Assembly (NCBI RefSeq): GCF_010093815.1
Contig: NW_022985551.1
Coordinates: 1,289,311 to 1,353,310 of the forward strand
Length of the DNA: 64,000 nucleotides
Origin: Pseudovirgaria hyperparasitica
Taxonomy: Eukaryota; Ascomycota; Dothideomycetes; Acrospermales; Acrospermaceae
Reading direction: 5' to 3'
Shown: positions 1 to 64,000 of the stretch, in pieces
How the letters are laid out: every line of letters starts with the position of its first letter
How positions within the stretch are numbered: position 1 is the first letter of the stretch
Notes under the pieces: model-generated
What the model was told of the DNA's origin: nothing
The model's input: only the letters and a program-made list of their open reading frames with translations
The model's database searches: none
Program-made: the position numbers and the translations under genes

Positions 1-338
1 TTGCCTCATTAGTTGTTACCTTGGATATTACCTTACTAAACAGGCTTTCAGCCATCACCCAAGTAATTAATTATCAAGGTTCCCGACTTCTGGTAGCTCC
101 GAGCCTCCGTCGCCCGCGCACGGCAGCCAAAATAGCCTTACAACTGCTAGCGGCCCGACTGCTGCACCGCTCCCAATCCCCGGCCACCATCACTCTTCTA
201 TTCGTTGTCACTCTCTCCCTCCCACACTGACTGTACATCTCCACCACACCCTCAGCTCTCGCCCCGTCCTGGAGCAGACGCAGTCTCCCTCTTCCGTCTC
301 CCGACTGTCACGCGTCATTCCTGTCGCCGCCGGCATAA
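1..338. other. Upstream flank of the RBR ligase gene
   Basis: No supported gene. Pyrimidine-rich, CT-repeat-like sequence between about 170 and 320 is typical of a filamentous-fungus promoter and 5' leader for the gene starting at 339. Short open frames here have no recognisable content. Confidence 0.5.
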
Positions 339-2476
339 ATGGCCCCTTATGCCGACGACGACTACGAACACGCTGATCACCATCGTCCTAGACGACGCAA
401 ACATCGCTCCTCTCACAGAGAATCCTCACACAGCTACGAGAGAGAAAGAGATAGGGATAGTTTGAGATACGAGCAGCCCGACCTGCCAGAGCTGAGAAGA
501 GCTAGAGTGCAATACTACGACCGCGATTCGGATCAGCACAGACGTCGACATTCCAGAGACCTTGACGAAGTCGAGCGACGCATGGCATACGAGCGGTCAG
601 TACGGAGGAAACCAAGCGTAAGGCGGATCAAGGTGGTGAGGGAAGATGACATGGACGGACGCCGCCGTCGTTCCAGCAGGAGAGCAGACGATGAATCTAG
701 AAGCGGTGAACATGTCTACCGCTCCCGAGAGCGCTCCAGAGACAGGAGTGCTGAGGAACCTCGACGCAGGTATACCGTGCGTCATGTCCCGGCCGACAAG
801 GACTTGAGACGCTCGAAGACTAGAAAGCTTGCTGAAGAAGTCGTCGTTGAAGAAGAGCTTGCTGCGAGGCCTGAGGTTGACGCAAGACCGCATAGAGCTT
901 CGTCGATTCGCGAGTCGCCGAGGCCGTACATGGCCACGAGGCCGGCAAGACGAAGCACAAGCACCAGGGTAAGGGAAACCGCTCCGGAGGAAGCCCGGAG
1001 TCCGCCACCCACTGTGAGTGCGAGTCCTATGAAGACCAGGCGGCATAGTACGGGGATATTGGGCCTGTTCAGACCAATACCTGCGCCTACTCCTGTAGTG
1101 GAGAGGAGGTTTGTGGCCGAGCTCCCTTATACATGGAGCAATGTGACTAACAATCCTAGGGTTGAATGCGTAGTTTGCTTGCAGGACAGCTCGTATCCTT
1201 TGAAAGCTGCGAAGCTTTCCTGTGGCCATGGCCAATGCCACGAGTGCCTGCGAAGACAATTCTCCCTCTCAGTCAAGGACCCACAACACATGCCTCCACG
1301 ATGCTGTACTGACGAGCACATACCCCTGAAATATGTGGACCGCCTATTCAACGACAAGTTCAAGATGCTGTGGAATCAAAAATATGAGGAGTACACTACC
1401 AAGAACCGCGTCTACTGCCCTTACAGAGATTGCGGACAATGGATCAAACCTTCTAATATCAAGAAAGACTCCACCACTGGACGCATGTACGGAAAGTGTG
1501 GCAGATGCAGGCAGAAAATGTGCGTCAAGTGTAATGGGAAATTCCACACGAAGCGCAACTGCCCGAAAGATGAAGAGACCAAACGTGTCATCGAGATGGC
1601 AAAGGAGAAAGGCTGGCAGCGATGCTACAACTGCAAGACTATGGTCGAGCTCAAAGAGGGCTGCTACCATATGACCTGGTAAGTCACACATGTCGACATA
1701 CGTCTCACGCAGATGTCTCACCCCTGTCCAGCCGCTGCACCGCCCAATTCTGCATGCTCTGCGCCGCGAAATGGAAGACTTGCACCTGCCCGTGGTTCGA
1801 GCACCCCGACCTCGAACCAGCCGAACGCCTCCTGAACATGCAAGTTCCCCATGTCTACCATGTCCCCATCGACACATACCGCCGCCCGCCATCCCCCCCG
1901 ACATCGCAAGCCCAACCCCTCCGCCGCTCAAACACCACTACCTATACGTCCCTTCCACGCCGCTCAAACTCACTGCGCCAGCCCGTGGCACCAACAAATC
2001 CAATCGACCACGTCACCCGCTTCTTCCAGGCCACGCTCAACATGGGCAATCCCACCCCACCGAGCAGCCACGAACGCAACAGAGACGTCGACGTCCAGGT
2101 CTACGGCGTAGGCAACGCGGGCGGGCACCATCTGAACGAGAGCTACGCCATACGACCCACACATCGCCATTCCGTCTCCGCATCGGCTGCTTCGCGGCCC
2201 CGACCCGCCGCACCATCTGCCGTGGCGGCGCAGAGGGCTTGGAGATTCAACATAGCGCCTAGGAGGGAACGTGAGAGGAGAGAAGCCCCGCCGGCGAGGG
2301 ACGTGGCGGCGAGTATAATGGCGGGTCTGAGTAAAGGTGGGGGCCGAACTGGGAGTAATAGGGTTGATACGTGGAGGTTGCATGTTCGGCATGATCCGGA
2401 TGCCGTTGCTGTTGCGGATCGGTTTCCTGATGAGGTGTGGAGTGAGGTGGATAGTGATTTGGGGTATGAGAGTTGA
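339..2476 (+). CDS. RBR-type (RING-IBR-RING) E3 ubiquitin ligase
   Basis: Two exons, 339-1678 and 1732-2476, joined across a 53-bp GTAAGT...CAG intron; the join turns the apparent end of frame one into GCYHMTCRC followed by FCMLC, the expected RING2 pattern. The order is an Arg/Ser/Glu-rich, probably disordered N-terminus (residues 1 to about 270), RING1 starting at Cys277 (CVVC...CGHGQCHEC), an IBR Cys/His cluster around residues 365-415, and RING2 with the Gly-Cys-x-His-Met motif whose Cys442 lines up with the catalytic cysteine of Parkin/HOIP-type ligases. In this family ubiquitin passes through a thioester on that cysteine. The C-terminal 200 residues are Pro/Arg/Ser-rich with no domain I recognise. 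The substrate is unknown. The ATG at 339 is the first in frame and no TATA-like alternative start is evident. Confidence 0.85.
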
Positions 2477-2817
2477 TGAAGTTTTGGAGAGAAGGGTTGG
2501 GGGAGAGGTGGGTATATTTCGAATCAGTCAGTTATGATGAGCATGATGAGAGCATAATGAGCGCGGCATCTGTGAACTTTGGCGGGAACATCTTTTTGGA
2601 TTTGCACAGCGTGGTGTTTTTTTATTTTTTTTATTTCCTTTCGGGGATTTGTTTGGGTTAGGAATCTTCTGTGGCAGTTGGGTACCGGGGTGTTTTTTTC
2701 TTTTCGGTAACCACGTTATACCCAAACACATCTTCAGACAAACTCGGTACTTTTTATCTTTTCTAATCTACAATCTCGCTTCTTCCTCGCCTGTAGCAGT
2801 AGCAGTGTCGCCACCCT
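2477..2817. other. Convergent intergenic region between RBR ligase and HGH1
   Basis: Tail-to-tail spacer with T-rich runs near 2618-2640 and 2693-2700; it must hold both 3' UTRs and polyadenylation signals. No gene seen. Confidence 0.5.
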
Positions 2818-4270
2818 TCACAACACCTCAATAACCTCATCATCCTCGTCATCCTCCTCCCCCTCCCCTTTCTCCACGACGCCACCACTCTCCACATCCT
2901 CCACCCTCTTACTAACCTCACCCTCCCCCTCCCCCTCCCCCTCCTCCCCCTCCTCATCCCGCATAACAACCTGCACAAACCGATCACAGCCCTCCCTGAC
3001 CCCCTCATCCTCAACCGCAAGATGCAGCTCCCGCACAACAGGATACACCTTCCGCCCACGCAACTCATCCCGGCCCGCCCGCGTCGTCGTCAGCAACATG
3101 AGCGTCTCGAGATGCAATTTGATGATCTGCAAGTCTGACTCGCGCTGCTTGTCGGGCGGGAGGAGTTGTAGCTCGTCGTGCATGCCCTCGGTGTCCGAGT
3201 CGGGGTATTCTTCGCTGCCCATGAGGGGTTCGAGGATGTAGGGGAGGAGGGAGGAGGTGGTTGTGTTGTGGGATGGGGATGAGGAAGGGAGGGAGAGGAG
3301 GATTGGGTGGGCGGGGAGGTGGAAGGCGACGTTTTTGAGGGTGCTGGCTACGCCGAGACGGCGGGTGTGGGACGGGTGGGTGGTGAAGACTTGGAGCTTG
3401 GTTAGGGGGATGGTGTTTTTGTCGTGGGGCTGGGGCGTGGTGAGGTAGGTGCGGCCGGAGGCGTGCTGGTTGTTTTGTCGTCGTGTTAGATTTGGAAGAC
3501 GTTCGGGAGTGGTTTGGGGAGGGGGAAAAGGAGAAGCGGTACCTTTGCGATGTCGGCGAAGAGGTACGAGAGATAGTCGTAGTCTGCGTCTTTGTTGTAG
3601 CTGCCTGCCGCGCCCTTGACGAAGCAGTCCATGAGCTGGTCCATGGCGTTTGCGGACGTGGAGAGCGGGGACGGGACGGCGCGTTTGAGCGTGAGGAGGG
3701 TGAGGATGGCGTCGGATTTGGCGAGATTGGCGAGGAGCATGGCGAGTTCGTTTGCGTTGGGTTCTTTTTGGTTCTATGTGAGGGGGAATGATCAGCTTTT
3801 CATTCTGGATCACGACACCGTATGTGTGTGGGTTGGGGTGGACAGTACCGTAATACGAAGCAACAGCGTCTCCATGAACGCCTCATCCTTGACCAGGTTC
3901 TCCAGCACCTCCTTGTCATCAGAGATGTTTATGAGTATGGTCAGGGCATTCTTGGCGATGGGCGGGTAGTCCTTGACGAGGAGCTTCAAGTCTTTGACCG
4001 GCGTCAACTCGCCAGTCTTGAAGATTGACGGCTGAGCTTGGGAGTATCCGACGAGGTTTTCGGCCGCTGTGTTGGTGCAGGGTTAAAGATGGTATTCCGT
4101 TTGCGCGTTTGTGTGTGTGTGTGTGTGGGTGGGTGGAAGGTCGCATACCGATTTGACGTATTTGCGTGTTGCCATGGTGTAGGAATTCTACCAACTATGA
4201 TGCGTGAGTGGAGGCCTTGTTGTTGATATTGTCGCTGAATGTCACTTACCTCTTCTAGTTCTGTGGGCAT
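2818..4270 (-). CDS. HGH1: HGH1-family armadillo-like protein (eEF2 folding cofactor)
   Basis: Five exons on the minus strand: 4270-4250, 4194-4149, 4066-3849, 3773-3543 and 3465-2818, giving 387 residues, normal for the family. The recognisable start is MPTELEE, then LVEFLHHGNTQIRQ, AAENLVGYSQAQ, a central armadillo-like region (NALTILINISDD), FADIAK/YLTTPQ, RRLGVASTLKNVAF and LEPLMGSEEYPD. Yeast Hgh1 works with the TRiC chaperonin in folding elongation factor 2; the same role is inferred here. The C-terminus is an acidic Glu/Asp/Gly repeat tail encoded by a CT-rich + strand tract (about 2820-2960). The second intron carries a (GT)n microsatellite. The first exon is only 21 bp, but frame and consensus splice sites support it. 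Confidence 0.88.
4085..4140. repeat. (GT)n microsatellite in an HGH1 intron
   Basis: An alternating GT run at about 4109-4129 followed by GGGT repeats lies entirely within the 82-bp intron 4067-4148 of HGH1. It is a simple sequence repeat and expected to be length-polymorphic. Confidence 0.7.
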
Positions 4271-5255
4271 CTCGAACTGTATAGGTGTGTCTTGTGGTGG
4301 GACAGTATTTTTTGAGTATGACGTGGTTATCGATAGGGTGATGGATAGCCTGAGGCATGATTGCATATGTCAAGATGATCTGATAAGATCACGACTAAGA
4401 ACACTATCCATCGATTCCATCAAAACTTTATACTACTATTAATACCTCTTCGACGACTCTTCCACTTCGCAACATGCTCCTAATCTAGCAAGACTCTTCC
4501 TCTCCTTCATACTACAGACTTTTCCTAGATACCACGACAACCACACCACTAGCATCAAGACGCAGCAAGACCCACTAATCCCCGTAAAACTCTCCGTACA
4601 TAGGAGAAATATGTAGCGACGGGATGTTTCTTGTAGTCATTTATCCCGAAGTGGATATTATAAAGCCCGTTTCGTCCAGTATACGTGTACGTGACGCGTT
4701 ATACAACCGGCTGGAGTCAAGCGGCAAACTACTCGGCCTAGGATGTTATATATGACTGAACAGATGGGGAAGTAGTCTGTTCCTGCCCGGTCTTGGGACA
4801 CTGTATGTCAGCACGGCATTCCACGATGGAGGTTCGAAATTGGTTTCCGTTTTCGTCAGGGCGAGTGGTATGTTTATGGGTGAAGATATAGTTTGTTTTG
4901 ACGGTATGGGCGGAATAGAGATGTGAGGTCGTTGAGTGTGATGGTCTAGTGTTAGATATAGTATTTAGGGTATGCGTGGGTGGATATCATATCTAATGTC
5001 GGAGAGAAAGGCACTGTAGTCTCTACCAAATCCATGAACGTGTCTTTCAATTACTGCCTGTTTCCTGGTCTTCCCACGTAGAGTAAGTAGGTCGTCTAGA
5101 GGATATATATGCGGGTATTAGTGAGTGAGTGAGTGAGCGTCGTCAAGAAGAACAAAATGCGCCCAGTCCAAAGCATGCCAACCTATACACAACAAGAAAC
5201 GCCTCGCAAGCATGCATGCAGCCATCCCCGTCTACCTCGAGTCCCCAGGTCCAGA
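4271..5255. other. Intergenic region upstream of HGH1
   Basis: Holds the HGH1 promoter on the minus strand and the 3' flank of the next minus-strand gene. A (TGAG)n short tandem repeat lies at about 5121-5137. No coding frame here resembles a protein. Confidence 0.45.
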
Positions 5256-7451
5256 CTACGTAGCGTGATGCCCATCAGTCCTCGCCAACACAACAGTGCT
5301 AACCTTCGTCACCACACCAGCCACAATCTTGAACGTCACGCTCAACACCCACACCACAGTCTTGAACCCCACCCCCAACACAGTCACAATAGTCCGCGTG
5401 ACAAACGGCATCCTCTCCTCATCCCCCACCTTCCCAACAACCTCACGTCCTGGTCCATCAAAATGTGGAGGCGCAGTCACACTGCCCATCTCCACCCCGC
5501 CGAGCATCTCCTTATCCACGACTCCCGCCGGTGCCAGATCTCCCTTGCTGCCCGGCGCACTCTTGTACATATGGCTCGGCGGAAGCACAGCCTTGACACC
5601 AGCCTTGGATTTCATAAACTTGAACAGCCGCTTCCGCTTAACCTTCGATTCGTCTGCGACGCTCAAGCCCGGCGCAGTAGAGAAGGAGTACGGCATCCCG
5701 ACCCCCTGCGGCGGGGCAGCGAACGCGATCGCCTTACGCAGCCTCTTCTCCTCCGCCAGCGCGACGGCGAGAATAGCGGAGACGAGCACATCGATGAGAT
5801 ATGGATTCGAAAACGAGAGAAAGGCGGAGATGTTGAGCACGAGCGTGTCGGCGCCAAAGTCGAGCTTCGCGAGCGGTGTGCCGGGGGTGAGGGACGGGTG
5901 TGAGATTGTGATTGTAGTGGGTTTATTGTTTCCGCGCGTGAGTGCGGGTGAGGGCGCGCGGGAGCTGAAGGGCAGGGAGCCGAGGACGGGCGACAGGCCT
6001 GGAGACGTGTCTCCTTCGTGGCTGATGGCGAAGACGCCGAGGGTGGGATGGTGCAGCGCGTATGTACCGGGTGATTTCGTGGACGGGTTGTGCTGGGGAG
6101 GGAGTGTGGAGGTACCGCGTGTCCAGACGAGAGCGCAGCATTCGCGCTCTGCGGTGCCGCGGAGGACGTCTTCTGCTAGCCGCTGGGCTGCGTCGGACGT
6201 GGCGTCTGGGTCGAATGCAGCGATGTGTGCGGCGGCAGGGGAGTTGGAAGCGATATCGAGGGCGTTCAAGGCGGCGAGCTTGGGGTATATGGTTGTGATT
6301 ATGGATGCTGGGTCGGGATCCCGGCCTGCTCTAGTTTTTGACATTGTGGGAGTGGGGGAGAGGGTAAGGTGAGTGACTGGTACGTTTGTAGGTTTGGTAG
6401 GATGGTGTCGACGGATGATAAGTTCGTGCTCATCGTCATCATCATCGTTCTCCTGTTCGCCGGGTCCAGGGGGTATGTCAGTGTGGCTGAGAGTGTAGAA
6501 TGGTTGCGAAGGCGTTGGTCCGAACGAGATCTGTGGCTCGGTATTGCTCTTCGATGCTGGATGTCTGTGCATCTGGAGAGTAAACGTCTGAACGACAGGG
6601 ACGCCTTGTCCGTTTGTAGCATCCCATAGTGAGTCAAGCATTGAGGCTGGCGTATAGTAAGGAGTTGGCGCCGGCATATTGACCTCGTCTCCGTGCTCCA
6701 GATTCGCGTAGGGAGTATATTTCGTTGGAGAGTAGAGTGGCCGGCTGATCTTACTCATAGGAATGTGCGTTGGTGAGGACTGAGTTGGCTTGTATGGCTG
6801 TTGGTCTAAGGGCAAACCCGGATTATACTGGGGAAACATGGAGCGCATTGGAGGTGGGCTTGTAGGGGATCGAGCGGTCGTTCCGGACAGAGCTGGAGAA
6901 GTGGCTTTCTCATCTGGACTAACTGACGAGGTGAGCCTTGAAGTTGCAGAGACTACATTAGTCCCAGCAGGTGAAACAACGACGTTGCCTGGGGGAGATA
7001 CTGCCGTCCCGGGTGGCACTTGAGAATCAGAAGATGTTGGGGATACAACGACTTGAGGTCGTTCTGGTGCAGCGGCTGGTGAGACTGAATGAGCCCTCGG
7101 AGGCAGAGGCGGTGTAGATGTAGTGTTCGACGTGTGCTGGTGTGATGTCGTTCGCGGCTCTGCAATGTGTGGTTTTTTTGACTCCTTGAGTCTTGGTAGA
7201 CCACCCGGCGCCGGCGGAGGGGGAGGAGGAGGGAGGACAGCAGCATTAGCCGGAGAGTCCACACGGATCACAAGTTCGTGGAGGTCGACCGGCGACTTTC
7301 CATTCTCTCGTCTCTCCACAGTAGGACTTGAATCGGACACTGTAACGGTGGGATTCTTCCGACTTGTAGTCCTCTGTGGCCATTGCTGGACGGGCTTTTT
7401 CTGATTAGGCGGAGGAGGCGGAGGGAACAGTTGCAGAGCAGGAGGAGCCAT
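5256..7451 (-). CDS. Uncharacterised proline-rich protein with hydrophobic C-terminal segments
   Basis: A single uninterrupted 731-residue frame; the start MAPPALQLF is preceded by a good context (ACC before ATG). The first 350 residues are Pro/Ser/Thr-rich with poly-Pro tracts (PPPPPPP near residue 75) and look disordered. The region from about 370 to 620 is more ordered (DPASIITTIYPKLAALNALD; LAEDVLRGTAERECC; TLVLNISAFLSF) and holds a hydrophobic stretch around residues 555-575. A second hydrophobic stretch near the C-terminus (about 690-720, TVLGVGFKTVVWVLSVTF) could be a tail anchor. I do not recognise the family. It resembles conserved hypothetical proteins of filamentous ascomycetes in composition, and no function is assigned. 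Confidence 0.7.
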   Translation of the reverse strand: MAPPALQLFPPPPPPNQKKPVQQWPQRTTSRKNPTVTVSDSSPTVERRENGKSPVDLHELVIRVDSPANAAVLPPPPPPPAPGGLPRLKESKKPHIAEPRTTSHQHTSNTTSTPPLPPRAHSVSPAAAPERPQVVVSPTSSDSQVPPGTAVSPPGNVVVSPAGTNVVSATSRLTSSVSPDEKATSPALSGTTARSPTSPPPMRSMFPQYNPGLPLDQQPYKPTQSSPTHIPMSKISRPLYSPTKYTPYANLEHGDEVNMPAPTPYYTPASMLDSLWDATNGQGVPVVQTFTLQMHRHPASKSNTEPQISFGPTPSQPFYTLSHTDIPPGPGEQENDDDDDEHELIIRRHHPTKPTNVPVTHLTLSPTPTMSKTRAGRDPDPASIITTIYPKLAALNALDIASNSPAAAHIAAFDPDATSDAAQRLAEDVLRGTAERECCALVWTRGTSTLPPQHNPSTKSPGTYALHHPTLGVFAISHEGDTSPGLSPVLGSLPFSSRAPSPALTRGNNKPTTITISHPSLTPGTPLAKLDFGADTLVLNISAFLSFSNPYLIDVLVSAILAVALAEEKRLRKAIAFAAPPQGVGMPYSFSTAPGLSVADESKVKRKRLFKFMKSKAGVKAVLPPSHMYKSAPGSKGDLAPAGVVDKEMLGGVEMGSVTAPPHFDGPGREVVGKVGDEERMPFVTRTIVTVLGVGFKTVVWVLSVTFKIVAGVVTKVSTVVLARTDGHHAT

Positions 7452-8366
7452 GGTAGATATTCTCTCTTCTTTGGCAGACTAGGACGACAGGAGTACTGGG
7501 AGAAGAAGCTCGTCTTATCGAGTCAGAGAACACAACAAGGTAAATAGTACAGGACCGGCCTGAGGGGAAAAAGGGACGATCAAGTCCCACGAGCAGCCAT
7601 ATAAGAGATTGCTGCCGCCATCCGGACGTGGGTGGTGGAGAGCTGACAGCAAGCCATCGGAGGATGGGCAATAGCGGCTCGCATGGTGGTAAGTAGACCG
7701 TCTACGTCCAGGCAAGGTTGACGAGGAGCGGAGCCAATGAAGCGAGTGAATGGATATAGGGCGGTTGTTTGCATGTCAAGTGTTTTGCGCGAGCGGTTGC
7801 AGGACGAACACTCGACTCACATTACGCGCCCGTCGTCTTTCGGATGCGGACGCTAATCGAGAACTAATGCCGTATGCACTGCAGTGTGATGGTCCGCATG
7901 CCTCTCGCCCTGCTGATTGGCCAGCTGCCCCTTCGCGTATCGTAAACAGAACAAATTGCTATTCATAGTCTGTTCTTCCTTGTTGGGGTGCTATACTACA
8001 ACATCCCAGGTCAGTGTCAGTGTCAGATCTGGCATTCGATTAGGTGCGGCTCGTTACGCTGCTCCACGAGACTCCTATACTCTCGGCGCCGATGCATGCA
8101 TATACATACGTAAGACCTGTGGATACGCTTTGTAAATTCATGGGCTTTGATTTGGAGCCTTGTGTAAAGTACATCCCATGCACCAAAAGTACAAATATTT
8201 GTATACAGCCAAACGTCCGACCATGCTTATGCTGCTGAGCTTTCTTCACCCAATGAGCTTGCCAAACGTAGTGTGAAAGGTGACCATAGGATACAGCCTG
8301 TATACATGTGTCCGTGTGGGACTGAGGCTGATCATCGCGCCGTCAAGCGTCTCTATATCTGCTCTC
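7452..8366. other. Intergenic region, promoter of the proline-rich gene
   Basis: Separates two minus-strand genes and contains the upstream region of the 5256-7451 gene plus the 3' flank of TFG1. No convincing gene, RNA or repeat. Confidence 0.45.
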
Positions 8367-10996
8367 TTAGATATCCTTGCGGTAAAGCATTTTCGTGTCT
8401 TTGTCCAATCTGACAAACGGTCTCAACGACCTCGAGAATTCCGCCTTGTCCTCTGGTGTCCGAAGTCGGGGCTTGAAGATGCGCATCAGCTGCGACATGG
8501 TCAAGCCTTCTGGTGGAATCGCAGCAACCACTTCTTCAGGGGGCGGCCGACCTGTAGCTGCACTGCTGACGCCAGTGGGAGTCGCAGTTCCTGAAGCAGG
8601 AGAAGTACCTACACGAAGTCAGTAAGCAGATGTTGGAGCTCCAATCAGACTGGAAACGATAACAAGTGGACAATTAGGTCAGAGAGAAGATTACAGTCTG
8701 CATTGGCAGGAGGCGGCCCACGAGTCCAGAACACACCCTATATACCGCGCCTCTCACACTCCCTTGCTCGCCGCCCGTGAAGGCTACATGCTCGGGAATA
8801 TTCGCGACGGGCATACAGGTGCTGCCGAGGCTGCCTGTGTATTCCTTACTCGCAAACCTCAACCTTACCTCAGGCTAAGGATGACAGAGTTTTCATCATA
8901 TGAGAGAGAGAGGGAAAATATAGAGAGCAGTAATGAATGTAATGCATGCACTGACCTTGCATCCTATTGGTGCCGCCGGCACTCAGGACTGCGCTCCCTG
9001 CGGTGGAGCCTCCGACCACAGCCGGACTTCCAGCTCTGCTTCCCCCTGGAGTGCCGGGTGGTGATAGTCGAAGTTTTAGTTTTTGCTTTCTTCCACCTTC
9101 TGTCATATCGCTATCGCTCCCGGAGCCAGCGCCGCCGCGAAGTTTCGATTTAAGCTTGGTTGGTGCGGATGAGGATGGAGCATTGTCGGGAGACATCGGT
9201 CGCGCATTTGTATGCGTGGGCTGGGAAAGGGCGTGCTTCTTCTTGGACTTCTTTCGTGAGGATTCATTCCCACTCATTTCTGAGAGGTTAGGAGATCCTG
9301 GGCGTTTGAGGTTGTTGGTAGCTTTCTTGAGGACATCTGATGTTTTCGGACGGCCGGAGGGTGTATTAGTACCCTTAGTAGATGTGCCTGAACTGGTCTG
9401 TTTAGGTTTCTCGGCCTCTTTGGGTTCCTTCTCCTTGGCTTTCGCCTTCTTTTCCTCTTCTTTCTTTTGCTCCTCTTCGCGTTTGCGTTCTTCATCGGAA
9501 TCAAGAGATTCACTCTGTTTTGATATTAGTGTGGTTTGGGAATTGGAGGGAATGTGCCTTACTGAGTCTGAGAAGTACTTGTTGCCGTCACTGTCTTGCT
9601 CATAATCGTAATTCTTCTCTCGCTTCAAGAGCGCCTTTCGGATCTGCTTCTCAAGTTTCCTCTGCTCCTCCGCTGCCTTCTGTTGTATCTCCTCCTGCTT
9701 CCAAACATCTTTCTCATCCCGCAACTCGAACGCGTTGGCGGCAGCTTGCTCCTTCTTGATTCTTTCCGAAGTTTCTTTCGTGTCTTCGTCTTCACCTTCG
9801 AAAAGACCATTGACACCTTCTTCATCATCGGCGAAGTCTTCTTCGGCATTGTAGTCCATTTCGCCAATGTCCTCGACCTCTCCCCTCTCGTCATCACCAC
9901 CTCTTGGTCGTTTATTATCTGACGCACCCAAGTGTAATTTCCGTGTAAGTTTTTGCTCGCGCATCTTCATCTTTTTTTCGGCATCCTTTTCCTCCGCAGC
10001 GGCGAACCAGCGCGGTGCCTTGGCCTTTGCCTGGAAAGCAGCATCTGCCTGGTCTGCAGTCCAAGTCTTGCCTCTCTGCTTCGATGTGAATCTATACCAC
10101 TTCTCCACAGGAACTAAGCGGCAGCCATTCTGATCCTTCACGAGCATGACATAATGATCCGACAGTGCAGCTTCATAGGTGCCCACCCATGTATTTTTAT
10201 TGTCGAAATCCTCTAGATGCCACGGCAGCGACTCTTCGTATCGTAGAGCTGATTTCTTCCGTGCTTCTGGTGTGTCATCTCTTCTATAAACTTGCTCTGT
10301 CTTCTTTTGAAATGCAGCCGGTTTATTCTTCTTCACTGCGGGCGCGATTTGAGCTTGATTTTCCTCTCGAATGCGCTTCCTTTCTTCCTTCATGATCTCG
10401 AGACGTTCCCGCTCCTTGTCATCTGTCTGGTTGCTTTCGCCATCATCGACCTCTTCGATCGGACCAGCACCAACGGCCGGCGCGCGAGGGTCACGACGAT
10501 GAAGGCGAAGCGGAGGCGTGAATTGCGACTCGTCGAAGAGATCTACTTTGGACCGAGCTGGCGGTGGATGAAGTCGCAGAACGTGGTGTCGCAAGCCCTC
10601 GACCATATGTTTAGGTGTCGTGTATATGGGTATAGATTGCGTTGGTTGAGGTAGCGGCCTTTGCGGTGGACCGGTGGTCGAATGCTGAGCAGCAGGCAAT
10701 GGCCGTGCCTGTAAGGCTCCAGGCTTTGCTCCTCCATTAGCCTGTGGTGGAGGGCGTGGTGGTCTGTTTGGTTTCTGGCCTGGTCTTCTATTTGGGACAA
10801 GCGGGTTAGTCTGTTGTTTCTTCCTCTTGCGCATGAGAGGTGGATTTTGAGGAGTTGAGCCCGGTAGAGCAGCAGGTGAAGCTGTGTTCGGTCGCTGAGC
10901 ATCACTTAACGGCGCTGCCGTAGAGTGGCCGTTCGCAATCGCGTTGTTGGGCATGTTCATGCCTGATGCCGAAGCAGAATACTGGTTGTATGACAT
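8367..10996 (-). CDS. TFG1: Transcription initiation factor IIF subunit alpha (RAP74/Tfg1)
   Basis: Two exons, 10996-8956 and 8608-8367, about 760 residues. Exon 1 has a Pro-rich start, then the conserved TFIIF-alpha dimerisation region (about residues 245-325: SLPWHLEDFDNKNTWVGTYE, YVMLVKDQNGCRLVPVEKWY), then a long acidic/basic linker rich in EEQKKEEEKK. Exon 2 encodes the RAP74 C-terminal winged helix (PEEVVAAIPPEG, MSQLMRIFKPRL, FVRLDKDTKMLYRKDI). TFIIF accompanies RNA polymerase II in the pre-initiation complex. The 347-bp intron (8609-8955) is long for this genome, but GTCAGT/TAG ends and codon phase (G|GT) fit; a tiny extra exon inside it cannot be excluded. The promoter is shared divergently with the nucleotidyltransferase gene. 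Confidence 0.88.
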
Positions 10997-11707
10997 CGCG
11001 GTCAGCTGTATTGGTAGCTGCTTGTGCGAATCGGTCGTTCGCGTTTGTGACTATCGAGCGTTGAGGCAGCCAGATAGGGATGCAGTACGTCTAGACTTGA
11101 AGGAGGGGTGTGTGATGAAGAGACAGGACAAGTAGTATTACCGCATAGCTCGACTGTCTTTCAGCCTCAAGGGTTACGGATGTTACCTGTTACAGTTCGC
11201 CATTCACTCTCTCACAACGGACGACGGTAGATCCATGGATGATAGTTGAGCTTATGTAATCAGGCGCTAAGATCCTGTCAATAGGTAATTAGGTGGTGCA
11301 TTCACACTAACCTGCTTTCTACGCGAAGCTTGGATGGACTTTGTATATTAAACACACAACATTCATTCATTAGTGATTGCTGCTGTTGCTGCACTTATAC
11401 ACTCTCACCATCGGGGGGGCACTACTCGCGATCTGATAGCCCTGTGATCTCAACAGTGGCTGGTTGTCTGTGCAAGATATCTGCGTCAATATATGGAGCA
11501 CCGCAGCTCTAGCACAAATGTCAAGGAACCCCGGATGAAACCTCCATGAAGATTCCTGTCCCTTGCGTCACTCAATCATTCACTCACTCACCCACTCACT
11601 CACTCACTCTCAGCCTCACATCCAAAACAATAATCTCAGCATTCACAGGACCTTTCCAACACAGCTCTAGCTATCTAAAGTGTCTCGCTGAACCCAGCCT
11701 CGCCACC
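10997..11707. promoter_or_regulatory. Divergent promoter, TFG1 and nucleotidyltransferase gene
   Basis: A 711-bp region between two start codons pointing away from each other. It contains a (TCAC)n tract at about 11573-11612 that falls in the probable 5' UTR of the downstream gene, and a G7 run at 11414-11420. Confidence 0.55.
11573..11612. repeat. (TCAC)n microsatellite
   Basis: Imperfect TCAC/TCACTCAC units directly upstream of the nucleotidyltransferase start codon. A frame-open ATG at 11546 translates this repeat as a Ser/Thr/His tract, which is why I treat it as leader rather than coding. Confidence 0.7.
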
Positions 11708-13729
11708 ATGGGCAAGCAGAAAAACGGAAAAGGCCAGGACAGCTCGCTGGAGCATGACCTTAGGAACATGATCCTTGGTAACATCACAATTGCTGATTCC
11801 TCTACTGCACGGCCGCAACAATCTCCCCGGCGAGATAACAGCCACCGTCATCCACAGAATGATGGTCGGAACAGTGGTGGCCCAAACCGTAATGCACGGC
11901 AGCTTTCGTACGGGCAAGGACAGCAGGCGGCCATGTCTGAGCACACGTATTACCAGCCCTCTATGACATCGCCAAACAGTCGAGCTCTGCCGCAAGACAC
12001 TGGACGTAACTTTGGGTCGAGTGGGCAGCGAATCCCAGCACAGAACAGCTTTGCTGGTCACTTTACTCACCAACCGCAGAATCAGCCTGGTCAAAACAAT
12101 GGTCAAAGGACCTTGTATCAGCCTCCGGCGCAAGTTCCGACACCTCCACCATATGAGGTCTGGGCCGCTCAATGCCTTTTTCTGGAACAGCTAGTGTCCA
12201 TACACATACCAGAGTCTCAGATGACGGCCGAAGAAATGGCCACGAAAGATGCATTCAGGTCTCGTCTCGAGACGATTTGTAGGACTGCACTATCTGAATA
12301 TGATGGGACCGGTCTACTGAACTTGCAGCTGAAGGCATTTGGAAGCTTCAGTTCTGGTTTCGCAACAAAGGGTTCCGATATGGACTTGTCAATCGCTTTA
12401 TCCACGTCTGGCACTGACACTCACGCCGTCACAGTTGAGCCACCTTTGCTGCGAGCTCTAGAGAAGGCCCTCTTGAACTGCGGCCTCGGTGCACGTCTAC
12501 TGACACGGACGCGCGTTCCGATAATCAAGATATGCGAGACGCCCACGGAGGAGCTGTTGTATGCTCTAGTCGAAGAGCGCCGGAGGTGGGAAGCCCTACC
12601 AGAAGACGAGAAGTATGTCGTAGATGCTCCAGCACCACAGCAACCAGTAGACCCGAAAAAATCTGAACCGGCCAAAAGCTCGCGAGAGGGTAACGCAGCC
12701 AAAGAGAATGCCAATTCGCCAGCAACTCCTGTCAGGAAGCAAGGCCATCAGCGTCCTGAGTCGACATCTTCTCCAGTCACAGTGTCAAGTGCAGCCAAGA
12801 GACCACAGAACAGAGGTTCAGACAGAGCTTGGCTGAGAGAGAAAAAACGTGGCCCGCTTGACTTCCCGAAGAATGGCGTTGGTGTTCAGTGTGACATCAA
12901 TTTTTCGAATGACCTGGCTTTGCATAACACGCGCCTTTTGCGCTGCTACTGTCTCTGTGATGTTCGCGTCCAGCCAATGGTCTTGTTTGTCAAGGCTTGG
13001 GCGAAACGTCGGAAGATTAACAGCTCGTACAGCGGTACGCTCTCATCGTATGGGTACGTTTTGATGGTACTTCATTTTCTAGCCAATATAGCGAGTCCTC
13101 CTGTGATCCCTAATTTGCAACTGTCGTGGCGCCCACCACAAGAGGGAAGTTGGCGGTCTAGTCCTCCCGACGAGCACTATATCAACAACTACGATGTCCG
13201 ATTTTGGAGCAACGAAGATGAGATCAAGCATCTCGCGGAAGAACGTAGGCTTACGACGAATAATGAACCAATCGGGGCGCTCCTGAGGAACTTCTTCCAA
13301 TATTACGCACATCCAGCAGTCAGTTTTGGTACCGGTCGAGGCTTTCAGTGGACGCAAGATGTCTTGTCGCTGCGAACTGCTGGTGGTACTATGAAGAAGG
13401 CAGTAAAAGGCTGGACAGGCGCCAAGACAACCACGGTAGGACATCAGGAAGTGCGCAACAGGTACCTGTTTGCCATTGAAGATCCTTTTGAGATTGATCA
13501 CAACGTCGCGCGTACGGTTACACATCATGGAATCATTGCGATCAGAGACGAGTTTCGACGAGCGTGGAAAATCATTAGCAGTGCCGGGGGAGGTCTGTCA
13601 CAATACTATGGCAATGAGTCGCTCTTTGCAGAGGTTACGGAAGATGATGTGATTGAAGAGAGCGGCGCTAGATCGGTAACCGGTGAGCAGAGTATACGCT
13701 CGAAAGAACATACTCTACCGACTGGATGA
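11708..13729 (+). CDS. Cid1-family non-canonical poly(A)/poly(U) polymerase
   Basis: Intronless, 673 residues from the ATG at 11708, chosen for its strong context (GCCACCATGG) and because the upstream in-frame ATG at 11546 reads through a simple repeat. The nucleotidyltransferase signature FGSFSSGFATKGSDMDLSIA gives Asp224 and Asp226; the third catalytic Asp is Asp396 in VQCDINFSN. The central domain follows (VLFVKAWAKRRKIN...SSYGYVLMVLHFL) and then the PAP-associated domain (PIGALLRNFFQYYAH). The family adds U, CU or A tails to RNAs in decay or surveillance; CutA/CutB of Aspergillus nidulans are possible counterparts. Odd point: about 110 low-complexity residues (around 277-385, Pro/Ser/Lys-rich) split the catalytic domain between the second and third Asp. 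Confidence 0.85.
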   Translation: MGKQKNGKGQDSSLEHDLRNMILGNITIADSSTARPQQSPRRDNSHRHPQNDGRNSGGPNRNARQLSYGQGQQAAMSEHTYYQPSMTSPNSRALPQDTGRNFGSSGQRIPAQNSFAGHFTHQPQNQPGQNNGQRTLYQPPAQVPTPPPYEVWAAQCLFLEQLVSIHIPESQMTAEEMATKDAFRSRLETICRTALSEYDGTGLLNLQLKAFGSFSSGFATKGSDMDLSIALSTSGTDTHAVTVEPPLLRALEKALLNCGLGARLLTRTRVPIIKICETPTEELLYALVEERRRWEALPEDEKYVVDAPAPQQPVDPKKSEPAKSSREGNAAKENANSPATPVRKQGHQRPESTSSPVTVSSAAKRPQNRGSDRAWLREKKRGPLDFPKNGVGVQCDINFSNDLALHNTRLLRCYCLCDVRVQPMVLFVKAWAKRRKINSSYSGTLSSYGYVLMVLHFLANIASPPVIPNLQLSWRPPQEGSWRSSPPDEHYINNYDVRFWSNEDEIKHLAEERRLTTNNEPIGALLRNFFQYYAHPAVSFGTGRGFQWTQDVLSLRTAGGTMKKAVKGWTGAKTTTVGHQEVRNRYLFAIEDPFEIDHNVARTVTHHGIIAIRDEFRRAWKIISSAGGGLSQYYGNESLFAEVTEDDVIEESGARSVTGEQSIRSKEHTLPTG

Positions 13730-15358
13730 TTAGGCTGGATTAGCACAGGGCAGAGCAAACACCAAGGACATCCGACAGTCAGAGTACAAAACGAAGACGG
13801 GAACGACGCCCTTAAGATACAGGCATGTCGGCGAAAGCGACAAAGAATCGCCTGTTGATTGTTCATCAGTCCCGAGTCTTTCAAGTATTTCAAGGGGCGC
13901 TATGCCCCGGGTAGATCAATGGAATCCGATCGGACACTGCGGCTAATGAAGACTTGAGTGGAGACATAGCAGTCAATATCAGTCTTGCCTAATATTACTG
14001 TCCCGTTTTCCTATCTGTGACTACGTGAGAGACTCCAGGCCATGTCACTAGCGCCTCAGGCAGCTTCATCCATCAGATCCATTTCCAGCCTAGCGCACTT
14101 GTCCCTTGTGATTCCATGTAATTCACACTTCACGTCTACCACACTTTTCTTCTATTGCAACTCACAATTCTCTTGCAAAGACACCCCGACGGCGCCCAAG
14201 GCTATACGCCCTCGCATTATCTTGGTCCGCACGTCCAATTGTAATACTTTACAGCCCCGCACATGTCGAAAGAGGATCGGGTATAACTTACCCATTTCAT
14301 CAGCTGTGGCGTTTGGCTTGACGAGCTGACTGGCCAATTCGACGGGCTGAATACGCCGCATCCTACCAGTTTTGAATCCTGTTGCAGCCGACCGTTGCAC
14401 ACACAATGCCATGTGGTACCCATAGTGCACACATGGCACAGCCTCCGTCCTTGAACAATGGAGACAGGACCAGGATCCTGGCAATGAATCAATCACCTGC
14501 ACAACTGCGTATTCTGGAAGGGAGCTTTCAGTCAACAAGTGTGTTTTGACTCGCGACGTGGCGAGGTAGAGGAACGACAGTGAAGCGACGGTCCTCGCTG
14601 ATCCTCGATGATCCTCGTGCCGCGACAGAGGGACGTGAGATGAGATGCTCTCTTGGTTGAATACGAAGACGAAGTCACCTCCGGGTACGCGAGGCTGCAC
14701 AGCACAACACCACGCAAGACTCTGCTCACGCCTAGAGTCTTCTCCATGATGCCGAGCAGTCACAGACAGGTAAGCGTTGCCAAGTGTGGACTTTGGACCG
14801 TCGCCTCCATCGGCAGCCTTGCTTACTTTAAGTCAACCACTCGGTTTCTCCAGCTACACAAACAACGCCATTCCACAGACACAGACGTGGCTGCAGCTTA
14901 TGCAAGAGGCGTCGACCAGTTACCAGTGACCAAACATGCGTATGTATCACTGGGAGTCTTGTGCCTGCCATGTGCGGGAGAGATTTGCACGACAGCCGAC
15001 AGGGTTCTACGTGTTGGAATTGGGATGTTTGTTGGTTCACACGGCCAAGTGTTGTTACAGCAAGTGAAGCCAGTGCCACTTTGTGATCTCTAGCCTGGGG
15101 CAGTTGGGTAGTCTGCCCGCAGATCTGGGGTTGGACACTAGCAAGGGGTCTCTAGTGTGCCCTGTGACTGTATCCCGATGTCTCCCTGAATGGCCAATGG
15201 TTGTTTGTGTTCTGAACTGCAAATATCCTGGGGACGGCAGAAGGCCTGTAGGGCAGATCGTTATGCTTTGCCATAAGAGTCGGACACCCCGCCTCGCGCT
15301 CGCATTTTTTTCTTCTTGAACCACTGGCAACCACAGCCTTGTGATTGAGTCCTCCATC
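13730..15358. other. Long intergenic region before the hexose transporter
   Basis: 1.6 kb. Several open frames of 70-200 codons on both strands have no domain and no codon pattern I trust. I see no repeat or RNA structure beyond short imperfect GATCCTCG repeats near 14598-14620. Probably the transporter promoter plus the 3' flank of the nucleotidyltransferase gene. Confidence 0.4.
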
Positions 15359-17262
15359 ATGGTCAGATATATCACGAACACCTACGCTATTTGCGGCTTT
15401 GCCGCCATTGGTGGTGGCCTCTTCGGCTTCGATATCAGCTCCATGTATGTGAATATTTCGATACGTTCAAATTGCATGATAATGTACTAACAATTCATAG
15501 GAGTGGTGTCCTCGGCACGGAGGCATACAAGAACTACTTTGGCAATCCCACTTCGTATCGTCAAGGTGGCATCACGGCCTCTATGCCTGCTGGATCTCTT
15601 GCTGGATCCCTCGCCTCGTCTTTCATCGCCGACAAACTGTCCAGAAGGGCTGCTATTCAGATCGCAGCTTTAATCTGGATCGTTGGTGCAATTCTACAAA
15701 CCGCTTCCAATGGTATTCCTTTGCTTTGCGTGGGCCGTGTGGTTGGTGGCTTTGCCATCGGTATCGCCTCTTCTATCGTTCCTGTCTATCAGTCTGGTAC
15801 GCCGTTCTTGTCCGAAGACTGCAATGTCTGCTGACATCATACAGAGATAGCGGCAAAGGAGATTCGCGGACGTGTCGTCTCTCTACAACAGTGGGCTATC
15901 ACTTGGTAAGTAGTGATGTCCCTGACCCGTAATTTTCAAGGTCTCACGCGCTCTCAGGGGCATCTTAATCCAATACTTCGTTCAGTACGGATCTTCCTTC
16001 GTCGATGGAGGTGCCAAAAACCCCAATCAAGGTACTGCTGCGTTCCGGATTCCTTGGGGTATCCAGATGATTCCCGGCGCCATCCTGTTCGTCGGCATGT
16101 TCTTCTTGCCTTACTCTCCACGTTGGCTTGCCAGCAAGGACCGCTGGGAGGAAGCTATCCAGACTCTTGCTGATCTCCACGGTAATGGGGATATAAACAA
16201 CCCCAAAGTTCTTGCCGAGTACCAGGAGATTGAGGAAGCTCTCCGTTTCGAGCGTGAGGAAGCCATCTCAAGTTACAGTGCCCTCGCTGAGCCACGAATG
16301 CTGAAGCGTGTCATTCTTGGTATGTCCATTCAGATGTGGTCTCAGCTCTGCGGTATGAACATCATGGTGAGTTCACTCTTGTCACAAACCATGAGACCTA
16401 CAACTAATGACTTTAGATGTACTACATCGTCTATATCATGGAAGGCGCTGGAATCGGCGACGCTCTTCTCGCCTCCAGTATCCAGTACATCATTGTAAAA
16501 TGCCCCGTCCCATGTAACCCTCAAACATCCCACTAACAATAAGTAGAATGTTGTTCTTACACTTCCCGCTATCCTCTACCTCGACAAAATCGGCCGCCGT
16601 CCCTCTATGCTTGTTGGTTCTTTCTTCATGATGTCCTGGCTCTTCATCGAAGGTGCCCTCCAAGCAGTCTACGGCGAGCCCAACCCCGACACAACCGCGA
16701 AAGACATCTCATGGGTCGTCATTGGCAAGCCTGCCGTCTCAAAGGCCATCGTAGCATGCTCCTTCCTATTCGTCGCCACCTTCGCCACAACCTGGGGTCC
16801 ATCGAGCTGGACATATCCAGCTGAGATCTTCCCCGCGAAGATCCGTGCAAAGGTCAGTCTATCTCACGTCCAATTCACATCCGTATACACTTTTTCTAAT
16901 AAAGAAAAATACAGGCAGTCTCCCTCGCAACCGCATCAAACTGGACATGGAACTGCGCCCTCGCCTTCGCCGTACCCCCGCTTCTCTTCAACATCAACTG
17001 GAAAATGTACATGATCTTCGCCACCTTCAACGGCGCCGCCCTGATTCACATCTTCCTCACCGCGCCAGAGACCAAGGGCAAGACGCTCGAGGAGATGGAC
17101 GAGGTGTTTGACTCGGGCCGGCCGGCGTGGCGGGGTGTGTCCAAGGAGAGTCGCCTGGACAAGCTGCAGCAGGAGATTGAGCGCGGTGAGCTCAAGATTG
17201 CGGCGCCGATGGGTGCGCGTTCGGGGAGTGTGGAGCATGCTAGTGTGGAGCCGAAGAATTGA
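15359..17262 (+). CDS. High-affinity hexose/monosaccharide transporter (MFS sugar porter)
   Basis: Seven exons: 15359-15444, 15501-15796, 15845-15905, 15958-16366, 16417-16494, 16547-16852 and 16915-17262, 527 residues. Six introns of 48-62 bp have GT...AG ends, one with CTAAC branch sequence close to the acceptor. Sugar-porter landmarks in order: GGGLFGFDISSMSG in helix 1, VGRVVGGFAIGIAS, PVYQSEIAAKEIRGR, LPYSPRWLASKDR, the QMWSQLCGMN helix-7 motif, DKIGRRP, and TWGPSSWTYPAEIFP near helix 10. PETKGKTLEEMDEVF marks the cytosolic end. It acts at the plasma membrane importing hexoses by proton symport, by family knowledge. Sequence feel is closest to HGT1/MstA-type high-affinity glucose transporters; substrate is inferred. 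It stands alone with no linked sugar enzymes. Confidence 0.9.
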
Positions 17263-19019
17263 GCAAAATTGAGCTAGACGGGCGAATATGAATGGGGCAT
17301 GGACGGCTTGTATTGTGTTTGGAACCATGCACATGGCCATGGCCTTTGTTGGTAGCAAGTAGGGCATGATACAGTGCTGCATGGCTACGCATTCTGGAGA
17401 ATCGTATCGTTTGTCGCATAGATACTTTCCACATCAAATGAATGACCCCCCGCGTACCCATTTCACACGACATTATCTCCACACCTCCCTCTGTCCGCAC
17501 TCCACATTTCTCTCCCAGCCCAAGCCTCATACTACCCTTGCCTGCCCTCTCCTCTAAGCTAAGTCACTGCGGCAGACTACTTCGTTAAAACATCATCCGA
17601 CGTATACCTTACATTCTACAATCGTGGTCTCGAAACAAACATATATACCAGTCTACAGTGGTATCTCGCTACCACAATATCTAGTATTTAAACAAGCGCC
17701 CCCCTCTAACCCTTATTCATCGTTTTATCGAGTCGTATAGATAGGTAGAATAGGACTCAGCCAATCAACGCCTAGAGACTTAGCGTCTGTGATAATCGAT
17801 TACACAATGATCTCCGCTATAACGATATAATCAAAGTGACCGTATTCGTATCGCTATAACGAGATCTAACTGTAATACAAGCTGCCTTGCGAATGCGAAG
17901 ATCTTTGTCTGTGCACTTGCGCAGATCAGTCCGGATGTGCGAGACTGTCGCGTCGCGGAGATCCATCCGTAGTTGCGGTGAGGGCGAGAGGAGCGAGCCG
18001 AGCCGGGGATGGGATGGGCTGGGATGGATACACCCCGGGAGGCTACGTTTCAGGAGGTGGGAGGAAGAGTCTCGGTGTCGATTACTTAGGTGCGGGATTT
18101 GAAAAGCTTGGGGTTTGATGAGAATGTAGTATATATATATATGTAAGGGTCCGGCACGGATGGATGCTTGGGTCTAGGGAATCATCCTGCATAGTTAATG
18201 GACTTTGTTTGCTGGATATGGAGTTTGAGGCTGTATGTAGTACACTGCGAATTTGGAGTCTCTGTCTGGTGTATGATATGATGCTCTGCGGTTTGGTGTT
18301 TTGGGGGTTATACTTCCGTCGCGGCCTCGTCGATGGTTATATGTAGCGTGTTGAGTTATGCTTATAATTAGTCTGAGGTGTCTGAAACCTACCGTCGTCG
18401 GCGCAATGGTGAAATTAATCGTCCGGGGATGGATCCGACTTATTAGGGGGCAGACGATGCTCGTGCACTGGCGGAATGATGGGCACGAATAGCGAGATAC
18501 CCATTTGAAATATGACCTCATTACAAAAAATCCCCAACAACGTCAGCTCTGCATCTTCACATAACCTTAATGATATAACTAACCCCAAGCATTAGCACGT
18601 ACGTGGTATACAACTTAACCTCCAAGCTTGCTGTCTGTAGTTTGTTTCACACCATCAGGTCAAAGATGGATCAGCACACCTTGTCGCAGGTAGACCTAGT
18701 ACACGAGCCGCTAACAGACAAGGACCCCAGGCTATCCATATATCTACCGAGGCTTTTGTACTAATTATGCTCTTTTTTGTGCCGCTCCGACGACTAACTA
18801 GCCTTGTCACGCATGCTATGTGATTGTACGGTGGGTCCGCGCAGGATTCTTGGTTGTGATCCGCGTTGTAAATGTCATAACGGGGTCGTGGTTGGGTTGG
18901 CTGTATACATTATATCTATGCAACAGGCCCCCGATATGGGCCACCTGTGAACGAACGTCAACAGGAACGGTTTTTTCTTAATTTGCATCTGTACTTCCAT
19001 TCTGTGAGACCTGGTCCCA
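17263..19019. other. Long intergenic region, partly AT-rich
   Basis: 1.76 kb without a supported gene. 17570-17900 is conspicuously AT-rich with repeated CTATAACGA-like words (near 17814 and 17853), suggesting decayed repetitive DNA. A short (TA)n run lies at about 18129-18142. Confidence 0.4.
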
Positions 19020-20649
19020 ATGCCGTCGTTATTCCTGCTCGCTGTCGGTTCTGCCATCGCGTATGGCATTGCCCTCATCTTCTATCGCCTTTTCCTGAGC
19101 CCACTCGCCAAGTTTCCCGGGCCGAAGCTTGCTGCTGCGACGGGATGGGTGGAAACTTACTATCAGCTGTGGCATGGAGAGGGTGGGCAGTTCATGTACG
19201 CATACAAAGAATGGCATAAAACATACGGTGAGTGTAGACGTTGCGAGCGAGTAGAGAACGGTCTTGCGCTGAAACCTGTGAGGTCCCATTGTCCGAATCA
19301 GTCCATGGGAAGTCCACATCGAAGACTCGTCGTACTTTCACGTCCTCAACTCGACGTCGCAGCCCTACAAGAAGCTCCCAAAGTACGCGAATATGTTCAA
19401 CAATCCACAGTCGACCTTCTCGACCATTGATCCCAAGCTGCACCGTATTCGTAGAGCTGCACTGAATCCTTTCTTCTCAAAAATGAAAATCACCGAGCGT
19501 GGACCTAACATACAAGACGCCATGGATCGACTCACAGACCGTCTCCAGCACGATTATGTCGGTGAGGATAAGGTCCTGTCGATCAATGATATGTGGGGCT
19601 GCTACACGTCTGATATAATCGTGGAGTATGCCTTCGAAAAGCGCGAGAACTTCATTGAAACACCAGAGTTCCGCTCAGCCTTTCAACACGCGTTAATTAA
19701 CCTGTCGGAGCCGATACATACGGCAATGCAATTTCCATGGTTCACGGATGCCATGAAGTCCTTACCGGATTTCCTCTTAAACTACCTCGACCCACGAATC
19801 GCGGTTTTTAACAAATACAAGGCTGTAAGTATGCGTTCTGGAAGGCAATGATGAAGTCTGAACATGTGTTAGAACCTCCTTAATCAGGTAGAAGTCGCGA
19901 ATGCTAAATTCCACGAGGGGCACAAGAAAGGCGACAACATATTCCGTTCGATTTTCGCTTCGGATCTACCGGCATCTGAGAGACGCATCGAAAGAGTTCA
20001 CCAGGAGGCCTTGGGAATAACTGGCGCAGCGACGGAGACGACTATGCGCACACTGACCATCGCCGTTTACCATATCTTCAGCGACCCATCGATCAAGGCA
20101 CGACTTCTGCAGGAGCTTAAGACTGTAATGCCCGGTACCACGAGTGGAGCTTCAATACCCAGTCTTGAAACGATATGGCGACTTCCTTACCTAACAGCGG
20201 TCTTGACTGAATGTCTGCGCTTCTCTTACGGAATCTTTACTCGAATTCCTCGCATATCAGATGTGCCTGTCCAGTATGGCAAGTGGACCATCCCATCCGG
20301 CGCCGTCATCAGCATGGACATCAGTGACGTGCACCATGATGAGCAGATTTTCCCAGACTCTTTTGCTTTCAAGCCAGAGCGTTGGCTTGAAGACCCAAAG
20401 GCGTTTGACGGAAAACCCCTGACCCGATACATGGTCGCGTTCAGCACAGGCATGCGAAATTGCCTCGGGATGCAGCTTGCGTATGCCGAGCTGTACATTG
20501 GCATTGTATCGTTCGTCTGGAGATTCGATCTTGACTTGTTTGAGACAGACGTTACCGATATTCGTGCGGTCAGAGATCGCTTCGTGCCAAGACCAAAACT
20601 CGGGAGCAAGGGCGTTCGGGTGACAAACTTGCGCAGACGTGTAGATTGA
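19020..20649 (+). CDS. Cytochrome P450 monooxygenase
   Basis: Three exons, 19020-19227, 19283-19824 and 19873-20649, 508 residues, normal for a microsomal fungal P450. An N-terminal membrane anchor (about residues 3-25, LFLLAVGSAIAYGIALIFY) is followed by a Pro-rich hinge (KFPGPKLAA). The splice at 19227/19283 restores YGPIVRISPWEVHIED. The I-helix is GAATETT (about 301-307), the K-helix ExxR is Glu363-Arg366, PERW starts near 418, and the heme loop is FSTGMRNCLG with ligand Cys447. All hallmark residues are intact. The general pattern resembles trichodiene-oxygenase-like fungal P450s, but the substrate cannot be read from sequence. No synthase or other tailoring gene is adjacent, so it is either an orphan or a detoxification enzyme. 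Confidence 0.9.
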
Positions 20650-21452
20650 GGAGTACATTCATGATACGCCAGTATCTTTTCAACAATTCGACGAGTGCTG
20701 AGAGGTTGGGGTGAACGACTTTGCGAGACCTCGATTCTAAAAAGTCGCATTTTCGAGCGACGGATCTCTCTGACAACGATGACCACAGTGGTGACGTTCT
20801 CCTCGGCTTTAGGACCGATAGATGTCATCTATTAGAGTCTTCTTTCAAACTTGATTGTCAAGTCTTCTTATCTAGGACCTTTGGGCGTACAAGTAGGCAT
20901 CAGTCATTCATGGCGCTCACATTGACTACCAACCCCATGATATTCTCAGACATATGTGTCGTGTACTGATTTTTCATGAGTGTCACTATCCACGCAGCAA
21001 TCGCTGATCATAGTGTTGTAGTTCGAGCCACATCTGCTCTGCAAACATACTTGTAGAGCAGAGGTACGACATCGAGTCCCAGCGTGCCACACAGATAGGT
21101 ATCTGTATGCACTCAGATTGTAGAATTGAAAGCAGCTAGATCTTCCCTTGGGGTCCGACGTGCGGTGGCGTATAGCGCATTTTTGGTTTCGTCTCGAGCA
21201 TTTAGATGTCTTTAATATAGCTGTGCTCGACCGATGTGAATCCTCGAGGGCATCAGAAGCCATTATCGAGACTTTGATAGAGTGTAGATCTTGTCGGCAT
21301 CACCCATTGACTTCGAGGTAAAGCAGATGATGGAGTATAGTGCGTGAAGTTTCAAGCCCACGACCAGCTGTTGATGATCTGATCAATGCCTCTAATTGAC
21401 TTGCAGAAGGTCAACGACCGTATCAGGTTGTACTCGACCCGCATCGTGTCCA
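20650..21452. other. Intergenic region downstream of the P450
   Basis: About 0.8 kb. Open frames present are short and antisense-like; I see no gene, RNA or repeat. Confidence 0.4.
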
Positions 21453-21821
21453 TCAGTACACCACACCTCCCAGCACACCAATAACAACCAATGGCGGCGC
21501 CACACTCCTTCCACTCCTCAATCTTGCATACGCGCCCTCTCCAAGATACAACATCGCTGTGACCGCCGTCCACTTCCTAGTCCGAGGCCAGACCAGAAGC
21601 CCGGCAACACCCAGATTTATGTAAGCCAGTATTTCCGTGAATATTTTAGCAGACACCCCTAGACGGCTATAGACAGGCTTCATCGACTCCGCAGTCTTCT
21701 GGTGTTGTTCGCGGTACGCGGTTTCGAAAAGGCGTGGTGTGAGGCGTGTGAGAGCTCCACCGACGAAGACTAGGGCGGCAAGGGAGGAGAAGATGGTGCG
21801 GCGTTCGTACTTAATACTCAT
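21453..21821 (-). CDS. Small predicted four-helix membrane protein (possibly DoxX-like)
   Basis: An intact 122-residue frame with ATG at 21821. Hydrophobic segments lie at about residues 10-26, 56-78, 84-98 and 107-122, with a charged loop (about 32-50, FETAYREQHQKTAESMKPVYS) after the first. The layout of one helix, a hydrophilic loop, then three closely spaced helices recalls small DoxX-like membrane proteins of fungi, but I cannot show homology. It starts 0.28 kb from the 3' end of the calpain gene and shares no obvious promoter with the P450. Hypothetical; the coding call rests on the membrane-protein pattern. Confidence 0.5.
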   Translation of the reverse strand: MSIKYERRTIFSSLAALVFVGGALTRLTPRLFETAYREQHQKTAESMKPVYSRLGVSAKIFTEILAYINLGVAGLLVWPRTRKWTAVTAMLYLGEGAYARLRSGRSVAPPLVVIGVLGGVVY

Positions 21822-22098
21822 GATTGAGATGAGTAGGAGGTTGGGTGAGTTAACTCAGTCTTGAATGAAGATAGCGCGATGCAGAGCTCTAGTGGACTGA
21901 ATGAGGCCTGGAGGAGCTCCCACGACAATTCCTGCCTCAGGCGCCAACCTAACACTTGCAATCATTTCGGAAAGGCAGATTGATATATCTGAACAGAACA
22001 ATACATGGGAGACTCTCCGTCTACATTACAGCCATACCAGATGCATACAAGAGAAATTCTTGTGCCCAATCAATGACATCAATCAATCATTCATTCAT

Positions 22099-25000
22099 TC
22101 ATTCCTTGTCCTCGTCATGCAGAACTTTGATATCGGCATTCGGCCCAATGCAGCAGACCTTCATCCCAATCACACAAATGGCGTTCCAAGGCTTGTCCTT
22201 GTACAGGTCATCCACTTCCTGCTCTTCGTCTGAGTCTGTTGCTACTGACCCATCGATATCGCTGTCCCAGTCGAAGTCATCGTCTACAGGATCCGTCACG
22301 TCGCTTACCGCATCATCGTCTTCCTCGTCCTCGTCTTCCACCTCGGCTTCAGGCTTCTCGTCAACCTTCACAACAACGTCGGTGTCCTTCTTCTCTGTCT
22401 CACCCTCGGCCCGGGGCTCGGTATCAACGGTGATCGTGATGCGTGTCTTGGATGCCTCGCTGGACTCGGCTGAATGCTTGCTTTCGCCCGTTGGGGGAGG
22501 GTGGCTTCCGGACGGCGCAGGGGAACCGTCAGGTCCTGGCTTATTGACCTTTTCCCAGTCTTTCGAGTTATCGGACTTGGAGTCATCTTCCTTCTTGTCA
22601 TCTTCCTTCTTGTCGTCGTCCTTCTTCTCGTCGGCCGTCTTCTCGTGATTTTCTTCCGCATTGACTTCAGCAGGGTTCGACTCTTTAGGTCCAGTCTCTG
22701 CCGCAGTATCTACATCTAGCTTAGGTTCTTCTTTCTTGCCTGTGGTAGTCGAGGATGATGTTGACTCGGTACCTGCAGTCGTAGAAGGTTCCGGTTTTAT
22801 ATCCCGGGACTTTGACTGCGACTTGGACCTTATCGGGATGACCTGCTGCTTTTCCGTGCTCCTGGCGCGTTCTGTGTCTTCTTCATTCTTGTCGGCAGCT
22901 TTCTTTTCCTCTTTTTCCTTCTTCTCCTTGTCCATCTTCTCTTTCTTCGCGGCCTTCTTGAGAGCCATTAATCGCTCCTTTTCATCTGCAATGCGCTTCT
23001 CTCTCAATTTCTCACGCTGTCTTTCCTTCCTCCTTGCATTACGTCCGGAAACATTCGTCTTCTTCGACTTGTTGCGTGCTTCCGTCTTGTCACGGCGGTC
23101 CTTGGCCCGTTCAGCCTCACGGAGCTTGCCTTTGGCGTGCACCAAGTCGAAGCTTTTGCCTATTGCCTGCAATTTTTCCCGCTTGCTTTCGCGGTTTCGC
23201 TTGATGACTTCCTCGGGGGTAGCATTATCATCGTAGCGTTGAGCACTGATTTTTACGTAGATGGTATATTCCCCCGCGTCAAGGTCGAGCTCTGCACTAC
23301 AAGATCTGCCAGAACCCGAGTCTTGAATACTGCGAGCTATGTATGTCTTCTCGCCGTTTTTGTACAGTCGGAAATGGAGATCGTATCTGTAGCGGCCGTC
23401 AAGGCCATTGAAATAGCGTTCGTCAGGTTGACTGAGGACTAGAACCACAGGGCTCTTTTCCTTTAGTGTTAGCGAGTACTTGGTGCTCAGGTAGTCGGCC
23501 GTCCATGGAACTTCAACGGAAGTCCACTGCTGAGTCACAGTCCAAGAGTCGTCGAATAAGCGTGTACGGTCAATCTCTGGGTAATACTTGAGAAAGTCCT
23601 TGTATGAGATCCAGAAGATACCGTCATCGCCGAAAGTGTGACCAAGCTCCTTCATCATCTCTGGCGTCCATTCCTTAGATCCGTCGCTCCAAGCGCCATT
23701 CCACTCTGTCTCTCCCCATGGATTGCGTATCTTGAGCAGTCGCAGCTCGTTGACCTCACGTGCTTCAAGCACACTGTACGCATGCCCTCGCACGAAACCC
23801 TCGTCATCTCGTGGGTCCGAGTCTCGACCGTAGCGGGAGCCACAGCCGAAGAGGAAATCCTTGTTGACTTGGGTAAGTTCAGACCATAGCTTATCTTTGT
23901 CTAGGACGTGCTCAGAGTAAAGATATGTGGCGACGCCACCCGTAAGGTCTTCGATACCTTCATGATGTCAGTAAGTAGGTAGTTGGTGATACATGGGCAT
24001 ACGACCTTCTCCGGGAAATCCGCCTTCGATAGCCTGATAGTCACCATGGGCCTTTGCATAGGCCTTTTCAAGCAGTGGAAGCCACGTCTCATTCTTGGAG
24101 CGGCAGCTGGAGAAATACAGCGCATTGGAACCCTTTCGAAGGTTCTCACGGAAGTCTTTCGGAAGGCGTGAGATGCTATATTCTCCTGCTTGCAGTGGAT
24201 ATATATCCTTGTACGCCTTTCTGCCGTCAGTAGTGATCATATACTCAGATGTATATGACCATTTATCGTCATTCTGTCGGAGAGCCAATCTATCGTCGAC
24301 AACTTCAGAGATCCATTCGCCATCTATAGCGGGCATTAGATACCAGACGGCTGACAAGTAAGGAGGACGTACCTCTATAGAAGACGAAGCCGTAAACACC
24401 GACCTTCTCATCGCGATCGACACAGATGCGCTCCAGTAGCTCCGGTTTCCCAGAGAGAGCAGTTATTGCTGCGAGGAACCAGCAATCGCCAACCGTGCCT
24501 TGACATACATCGTTCGCGGTCGCACCATCTTCGTAGAATTGTGGATTCTCGAATATATCCTGAAAGCCATCAGCATCTGAAAAAATTCACATGCAAATAC
24601 TGTAAGCTACCTCGACACGTTTGACACTCTGCACGCCTGCGAGACCTTGCAATGAATATGGGACCTCAGTAGCCTCAAGACTCTGTAAGGTATCGACAGA
24701 CCCTAGATCCCAGGTACGGTCATAGTACTTGACGTTCAATCGTTTGCATTCTTCGGCAATGGCACGCACTTTCGACTTGCATGCTCTCGCTGCCTCGTCA
24801 TAGGACAAAGAGGCCTTTTGGCTACTGTTTCTCAGCACTGTTCTCCTCCATCAATCTACACTCGTGCAGCATGAAGCATACCTTGTTACTATTCCCTCCT
24901 TGTTGCTATCAGGCTGATGCGACGGCTCGCCCTCAATATCAACATCCAAACTAGGTGTGACAGATACCTTGGGATACTTCGGACGCGCACAAAAGCGGTC

Positions 25001-25162
25001 CCAGAAATAGTAGAAGCGATCGTCTTTGGGCCCGGTGCTCCCGGAAGCCGGCAGCGGAATGCCATCCCCTTCTCCGGCCGCCATATCCTGTGGCTCGTCG
25101 GCGCCGAAGTCTAGGCCGAGACGTTTCTTCCGGAGGTCGTTGACTTTTGTTCGGAGAGGCAT
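22099..25162 (-). CDS. Calpain-type cysteine protease with long charged tail
   Basis: Five exons: 25162-24882, 24821-24611, 24559-24373, 24323-24006 and 23957-22099, 951 residues. The catalytic triad is complete: Cys190 in GTVGDCWFLAA, His391 in VRGHAYSVLEA and Asn411 in KIRNPWGETEWNG. After the protease core comes a calpain beta-sandwich-like region (about 440-590, WTSVEVPWTADYLSTKYSLTL; DLDAGEYTIYVKIS), then about 300 residues of Lys/Glu/Asp-rich coiled or disordered sequence, and a hydrophobic C-terminus (KPWNAICVIGMKVCC). No EF-hand (penta-EF) domain is seen, so calcium regulation of the classical kind is not evident. Calpains make limited regulatory cuts in the cytosol; targets here are unknown. 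It does not look like PalB/Rim13, which has other flanking domains. The exon 1-2 junction is the least certain. Confidence 0.85.
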
Positions 25163-26397
25163 GATGATGCTTTGAGCTCTGTCCCTTTCCTAGGTGTAGA
25201 TAGTTGCAGTGGGAAAGGAGCTGGATCCGAGAAGACTGTGGCCCAGCTGGTTTTTATCATGCTTCTTTCCCTTGCAGACGCTGCTGCATCTGACGCGGAC
25301 GGCCAGGATGTGGCTTGCTTTAGGAGCAGCCAGCACAAGGCTGCCGCCGTGCGCTGATACACGAGGCAGTTCAGCCGCAGACTTCGGCCCCAGGTTGGCG
25401 GCCTGTGCACCGCATGTGTGCTCTAGGGGTCAGCGCCAGCATTCCCATCACAACCATACAAATGCATCACAATCTTTGGCAATGCAGGAAGACAATTGCA
25501 CAAGCTTCTCATCTTGCCTGCTCAAGCCTTGTATCCATGTACAGTTCTACGGCGAGTTCGTCGAAGCGCTCCTATCAGCTGCTGTCGCCCCCACGACCAC
25601 AACATGGTCTCAGAATCACGGCAGCGCGTGTGGCGTTGGGTTTTGGGGGCTGTATTCCGTATCCATCTTCTGCATCTGGAATGGATCGTACTTGTAGAAA
25701 TCGGTGGCGACAGGCTCGTCTGCGAATGATTTATCAGTGCGACGTGTTTGCCTACTCTAGGATATTGCGCGCACATCTCAAAGTCTGTCTGGAATTAAGG
25801 CTATAAATAGCGCCGACTTGTATTTGAGTGACACTATCTTCGATAATTAGGGAATGAATACTATCATACTCTGTTTAGAAGTGAGGATTAGATCACCTTC
25901 AGAGTACAAGTGTTCCATAACAGCTAGCTTTATAACTAGAATATCGCCTTACATACGAATACAGAATGTCTCTATAGAGAGCGGCATGGTAAGCACTAAT
26001 TAAAGTACTAATATTCTAATGCTTATTCTTTCTATAATTCAATGCGATATATGCTACGACACACCCGATCGTTTCATATCTGCTTAGTAGACTTATTCAA
26101 TTACGACTTCGCATCTCAGATTGTGAGGTTTCGATAGCGACTTCAAGAATACTGATTTCGAGGATTTCGGTGTGCAGCAGTGTCTCTGCTTCGCTTGCAA
26201 GGTAATGTACAGACGTCATCGATTGAATAACTAAAAGACTGCAAGGGCAGATGGCGGGCACGTAGTGAGGATAGAGCAGAGACTTGTGAGTTGGAATTGC
26301 ATCCCATTCGCAGACTAGCTGGCTGGTAATGGAGGCGTGGTAGACCTAAAGCCGTGATAAAGCCTTTATATAACCCTCGTTCGTTCCGCATTCCAGA
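25163..26397. other. Intergenic region, AT-rich in the middle
   Basis: 1.2 kb holding the calpain promoter on the right of 25162. 25780-26130 is AT-rich with no open frame and looks like decayed repeat or unconstrained DNA. No RNA gene seen. Confidence 0.4.
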
Positions 26398-27402
26398 TCA
26401 GAGCTTCTCACTGATCGTGTACGCTCTCGTCTCTTTCTCACACCAGTCCCAGAACTCGCTCGCAAGCCCCTTTCCACCCTCCTCCTTTCCCTTCGCCGCC
26501 TCTAGCACATCTGGCCTCAACTTCTCCGTCCCGATCTGGCCCCATGGCATCACATACACGCCGTTCCTCTCCAACCCAATATCCGGCGAGCACCCGGCGT
26601 AAAGCTCCGTCGCAGCGCCAAACTCCGCATGGTAGCACCCCATCAACAATATCGCCCTGCCTATCCACCCCATATGTCTCTGCAATTCCGACCTCAGGTT
26701 GCCCGGGTTGAAGCTCGCACTTACGATGCCCTCGCGTCCATACCTCCTCGCGAACTCACTACCCAGGAAGAAGTTCCCAGCCTTCGACATTCCGTAGTTG
26801 AGCCATGGGTTCGGGTCGATTTCCGGGCCGTCGGGTCCAAGCTGAACTCCGTATTTGGGCGTGGCGACCTGGACCCCGATGCTACCGGCCCAGGTTACGC
26901 GTACGGAGCCAGGTGGAGAGGTCTGCGCCGTGGAACGGAGGACAGGCAGAAGAGCGGTGCTGAGCAGGAACGGGCCAAGGCAGTTCGTGCCCATCTGCAG
27001 CTCGTGGCCTTGCGCGGTGACGGAGCCTGCGGCGGGCACCATGACGCCGGCATTGTTGTACAGGACGTCCAGTCTCGACTCCTTGGCCATGAAGGCGGCC
27101 GCGGCGGCGCTCACGGTGGGCAGGTCGGACAGGTCGAGCTGCAGGAAGTCCAGCTTGCCGGTTGAGGATGGTGCAGCATGTTGGATGTCTGTAAGGGCGG
27201 CATTGTATTTCTCGGAGCTGCGTCCGGCGATGTAGACGGTTGCATTGCGGGAGTAGAGGATGCGGGCGAGCTCTTTGCCCACGCCGGCGTAGCCGCCTGT
27301 GACGATGTGGACGCGGCCGGTTTGGTCGGGAAGAGTGTCGATGGTCAGGGGAGGGCTGGGGATGAAGAAGGATTGCGAGAGGATTGATGATGCTTGTCCC
27401 AT
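26398..27402 (-). CDS. Classical short-chain dehydrogenase/reductase (retinol-dehydrogenase-like)
   Basis: An intronless 334-residue frame with ATG at 27402. It shows the Rossmann glycine motif TGGYAGVG (35-42), NNAG (116-119), Ser174 in the WAGS strand and the catalytic pair Tyr203/Lys207 in YGMSK, so all active-site residues are present. The family transfers hydride between NAD(P)H and an alcohol/carbonyl; fungal members of this shape are annotated retinol dehydrogenase-like or WW-domain-oxidoreductase-like, without known substrate. It points the same way as the next reductase (27801-28814), 0.4 kb apart, and could be co-regulated with it. Confidence 0.85.
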   Translation of the reverse strand: MGQASSILSQSFFIPSPPLTIDTLPDQTGRVHIVTGGYAGVGKELARILYSRNATVYIAGRSSEKYNAALTDIQHAAPSSTGKLDFLQLDLSDLPTVSAAAAAFMAKESRLDVLYNNAGVMVPAAGSVTAQGHELQMGTNCLGPFLLSTALLPVLRSTAQTSPPGSVRVTWAGSIGVQVATPKYGVQLGPDGPEIDPNPWLNYGMSKAGNFFLGSEFARRYGREGIVSASFNPGNLRSELQRHMGWIGRAILLMGCYHAEFGAATELYAGCSPDIGLERNGVYVMPWGQIGTEKLRPDVLEAAKGKEEGGKGLASEFWDWCEKETRAYTISEKL

Positions 27403-27800
27403 GTTTTTTTGCGGCTCACGTGAGCTGTACGATGCTGCACGATATATGCTAGTGAGTCGAGATTAGGATAAGCCCCCTCGGAATAGCGAGAGTCCTCGGA
27501 AATCACACGACTTTCTTCGGGTAATCGTGAGATGGATGGCTTTTGATACTTCGACATGAAATCGTCCAGGAGGTGATTAATAAGGTCAGACTTGGACATG
27601 GATTGTTTATGCGTGGAAAGTTCGAGTCATTGCACTAGTCCGATTCCTATCAGCAAGGATCCACAGCGTCGCTTACATGGATCATCAGTTCCAGGGAATT
27701 GGCACAGAGTGAAGTGCATGTGTTTATAGCGTTATGGGTCGTATGGAATTGCTTGACTACGGGCATGGTTTTATTTCTGTTGCCTAACTATTGTGAAATT
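27403..27800. other. Spacer between the two reductase genes
   Basis: 398 bp with the promoter of the 26398-27402 gene and the 3' flank of the 27801-28814 gene. A minus-strand open frame crosses it but shows no domain. Confidence 0.45.
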
Positions 27801-28814
27801 TTATTTCAAATGAGCTATGTTTGCCTCAACACTCTCTCTAAGAGGAATGAGTTTCTCCTGGCCAAAGTTCTTGCGTAGAATCTCCTCAGTACGTGGCTTC
27901 CGCAAAATAACACTTAGATCATTGCCTGGGTTCTCCAAGCGGTTGTTGAACTTATGATCAGGACGAAGCTCCTGCAGAATGTCGATGATAATGTTTTTGT
28001 TGAATGGGTCAGTGAACGCGAAGACCCGCTCATTCTGTATCTCAGGATCGATCAAAGCGGCGACATGTAGCCGTGCACAATCTCGGACATCAACGTGATA
28101 CTGTGGAGCTGGAGTGTCCATTGCTGTACCTCCATTGTACGTGTCTGGAACCCAATTGCCAGTGCTCGCAGGCTGGTTGTCAGGGTCGATGATTGGGCCC
28201 ATGTTTGTATTTGGCAGTACGGAATTGGCAACGAAATGAGGCTTCTTCTCCTTTACAAACTTCCATAGCGCCTGCTCGGCTTGAGTCTTGCTCGCACCAT
28301 ATACATCCCAGGCTCGATCTTCCTTAATAGGACCTGGCGCCCACGCACGCTCGACGCACTCTTCGTTCCAGGTGTTCTCGTCGATATCGAACTTGACATT
28401 TGGCTTCGGATTTGTTGCTGCCGTGGACGAGCTAGTGTAAACTAAGCGCTTCACACTGGGCTCAGCGGCCGTAGATTCGAGAACATGTTCGATTCCAGCA
28501 ATGACAACCGGAATGACCTTTTGCGGATCTGGGTCGAAGGTCAAGATGCTTGCCATGTGGACGACTCCAGAGACTCCTTTGACGGCATTATCGAATGCAC
28601 CCTTCACAGACATATCTGGCACAACGGCAATCTCGAGTGATCCAGGGCCGTATTTCTTGTTGAAATGATCCAGCAACCATTTGCCCTTATCCTCTGAGCG
28701 GACTGTTCCCCGCACTTTGAAGCCTGCGATGAGAAGCTGGTCAACGGTATGACTCGCGATGAATCCATTAGCACCTGTCACTAGGACGAGGGAGCCTTTC
28801 GAAATTGCGGACAT
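27801..28814 (-). CDS. Extended SDR, aldehyde/ketone reductase-like (dihydroflavonol-reductase type)
   Basis: 337 residues from the ATG at 28814; the longer open frame upstream has no ATG and is not used. TGANGFIA (13-20) binds NADP(H), HMAS (86-89) and YTSSSTAA (126-133) form the central strands, and Tyr172/Lys176 in VYGASK are the catalytic pair. The overall pattern matches yeast Gre2 and Sporidiobolus aldehyde reductase 2, which reduce aldehydes or ketones such as methylglyoxal. Acts in the cytosol. Substrate unknown. The next element upstream (right) is a transposon insertion, which lies about 310 bp from this start codon and so may sit in its promoter. Confidence 0.88.
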   Translation of the reverse strand: MSAISKGSLVLVTGANGFIASHTVDQLLIAGFKVRGTVRSEDKGKWLLDHFNKKYGPGSLEIAVVPDMSVKGAFDNAVKGVSGVVHMASILTFDPDPQKVIPVVIAGIEHVLESTAAEPSVKRLVYTSSSTAATNPKPNVKFDIDENTWNEECVERAWAPGPIKEDRAWDVYGASKTQAEQALWKFVKEKKPHFVANSVLPNTNMGPIIDPDNQPASTGNWVPDTYNGGTAMDTPAPQYHVDVRDCARLHVAALIDPEIQNERVFAFTDPFNKNIIIDILQELRPDHKFNNRLENPGNDLSVILRKPRTEEILRKNFGQEKLIPLRESVEANIAHLK

Positions 28815-29114
28815 GATGGACGGAAATTTGGTAATGATCAAGGTGAATGAAACAAAGAAGCCCGTACCATATGTTGTAAACGAAAGCTTTTGTAGTGGAC
28901 CAAGTGAAGGGTTGTGTTGGCTTTGTAAGCTGGCTGCATCGATAGGTGCTCGGTTCGATGCGCCTCAATTGTACCACTTGTAGTTTTGAGCAATTTCATG
29001 CACGATAAACAATCCGTCATGAAGACCGAGGTGTGTTACAAAGAAATGATGACATATCCATACGTCTATCGGGACCCCACTTACCGAAGAGCACCTAAGT
29101 GGTTCCTCGTTCAT
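28815..29114. promoter_or_regulatory. Upstream region of the extended SDR gene
   Basis: 300 bp between the reductase start and the transposon target duplication. Nothing specific recognised. Confidence 0.35.
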
Positions 29115-29124
29115 GCTTATACAC
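29115..29124. repeat. Left target-site duplication, GCTTATACAC
   Basis: Ten bases repeated exactly at 29563-29572 on the other side of the inverted-repeat element, as expected from staggered transposase cutting. Confidence 0.8.
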
Positions 29125-29562
29125 AGACGTGAGCATATACAATCGGATACAATCCGAAGTACTAGATTAGGATTGTATGATTAGTCACCCTAAAAGTACA
29201 GATTGAGCTTGGAATCTATGCTAAGGGATTGAGATTGCTTGTGTTAGATTGATTAAAGTGGGTGTATAGCCGGGGCCCTATATTGGGCTATATTCAGGCA
29301 TTATTTATGCCTAAGGCTGCCATATTAGTGCCTTAGGCTAGACTTTGGGCCTTAGGTAGAAATAATGCCTGAATATGGCCTAATATTAGGCCCGCAGCTA
29401 TTTACCCCACTTTATTCAATCTAACACAATCAATCTGACCAATCAGATTAAGATTGTACCGTCTTGGCAATCATTTTGAGTCGTAGATTGAGCTTGTATT
29501 CTCTATCAAAATTTTGGCCCAGATTGAGATTGCATAGATTCGGATTGTATATGCTCACGTCT
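29125..29562. mobile_element. Non-autonomous DNA transposon (MITE), Mutator-like by target duplication
   Basis: 438 bp bounded by perfect 20-bp terminal inverted repeats starting AGACGTGAGCATATAC, each flanked by the same 10-bp target duplication. It has no open frame for a transposase, so it would need a transposase in trans. A target duplication of 9-11 bp is characteristic of Mutator-like (MULE) elements, so this family is inferred. The interior is largely a second, imperfect inverted repeat (29241-29427). The exact target duplication and intact ends suggest a fairly recent insertion. It separates the reductase genes from the PrpF gene cluster. Confidence 0.8.
29241..29427. repeat. Imperfect palindrome inside the MITE
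   Basis: The left arm starting GTGTTAGATTGATTAAAGTG pairs with the right arm ending CACTTTATTCAATCTAACAC; matching blocks continue inward (ATATTCAGGCATTATTT against AAATAATGCCTGAATAT). Transcribed, it would fold into a long hairpin. Confidence 0.75.
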
Positions 29563-29572
29563 GCTTATACAC
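29563..29572. repeat. Right target-site duplication, GCTTATACAC
   Basis: Exact copy of 29115-29124. Confidence 0.8.
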
Positions 29573-29679
29573 TAGCAACACAAGGATTAGTTTAGTGGGA
29601 ACTCATGAGTGGGCCGAATAGAAATATTCAACATAGATCCTTTACTGGTCCAGTTACACGCAGATTATGATATTATGAA

Positions 29680-30912
29680 TCAATTATAGTACAACACATT
29701 GCCTTCGAACAGACGCCTCGCTGTTCGCGACACTGTGCACTGGACAACATGTGAACTGCTCTCCAGGAGTAGGACATCAGCGTCAACAGAAATTGAGCCG
29801 CCGGGATGCTTGACTGTGACAGCGCGAGTTTTGCCACTTGTGGCGGGCGCTTTACAGTACATAGTCTCTGCGTTGTTGGGACTCGGTGTACGTTCCGGTG
29901 TTGGTAGAGCCTCAGAGGTTGATAGCAGGTTTGGCACGGTGCCATCTATGCAGACGGCCGCACCAAGACACACTGCTCCTGTAAGTTGTAGACTTGGGTG
30001 CGGTTTTCCCATGCTGAAAGATTGGACCTGAATATCCATACCAGGACTTGAAGAAGGCCACACAATCGCGATCTTGGGCGTGCCTCGCCTGGCAGCGGCT
30101 TCTTCTTGATTATTGGCCATGTTCATCTTGATGGCACCAGCCCTGCGAATGCATTCGACCGTGTCCACGTAAAGTTGGTCTTGCGGCATTGCTGCTGACA
30201 ACCAAGTTGGGAGAGTAAAAGCGTTGACAAATACAAAGGGGTTTGCAGCATCGACTAAAGTAGCTTGTACGGTGAATGGAGTGTCAAAGGTCGATACGGT
30301 AAGCTCCTCAACCCGATTACCGCTGGGAAACAATGCCCCTGTGACGCTTCCTGCAGGATCAACAAATGCGACGTGGACTTGACGGCCACTATCAACCACC
30401 CCAGCCATGTCATATAAGCCATCCTCTTCGAAATGGTCGTTCTCATCAACATCCACGGTCTCGACCATGATTCGAGAAGTGTTCGTGTTGAAAATCCTGA
30501 CTTCGACCTGGCGAACACCTGGATCTGCTATCACCAATCGTTCATCCAAGGCAAAAGGGCCCACGCCGCTGGCCATGTTCCCACAATTGCCACTGAAATC
30601 AACAGTCTCCATTCCAACAGAGACTTGAGCAAAGGTATACTCCACATCAGCATCAGAGCGCTGGGAAGGACTAATGATCGCGACCTTCGAAGTTGTTGAT
30701 GTCGCACCCCCGACGCCGTCAATCTGACGAGGCTCGTTGTTCTTTGAGCCCATTGCTGCCAGTAGAGGCCTGACCCATTGATCTTGTGATGCTGGTAGAT
30801 CCTTTCTGTGTATAAAAAGTCCCTTCGAAGTCCCGGCCCGCATCAGAACGGCGGGCAGGACGTGTCGAACTCTTTTTCGTTTGAGTGTCGTTTCTTGCAT
30901 GTGGACACCCAT
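29680..30912 (-). CDS. PrpF-family isomerase (aconitate/methylaconitate/methylitaconate isomerase type)
   Basis: An intronless 410-residue frame with ATG at 30912; length is typical for PrpF. Family landmarks: AVLMRAGTSKGLF (21-33), DGVGGATSTTSKVAI (65-79), the SGNCGNMASGVGPFA block (107-121) with the conserved Cys110, and a second-half repeat with AIKMNMA and VQSFSMGKPHPSLQLTGA. PrpF proteins isomerise or support processing of unsaturated tricarboxylates: cis/trans isomerisation of 2-methylaconitate in bacteria, methylitaconate isomerase in anaerobes, and Adi1 aconitate isomerase in the Ustilago itaconate cluster. It diverges from a Zn2Cys6 regulator (0.85 kb shared promoter) and lies near a mitochondrial tricarboxylate carrier and a carboxylate-type transporter, which supports an organic-acid substrate. 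No mitochondrial presequence is obvious, so cytosolic action is likely. Confidence 0.88.
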   Translation of the reverse strand: MGVHMQETTLKRKRVRHVLPAVLMRAGTSKGLFIHRKDLPASQDQWVRPLLAAMGSKNNEPRQIDGVGGATSTTSKVAIISPSQRSDADVEYTFAQVSVGMETVDFSGNCGNMASGVGPFALDERLVIADPGVRQVEVRIFNTNTSRIMVETVDVDENDHFEEDGLYDMAGVVDSGRQVHVAFVDPAGSVTGALFPSGNRVEELTVSTFDTPFTVQATLVDAANPFVFVNAFTLPTWLSAAMPQDQLYVDTVECIRRAGAIKMNMANNQEEAAARRGTPKIAIVWPSSSPGMDIQVQSFSMGKPHPSLQLTGAVCLGAAVCIDGTVPNLLSTSEALPTPERTPSPNNAETMYCKAPATSGKTRAVTVKHPGGSISVDADVLLLESSSHVVQCTVSRTARRLFEGNVLYYN

Positions 30913-31096
30913 ATTGATCTTTGTTACTGTAATGCCCTGGGTTTGATGAAGTGTTCCGGTAGTGCGTGGCTGTGGTGATGAGATAGCTTGACCACGCAGC
31001 GAGACATATGTTCGGCACGACGTGGCCTATTGTACTAGAGTCCATCTTCTTATGATGTTATTGCGTACGACGGGTGCAGTGATCAGGTCTGCAATC

Positions 31097-31102
31097 CCGC
31101 GG
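31097..31102. promoter_or_regulatory. CCGCGG palindrome (context TCCCGCGGCT)
   Basis: A CGG inverted pair with zero spacing in the PrpF/regulator promoter, about 190 bp upstream of the PrpF start codon. Confidence 0.4.
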
Positions 31103-31212
31103 CTACTACATCCTGTCAAAGTCCAAAAAGAGGCATCACGACGATCTTGTTACTGACATGAAGCGCGACTTCAGTGAGGGAAGTGTATGTGGTGAGTACA
31201 CACTGAGTGATC

Positions 31213-31225
31213 TGTACCCGCGGGA
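31213..31225. promoter_or_regulatory. Candidate regulator site TGTACCCGCGGGA, copy 1
   Basis: A thirteen-base word with palindromic core CCCGCGGG, identical to 35711-35723 in the carrier/transporter promoter. Confidence 0.6.
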
Positions 31226-31647
31226 AGTTTGCCATCTGCTACATTAGGTAATAATAGTGACCACTGAGTAATCAAAGTCGGCGTCACTTTGGTCACTCAA
31301 ACAGTACTAGCCCGATTCTCCTGACGCCTGAACCACTTTGCGACCCCAAAGTGAAGAGTTGATAACGCATCGTTTCTGAAATTCTCAGCGTTGAAGAAAT
31401 AACGCCAATAGACCGCTCAGCATAATATGCTCCTCGCTATATGTTGATTGTTGAATAGTTCATCTTTCGTTCTCGCTGGTTGGCCTAGCATGGATGCGTG
31501 TGAGCCGGGCAGCGCTAAGGAAGGTCTCTATACCACCCAGGGCTTACGTCTCATCTCACTAATCCACTACTCAATAACACATGTGCCGTCTATATGGGGC
31601 GGCTGCCGAAGAAGCGGGTACATGGCCTACTTAACAAGGTTCAGTTC

Positions 31648-31653
31648 CCGCGG
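31648..31653. promoter_or_regulatory. CCGCGG palindrome (context TCCCGCGGCC)
   Basis: A third CGG inverted pair in the same promoter, about 110 bp upstream of the regulator start codon. Confidence 0.4.
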
Positions 31654-31763
31654 CCAGCACCACTTGTACGATTGACTACACCCATCACTGCCATGCTCCG
31701 TCACCTACCCGTCTCGAATCAGTTCACAGAGGATCCGACCGAGAAGGCGTCGGACGTATAGTC

Positions 31764-34077
31764 ATGCCTACTCGAGAGTCGCTTACAGCCAATGGAAAGC
31801 CCAGAAAGCGTGCTACCGAAGCTTGTACTACATGCCGCCGCAGAAAGATCAAATGCGATGGGGCCCAGCCCAATTGCGTCAATTGCAAAACTTTCAATCG
31901 GATATGCTCGTACGAGCCGATCGAAGAAGAAGTCCGCCGCCAGCAAAAGCCGAGGAAACGTGTTCGGCGTGGAACGACATCGGATGCATCGCCTACAAGC
32001 AGCCTAATCGGAAATGAAGGCGATCAACAAACAACTGTTCCTGCCAGAGGTAAGCGAGTGATTCGGGTTGTCGTGTGGCTCCATGTTCCGGATCTTTCTG
32101 CCTTTGTAGTTCAGTATTCTAGCGGCCTACACATAATATACCAGTTGAGCCCGGTAGGGCCTCTAGCATATGCCGAATCAGCCGAGCTAATATTTAGGAT
32201 CAGACACCCAAAGAAATGTTTCTACGATAGTCTTCTCCGCAAACGGAACTTCAAGCTACCATGGGCAAACGAGCGCTCTTTTTGAAGAGCTGCATTCTGA
32301 GCCTTTACTGCAAGCAAGACCGATACCCAGGATATCTGAGGCCTGGGCCGAAAAGGGCCTTGTCGCAGAAGCGGCTAAACAAAGACAGATGGAAGACGTG
32401 AACTTTGCCGCAGGAACCCTTGATTTCGATGGAGTTGATCCTGATCTCGGCATGCATCTCCTTTCTCTGCATTGGAATCGTCAACATCACTCATTCTTGA
32501 TTACGTATAGACCTGTGTTCATGAGAGATATGGCCTGCCAGGGGCCTTACTTCTCAAGGATTCTATTGAACGCCATCTACTTTGGAGCAGCAAAGTTTAG
32601 TCCTCGCCTAGAAGTTCGGAAGGACCCGAATGATGTTAGGACTGCTGGGTGGCAGTTCAGAGAGCGTGTTCGAGAACTTCTAGGGAGCGCACTAGACAAA
32701 AGTGAGATTACTACCATTCAGGCTCTCCTAGTCATGACAAACTCCCTATTCGCTCTTGGCGACGAACGAAGCGCAGCTTGGCTGTACGCTGGACTTGCAT
32801 TTCGGATGATCATCGATCTAGGCATGCATGTTGACGCGCCGGACATCTTGTCTGTTCGCAAACTTTCAGAAGAAGATATCGAAGTACGTCGTCGAGTCTT
32901 CTGGGGAGCGTTTGTTGTCGACAAGATCCAGTCGCTGTACCATGGCCGACCAGTGACTTTTCAAGGGCAAGACGCTAGAGTCCCCATAAAGTTCCTAGAC
33001 ACATTTGAGGAGCTGGAGAGGTGGAAGCCTTTTGCTTATACTCCACAAATCGAACAATATGGCGGTTGTCCTGCGTTTAGCGTATCGACCTTTAGCCATT
33101 TGTGCAAGCTTTCTGTCATTCTGGGGGACATTCTTACATCGATTTATGCTGAAAACAGCTCAGAAAGAACTCCAGACGAGCTATCCAGGCTTTTAGAGGA
33201 GCTGAATGGAAAGCTGGTCCAATGGCGCAATTCAATTCCGAAGCACATGGAATTCGATCATACTAAGCCGACGCTCTCAGATCCGCCGCCACATATTTTC
33301 TCTTTACTCATCATGCACCAAGTATTGGTGATCCTACTACATCGTCCCTTTGTCGCTGATGGCCACCTCTATCGCAATGCACGATCAGTTCCTGCCAATG
33401 CGTTTGCGGCGTGCGCAACAGCAGCCACTCAGATCGTACATCTTTTACGAGCCTACGACAAAGCCTTTTCGATCCGCAAAGCCCCGTATCTCATCTCATA
33501 TGCTTGCTACGTTAGTGCTACTATACATGCGCGGATTGTGGCGCAACGTGGCCGCTTATCTGAGGCATATTCTTCTGTTGAGACTTGTCTCGCTGTCTTC
33601 GAAGAGAACCAAGAGACTAACTGGGCTGTCAAGCGAGCCAATATCATCATCCAGAATCTACTCAAGAAGCTGGGTTCTACTTTGCCCCAGAGACCATGGA
33701 AGATCTCCAGTAATGCGAACATACCTAACTCCAGTGGCGATACTGACCCACCTCCTGCGACGGCGCCGTTATCACTTGCCGACTCCTCTGCCGTTGAGCA
33801 GCCGTCCCCAACGTCGAGTCTGGACTTGGACGCAATCATACAGAGTTTTGCCCCTGACCAGGATCTATCTCAGTCTGAGTTTACAATCCGCACCGATCAT
33901 CCGATTTCTGGAGATTTCTATCCACCACAAGGGCAGTCTGGTTCATACAACTCCGCGTATCCATTGCAGATGGCCTACAATCCATATAACTCTGATCCTA
34001 ACATTGACGATCTCTTGTTCGGGTTCAACAGCTCTACTCTCGACAATTTCTCCTTCCCAGACTGGACAGGTACATGA
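31764..34077 (+). CDS. Zn2Cys6 fungal transcription factor
   Basis: Two exons, 31764-32049 and 32198-34077, 721 residues. The zinc cluster is CTTCRRRKIKCDGAQPNCVNC followed by a sixth Cys in NRICSYEP (residues about 21-48), with a basic linker (QKPRKRVRR). After the 148-bp intron the frame continues with GTSSYHGQTSALFEELHSEP, the conserved entry to the fungal-specific middle homology region, then the Fungal_trans core (LLSLHWNRQHHSFLITYRPVF; ALGDERSAAWLYAGLAFRMIIDLGMH; RRRVFWGAFVVDKI). The C-terminus is Ser/Pro/Asp-rich and may activate transcription. It diverges from the PrpF gene and is the only regulator in the cluster, so it probably controls it; CGG-palindrome sites in both cluster promoters fit. 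The longer of two possible intron definitions was chosen because it alone keeps the middle-homology frame. Confidence 0.87.
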
Positions 34078-34393
34078 TGCCAAAATAGCGTCGGAAACTT
34101 GTCTTTCAGTCAAAAGGAATCTACTTTCAGCGTGAACACGGAATATGGAAGATATGATGGATTGACATATAGGACTAAAAGACCAATAGCATTGGCGATA
34201 TCTCTTGGGTGCTTTGTCCGAAATTCATTCGTCTGAAGCATCGCACCTTTCAGGCAGGTACTAGGTCTTGATGGATATTGGTCAACCATCTAGCTCCTCA
34301 TTGCGGTGTTACAAGTGGAATGCTTAGCAAAAGCACCTACCCAGCCGAACACTGAACACAACTTCCTCGTAACATTCCATAATGTGATATCTC
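34078..34393. other. Convergent spacer between regulator and carrier genes
   Basis: 316 bp of 3' flanks. No gene seen. Confidence 0.45.
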
Positions 34394-35436
34394 CTACATC
34401 AACACAGTCTCTGTCCTTGCATACATCAAGGCAGCTGTAATCTTCTCATACACTGTGAAGACAATACCACCACTAAACACCAATCTCCCGAGCCTCATCG
34501 TGCTGCCAGACCAGAACCCTCGGATACCAGAAGAGGACAGAATATCTCTCACTGCCTGAACAGTAGTCGCTCCTTGAGTACTCTGCGTACGAGTCTTGGT
34601 TGCATCGAACGGCTGCGTCGCGTAGACGGTCACAACACCTGCCGCAGCACCAACTCCAAAAGTCGTCACGCTATTCTGCGGCAGACTCAAGTTGACAGCA
34701 AAGTCTTTGAGGACGTTGTACGAACCCATGCGTACAGCTGACGTTGATCCTTGCTTCAAGGTCGTTGAAAAGAGACCTCGATATAGACCGCGGACGCCGT
34801 TCTCTCGGACGATTATGCCAATGGCATGGAAGCCTCCTCGAAATCTTCTGGCGCCCTTTGCGTCGTCAATTCTGGTCTACTCATCAGCCACAGCACAAGC
34901 AGTAATGGTCCTGATGTTCTTACAGCGCCGTCTTCACGCGTTCCGTCGGCGTCACAGCAATAACACTCTCAACACATCCTGCCACCATACCGGCAAAAAT
35001 CCCTCGCATCGGAGACAACTTCCCCTTTTCATCCACGAGCGTATTTCGTATCGAATCGAAGCCGAGAAATCGCACTCCGGCCTTGAATGCAGTGCCAATA
35101 ATCAGCGTCGAGCATCCTGTGTATACAGCCCCTGATATCGTAAGCCACGTCCGTCTTTGTGAACTATAGTAGTAGACTTACCTATGCCCTCCGTCCGTGC
35201 GACTTGCGTGATGATTTTGAAGGGGTTTCGCGAGCCGGACTGGCCGTGTAGCTGCACTCTGGTCTTCGCGAACTCGAATGGATACTGTAGCATCACGAGA
35301 TTAGCTTCAGGCTGGTATTACTGTCAGAGTGTGGACAGCGACTTACTGTGGCTGTGGCTTCGACAGCACCCGCAATGCTCCCGGCGAATAGGGACACGCC
35401 AGGCGTTGGTTTCTGTTTCTGTGTATCTGCACGCAT
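34394..35436 (-). CDS. Mitochondrial tricarboxylate (citrate) carrier, Ctp1-like
   Basis: Four exons, 35436-35347, 35284-35182, 35131-34924 and 34871-34394, 292 residues, the standard size for a mitochondrial carrier. Three repeats each have the PX[DE]XX[KR] signature: YPFEFAKTRVQ, TPTERVKTAL and QPFDATKTRTQ. Tricarboxylate-carrier-like sequence is seen in GLYTGCSTLIIGTAFKAGVR, FLGFDSIRNTL and LYRGLFSTTLKQG. Such carriers exchange citrate, isocitrate or cis-aconitate for malate across the inner membrane; MttA/Mtt1 of the itaconate clusters are relatives. Its promoter is shared divergently with the Dal5-like transporter. Beside a PrpF isomerase it likely moves the tricarboxylate substrate or product between mitochondrion and cytosol. 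Confidence 0.9.
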
Positions 35437-35971
35437 GCTGTCTATTTCTCCATGATCTATCCTCTATGCAGGCTGGAAATGATGTGTAGCTCTATGCAGA
35501 ATGCTTTATAATAGACTGCCTTGGGCTTGCGTTGCTTACACTGCTAGAATTATTGCGGGTACATTCGTCTGCCTGTTTTCGATAGGATTAGGACTACGTA
35601 GATATACATCCGGCCTTTTACTTCCGTCGCACATCCGCGTTCTACTAGGTTCCGGGTAGATCCCGAGGCATGCTACTAGTTACTAAGTGAGTAGTGTGTA
35701 CACGTGTGTATGTACCCGCGGGACATGACTATACGGGGGCGGGATCAACGACCCGATTCAGACGACCCGCCTCCACATCGTAATTACCCCAGATCAGACA
35801 CTACATACGACCAGACATACCAAGACGCTTGCAACATGGCTGATGTTGGTTTAATTATAAAGCTTGTCACTACGACCTCGCCGTGAAAAAACAAGACCTG
35901 CAAGCCAAGACGCTGTCGAGTCGTCTGTATTGGTGACCGCAACCCGTCAGAAGTGGCATTCATTTCCCAAA
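35437..35971. promoter_or_regulatory. Divergent promoter of carrier and Dal5-like transporter
   Basis: 535 bp between the two outward start codons, containing the second copy of the 13-bp CCCGCGGG word at 35711-35723. Confidence 0.6.
35711..35723. promoter_or_regulatory. Candidate regulator site TGTACCCGCGGGA, copy 2
   Basis: Identical over 13 bases to 31213-31225, in the same relative type of position (between divergent cluster genes), 275 bp from the carrier start and 249 bp from the transporter start. Confidence 0.6.
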
Positions 35972-37717
35972 ATGGCAGCCGAAATCGAAAAACAGTCTCA
36001 TGTTCACCAAGAGTACACCGGCTCAGAGACTCGCACGCCGGTGCAGATCCAGTCGCAATTTGCCCTGCTGCGCGACCTCTCGGACGACCAGATGCAAGCT
36101 CTGGACAAGAGAATAGTCAAGATCCTGGATTGGCGGATGATGCCCATCATCACACTGATGTTCCTAATGAGGTAGTTTCATCTCGCCTCGTCAAGGCAGT
36201 AATATGCGAAACATGAATTGACTCGTTTCAGCTATCTCGACCGCATCAATGTCTCCAATGCTCGTCTCGCAGGCCTGCAAGACGACTTGCACATGTCCGA
36301 CACGATCTGGAACGCCGGGATTTCGACATTCTATGTGGGGTATTTGATCGGGCAGCTTCCAGGGGTGATATGGATGACGAAGATGAAGCCGAATCTGTTC
36401 TTGCCGGGGGTGATGCTCGCGTGGAGTGCTGCGACGATATGCATGCCGGCGATGACGAAGTGGGTTTTCTGAGTGTGTTCGCAGAGGGGAGACTTTGCAG
36501 CGTTGACACGGTGCTAGTGGAACTGGCTTCGTGCTCTGTCGATTCGTCATCGGGCTCTGTGAGGCGCCGTTCTTCCCTGGTATCACGCTGAGTGAGTACG
36601 CAACGAGGAAGGAAGTGGTGGATGTGGTGCTGATTGAGAGTAGTGACGTCGTCGTGGTATAACAAGCGTGAGAGTCCCACTCGGATGGCAGTGTGGCATG
36701 CCGGCAACACCGTCTCTAACATACTGTCTGGCTTCCTTGCCGCTGGTATCTTGACAAACATGGAAGGCGTCCATGGTCTGCACAGCTGGCAGTGGTTTTT
36801 CATCATAGAAGGTGCAGCATCAATTGCGATAGCTGTGGCAGCTTTCTTCCTTCTCCCAAGTTGGCCACACGATACGAGGTTTCTCACAGAAGAGGAGCGT
36901 GAGATGGCTCAGTATAGAGTTCTGGTATCGAATGGAGGCGTCGAAGAAGCCTTGGGTGGAACGTGGGATGGCATAAAGGAGGCGGCCAAAGACCCTTTCA
37001 CATGGTTGTTTTGTGGAATGCATTTTGCCTTGGTTACGGCGCAGAGCTTCAAGGACTTCTTGCCATCGGTAAGCCTCTTCGTACCAGGCCATCCAGATTC
37101 AGAGCACTTACAGAAGCATAGATCATGGAGACGTTCGGCTTCGACACGCTAACCACGTACCTCGTCCAAGCACCTCCCTATGCAATCGCGTATGCTATAT
37201 CATGCGGACTTGCCTACTCGTCAGGTTATTTCCAAGAGTCTTGCTTTCACATCATCGTCCCGATAATCTTCAGTGCCTTGGGTGCTTCACTGTTGATCGC
37301 AACCCTCAACGTTGGCGCACGTTACTTCGGGTTGATCCTGCTTATAACCGGCACGTATAGCGGACTCAATCTGCAGCTCTCATGGGAGACTACAGTGGTG
37401 CCCCATCCACGTAAGAAGAAAGCTGCACTGATCGCCATTGCAAATGCTATTTCGCAAGTCTCGCACTGGTTCAGTAAGTATTCTGAGCTTCGATGGGAGC
37501 GTTCATCTGACAGCGCAAAGGCCCACAATTTTTCCCGACATCCCAAGAGCCGTTTTATCGCCTAGGGGGTGGATTGATCCTTTTTGGCTGTCTTTTCGCC
37601 GTCATAATATGTCTGTTGGTAACTTGGCGGGCGAAAGTCCTCAACAAAAAGCTCGATGAGGCGGAAGGGTGGTCGGAGCATACGGGTAATGAACGGGGTT
37701 GGAGATATGTATACTAG
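35972..37717 (+). CDS. MFS transporter, anion:cation symporter (Dal5/allantoate permease) family
   Basis: Six exons: 35972-36171, 36232-36459, 36518-36591, 36644-37068, 37122-37473 and 37521-37717, 491 residues. The family pattern is clear: LDWRMMPIITLMFLMSYLDRINVSNARLAG at the first helix, STFYVGYLIGQLPG, LCRFVIGLCEAPFFPGITL, SSWYNKRESPTRMAVWHAGN, and a closing FPTSQEPFYRLGGGLILFGC helix with an EGWSEHTGNERGWRYVY tail. Family members take up carboxylates and related anions such as allantoate, nicotinate, pantothenate or tartrate at the plasma membrane. In this cluster an unsaturated di- or tricarboxylate is the natural guess. The start is the ATG giving MAAEIEKQSH; the frame upstream lacks an ATG. 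The third exon is only 74 bp but is required to join TN-GTGFVL. Confidence 0.9.
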
Positions 37718-37862
37718 GCTCAGCTCCCGCAGGAATTTACAGTTTGACGATAAGATGATTTTTTGGACCTGGTCGTTTAAGTGTTGATAGGTCACGATCC
37801 GATAGACCAGGCAGATGATTGCATAGTTCGATGCAAGCACCGGGTGATATCAGTGCGTCATA

Positions 37863-39636
37863 CTATATCCCTCGTTTTCTTTTGCCTTGTTTCGTCCCCT
37901 TCCTTGCCTTTTGTGAATTTTTTGTGGGAGGAGAGATGCTTGCCAGATCGTTCAGTAATACAGTCACAGCTCTTTCCCACATGCTGTCGTCTTCAGACTG
38001 CTCTGAGTGAGCAAGGAACTCTGCCAATTTCAACGGCGGTTGCATACGATGGACGAGATCTCTAATCGTAGTTTTACATTTCTCCGTGACTTGATCATCT
38101 GAAGGCATGGAATTATGTACTGCTAAGCACTGAAATAAGATCCTGAGCGAGTAAAGTACGGCTTGATATTCGGCAGAAGTCTGGATATATTCCCAATCGA
38201 TTCCATGTGTAGCACCTCTAAACAAATCCACCATGTTTCGTTTGGAAGGGAGTCTTCTACCTCGAGAGATCCGGGTAATGCAAACATATCTCATGCACAT
38301 TAGACGCCATCGATCGTTTTGTTTGTGGCCTGGAAACAGGTGTGCTATATGCGTGGCATTTTCGATGAAAGTCTGGCAATGCTCGATAATCTCTGGCTGG
38401 GAAAGCGAATCGATATAAGTGCCACCTATCTGGTGGCCAATTCTCGAGAACTCACGAGTACCACCAGGCGTTCCATTGAGTCGAGCAATAGCGTATCCAA
38501 GCTGCCGGAAGTATCGACCAGAGTCCCAAGGCGAATGCTTATCAGGGTCATCAAGTAGCACAGGCATGTATATCCTGCAGTCCGACTGCAAGGAGTTGAT
38601 CTCCGAGAAGGCCAGTCGATCAGAAGAAAATACTCCGGCATGCAGTAAATACTCCGAGACTCTGGGATCAACCATGATGTTCTCTGTGAGGTGCCTCGTC
38701 ATAAAGGTTCTGCTGAACGAAGTCTCATGGCAATTATGCAAGTATGGTTGCGCAAACCTGTCTATGTCGTCTCCAACTGAATCTTGGGATAGAGCGGCGG
38801 ACGCACATTGCCTGAGCGATTTGTGGCTGTCCAGGGTAAACTGAAATGCAACCTGAGTCATTGCGGTAACACCAAGTTCACGTGTAATGCCTCGAGGTAT
38901 GAAGCATGGGACACTGAACATCGCTCCAGACTCATCTGTCGGCATGTGCACTCCAAGGTCATTCAGAAAAACTACAGTTCCGTCGCCAATATCGTGAATA
39001 ATGAGATCTGAGTCTGACGTAATGACTATCCCACCAGTAGAGTGCGCCAGCGTTGCACAATGATCATCAGCTTCGCCATCAACAAGTGACACCATGTTCT
39101 GATATTTGCTCAGCAGCAACGCCTCTATCACCGCCGGCACCAAGAATGGTAGGGGTGGGAAAGTGCCGAGAGCCCATGCGCGCGTATGGATGTTCTGCTT
39201 TGCCTTGAAGGATATCAGGCGATTCAAGCTGCTTGTAAGTCGATCGAGACGTTCTTTACGCTTCGATATTGGTAGACCGCCATCAAAATAGATTGCCTTA
39301 CTAACAATTGTCAGTATAGAGAGACTGGATTAGGGCCGAAATGTCAAAGCATTCAAATAATGGAGTCTACTCTATTTTGACGTCAACATACACCTGCCCA
39401 TTGTAAGCTTCCAACTTCGACAGCCAATCTACAGTAGCTTCCCCGATCGCATGGTAAGTGAGTGTAGAGGCGAATGTGTTTGTCGCCCCACTCGCTAAAA
39501 TCTCTTGGGAGAAGATGAAATGCGCCAATGCAGGTCCATCAATGATGAGTTGTTTTGGCTTGTCGTCATTCGTAATTTCGAATTGTAGAGACGTCGCATA
39601 GGGCTGTACCTTGGATAGAAAGCCAGGTATACCCAT
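37863..39636 (-). CDS. Asteroid/XPG-domain nuclease-like protein
   Basis: Two exons, 39636-39392 and 39300-37863, 560 residues. The N-terminus MGIPGFLSKVQPYA and LIIDGPALAH match the XPG N-terminal motif; the splice gives VKAIYFDGGLPISKRKERLDRL. The XPG-I-like region has VDGEADDHCATLA with Glu158, Asp160 and Asp161, then ITSDSDLIIHD with Asp178 and Asp180, so several metal-ligand acidic residues are present. Asteroid proteins (ASTE1) are relatives of FEN1-family nucleases; human ASTE1 acts on 3' DNA ends in repair. The C-terminus ends in a Lys/Arg-rich nuclear-localisation-like tail (KARKGTKQGKRKRGI). Its function in fungi is unknown. Confidence 0.8.
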
Positions 39637-40018
39637 ATTGAGAGGCCTCTGGTCCTTGGCTGAGAGCTGACGCGATCATCAATATTAGAGTCTAGAAATG
39701 CGAATACGGCTGATGCTCGGCGAGCTTGTTCAATTTCTGCTTGTGATTGGCCACAGATTTTTAGCTCCACAAGTGGGGACTAAGCTCCGGAAGTGAATGA
39801 TTTACGAGTCGGCACACATCAACATCAACAACTTCGGATGGCGTCACAAACCGAAAATATACTCACATAAGAGGCGAACGGATATATGAAGGAGTGATAC
39901 CCTCCTTGACATGAGAGTCATAACGTATAGTAGGCTGATCATCATGTTGGTGTACTCTTTTCAACAGTCCCATCCCAGACTGACGAGTGTCCAAGTCCTC
40001 TTCATAGATACAAAATAG
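39637..40018. other. Upstream region of the Asteroid-like gene
   Basis: 382 bp with its promoter and the 3' flank of the first GH43 gene. Nothing else seen. Confidence 0.45.
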
Positions 40019-41113
40019 CTATGTTGGCTCCCCGGAAGGGCCCTGCATGACAGTCCCGAGTGGTTCAGGACTCCCAAATATTGGTTGCCCATTCCTATCC
40101 CACTTAACAATCTTCGCCATCGTGTATCGCGACCGGTCGCATGCGCCATTGCTATTCGCCGTGGCATGATATACATTCCATATCTGAGTTCCGTCTGGAC
40201 TCTGGAAGAAGCTATGAATCATTATCAGCATATGTTCTCAGATCCTCAAAAGCCTAGAAAAAAGTATAGCTTACCCATTATGACCCGGCCCAAAATTCCC
40301 ATTCGCACTTTGCAAGAATGGCCCAGTCTTTGTCCAGCTCGCCTTCTTAAGCGGATCCCCGCCAACATAAGTCAATACGCCCAGCTGGTAACTGCTTGTC
40401 CCACAGTAGCTCGCGGAGAAGCTCAGAAACGTCTTGCCCTTGTGGTACATAGCAGCTGGACCCTCATTCACGCCGAACCCAACAGTCTCCCAATCTGCTT
40501 CTGGTAACGACAGCTCATGCGTCTCACCCAGCGTACCAGGCTCGAGCAATTCTGCAATACAGAGGCCTTGGAGGTCGGATGTAATACATGACCATACGAA
40601 ATAGAGCTGATCTGGGAAACGAAGGACCGTACCGTCGATGCCAAACTCCGAGGTCAGCGTCGACAGATATGTATATGTGTCGAACGGGGTGGCACCGCCA
40701 ATGAGTACGTGCGGGCGCTGTGTGTCACAGCATGTAGTGCAGAAGCCAGCGCTAAAGTAGAGATACCATCTAGATGACACATTAGTACGACTTGAACGTC
40801 TGTCTGTGCAAGAGGCGAAATATTACCGGCCGTGGATATAGTGCAGCTCTGGCGCCCATAACTCGCAGCTGCGCGACGGGTCGTCGGGGGTGAAGACGGT
40901 GCGTGTCTCGCCATCCTTGAGTCCCTCGAGAGTGGTAGCCCGTGTAATCTGGACGTTGCTATATGTGGTCGTGGTCAGATAATAGTAGCCATCGAAGACG
41001 ACTATGTGTGGATCACTCCCTAAGTCAGGTTTCAGGGGATCAGAGTAGTTTGCTGCGAAGACGAGGGAGATGGCGGATAGGCATATCGCCGAGAGTAAAG
41101 TAAGAAGTCTCAT
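40019..41113 (-). CDS. Secreted glycoside hydrolase family 43
   Basis: Three exons, 41113-40827, 40769-40275 and 40211-40019, 324 residues. A signal peptide (MRLLTLLSAICLSAISLVFA, cut near 20/21) is followed by the GH43 five-bladed propeller. The catalytic base is Asp34 in GSDPHIVVF, WAPELH follows, the pKa-modulating Asp is Asp141 in GIDGTVLR, and the acid is Glu198 in GVNEGPAAMYHKG; GPGHNG carries the conserved His. No binding module is attached. GH43 enzymes release arabinose or xylose from plant cell-wall polysaccharides; the compact single-domain form suggests arabinofuranosidase or arabinanase-type activity (inference). It diverges from a second GH43 gene. Confidence 0.87.
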
Positions 41114-42238
41114 ATCTTACAAGAGAGAAATTGAGATTTACTTGTTGTGGTCTTCCAATATGCCTTCTCTCGAGCTTCTCATATGCTTACTGTCACGAGA
41201 AAACTAGACATTGGACTAAGTGATCTTGGCATGAAATTTTCGGTTATTAGGGAATGATCATCTTCAATCGGGATACAGTAAGTAAAGCGAAGTCAGAAGA
41301 TGATTCCAATGTTCATGATACCAAAGTTTCATCAGTTTGTGCAATATGCCGAGCACACCAAGATCTTGGAGATGATGGAGACTCCACATTACGAATAATG
41401 AATGACACAGGGGTGGGCCTCTCATGATATTCTTTTGTTTTCCTTGCTTGTATCAAGCCCTAATTGAAGTAGTTGGGTGAATTTCCTACCCCGCAAAATG
41501 CTAAAAGGGCTTGTTGCTCTTTCTTGGCAGCCCGCCGGATGCAATGTCGATCCATCCTTGAGTATAGACAATACCGGCTAAGTTGCGAACAGCATCTTCA
41601 AGTCGCGTGGTCCTAATAACGGATCATGCCTCCAAGCTCCCGTGAACAACATCCCTGCTTGGTGTGCACGGCAATCAATCCTTTGCAAACCCACCGGAAC
41701 CTCACTATTACTAGACCAATCGTCCCGAACGCTTCCCCGGATTTCGGCCTATCAAGTTCCGGATCTAGTAATGGCGCATCGCCTTCACCTGGGGTCCTGT
41801 TTAAGTTCGCAACGGGCCTGCATCTGATTCTTAGCGTAACATCTGGGAGGGTATGTCATAATCCTGGGCTCACGTCATGTGAACGATGTCGCCTGATGGT
41901 AAGTTTTATCCATATAGTGCTCGGGCGAACCATACACTTGCAGCCGTCTTGGCAGTTCGATTGTTATACCTCACTCCTTTCTGACTTGGGAGCACGAGAT
42001 TGGGAAGAGAATTCGTCCTATAAGCAAGGATCGTGTAAGATTTTCCCAATTTTGACAAGAGATACCTGGAGGCCTTCGCGAGACTTTGGTACCTGATCTG
42101 CTCTCACTACCGAGCGCGGCATATGGAAGTGGAGAGACATCGTTTTCTGCGTATATATGATCGTCATACCTATGCCTATAACCTCACATAGGAGTCACTG
42201 AACCGTTCTTCCTTTCTTTACTCACAAATTCCACCGCA
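41114..42238. promoter_or_regulatory. Divergent promoter between two GH43 genes
   Basis: 1.1 kb with both start codons pointing outwards. Contains GTGGGG/CTGGGG-like words that could serve CreA-type carbon repression, which is too weak a match to call. The only long open frame here (41626-42096) has no domain. Confidence 0.4.
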
Positions 42239-43361
42239 ATGCATCTCTCCACATGTCTTCTCGCAGCCGCCACACTCAACTTCGCCATCGCTCTTCCTTC
42301 TAACCTCGAACACCGGAATGACAAGGTCGGCTACCTCTTCACCCACTTTCCCCCTGATGATGAAGCAATCCACATGCTCCTCTCAGACGGCAACAATGCC
42401 CAGACCGGCTGGAAGACGCTCTCCTATGATGGAACCTCTAACACCTCCGCCATCCTGCGTAGCGACGTTGGCACTAAAGGCGTACGCGACAGTCATATCG
42501 TCACATCTCCTGATGGATGCAAGCACTACCTCATTGCCACGGACCTAAACGCCGAGGCCCTTAATTACGACTACAACTACGCCAGCCGCTTTGGCAGTTT
42601 GTCCATTGTCGTCTGGGAGTCCCCGTAAGCCTGTTCCTTCCCATTCTCCGGCTTGCAAAGCCCGGCCCTCCTAACGCTGTGATAGTGATCTCATCAACTG
42701 GTCCTCCGCACGCCTCACTCCGCCCCTTGTCGACGCATCCGCCGGAAACGTCTGGGCACCCGAAGCAAACTGGGACTCTCAACTCCAGGCCTACATCATC
42801 GTCTTCGCTGCCCGCTACTGGTCCGCGTCTGACCCGGATCGAACTGGCGCACAACCGCCCAACATCCTGCAGTACGTCACAACAACCGACTTCCGGACCT
42901 TCTCCGCGCCAACAGAGTATTTTGCACCAGGTTATCCCGTTATCGACGCCACGTTTCTCCACGTACCAGAGCAAGGCCCGGATGTGTGGTATCGCTGGGT
43001 GAAGTCCGAGGTCGACTACATGGTGTTTCAACAGCGGAGCGAGGACGGGATCCGAGGGACGTGGACGAATGTGGGTGGAGCACCGGATTCGGAACGGATC
43101 GAGTTTGCGAGACAGTATTCGAACAATGAGGGGCCGCTGATCTTCAGAGATAATGTTGATCCGGGTTTATTTCATCTTTGGATTGATGAGAGTACTTTGG
43201 ACAGCTACATCCCAGGGCAAGCAAGAACCCTGGATGACATGGCGGCGTGGGAAGGGCTAGGGTTGGATGGATTCCCGACGCGGGCAAAGCATGGTGTTGT
43301 GGTGGCGTTGAATCGGGAGCAGTATCGTGGAATTAGCACAAAGTACAAGGTAGTTGCGTGA
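42239..43361 (+). CDS. Secreted glycoside hydrolase family 43-like protein
   Basis: Two exons, 42239-42624 and 42686-43361, 353 residues. The signal peptide is MHLSTCLLAAATLNFAIALP. Propeller motifs: Asp84 in RDSHIVTSPDG (candidate base), WAPEANWD, Asp216 in YPVIDATF (candidate modulator) and Glu278 in YSNNEGPLIF (candidate acid). The body differs strongly from the neighbouring GH43, so this is not a recent tandem duplicate. The likely role is cleavage of arabinoxylan or arabinan side chains outside the cell. Confidence 0.82.
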
Positions 43362-43944
43362 AGAAGGCGGTGCGATAGAAAGATATCATCTTGAAAAGGA
43401 TTGGGAACAGACGTTACGGTAATGATCAACCATATCTCAAACAAAATAATTGGATCCATGGCTCTCTGATGGTCATATCGTGATGGTTGTGAGCCGTCTG
43501 AAGTAACAATGCAATGTAGAGAATATAATGACAAACAGTGCGTGAGTATCGATATTGCACTTTAAGAGCTAGTCCAATAGCATTGTGCAGATACGGAACT
43601 TGTACAACAATATGGCAGTCTTGCTTTGTTACTCCGTCGCAGGGGAGATGCATGACTACTAATGGTTGTTGTAGCGTGTTGTATAGGATCTTAAGCATTG
43701 ATCCATGAGATATCTACGAGATACAGATGTCGGAGTGTTATGATGCTCATGAGCTTTGAGCTATATCGAAAGTCCGGTAAGTGGAAGCTGCGAACTGGGG
43801 GCATCTACATAGAGTATGAGGGTGATGGTGACTGGCGAACGTGTGTTCTTGCCCCCAAACATATTCCTCTGTCGACGACTCCCTCAACGATATTGCAAGT
43901 ATTCATTTGAGTCTGAGGATGATGTCCCGGTGCCATCAGATGGC
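43362..43944. other. Intergenic region before the Ser/Pro-rich gene
   Basis: 583 bp; no gene seen. An in-frame ATG at 43816 would extend the next protein by 43 residues, but these look like translated leader. Confidence 0.4.
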
Positions 43945-45988
43945 ATGATCGCCATGGAGGCCGACACCAGTCCATCGAAGAAGAGGTTCGACGCAATCAG
44001 AGCCAAGTGGGAGAAGGTCGCAACACCGAAGCAAGAAAACCTCCAGTCGAACAAAGGAACAACAGCGCACATGTTCAACATGAAACGTCTGCCGCAGTCT
44101 TTGTCCGAGCCCAATCTCCCCAAACAACAACAACAGCAACAACAACAAGATACGGAGCCACTACAGAGCCGAATAAAGCGTTTCACCTCCATTGCTAACT
44201 TAACCACGCCTCTGTCCGCCATCACTTCACGCGCCCGTCGACGCGACCCACAGCTTCTTCTCCCTCCATCCTCCCAATCGTCGAACCCCAATCAGTGTGC
44301 CTCTTCGACCGCGATCGTGATCCGCCAGTCGCCCGTCAAAGCAAAGATCCACGATGCCGAAGCCATGATTTCTTCACCCAAAAAGCACCAGAATACGCTG
44401 CCGAGGAGTGCTACGACGAGCAACCTCCCCGTGCTTGCAAGATCGCGTCCTGTCTCAGGCACGTCCTTGAGCTCTTCGCTCCGCTCAGCCAACGCACCTC
44501 TCCCACAAAGCAGGATTCCAACACCAGGCCAAAATGCAATCGACCAGCGCAGTGCCAAGTTGGCCGCAGCTGGCAAAGCTCTCGCCAGTATTGCCAATCC
44601 CCCAGACTTGACCCGATCTCTGACACAGCCCATGTTCCCATCCATGGCGATGCCTTCTCGTTTCATAACTCCGAGACCTGAGAGCTCGCGAAGGGAACAG
44701 CCATCTGGCACGTCATTGAGAGGAGGTGGCGGTAGCATGAGACGAACCTCCTCGTACCTCAAGAGAGACAAGGTGGATACGCTTGGTCAGATCAAGGAAT
44801 CGTCAGACATGTCGGGAGGCACCGAAGATGACAAGAAAGACAAAGCAAAAGATAAAGAAAAGCTTAGTAGAAATTCTGAAGAGAAGGACAAGACCATGCA
44901 TGCCAATGGGTCGCGCCACGTCAAATCACCGCCATCAAACGAGCAAACACCGAAAGCAAAGTACCACCTCATCCCGCAGCAGAACGGCAGAGATAAAGGT
45001 AGAAAGCACAACTCTCTTACCGTACCGCAATTGAGAACCCCACGGGCGATTACAATTGATACAAAGAACGACCTAGCATTGGTCCCCGTGACGGCCAAGA
45101 AGCTGCAAGTACCTTCTGGCATGATGAGGCATGCTTCGGTCCATGATATGATAGCCCAACCTACCCTTACCAATGTTTCCAAGCCCGAACTACCACGCAG
45201 CCATACTTTTAGCGGTATCAATAATTTCTTCAAGAGCTCCCGCGACAGTATAGGAAGCATGGCGAGCATTACTGCGCGACGGCGTTCCGACTCGAGACCC
45301 AGAAACTGTCTTGCTGGAGCGGAGGATCTCGACGTGGAAAATATTCCTCGAGAGGTGAGTGGTCTTATTTTTACTTCCGTCTAGACAACCACGAATCCTC
45401 CTATCCCATTCTTACGGCGCGCTTGTTCTTTCACTCTCTCTCTACTAAGCCCTTAACATCTATGCCCTTTTTCCTACTGCTCGTCAAATCTGACCATATT
45501 TCCCATCTCAGGTACATAAATCAGAGGACAACGGATACTGGTGCGGCCGCCTGTGTACCATAGACAATCGTCTCCGCGACGAAGGCACAATGTATTCCCA
45601 CCGCCACGCCGCCCGTGACGACGACGCACGTCTCCGCAAAGCCTTCCGCGAGCTCAAGGGGCTGTGTAAGACCGAAGAAGCAACTTCTAGCCTACGGGTA
45701 TGTACATAATCAGCTACCCAGTTCTCTTCTTTTTATGATTTGAGTTGAGGCCAAAGATTAATCTTGGAAATGCAGCGCTACATGCATCGCTACGCCACCA
45801 CGCAGCAGAACATGACCTGGGTTATGCAGGAGTTGCCCCGGGAACCGAAAAGAACGCCCATCAGGGACGCTGATCGAGGATCTTTCGGTTCGTTTGGCAG
45901 TGTTGGTGGAGGTGGCCGTACGCCGAGTGTAAGGATTGGACTTAGGCATTTGTTCGGTAGGAATGGAAGTAAGGGACAGCCGGCGTAA
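43945..45988 (+). CDS. Uncharacterised Ser/Pro/Lys-rich fungal protein
   Basis: Three exons, 43945-45354, 45512-45697 and 45776-45988, about 602 residues. Exon 1 is low in complexity, rich in Ser/Pro/Lys/Arg, with a poly-Gln run (near residue 66, CAA/CAG repeats at 44127-44150) and phospho-site-like SP/TP motifs; it may contain short linear motifs only. The last two exons hold a compact conserved-looking stretch, VHKSEDNGYWCGRLCTIDNR...SHRHAARDDDARLRKAFREL...RYMHRYATTQQN, probably helical. I do not recognise the family. ATGs at 43816, 43945 and 43954 are all possible; 43945 is a compromise, and 43954 has the better context (GCCATGG). Confidence 0.7.
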
Positions 45989-46413
45989 TGTGCGAGCAGG
46001 AAAGCTTATTGCAGCTACGGGCCGAGTAGTAAGAGTGGTATTGCATGGCGTGGTATGACGGTGGAGATACGGAAGGGAAGACAGATGTATGGCGTACCGG
46101 GGCGGGGGAGTTCAATTGCCAATGTTCTGCATTATTTGGCGAGTCGAATGTGCGCGGCCTTGCGCGAACAAAAAGTATGTGTCAAGAGGATCGATAAGAC
46201 ATTCTACTTTTGTATGTCTGAGGTGGTTGGTTTCAAGATGCTACAAAAGAGCAGCTGGTCGGGGTGTTAGCCAGACAGGAAGCTCACATAACGCCGTGTA
46301 AATGCCCACGTAAAAAACGCCGTCTCTGCACGTCCCATACCCGCGAGTTCTAAACTTTTGTCATCATCTCCATCATTTTCCTGCTCCTTGGCTGTGAACA
46401 TGCCATCTCCACT
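45989..46413. other. Convergent spacer before TFB2
   Basis: 3' flanks of two converging genes. No gene seen. Confidence 0.45.
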
Positions 46414-47924
46414 TCAATCCTTTCCTTTCTTGACAGCAGCAGCTTTATTGGTCATGTACGTCTTCATCTGTTCAATGCGATTCACAAAAAACACCCTCTT
46501 GACATCGTTCTTCCATACCAAGACACCGAGATTTCCGGCGTACGCCACCGCGTCCGCATACTCGTCCTTGCTCCCAAACTCCTTGAGCAAGTATCCATGA
46601 GTGGCCTTCATCCGATCCCCCTCGATTTGCCATAGGCGGATCTGATCAACGACTGTAGGAGGCAGGACTGGATTGCTCTTCGCCATCTGTGGGTGCGCGT
46701 GCGTGGCCAGATAGCTGATGATCTGATCGGACGTGATGCCATACCCGATAGCTCGTTGCACGGATGATTTCGTGAGTTGGCCGGCGACGAGGTTAGGGTA
46801 ACGGGTTTTGAGTTTGGTGAAGAGATTGAGCACGGCGATTTGGAGGACCGAGGAGGTGTAGGCGTAGAGACGGTAGTTGGTTTCGATTATGATGTAGCCT
46901 TTGCCGGCGGCTGGGGCGCTGGTCGGGGTGGAGGATAGGGACGTGTTGGAAAGGGCGGAGCCGTCCGATGTGAGGGTTGTGGCAAGTCGAGTTGGGTAGA
47001 AGACTGGGGAGGAGGGCGACGGCCGGTATACGATGCCGAAGTCGTTGAGATCGTCCAGCATATGTTTTTGAGTGGGCGTCAGGTTCTCTGCAGAGTAGTC
47101 TTGCCCGAGTTCGAGAGAGCCCAGCATGAAGAGAAAAGAAATGATATCGACGTGTTCCATTTGTAGCGATTTAGCGTTGTTCAAATATACGACAAGTAAA
47201 GACCAAATCTGTGCATTGACTTCTTGAAGTAAGAAGGTAAAGCCGACCTGGGTTATTGAGACGCGACTGTTCTTATTTGTTACAAAGTTGCCGGTGCTGA
47301 GAAGAATTTTCGTGCCGGTGCTGATTTCTGCGGCTGAGCGAAGACCTGCGCCGGTGCTGGCGACCATGTAGTAGAGGATTGCTTCCCACTGCTGGCGAGC
47401 ATAATCATCGAGGAATGTTATATCCTTTTTCTCTGTCTCAGGCGTGTTGCACGGTATGCCGAATGACCTGTGGTTTCCGCCGCCTGTTAACGCTTGCCGC
47501 AGCGATTTTGCGAAGATCGGGGAGAGGCGGTAGACAGGTTTGGAGGGGATTTCTTGGTCGATGGACAGGATGTGTAGCCCCTGGAGGAGAGTGACAGCCT
47601 GTTCCTTTTCCCTTTACTTTTTGTCAGTCGTGGCCTGTAGTGGTAGCTGATATCACTTACGCCTTGGCGTCCGGACGTATCCAAGCATCAAGATCTGTAG
47701 CGGCGAGCGGACCTGGCATGTACAGCATAGCGGCGACAATAGTCTTTGCTACAAACAGCGCATTAGCAAGTGATAAGAGCACCATGAAGCCTTTACCAAC
47801 CTAAGTGCGGCAGCAATCGTCGAAAGACAGCTAGGACAGTGCTCGGCAGCTGGTACAATTTCTTGTGGTCGACGCCGGGCAGACTCTCCAGGTAGTCCAG
47901 AGCCTGGGTTGATGACGCCGACAT
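46414..47924 (-). CDS. TFB2: TFIIH core subunit Tfb2 (p52)
   Basis: Three exons, 47924-47801, 47748-47661 and 47611-46414, 469 residues, close to human p52 (462). Recognisable stretches are YLESLPGVDHKKLYQLPSTVLAVFRRLLP, AAMLYMPGPL, LLQGLHIL, ARQQWEAILYYMV, GFTFLLQEVNAQIWSLLVVYL, LGSLELGQDY, FIIETNYRLYAYT-like (IIIETNYRLYAYTSS), TRYPNLVAGQLTKSSVQRAIGYGITSDQIISYLATHAHPQM and the C-terminal DQIRLWQIEGDRMKATHGYLLKEF region that contacts Tfb5. TFIIH opens promoter DNA for RNA polymerase II and works in nucleotide excision repair; p52 anchors and stimulates the XPB/Ssl2 helicase. Confidence 0.92.
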
Positions 47925-48201
47925 CGTGAAAAGATGTAGGGTCGTAACAGGTATATCGTCACCTAAGTATCATTGTAATGTGGATAAGACGCGTACAAGT
48001 AAAATCTGCTACGCGCGATTGTGAAGTGAGGCAGAGGTATTGAAGTCCGAACGTTAGAGAAGGCTGCTCTGATGTCAATGGATCAAGAACTCCACAATGT
48101 CTTGGCACTATCTATGCTAAGCCCTTTAGGGCTGAACCCAGTGTCGACGTTTCGGAACAGGCTGTGATCTTAATTCCTCTCATCTTTACAAAAAGCTAGC
48201 C

Positions 48202-49538
48202 ATGGCATCTCTGAAGTTTGTTCGCTCGGTGGGTGAAATCGATCTAAGCTTTGGAGCACTGAACTAATGAGTCAGGTATGGGAATCGTTCAGGGCGAATT
48301 CCGGACTTGAACCAAGGTACCTCGGTCAAGATCAATATACTTACCTGTTTGTACATATACTCACAAGATGATCATGCAATAGGCTTCTTGATGAGGTATC
48401 TAGGGTATCCTACCAATATGGGTCTGCCAATGTTAATCTCTATCAAAGCTGAAAATAATCTCTGCCGTTCCTGGTTGCGTGAACTTTGAACTTCCGATTC
48501 AGAAGCAACACACCGTATGTATCTATTTCTTCACAGCACTGTAACCAATGGTCATTGGCTAAGTAATATAGAATAGGCTAAACATCCTGCATGGTGGAAC
48601 CATAGCAAGCATGGGTGCGTCTCGTATTATTACGTCTACCACGCCTCTAACACACACACATAGTTGATTTGGGTGGCTCCTTGGCTGTAGCGTCGAAGGG
48701 GCTATTCTCAACTGGCGTATCGACAGACCTGAACGGTGCGTAACAATGGCGACTTGTTCACTCACTAATTGACTTTTCGTTCAAGTTACGTACATCAAGT
48801 CGGGGGGCAAGATCGGAGACACCATCAGAGCGGTGAGATTTCGCATGCACGTATCAATCTGGTCCAATTGCTGATATCTTCACAGGAAGCCACATGTGAC
48901 AAATGTAACAACACTCGGCATTGGAGCCGTCTCTGAAGCTGACTGGTGTTTTTAGTCGGAAAGACTCTAGCATTTACATCGATCCGCTTTACAAACGCAC
49001 AAGACGAGCTGGTCGCTCGTGGAAGCCATACTAAGTAAGCTGCGGTTATACGATCAAATCGAATGTTGCTAATGAACCCAAGGTATATCGCACCAGCTTG
49101 GAAAGACCCAAAAAACATTACAGACGAACTTGCGCCCAAGCCAGAAGAAACACCTGGTCAGTGAACGCCTCACACGAGGCAATTCATACGTCGGAGTGTA
49201 GTACAGTATTGTCCTAAGACTCCACTAATCATGACTTGGTTTATAATTTAGACATCGATAAGCAATGTCGAGTACTTACATACATAACTGGGTATCTAAG
49301 GACCCATGTTCGTCCACTCCTTCTCTTTCGCTCACTACCTATTCCAATGCCCATTCCTTCTGCTTGCCTATACGCAGTCGCCCAACCATGCAATGGTATT
49401 CCTACATTGATGATCAAATTGTGCTTGACCCTCCTTTTGCCCTTGATTTAGGCTCGCAGTATCTTCCAAGAAAGTATTCGCCACACTAACGCCTCCGCCG
49501 CCGATGTCTTGGCTCAGGTGAAACGCAAAAAGATCTAG
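48202..49538 (+). CDS. Hotdog-fold acyl-CoA thioesterase (THEM2/ACOT13 type), intron-dense
   Basis: Twelve short exons, 48202-48228, 48276-48316, 48383-48395, 48449-48514, 48572-48614, 48664-48735, 48786-48832, 48886-48904, 48956-49034, 49083-49156, 49252-49271 and 49452-49538, give 195 residues. The core reads QKQHTNRLNILHGGTIASMVDLGGSLAVASKGLFSTGVSTDLNVTYIKSGGKIGDTIRAEATCDKFGKTLAFTSIRFTN...ARGSHTKYI, with the HGG active-site turn and the conserved Asp of MVDLGG. Family members hydrolyse acyl-CoA thioesters, often at mitochondria. Exons up to 49156 are well supported by homology pattern; the last two, giving DIDKQCRARSIFQESIRHTN...VKRKKI, are tentative because the donor at 49272 is weak. The gene ends only 19 bp from the converging importin gene. 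Confidence 0.8.
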
Positions 49539-49557
49539 TGTTTTTCATGCATTCCTC

Positions 49558-52500
49558 CTAAGATTGAAGCGCTCCGTTACTCGCGGCTTGCTCAGCGGCG
49601 ACAGCAGCAAAAATAGCATCAGCTTGGTGCACTGCACCCTGGAGGACTTGTTGCTCCTCAGGAGACAGGTTCTTCGTCAAAGATTCGTACATCTGTGGCT
49701 CTCTCGATTGCAATTCTATTAGATATTAGCAGGCCGTTGATTATGTCAGGGAAGACAGCATCTGTACCTATGAGAGAACTTTTTAGCATGCTGTATGGCT
49801 CTAGCTTATCGAGCGGTGTCTCGAGCAAGCTCTCCTCCTCCAAGTCATCGTCATCCTCAATGGAAGAAAACTTCTGGGCCTCCTCATTCAAGAAATCCAG
49901 ATAGGCGGTACTTTCATCTTTGACATCGTCGCCTTCGTCTTCGCCTTCCCATTCCTCGACTTCCCACTCCTCGTCATCCTCCTCCTCGTCGTCATCGTAG
50001 CTGCCAGCAAAGTCTTCTCTCTTCGCCTCTTCACGATCTGCTCAGGGGTTAGCATATATGACAAAATCTGTTGCAGGAAAAACTTGCTTTTTAGTGCGGC
50101 AGGGAGGGTTTGAAACAACCGGACGAGGCCCTGTAGCAGTCGCGACCACCCTGGTTGAATTGTGACAGGTACTTCCTCCCCTCTCAATGAGAGGAGCAGT
50201 GTTATCGCAGCAATAGAAAGCTTCTTGTCGTGAACTCGGGTGAAACTGTCCATATTCGCAAACCATTGACTGAAGAATTTGTTGGTCCACTGGTTCGCCT
50301 CAAGGATCTGGAGAGTAAGCCTTGGGTTGTAGTAGACGGCGTTGATGACCATTTCCATGAGATGAACTCGGACGGACTTGACTTTGGGCTCATCGTTGTT
50401 AAGTTTCCCCATAGCAAGGCTGATGAACTCTGGAATGCATGCATCAATACTGCCACGAAGAGAGAGCATGAGGTTCTCGGCGAGCTTGCACCCGCATATT
50501 CGCTCAACACCCCCGACTTTGTCGTCTTTAAAGATAGTCCGGATGATGTCTACAATAGCTTCGAGATATGGGGGATTCTGTCTGAGTGCTTCGTGACCAA
50601 AGCTAACAAAGTTCTCCAGTGCTGGTAGCATATCTTCGAGATAGAGCTCAGCCCCTGCTTTAAAGGTCTTGTGAATGAGCTCAAATGCCTGCCACATTGT
50701 AGGTGAGATGCTCTTTGCTGCGAATGTACAGCTGTCGATTATCTCGAAGACTTCATTGTATAGGTCATAAAGCTTATTTTCGAGCGTGATCGTGATGACA
50801 GGCATTAAGACAACTTCAAGGTGTAGGAGCACGTCTGGCGTACTCTCCAAGGTAAGGATAAGAGTTCCGATGGTCTGAAGCACTCCCAATGCATTGATGC
50901 TCTTATCATCCAGGTACTCACCATTCTCGTCGTCATTGCCTCTTTCGATAACAACCCTAGCGAGACGGAGGTAGGTATCGCGAAGCTGTTCACTTAAAGC
51001 CACAGCGAATGGGGTTAGTTCGTTAGCGAAAACCTCCACAAAGTCTTCCATGACATTCGCTAATGCATCGACATCGACCTCGTTGGCGAGTTTCAAGAGT
51101 TGCTGCATGACCTGGGGAATGTTATGTTGCATAGCCTGCCGAATGAGGTCATGTCTGATAAGAGGCTGAAGTGCCAAGGCAGCCTCGACACGTACAGGAA
51201 GATCCGGGTCCGCCATACATTCAAGTATGTTCTTGTAGATAGTCACGAGATTATTCTCATCCTTGAACTCTAGTTGCTCAAACCTTTCCAGTGTATCGCA
51301 TGCGCGGGCGCGAAGGAAACCATGTTCGCTGTGGAATTCCGGAAACACATGCCTGACGAAGAAGTATTCCATCTGGTCCGCAATAGGACTCTTTTTCCCA
51401 AGAAGAACTGTGGACAAAGATCCAACCATTCTAAGAGCTCCTTCTTTCTGTCTTGGGTTCCTTGCCTCTACTGGTGTTGTCTCCCATTGGTTCATGATGT
51501 TATTCACAAAGCTTAGCACCGTATATGTCTGCTTCCTTCGATTCTTGGTGAGGGTGGTAAGGAAGGTCGTTGCGGCGGCATCGGGTGCGGTCAGTTCCTC
51601 GTAGAAATTTAATCTCCGGTGAAGGTACTCCTGTGGATCAGATTCGAACAATTCAAGGTCCTCGTCCGACTGGCAGAGTACCGGAAACACAAGGTGAGCT
51701 ATCAAAGTTTCCGTGTGTGGCTTCAGAAGAGCCCACATCGCTTTGGGCTTGACACATTCATCCAGAAAAGTCAAAGTAAAAGACAGACATGGTTTGCTCA
51801 GCCAAATGGTTTTAGCAACCCATTTCTCGATCTGCTGTAGATAAACTTTGAAGATCTCCGGGGCAAAAACTGCGCTAAAGTTCTTAGCTACTTCAGCATA
51901 GTCGGCTTCGTTGTTTTTGCCGAGACTTTGCGGGTTGCCGTATCTAGTGGCGTCTGTCAGTCAAGCCCAAAGTAACCGGAGCGGACGTCTTACCTCATAT
52001 ACAGCCTGTTCAAATTAGCGTACGCCCATTTTTTAGATCTCCACCAGTGATTATTTTCTCTGTCTTCAGTATCTTCTGGCATCGCCATCGTCTGCAAGTC
52101 TTTGCCGACAACGTTGATGAAAAGTGTGCACCAGTTGATCATGGTTTGCTGTTCACGTAAGCAAACTGGGAGTTCGTACTGTGCGGGATCAGCATATCTT
52201 CCAAATGTCATTCGTGCGCTCATACTTACGTATATTGCCTGCTTGTAGACTTTGAGAACTGTGTGGAGCATATCGCCGGCCTCGGGCGTAGTCTGGTTCA
52301 AGACACCGTTTCCGATATTCAGGAGTTGAGGGAATGTCATTTCAACAATCTTGTCGAATTCAGCTCTTGCTTCCCCTCCCTTGTAACGGTATATTCGGCA
52401 GAGGGCGAGGAGACATTGAACACCTGCAAAGACCGAATTTTCATCGCCGGCGTTCAGTAGATTGATGGTCAGCTCTAGATAGCTCGGCCATTTCGAGGGA

Positions 52501-52972
52501 AAGTCGGATGCGAGTATTTTTTGAAGCGTAGGCGTAAGCTGAGCGCGGATAGAGGACGGAGAGGCAGCGAGGATGGGCACTAGGCGGTTTCTGAAAACGG
52601 CCTTCTCTTCCTCAGGTATCGGCTTTGCTTGCGTGAATTCTTCATCCGACCAGCCCTTCTGAACGCGATTTTTGGCATATAGGACAGCTACGCGGCCAGT
52701 CAGCGTGCCAATTTTCCCGAAAAGCTGGATGAACTTGTCGGGATCACATACTAGCTAGTCTCACAGCGTGAACTTGCTCGGACTCCAAAATGTTCAAGAG
52801 CGCGTCGGTGAAGCCAGGTTGCTCCTCTGCCTACGCACATTGTGAGTTCAAAGGCAATGGAGTGGAGTACTGGCTACCATACACGTTTAAGATCAAGCTC
52901 TGCTTTCCTTCGCGTATCGATGTCAGCCTCCAGAGTCAACTGGATGCAGGCCCTAAGTGCTGTGACGTCCAT
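49558..52972 (-). CDS. Importin-beta family karyopherin (importin-7/8, Nmd5/Sxm1 type)
   Basis: Seven exons, 52972-52883, 52830-52752, 52687-52230, 52178-51994, 51943-50088, 50037-49768 and 49715-49558, 1031 residues, as expected for Nmd5/Sxm1. The N-terminus has the IBN-type start (LRACIQLTLEADIDTRRKAELDLKRAEEQPGF...VRLATVLYAKNRVQKGW), then HEAT-like repeats, then a strongly acidic stretch near the C-terminus (SYDDDEEEDDEEWEVEEWEG) and a conserved end (LKSSLIELQSREPQMYESLTKNLSPEEQQVLQG). It imports histones, ribosomal proteins or TFIIS-like cargo through nuclear pores (family knowledge). The sixth exon is joined by a GC-AG intron. Confidence 0.9.
50038..50087 (-). other. GC-AG intron in the importin gene
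   Basis: A 50-bp intron with donor GCAAGT (the standard GC-donor consensus) and branch-like GCTAAC 8-13 bases before the CAG acceptor. Removing it gives ALKNREEAKREDFAGSYDDD. No GT donor near it keeps the frame. Confidence 0.8.
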
Positions 52973-53622
52973 CTTGGTACCGTTTGAGGAGCTCTTGAGG
53001 GTTTGCCAGGACTAAACACGTGGGGTCGCCAGGATCGCGAAGCTTGCACAGACGGTGCTACAGGCACACGATCGATGTACAGGGCAGGATGATCTGCAGA
53101 AAGGACTTAAAGTGAAGCAGTTTGTATCTAAGCGAAGGGAAGAGTTTTGGGCATGTATGTACGGAGGGGTGTGGGAATTTTTGTTCGTGATGGTTGGCCG
53201 AGGGGTGGAATGTACTAGTGCTGTGGGCCTCCTTTTAGCTAGGGCCGGCCTGCTTAGATAGCGCGACATGGCCTGCCACCTATCAATCATCATAGCTAGC
53301 TGAGAGTCTGTGTGAGCTGTCAACACTCTCTTCGGTGGAACACATGCACAACGCTGTGAATTGCTCCACCACTCCACTGGCTGGCTACAAGACACACGGT
53401 ATCACCATCCAGACGACGTGTTTCTTCAACAGTCAAGCACAACGGGATCGATCGTATGACGTGCGTTCGCGCTCTGCTGTGATGCGATCGCTGACTGACA
53501 CCGGCGCACTTTGCTTTGTATGTACTATGTACGTACAGAACAGAATGTCATACGACACTCTCAGTATTGCCTCCCTATCAACAACGGCAAGTAAAGCGCC
53601 GCTTGTCGTCAGTCAGGCCAGC
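52973..53622. other. Spacer between importin promoter and SKI2 3' end
   Basis: 650 bp: upstream region of the importin gene and downstream flank of SKI2. No gene seen. Confidence 0.45.
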
Positions 53623-56600
53623 CTACATGTATAAAGATGCCACTGCGCATACGTCTCGCTTGATCATCTCCTGCGCTGTCTGCATCTTGGTAAACAGCTC
53701 TGGATCGCCAATGATGCGTGCCGCATTCTTCACCTCGCGACAAGTCTCATCCAACCTCGTGATGACACGAACAATAGTCCCTTCCATGACGTCTGTCAAA
53801 TCCGTGATACGGTTGAAGGACATGCCGCGCGCCCATTCGTAGACGACTTCGACCATTCCAAACCGTGGCTTGCTAACAAAGTCGTTCGAATCGTCAGAGG
53901 ATAGAATGACCTGATGGAGTGTCTGAATCTGATTGACCTTTTCCGATATCTCCACAATCTTTGCCTGTCCCTCTTCCAGCCTGGACGTCAAAGTCGGAGT
54001 GGCGTCCGTTTTCTCTTGGAAGACGAATGCTGAAAGCAGCGCAACAATCTCCTCAGGCTCATATTCTGACAACACATTTTCGAGGATAAGTTCGGTCAAT
54101 ACCAATTCGTCGGCAGAATGGATCTAGGCATATCAGTAAGACAGTGCGCTTGTATCAGAGTAGGACACATACTTCACATGCAACTTTCCCTTTTAGCTCG
54201 ACTCGCGACTTGTCGTCAATGAAGCCTAGGTCCTTTAAGACGGAGAGGCGCTGTTCATAATCTGGAAGCAATTGTAGATTCTGATCCGACATCAGTTGCT
54301 TGAGCTGCGTTATGGACTCTTTGATTATCCATTCGTTATGTTGCATGGTAAACTGCTTTCATCAGTATAGGACTAGTACGAAGGTATGTTGCAAGGCTCA
54401 CGTGTTCTACAAATTTCGGGCACTGCAAGCATGCTCGGTGCTGTGCGGTTTCCGCCTCCTGTTTACGAGCTTCTAGGATGTTCTGAAAAGACAGATCCTT
54501 GATTTTAGTCCAGTCTAGCTCATTCCAGTCAGAGAAATCCCAAGACTTGCACACAGGAACGAATTGGTCTTTGGCGACTTCAAGCGCGCCTACGTTAAAC
54601 ATTAGTATCATAGCTCGTTGCCAGCGAGCTCGTAATACTAAACACTCACCTTTACGATCGTTGAGGGATTTGAGCGGAGCGACTACTTTTATGGCTGTGC
54701 TAGTCACACATTCCACGTCCGCAAGATCGACAAAGACAGGCTCTAGGCTCATATCTTCCACGGTATGAGGCAGAGGAGCAAAAAACTTGCCAAAGTCTGC
54801 CAGGTATGGCAATGCATCACTGATATGCTTTCCTCCTTGGGAGGATGCTATCTCCAGGACGCATAAAGCTCCGGTACCCTTATTGATCCCGTCGCGTATT
54901 AGCATGCCTGCGGTCCGTACACCAGCCTGTGATATATTAGCAACTTTTGGGGAGACATGAATGGGTTCGGCAGTCAGAAACCTTTTTGTAAACTATCAGT
55001 CTCCTTGCAGTGAACCACTTTCTTCCAAGAGGAGATGCTAATGCTGCAAGAAGGAGATCATTTGTTAACCGTTTCCAATTTATACAAGCTTGGTGGCACT
55101 GCTCGAGATCAATGTCGCAAATCTCGCAAGGCTCTCGTTTGATTTTGGCCAGGTCAGCCTCGGACAGCTTCACTTTCTTCTCGTGCTCTGGTAACAGGGT
55201 TTGTGTAGCGTTCTCACTGAAACTGCGCTTAATCATTTCCTCGATCTTCAAAGCCTCGACACGGAGAAGATTTAGAATCATGTTGTATGTCAACCGAAAC
55301 TGCGATCGTAGCTTTGTCGGATCGCCTAGCATCATCTGCCGAAGTCTGGCTATTGGCGGTGCTTCATCTGCTCCAGGAGCAACGATAATGACTGAGCCAA
55401 CCGGGTCAAGGCCTCTTCGTCCAGCTCTCCCAGCCATTTGGGTGTATTCGCCAGGAAGTAGGTCTCTAAACGCTCTACCATCATGTTTACGAAAGCCAGA
55501 GAAGACGACAGTCCTGGTGGGCAGATTGAGACCCATGGCGAAAGTCTCTGTTGCGAACAAAACTTTCACGAGGGACTTTGCAAATAGGATTTCAACCACC
55601 TCCTTAACAATAGGTAGCATACCACCATGGTGGACAGCGATGCCACGCCCAAGAAGCTCTCTTAGCCGTCGAATTTGTGGGAGAGTCCGGTCTTCCGGTT
55701 TCAGTCGAGCGATAGATTTCTCGATAATCATATGTACAGCGCTCTTTTCTTTGGCATTGCAATAGTCCTGGTTCGAGAGAGCATCGGCATTCTCTTCACA
55801 TCGCTTCTTCGAGAAGACAAAGATACAGCATGGAAGTAACTGCTCGTTCCGAAGATGATTGACTAGATGGACCCAGATCGTGCGGTCCTGTGCAGCCGTT
55901 GTACGCCCGCCGCCTCGCCCTGTTCGAGCTATGTTTCCTCTACCACGCTGCGCAGGTGCTTGACCCCGTCCACGTTGCTGAGGGCCACCCCTTAGTGAAC
56001 CACCCCGTTGAGCACCACCTCTTTGTTGTCCACCACGACCACCTCGTTGATTACCACCGCCTCTTGGGCCTTCAGGTTCTGGAGGGGGGGCTTTGATTTT
56101 ATCTTTGCCTGATAGTGCATCGTTCGCATCCTTCCAGCCTTTCTCGATAAATCTTTTTTCGGCATCAACGATCTTATGCATAGCCTTGTTCGCCCACAGG
56201 AAGTGCTCCAAAGGCACAGGCCGCTTTGACGTCGAAATAACGTATATGTCCTTCTTTTTCGTTCTTCCTACCCACGAGGCAAATTCATATGTGTTAGGCA
56301 CTGTTGCGGAAAGTAGAATGAGAGTAACGTGCTCGGGAAGCATGATGATGACCTCTTCCCACACGACTCCACGCTCGAGGTCGTTTACATAATGGACCTC
56401 GTCAAATATCACAAATTCGACGTCACGGATAAGATCTGCACCACGGTAGAGCATACTTCGCAGGATCTCAGTCGTCATGATCAGACAGCTTGCTTCAGGT
56501 CTGATCTGCACATCACCAGTCAGGATTCCGACGTCATCGAACTCGTTGCGAAAGTCTCGGAATTTCTGGTTACTGAGCGCCTTGATTGGCGAAGTATAGA

Positions 56601-57699
56601 TAGCTTTGGTCATGTGCTTTGCTGCTAGTGCAATTGCATATTCAGCGACCACAGTCTTGCCCGCAGACGTGTGAGCAGCCACAAAGACGGAGTCTCCATT
56701 CTCCAAATGATAGACGGCCTCCTTTTGGAACGTGTCGAGTTCGAAAGGCCACTCTCTTGCCATGTCTGGGACGAGGTCTCGAAAGTTGGCAATGCCGCGA
56801 TTGATATCGACCATATGAGCCCACTGTCGACCTCCTCTCTTGGACGAGGCTGTTGCTAGCTGACCGTGGGGAGCAAGGGATGGGAACTCCACGGGCAATA
56901 GAGCATCAATGTCGTCTTCGCTTTCACTTTTATCGTGATCTTCGGAGCCGCTTTCTTTGTTTGCATCGCGAGACCCGTGCGGTCTCTTTGAAACGACATC
57001 ATCGGCATCATACTCCTCCGTCGTCTCCTCTAAAGTCTGCTCTACTTCAGCCGCGGTAGCATCATCTGCTTCCTTTCTTAGTTCAACCTTAAGGCCTCTC
57101 GAAAAGCCAGGAGGAATCTCCAAAAGGCCGCCCTCAACTCCAAATTCAATGATACGATCTAGACCACCGGCTTGCACCCTTGTCTTTCCGGCTTGTTGCT
57201 TAGATATTGCGTCGTCTTCTATAGCTTGTATTGATTCGACGTCATCTAGTCCGCCTGGTGCGAAGGGAAAGAAACCTGCTGCCCCACGAACAAATTCTGC
57301 TCTGTTGGCAGGTTTCCTGAGCAGTGATGTTGAGTTCTTCGCAGTGGCACTGCCAGCAGGAACTGTGATCTCCTTATAGCCAGTCACACGACCTTCGAGT
57401 CCTTCGCGTGTGAACCGAGTGATTGTTCTCGTCTGCGTTGGTGCGATCTCGAAGAGGTTGGTATAGTTGGCTGGAGTTTCCCACCTGTGCTGGAGCTTGT
57501 TGAGCCACTGCGTACTGAATGACGTTGAAGGGGTAAGGAATTCAGTTTGAAGCTCAGATTTGAGCTGTTCTTCACTTCTTCTGGCGCGTTTGCATGGGCG
57601 TTGTTCATGAAGAATCGTGTCTATGAAGGCGTCGTCCTCTGTCTCCAGTGCTTCCGCGACTAGATGCACTTTATGAAATGCATCAACCAAGTCTTCCAT
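53623..57699 (-). CDS. SKI2: SKI2, DExH-box RNA helicase of the Ski complex
   Basis: Five exons, 57699-54982, 54926-54650, 54589-54402, 54352-54173 and 54123-53623, 1287 residues. Start at 57699 (MEDLVDAFHKVHL) chosen for context (AGGATGG). Walker A is AHTSAGKT (Lys348), motif II FDEVH (near 433), motif III LLSATVPN, motif VI QMAGRAGRRG; the linker from RecA1 carries an RGG/RG-rich stretch (about 546-600). C-terminal part: KRSFSENATQ...[44 protein letters not shown]...VFQEK. WPFELDTFQKEAVYHLENG and YSMLYRGADL-like sequence separate Ski2 from Mtr4. The Ski complex feeds mRNA to the cytosolic exosome for 3'-5' decay and quality control. Confidence 0.93.
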
Positions 57700-57919
57700 C
57701 CTGTCAATCATAGCAACAGGATTGCACTTAGTGGAAAGACGTGGCACCAAGAGTATGTTGTTCTTGTCTGTGACGTTGACGGCCTAGGTGTGGAACTCTT
57801 AGCGTCTTTCTGTTACTAGGAGCCCCACTTGCACTTGGGCACAATTAGAACATGGATGTAAAGACAATGCCGGACAAACCAGGCGATTGGCGCCGGTTGC
57901 CACGAATTTATCATAATTA

Positions 57920-58899
57920 TCACCACGGATCATCCATTCCACCCATCTCAGCCATTGCTTCCATTTCGTCCGCAAATTCTTCTTCTTCGGGATGGGCTTT
58001 CGGCGGTTTGGCCGTGGATTTGGTTGCGTTGATAATAGATTCTTCCTCTGCCAACAAAGCGTCAAGATCGTCATCATCAACTTGATCGCCAGAGCCTTCA
58101 TTCCTATGAGATTCTTGTTCTTCAGCTAACAAGGCGTCAAGCTCGTCATCATTTGGGGTGTGTGAGAGAGGTTCACTAGCATTCTCCTGGCCCCTTGAGC
58201 TCTGCGCCAGTCTTGCGTCTAATCTTGATTCACGCGCTTCATTGTTGGCTTGGTCACCGTTCATAAGCCCTTCGGACGCCGGACGTCTTGGGACATCATA
58301 TTCGTCGACATAGTCATCTGGTTCCGAGACTCGTGGTTTTCCTTCGTCAATCCATGCCCTCCTCATCATCTGTATTGTCTTCTTGTGACCCAATTTCTCT
58401 ACCATCACCAAAGCGTCCGTGAACTTCGCACGTGGGTATAGATCGTCGAGCCAGAATTGGTAGGTGTTGAGTAGGCGAGCGATATCAGAGAACTGCATGT
58501 AGGATTAGTAGGATGGTAGACCTAAGTGAAACTCTGTTACGTGCCTCGTGTCCCTTGCCCTTGAACCTCAGTCGATCCTTGGATATTTTGCGCAGCTTTG
58601 GGATTCCAGCAGCTGACAATAATCTAGCCAGTATAAGCATGCATGCCGTCGTTGTTCATCAGATTCTGGCATCACCTTGCCTCGTCCAACTTGGGTATCG
58701 GCTGTCGTTTCTTAACTATCTTGACTTCCTCCTCGATACCCAAATCATTCTTGACATTTACAGCATTGGTGCGAGTTTGCTCTGCGTCGTTCGGTGCATT
58801 GCCTACGTCTCTAAATACGTCGTCCATACTGACATCATAGTTGAACAAATCGTCCAGGTCGTCGCGACTTGCAGACGCTTCCGTAGTGGCTCCTGGCAT
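57920..58899 (-). CDS. CSM3: Csm3/Swi3 replication fork protection subunit
   Basis: Three exons, 58899-58676, 58623-58545 and 58492-57920, 291 residues. The conserved Swi3 domain is [88 protein letters not shown], split here across exon joins. The C-terminus is acidic with two DELDALLAEE-like repeats (NDDELDALLAEEQE and DDDLDALLAEEES). With Tof1/Swi1 it stabilises stalled forks and supports the S-phase checkpoint. The second intron uses a GC donor. The start at 58899 follows the family's usual acidic N-terminus (DDLDDLFNYD). Confidence 0.9.
58493..58544 (-). other. GC-AG intron in CSM3
   Basis: A 52-bp intron starting GCACGT and ending CATGCAG, with TACTAAT branch-like sequence. It joins GKGHE to FSDIARL; the nearby GT (four bases on) shifts the frame to a stop. 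Confidence 0.75.
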
Positions 58900-59463
58900 T
58901 CTGGCTTCGTGGATATTCAGAGTCTTGTCTACAGATGGTAGCGCCTTGATGTCTAAGTGGAGAGCCCAGCTGGTAGAGGTAATACTGTGGAAATATAGTG
59001 TGTATCTCACAAATATCCGATGTAGCCTCTCCGTGGTATAGAGACCGCGCATCGCGAAAGACGCGTCGCGGCGCGGGCGCGGATCAGTAAGTTGCACTAG
59101 TCCTAATTAGGCTAAGGCCCTCACCACACTTTCAATCGGTTCCTTTCTCATCGCCGACAAAGCCTATTGAGCGCGACAATAGCAGCAACCGTGAATGAAA
59201 TCTACCATATAAAATCTATCGACGTCTGATCTGAAGTCCTGAAACAAATTGATGTCCAGTCTTCGTCTTGCTCCTTGCCCAACGACATTAAATAAGCATC
59301 AACCCGCGCATTCTGTCCAGGAGACATTGAGAACCAAAATCTTCGCCGGAAACATACATCGCGAAGCAAACCAATCTTGTTCTACCAACCAAAAGCCCCG
59401 CCAAGTCAAGTGTTGTGGCCCATCAAAACTGCTATCCTTACGAGCACAACGCAGGTCATTACG
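58900..59463. promoter_or_regulatory. Divergent promoter of CSM3 and HPR1
   Basis: 564 bp between two outward start codons. An open frame extends upstream of the CSM3 ATG, but its sequence is not family-like. Confidence 0.5.
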
Positions 59464-61699
59464 ATGGCTGTGTCAGAGGTGGAGTCTGTCGACTCCATCT
59501 CGTACAGACTGCGAGACTTGCTGGCCCACGCTCGCCGATTGAAAAGCTCGACTTCAATAGATCCTCGTCTGCCAGTGTCAGATCTTTTCCAGGAAGCAGG
59601 GCAACCCAAAGTCCGTTCCCACCCAGTTCTTGCGAAGGGAATACTGGAGGCAGCGGCCAGAAAAATATTCTATGGTATATTGGTGAGTCACGTGCAAAGT
59701 CTGACTTTTAGGTTTACTGACTTCATAGGACGAATATGATATAGAAGAGCCTGAATTTGTTCAAATGTGGAATCTGTTGGATATTCTACAGCACTATGAA
59801 GACATCGGTAAGCATGCACTCGTGACCGCCTTGGTCGCAAAGTCACTAAATACCTCATGTACAGGTCAAAGTTCACCAGCTCTGGTACTCTGGCTTCTCG
59901 AAGAGATGCTTGACAGTCAGAACATTGAAGCTTGTCGCCGTGTTTTCGATTACATGGAATCGCGGAGAGAAATCTTGATCGCCGTGAGTGAGAAGCAAAG
60001 TATTTGACGGTTCTACAGCTAAAAGACCATAGAGCAACTTCTCAAGGAACAAAGATTTAGTCATCTTGAGGTCTTGCAACGAACTTCTTCGGCGTCTTTC
60101 TCGAGCTGAAGATGCCGTATTCTGCGGTCGCGTCTTCATTTTCATGTTCCTCAGCTTTCCACTTGGCGACAAGAGCTCCGTCAACCCCCGGGGCGATTTC
60201 CATGTGGAAAACGTCACGACGTTCGCCGACTCGCCATCAGGAGTATCGAACGGAGAGCCTGATGAGATGGATGTGGATGGAACGGAGGTCACTGAAACAC
60301 AAGTCACAGTGAATGTTCAGTCGGACGATGCCGAAACCAACACATCCGCGAATCCAGACGAAAAGGTGGTGCAGAAGAAGACACCAACCTCTCAGGTCGA
60401 TATTGATACGCTCTATCCCATCTTTTGGTCCTTGCAACAAGCATTTTCCAATCCTACTCGACTGTTCTCTCAGGAAGCGTTCGACGAGTTCAAGAAAGGA
60501 CTCGAGATGACTCTACAGAAGTTTAAAGAGATCCCGACGGTAATTTCAGGAGAGAAACTGGGTGTCGGCCGTGGGCTAGCCAGTAGTTCTGACGATTTCG
60601 CGAGCACATTCAACCCCAAATATTTGACCAGCAGAGATCTATTCAAACTAGAGGTACGATCTGTTCCCGGGCCGGACGAACTGTAAGTGCTAATGCCGAA
60701 GACCAGTTAAGCGATCTTGCGTTTCAACGACACATCCTCGTGCAGTCACTCATTTTGATCGACTTTCTCCTATCCCTAACCGAGGCATCGAAAAGCAAGC
60801 TAGCCCCAATCACCACGCAGAAAGCACTCCGGTATACCTTTACAGTGAGCGAACACGACGTACGTATACCCTAGCATCACTAGTATGACATGCAAGTGGC
60901 TGACACGAACACAGGCCGGATGGGCTCTTGGTATCAAGCGAGCTATCGTAAATTATCTGCAGGAGGGGCCCGAAGGCAAATTCTATCATCGCATGGTTGA
61001 AGTTGTCTTGTCCCGAGACAAGAATTGGGTCCAATGGAAACTGGAAAACTGTCCGGAGATCAAACGTGCCCCTGTGCCGGCAGACGTCTTCCAGGAATCG
61101 AAATCTGGAGCGCAAAAAACATGCGCTGGAAGGGTCATGCGTGCAGCGCCCATGGGGTCTTTAAGCTTGGCATTTCTGTCAGATAGCGATGCAACAGATG
61201 GAATGGAGGGTCTCAGAAATGGCGATCGGTAAGGTTCCGCTCATCCGAGAATTTTTGATGCGAAATTGTACGAAGGCTTACTTGGGACAACAGCACGGTG
61301 GTACCAACGCCAGAGAGCTTCATTCATGGCATTCAAGGGGATGACCTGGATCTGGAAATGGCAACTGAAGATGAAAAGGAGTCATTGCACACGGCTAAAA
61401 CCAGTAAGACATGGCGGGCTCTTCGCATTTCAAGCAGGGATAAGCTCAGCCGCTTCGATCAGATTGATGATGGAAAGAACATCCAGAAGCTTACGCAGGT
61501 GGAGCCATCTGCAGAACCGCACGCAGAACTTTCCAACGTCACTGAGCAAGGCGAGGCTGGTTCTGGGCCAGTAGAATTGACAACAGAGAGCTCCGTGACC
61601 GAAAAGGGTGAGAAGGTGCAGGGAACACCGCCCTTGGAGGAACAGCGGGCCGGTTCTTCAGATCAAGTGACAACAGCAGCATCCGAGGGCACCGGTTGA
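59464..61699 (+). CDS. HPR1: THO complex subunit 1 (Hpr1/THOC1)
   Basis: Seven exons, 59464-59682, 59729-59807, 59865-59983, 60033-60653, 60707-60859, 60915-61228 and 61276-61699, 642 residues. Diagnostic stretches: SRNKDLVILRSCNELLRRLSRAEDAVFCGRVFIFMFLSFPLGDKSSVN, YPIFWSLQQAFSNP, FKLELSDLAFQRHILVQSLILIDFLLSL and RDKNWVQWKLENCP. THO couples transcription elongation to mRNA export and prevents R-loops. The third intron has two AG candidates; only the distal one (60032) avoids an in-frame stop. The C-terminal 140 residues are acidic, Ser/Thr/Glu-rich and disordered. Confidence 0.92.
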
Positions 61700-64000
61700 A
61701 GAAGCGACAGCACATTTCCAGAAAGACTAGCCAGGCGCCGTTGAACCAGAGACTAATAATTGGGCCATCGACAAACAGATCGACTACGATCTATAACGCA
61801 GGCACATATTGAGTATGGGGAAGAGAAATCATCCTGCAAGATAGCAGCAAGGGTGCGAAATGTGGGGTTGGGATTATGATGAAATGAAGAAGATGATGAG
61901 ATATGTTCTTGCCATTGAGCTTCATCGGCAGTTACTGGTGGATATATTTGGGACAGATGATAGGACCGGTGCGAGAACGATCTCGGCGTAGACCAGAATT
62001 GGTTATTGTCGACGACTGAAGCAGAGAAATGGGCCGTGGAAGCCAGGAATCGTGTGAAGCGCTAATGCTCGAGTTGGGCGCATGCCAGCCTTCTCTTCGA
62101 ATACTATGCCTATCGCGTTCTTCTTCTTGGACTTGGATGCGGCGGAAATATTTACCGTCGTGCCTGCTGATCGTCTGTAGAGGAATGTCTTTTCCTTCTA
62201 GGGCAGACTTACGCGGGGAAGATGCAGGGTCAGTTGCATGCATGCAGGTAGGTCCTGTCAGACAGGCCTTGGATACGATGAGGTTGTGTCAATAGGTTCT
62301 GTCATTAAGGCCTTGTCATTCAAGCCTTGTCGGTGAGGTTGTGTCAGTAGGTAGGAAGACGCTTCCACTGGCACGTCAAGCTGGCTATACGATGCGTATT
62401 GTATGTACGTTTCCTGACACGCCAGAACCCTTCCTCTCGATCAACGGTCTACGCTGTACATCTGCGCCTTGTGGAGATGCATAGCTAGCTATAGCACACG
62501 GCGCCTCAGGTTGATATGATGTAGTGGTGGTCGCAGTAGTGTCACCGTAGCAGAAGTTTTGCATGGTATGCCACCAATGAGCAAACACCGGTCCAGCGGA
62601 CACAACATCAGAGAGACGTGAGCTGCCGGCTAGCCTCACCGTCTACGATGGGAATGTTAGTAGTATAGATTGTAGCATCATATTCGCGTGTCGATGCATG
62701 TGCCGGTCGGTGGTGTGTTATTTTTTCTTCTCGCAACACATCTATGCATCTATCTATGCATCTGGCTCATCGTGGCGGTGGCGTGCAGAACGAAAGCATA
62801 ATGATCCTTCGCTGCATGTCAAAAGCAAACTATCCCAGCTGGCGAAACGAAACTAAGGCTCATCTCATCTTGTTTGTTGACGGTGGAGCCACGGGGAGAT
62901 GCAGGGTATCGTTGTATTATAAGTGTGCTATGAATCTTGGATGAGTGTTGTTGTTCCCCCGGATGGTTACAGACAGACATGGGTTCGAGATTGAAGGGCG
63001 ATTCGCTTGTCTGTGCGGTGCGATGGGATGCGGCACTCTCTATCTCTGCCCTCCCCCGTCTGTGTATTGTGTATTGTTGTATTGTGGGTTGTGGGTTGAC
63101 CGCCATCCATCTAATACCATATCGCGATCTATGCCCATATCTGCCATCTACCATTCCTCCCCGTTCCCCGCGCATCATAACCCGAAACCGAAACTTCAGC
63201 CCATGCTCGTCCGCGGCCGCGCGCACATGGCACATGGCAGCACACGCACGCAACATGCCCATCCCAGCGGGCATCATCATCTCAAATGTCTGAGGCAGTG
63301 AAAGCTGACGACAGCCTGCGACAGCTTGCGACTCCAGCTGGGTCTTCTTTTTTCCGGGGATAACACAGCCCGGCTGCCGAATGCGAGAATTTCCGTGGCT
63401 CTCCCCCCCCCTCCAATCTCTTCTCTCGCGCGCTGGCTTGAATCCGACGCGTCTGCAGGACTCCATCGGCGAGCAACCTGCGACAGTGGTACAAGGGAGA
63501 GACGTGGAGACTTTGAGTAGCAACAGTGGAATCGCACGAATCCCATTGCTTCATCTGGGATGGCCTCGCGGCCTTTCCCCTGGGTTTTCTCATCTTACGT
63601 CGTCCGCCGTTGCAAACCCAATTTCGCACAGCGGTATCAGAGAGAGAGCTACACGGCACGAGTGGGTGGGGCACGGAAAAATCATGGCAAAAGGACGTAA
63701 TACAGTACAGCAGGATGGCTATAGCTAAGCAAAGCATGGCATGGCATGGCTGATGGTCTGGAGCCTACTTGCCATGAAATGACACGAACATCCCAAGCAA
63801 ATCGGCGAGGCGGTTCGGCCCTATGGAAAACAAGGCCGCCTGTCCCTCTGTTCCTCTTCCTCTGTGTTGCGTCTGTTGGTTGTGGATAATAATGCCGGCC
63901 TGCATCTGGGAAAGAAGTGGGTAATTGGTAGCTCTACATCGTATGGCATTGCCGACGGACACGGAGACATCCCCGGCCAGTTCGCTGCTATTGTAAGGAC
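61700..64000. other. Terminal 2.3 kb without a supported gene
   Basis: Open frames on both strands (for example 62819-63523 minus) are long by chance in GC-rich stretches and lack domains. Near 62262-62355 there is an imperfect repeat of GAGGTTGTGTCAATAGG/GAGGTTGTGTCAGTAGG and CCTTG words. The right end resembles a long fungal promoter with CT/GA-rich tracts (63400-63430) that may belong to a gene beyond the window. Confidence 0.4.

Follow-up and report, generated by a model that had tools for sequence, protein, structure and literature searches.

The 64-kb stretch of DNA analyzed here (hereafter, the window) contains a cluster of four intact genes, which encode a PrpF-family isomerase, a Zn2Cys6 regulator, a Ctp1-like mitochondrial carrier, and an ACS/Dal5-type MFS transporter. 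We propose, giving the proposal about an even chance of being correct, that these genes form a small, jointly regulated module for the uptake and use of an unsaturated tricarboxylate, most likely trans-aconitate. The gene content, the gene models, the conserved catalytic residues of the isomerase, and a sequence element common to both promoter regions of the cluster are established. A first-pass annotation had regarded the genes as a dedicated organic-acid module that is not an itaconate cluster; the common element and the lack of a decarboxylase among the scanned ORFs support this view. It had left the choice between uptake and export open. Uptake is favored here, although unproven, based on the ACS-type transporter, the parallel with the bacterial tar system, and the Tct neighbors of prokaryotic PrpF genes.

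Gene models and layout of the cluster

Gene models were predicted by hand placement on both strands from the sequence alone. GT/AG ends and the reading frame were kept in all nine introns of the cluster. The genes and promoter sites are as follows.

29680..30912, minus strand: PrpF-family isomerase gene; intronless, single open frame, 410 aa
30913..31763, no strand: PrpF/regulator divergent promoter region; 851 bp from start codon to start codon, four of the six element sites
31096..31102, plus strand: CCCGCGG site, 184 bp from the PrpF start
31213..31225, plus strand: TGTACCCGCGGGA element, 301 bp from the PrpF start
31614..31622, minus strand: TGTACCCGC element, 150 bp from the regulator start
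31647..31653, plus strand: CCCGCGG site, 117 bp from the regulator start
31764..34077, plus strand: Zn2Cys6 regulator gene; exons 31764-32049 and 32231-34077, 710 aa
34394..35436, minus strand: Ctp1-like mitochondrial carrier gene; exons 35436-35347, 35284-35182, 35131-34924, and 34871-34394, 292 aa
35437..35971, no strand: carrier/MFS divergent promoter region; 535 bp from start codon to start codon, two of the six element sites
35555..35563, minus strand: TGTACCCGC element, 119 bp from the carrier start
35711..35723, plus strand: TGTACCCGCGGGA element, 261 bp from the MFS start
35972..37717, plus strand: ACS/Dal5-type MFS transporter gene; six exons, 491 aa

The isomerase and regulator genes diverge from one promoter region and the carrier and transporter genes from the other, which places the carrier gene between the regulator and the transporter; the two inner genes converge (regulator stop at 34077, carrier stop at 34394). 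Two divergent pairs at 29680-37717 had been described earlier, and the gene models and Pfam matches showed that the cluster is real and these coordinates exact.

A sequence element shared by both divergent promoters

The 9-mer TGTACCCGC occurred four times in the window against 0.22 expected, and none of 100 shuffles reached four. Each of the two divergent promoter regions held two of the copies, which accounts for all four. The 13-mer TGTACCCGCGGGA, whose core is a palindromic CCG/CGG, contains one of the copies in each promoter (31213 and 35711) and has no further occurrence in the window; CCCGCGGG occurred in the window only within these two 13-mers. CCG/CGG triplets are of the type bound by Zn2Cys6 proteins. 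All six sites were 117-301 bp upstream of the closest start codon, and each of the four starts was served. CCCGCGG alone was not enriched in the window (6 matches vs 5.44 expected); it is remarkable in placement only, not in number.

Random pairs of regions of equal lengths were compared with the two promoters. The same 8-mer statistic was attained by 11 of 5000 pairs, and a 9-mer present at least twice in both regions was found in 8 of 2000. Counting against the proposal, 44 of 2000 random pairs had a stretch of 13 or more bases in common, as did 9 of 1000 Markov pairs. The four-gene grouping appears to be more than chance, since the element is common to both promoters and its 9-base form is absent elsewhere in the window. 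CCCGCGGG was not found in the literature on zinc-cluster motifs among the 10 of 189 matches listed.

Family and subclass of the PrpF isomerase

The PrpF ORF matched PF04303 with 311 bits (cut-off 27), which places it in the PrpF family. Its Lys76 and Cys110 align with the catalytic residues K73 and C107 given for Shewanella PrpF (PMC5690661). An AlphaFold model of the protein (mean pLDDT 73.5) had PrpF (2pvz) as its top structure match, and Mii (3g7k) and LigU (6p3j) were other high matches.

The subclass was less clear. The protein scored 235 bits against the 2-methylaconitate isomerase PrpF equivalog (TIGR02334), under the cut-off of 440.55, and 266 bits against the 4-oxalomesaconate tautomerase GalD equivalog (NF033377), under the cut-off of 440; the latter was its best NCBIfam match. 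In an LG+G4 tree, the protein joined PrpF sensu stricto with support of 82/78 and a long-branch warning, whereas a mixture model placed it beside a Tct-linked class (80/32), on a branch 1.94 long. The free tree showed a tautomerase clade that shuts out the window protein at 100/100. In AU tests, trees that group the protein with the 4-oxalomesaconate tautomerases (p 0.137) or with the PrpFs of the 2-methylcitrate cycle (p 0.463) were not rejected, and a grouping with the Tct-linked class as drawn was marginally rejected (p 0.048). The tree does not fix the position of the window protein within its family.

Regulator, carrier, and transporter

The regulator matched Zn_clus (39 bits) and Fungal_trans (99 bits). 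The carrier matched Mito_carr with 187 bits over three repeats and contains PX[DE]XX[KR] motifs at 32, 126, and 221. A PDB search with the carrier returned only uncoupling proteins, ADP/ATP carriers, and 2-oxoglutarate/malate carriers; the assignment as a citrate carrier therefore stays at the family level. The transporter matched MFS_1 with 117 bits, and its best PDB match was a D-galactonate transporter. It had been considered to belong to a carboxylate-uptake family; its best NCBIfam model was TIGR00893 (family 2A0114, anion:cation symporter), with 186 bits, under the cut-off of 395. MFS proteins usually have 12 helices; a crude hydropathy scan with an arbitrary cut gave seven peaks and was left out of the argument. 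The names "Dal5-type" and "Ctp1-like" denote putative family-level matches together with sequence motifs.

Content of the window outside the cluster

We scanned with Pfam all 77 kept window ORFs of at least 110 aa, two shorter ORFs, and three spliced proteins; 61 other ORFs of at least 110 aa, each overlapped by a longer ORF, were outside the scan. No PrpD/CadA-type or CMLE/Tad1-type decarboxylase was matched in this set, in agreement with the earlier statement that the cluster lacks a cis- or trans-aconitate decarboxylase. Among the 77 ORFs, no ring-cleaving dioxygenase, FAD monooxygenase, citrate/methylcitrate synthase, AcnD, PKS, or FAS was matched. An itaconate cluster, a 2-methylcitrate cycle, and an alkylcitrate cluster were set aside, as their key enzymes were not found among the scanned ORFs of the window. 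An adjacent reductase pair (26398-28814) had been mentioned as a possible member; it contains no copy of the shared element and is probably outside the cluster.

Comparison with known systems

In Bacillus velezensis, TarA (a PrpF-superfamily aconitate isomerase), TarB (an MFS importer), and TarR (a regulator) are each required for growth on trans-aconitate (PMC11495376). The tar system combines one PrpF-superfamily isomerase, one MFS transporter, and an adjacent regulator that acts on a promoter they have in common (PMC11495376), and this gene set is present in the window cluster. However, TarR is of the LysR type and the window regulator is Zn2Cys6, and the window cluster is fungal, has two bidirectional promoters and an extra mitochondrial carrier, and its substrate is a putative one. 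TarA and TbrA of Bacillus thuringiensis are described as interchangeable, though one serves use and the other synthesis (PMC11495376); the isomerase thus says nothing on direction.

We gathered 24 prokaryotic PrpF loci with the window protein using six exact peptide patterns, a search that biases the sample (FSGNCGNM was present in 20/20 bacterial proteins aligned). Their PrpFs were 33-40% identical to the window protein. A TctA, TctB, or TctC homologue was present in 18 of the 24 loci, a GntR-type homologue in 19, and an isocitrate-lyase/PEP-mutase family homologue in 21; Tct genes were absent from six, two of which were short contigs. Nine distinct annotated PrpF genes on plasmids were inspected. 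Three of them adjoin the tricarballylate dehydrogenase gene TcuA and Tct genes, and in Rhodococcus opacus (two records, one protein) an aconitase, a citrate symporter, and Tct genes adjoin PrpF. Two others lie in propionate operons with PrpC and AcnD, one is labelled 4-oxalomesaconate tautomerase, and one has a GntR gene only. The loci combining PrpF and TctABC, some with TcuA or aconitase, are similar to the window in that PrpF lies near tricarboxylate uptake genes and a regulator; however, their transporters are tripartite, whereas that of the window is an MFS protein.

Among fungi, the Ustilago maydis itaconate cluster comprises Adi1, Tad1, Mtt1, Itp1, Ria1, Cyp3, and Rdo1 (PMC4720413), and Adi1 is one of three PrpF genes of this species (PMC4720413). 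Like the window, this cluster has a PrpF-family isomerase, a tricarboxylate carrier, an MFS gene, and a regulator (PMC4720413). It differs in containing Tad1, as no Tad1-type gene was found in the window, and in Itp1, which by that account resembles a drug exporter, whereas the window transporter is closest to the anion:cation symporter family. A correction to the first-pass annotation concerns the Ustilago regulator: Ria1 belongs to the helix-loop-helix proteins and is not of the Zn2Cys6 type (PMC4720413). The Aspergillus terreus itaconate cluster, described as CadA, MttA, and MfsA (PMC4235043), likewise has a mitochondrial tricarboxylate carrier together with an MFS gene (PMC4235043). This three-gene cluster has CadA and no PrpF listed there; the window has PrpF, and no CadA-type gene was found in it.

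Alternative explanations

The same genes might produce and export an acid: the carrier would export mitochondrial cis-aconitate, PrpF would convert it to trans-aconitate, and the MFS transporter would secrete it, as with the tbr operon of Bacillus thuringiensis, whose TbrA and TbrB produce and export trans-aconitate (PMC11495376). Mtt1 and MttA are proposed as cis-aconitate exporters of itaconate clusters, with Adi1 downstream in Ustilago (PMC4720413, PMC9367143), and Adi1, a fungal PrpF, interconverts cis- and trans-aconitate with an 88:12 equilibrium toward trans-aconitate (PMC4720413). However, the best family model of the window transporter, though under its cut-off, is an anion:cation symporter, and we regard export as unlikely. 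Alternatively, PrpF may be a 4-oxalomesaconate-type tautomerase in the breakdown of gallate or other aromatics; the transporter would then import the aromatic acid, and the carrier would pass the resulting acid to mitochondria. Its best NCBIfam match and the AU test allow this, an older proposal holds that A. niger converts gallate to cis/trans-aconitate, and growth on gallate requires TanR, an activator of the Zn2Cys6 type (PMC10512348). Nevertheless, 266 bits is far below the cut-off, whereas bacterial genes above it score 468-543 bits, the tautomerase clade of the free tree excludes the window protein, and neither ring-cleaving dioxygenase nor FAD monooxygenase was matched in the 77 ORFs; aromatic breakdown is thus improbable.

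We give similarly little credence to the four genes being chance neighbors. In that case, the carrier would serve housekeeping citrate transport, the transporter would be a stray, the regulator and PrpF would form a pair unrelated to these two, and the element would be coincidental. A single genome stretch is the basis of the analysis, and random region pairs do occasionally match the promoters in each of the statistics given above; yet every TGTACCCGC copy falls in the two promoters, sites precede all four starts, and the four families are compatible with one pathway. That the cluster is a piece of a more extensive set of genes for alkylcitrate, itaconate, or propionate (2-methylcitrate) metabolism is very improbable. 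PrpF, a tricarboxylate carrier, an MFS transporter, and a regulator are known from such sets, and two bacterial PrpFs lie with PrpC and AcnD, but the synthases, PrpD/CadA, AcnD, Tad1, PKS, and FAS were all unmatched in the 77 ORFs, and in fungi PrpD serves in the 2-methylcitrate cycle.

Proposed mechanism and significance

In the favored reading, uptake and use of trans-aconitate, the acid or its product would activate the Zn2Cys6 regulator. Bound to the TGTACCCGC(GGGA) copies in the two promoter regions, the regulator would induce the whole cluster, including its own gene. The acid would enter together with protons through the MFS transporter, putatively an anion:cation symporter (Dal5) type, and cytosolic PrpF would isomerize it to cis-aconitate via the Lys/Cys chemistry of the family; Adi1, another fungal PrpF, catalyzes the cis/trans-aconitate interconversion (PMC4720413). 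The mitochondrion would receive cis-aconitate, or citrate derived from it, by exchange through the Ctp1-like carrier, and aconitase and the TCA cycle would burn the delivered acid there. In this scheme, we infer the substrate, the direction of transport, the binding of the regulator to the element, and the compartment.

More tentatively, and at somewhat less than an even chance, the locus may be a eukaryotic regulon for the assimilation of trans-aconitate (or a closely related tricarboxylate, e.g., tricarballylate), a compartment-adapted counterpart of tar in which a bacterial-type PrpF, acquired intronless, came together with a symporter and a zinc-cluster switch of fungal type and with a mitochondrial carrier that feeds the product into the TCA cycle. 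No fungal counterpart of the bacterial trans-aconitate system was found in the literature among the matches listed, as judged from titles and abstract openings. trans-Aconitate is present in plants, e.g., maize and sugarcane (PMC13188880), and is an inhibitor of TCA-cycle enzymes and a plant antifeedant (PMC4720413). The carrier that the cluster has in addition to the tar gene set is what a mitochondria-bearing cell would need. If the proposal is true, a regulon dedicated to this acid in a fungus would hint at what uncharacterized fungal PrpF genes do, would add a new transporter and a new mitochondrial carrier to the tools of organic-acid engineering, and would illustrate how a simple bacterial pathway is rebuilt around mitochondria.

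Gene organization and a shared promoter element

Gene models on both strands placed four intact genes at 29680-37717 as two divergent pairs, and the coordinates assigned in the first-pass annotation were correct. The nine introns of these predicted models were placed by hand; every one starts with GT, stops with AG and leaves the reading frame intact. The window is of fungal character: genes in it contain introns, and the fungal families Zn_clus and Fungal_trans are represented.

Predicted genes of the cluster and its surroundings
15349-17011: sugar-transporter-family gene, upstream of the cluster
19282-20646: cytochrome P450 gene, upstream of the cluster
22102-24462, minus: calpain-family protease gene, upstream of the cluster
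26401-27462, minus: short-chain dehydrogenase, adjoining the cluster
27804-28964, minus: 3-beta-HSD/epimerase-like reductase, adjoining the cluster and forming an NAD(P)-dependent pair with the dehydrogenase
29680-30912 (start 30912), minus: PrpF isomerase, single open frame, 410 aa (311 bits against PF04303)
Start 31764, plus, opposite PrpF: Zn2Cys6 regulator, two exons, 710 aa (Zn_clus and Fungal_trans)
Start 35436, minus: mitochondrial carrier, 292 aa from four exons (Mito_carr, three repeats)
Start 35972, plus, opposite the carrier: MFS transporter, putatively of the Dal5 type, six exons, 491 aa
40274-41113, minus: GH43 glycosidase gene (Pfam)
42182-43358, plus: reading frames beside the GH43 gene, no Pfam match

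The models contain one intron in the regulator, three in the carrier, five in the transporter and none in PrpF, the only intronless gene of the four, which would fit a bacterial origin of PrpF.

Within the 64 kb there were two copies of the 13-mer TGTACCCGCGGGA, one in the promoter between PrpF and the regulator (30913-31763), at 31213, and one in that between the carrier and the transporter (35437-35971), at 35711. The 9-mer TGTACCCGC, which is part of this 13-mer, was found on either strand at 31213, 31614, 35555 and 35711, i.e., two copies per promoter; these four copies compare with 0.22 expected in the window, and none of 100 shuffles contained at least four. All four CCCGCGG sites of the window, a total that is not unusual, and four of the nine CCGCGG sites also lay within the two promoters. 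Each of the four genes had one or more of the six element sites in its vicinity, and the distances to a start codon were 117-301 bp. As controls, at least 13 shared bases were obtained in 9 of 1000 Markov-simulated pairs and in 44 of 2000 random pairs of window regions, some 9-mer was present at least twice in both members of 8 of 2000 such random pairs, and an equal 8-mer enrichment was reached by 11 of 5000 random pairs. A CCG/CGG core is the type of site bound by Zn2Cys6 proteins; the shared element has such a core and the cluster contains a Zn2Cys6 gene, from which we infer that the cluster's own regulator binds the element. The common element is a new finding and represents evidence, at the sequence level, for co-regulation of the four genes.

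Neither TGTACCCGC nor CCCGCGG had a copy in the window beyond the two cluster promoters, hence none at the reductase pair, whose reading frames included one CCGCGG (27099) and one ACCCGC (28024). Membership of this pair had been left open; with the cluster element absent there, the two genes are probably not part of the module.

Comparison with itaconate clusters

Of 138 window ORFs of at least 110 aa, 61 were set aside because a longer ORF overlapped them. Pfam was run on all 77 kept ORFs, on three spliced proteins and on two ORFs of lesser length, and it matched no gene of the CadA/PrpD, Tad1, citrate-synthase or ring-cleavage type, in agreement with the earlier proposal that the locus has no cis- or trans-aconitate decarboxylase. 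The Ustilago itaconate cluster shares PrpF, a carrier and an MFS protein with the window locus but differs in having Tad1, a helix-loop-helix regulator and a transporter of another type (PMC4720413); the Aspergillus terreus cluster comprises CadA, MttA and MfsA (PMC4235043). Ustilago apart, none of the literature matches listed (titles and abstract starts, few subscription journals) concerned a fungal cluster of PrpF, tricarboxylate carrier and Dal5-type transporter, and the four-gene fungal module is apparently not described among them.

Predicted activity and subclass of PrpF

When the window PrpF was aligned with that of Shewanella, its Lys76 and Cys110 took the positions of K73 and C107. 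Shewanella PrpF with either K73 or C107 altered gave no growth on propionate as the sole carbon source, although the C107 variants were still partly functional under less strict conditions (PMC5690661). From these residues the window protein looks active. A structure model, for which the window protein was combined with the sequences of 20 of the 24 prokaryotic loci described below (21 in all), had a mean pLDDT of 73.5 and a pTM of 0.78, with residues 1-14, 56-71 and 335-360 largely below 50; it matched PrpF (2pvz), the trans-aconitate complex (2pw0), methylitaconate isomerase (3g7k) and LigU (6p3j).

The window PrpF scored 266 bits against the NCBIfam 4-oxalomesaconate tautomerase model and 235 against PrpF, both far under cut-offs of about 440. 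At least one gene exceeded the tautomerase cut-off (468-543 bits) in 7 of 11 bacterial genomes, and all 11 had a gene at 263-310 bits; no PrpF passed the TIGR02334 cut-off in the 12 genomes searched. The fungal protein formed a long branch whose placement varied with the model: with PrpF sensu stricto under LG+G4 (support 82/78), and beside the class linked to the tripartite tricarboxylate transporter (Tct) under a mixture model (80/32). AU tests of its union with tautomerases, with 2-methylcitrate PrpFs and with the Tct-linked class gave p values of 0.137, 0.463 and 0.048, respectively. It is assigned to no equivalog.

Prokaryotic relatives

Scanning prokaryotic genomes with the window PrpF through six exact peptide patterns yielded 24 loci (33-40% identity). 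At least one of TctA, TctB and TctC, named by Pfam, was present in 18, a GntR-type homologue in 19 and an isocitrate-lyase/PEP-mutase family homologue in 21. The loci without Tct were L001, L002, L010, L018, L020 and L021, the first two being short contigs. Among plasmids, 350 records contained a relative, and we examined 11 of the 40 regions listed. Ten were annotated (the eleventh was not), giving nine distinct proteins because two Rhodococcus opacus records share one. These two (L057, L063) carried PrpF with aconitase AcnA, a citrate:proton symporter and Tct genes. One further PrpF was accompanied by a Tct-type binding protein, two lay in AcnD propionate operons (one with a more distant Tct-type binding protein), one was annotated as 4-oxalomesaconate tautomerase, and one had GntR as its sole neighbour of interest. 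Therefore, PrpF relatives are often, not exclusively, linked to tricarboxylates. The remaining three of the nine, in one bacterium and two haloarchaea (L055, L056, L058), were co-located with tricarballylate dehydrogenase TcuA and Tct genes, which suggests that the TcuA route may require an aconitate isomerase.

Proposed function and direction

We favour uptake and use of an unsaturated tricarboxylate, most likely trans-aconitate. The main rival is the reverse, in which the cluster makes and exports trans-aconitate, because an isomerase by itself gives no direction, as the study of the bacterial tar system indicates (PMC11495376), and the Adi1 equilibrium lies toward trans-aconitate (88:12; PMC4720413). 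In Bacillus velezensis, growth on trans-aconitate depends on three tar components: an aconitate isomerase of the PrpF superfamily, an importer of the MFS type and a regulator (PMC11495376). The fungal locus covers these three roles as well and has a mitochondrial carrier in addition. For uptake and use, this carrier, presumably of the citrate type, would be needed by a cell whose TCA cycle sits behind the mitochondrial membrane. We conclude that the module is real and functionally plausible, with a predicted substrate and a predicted direction.
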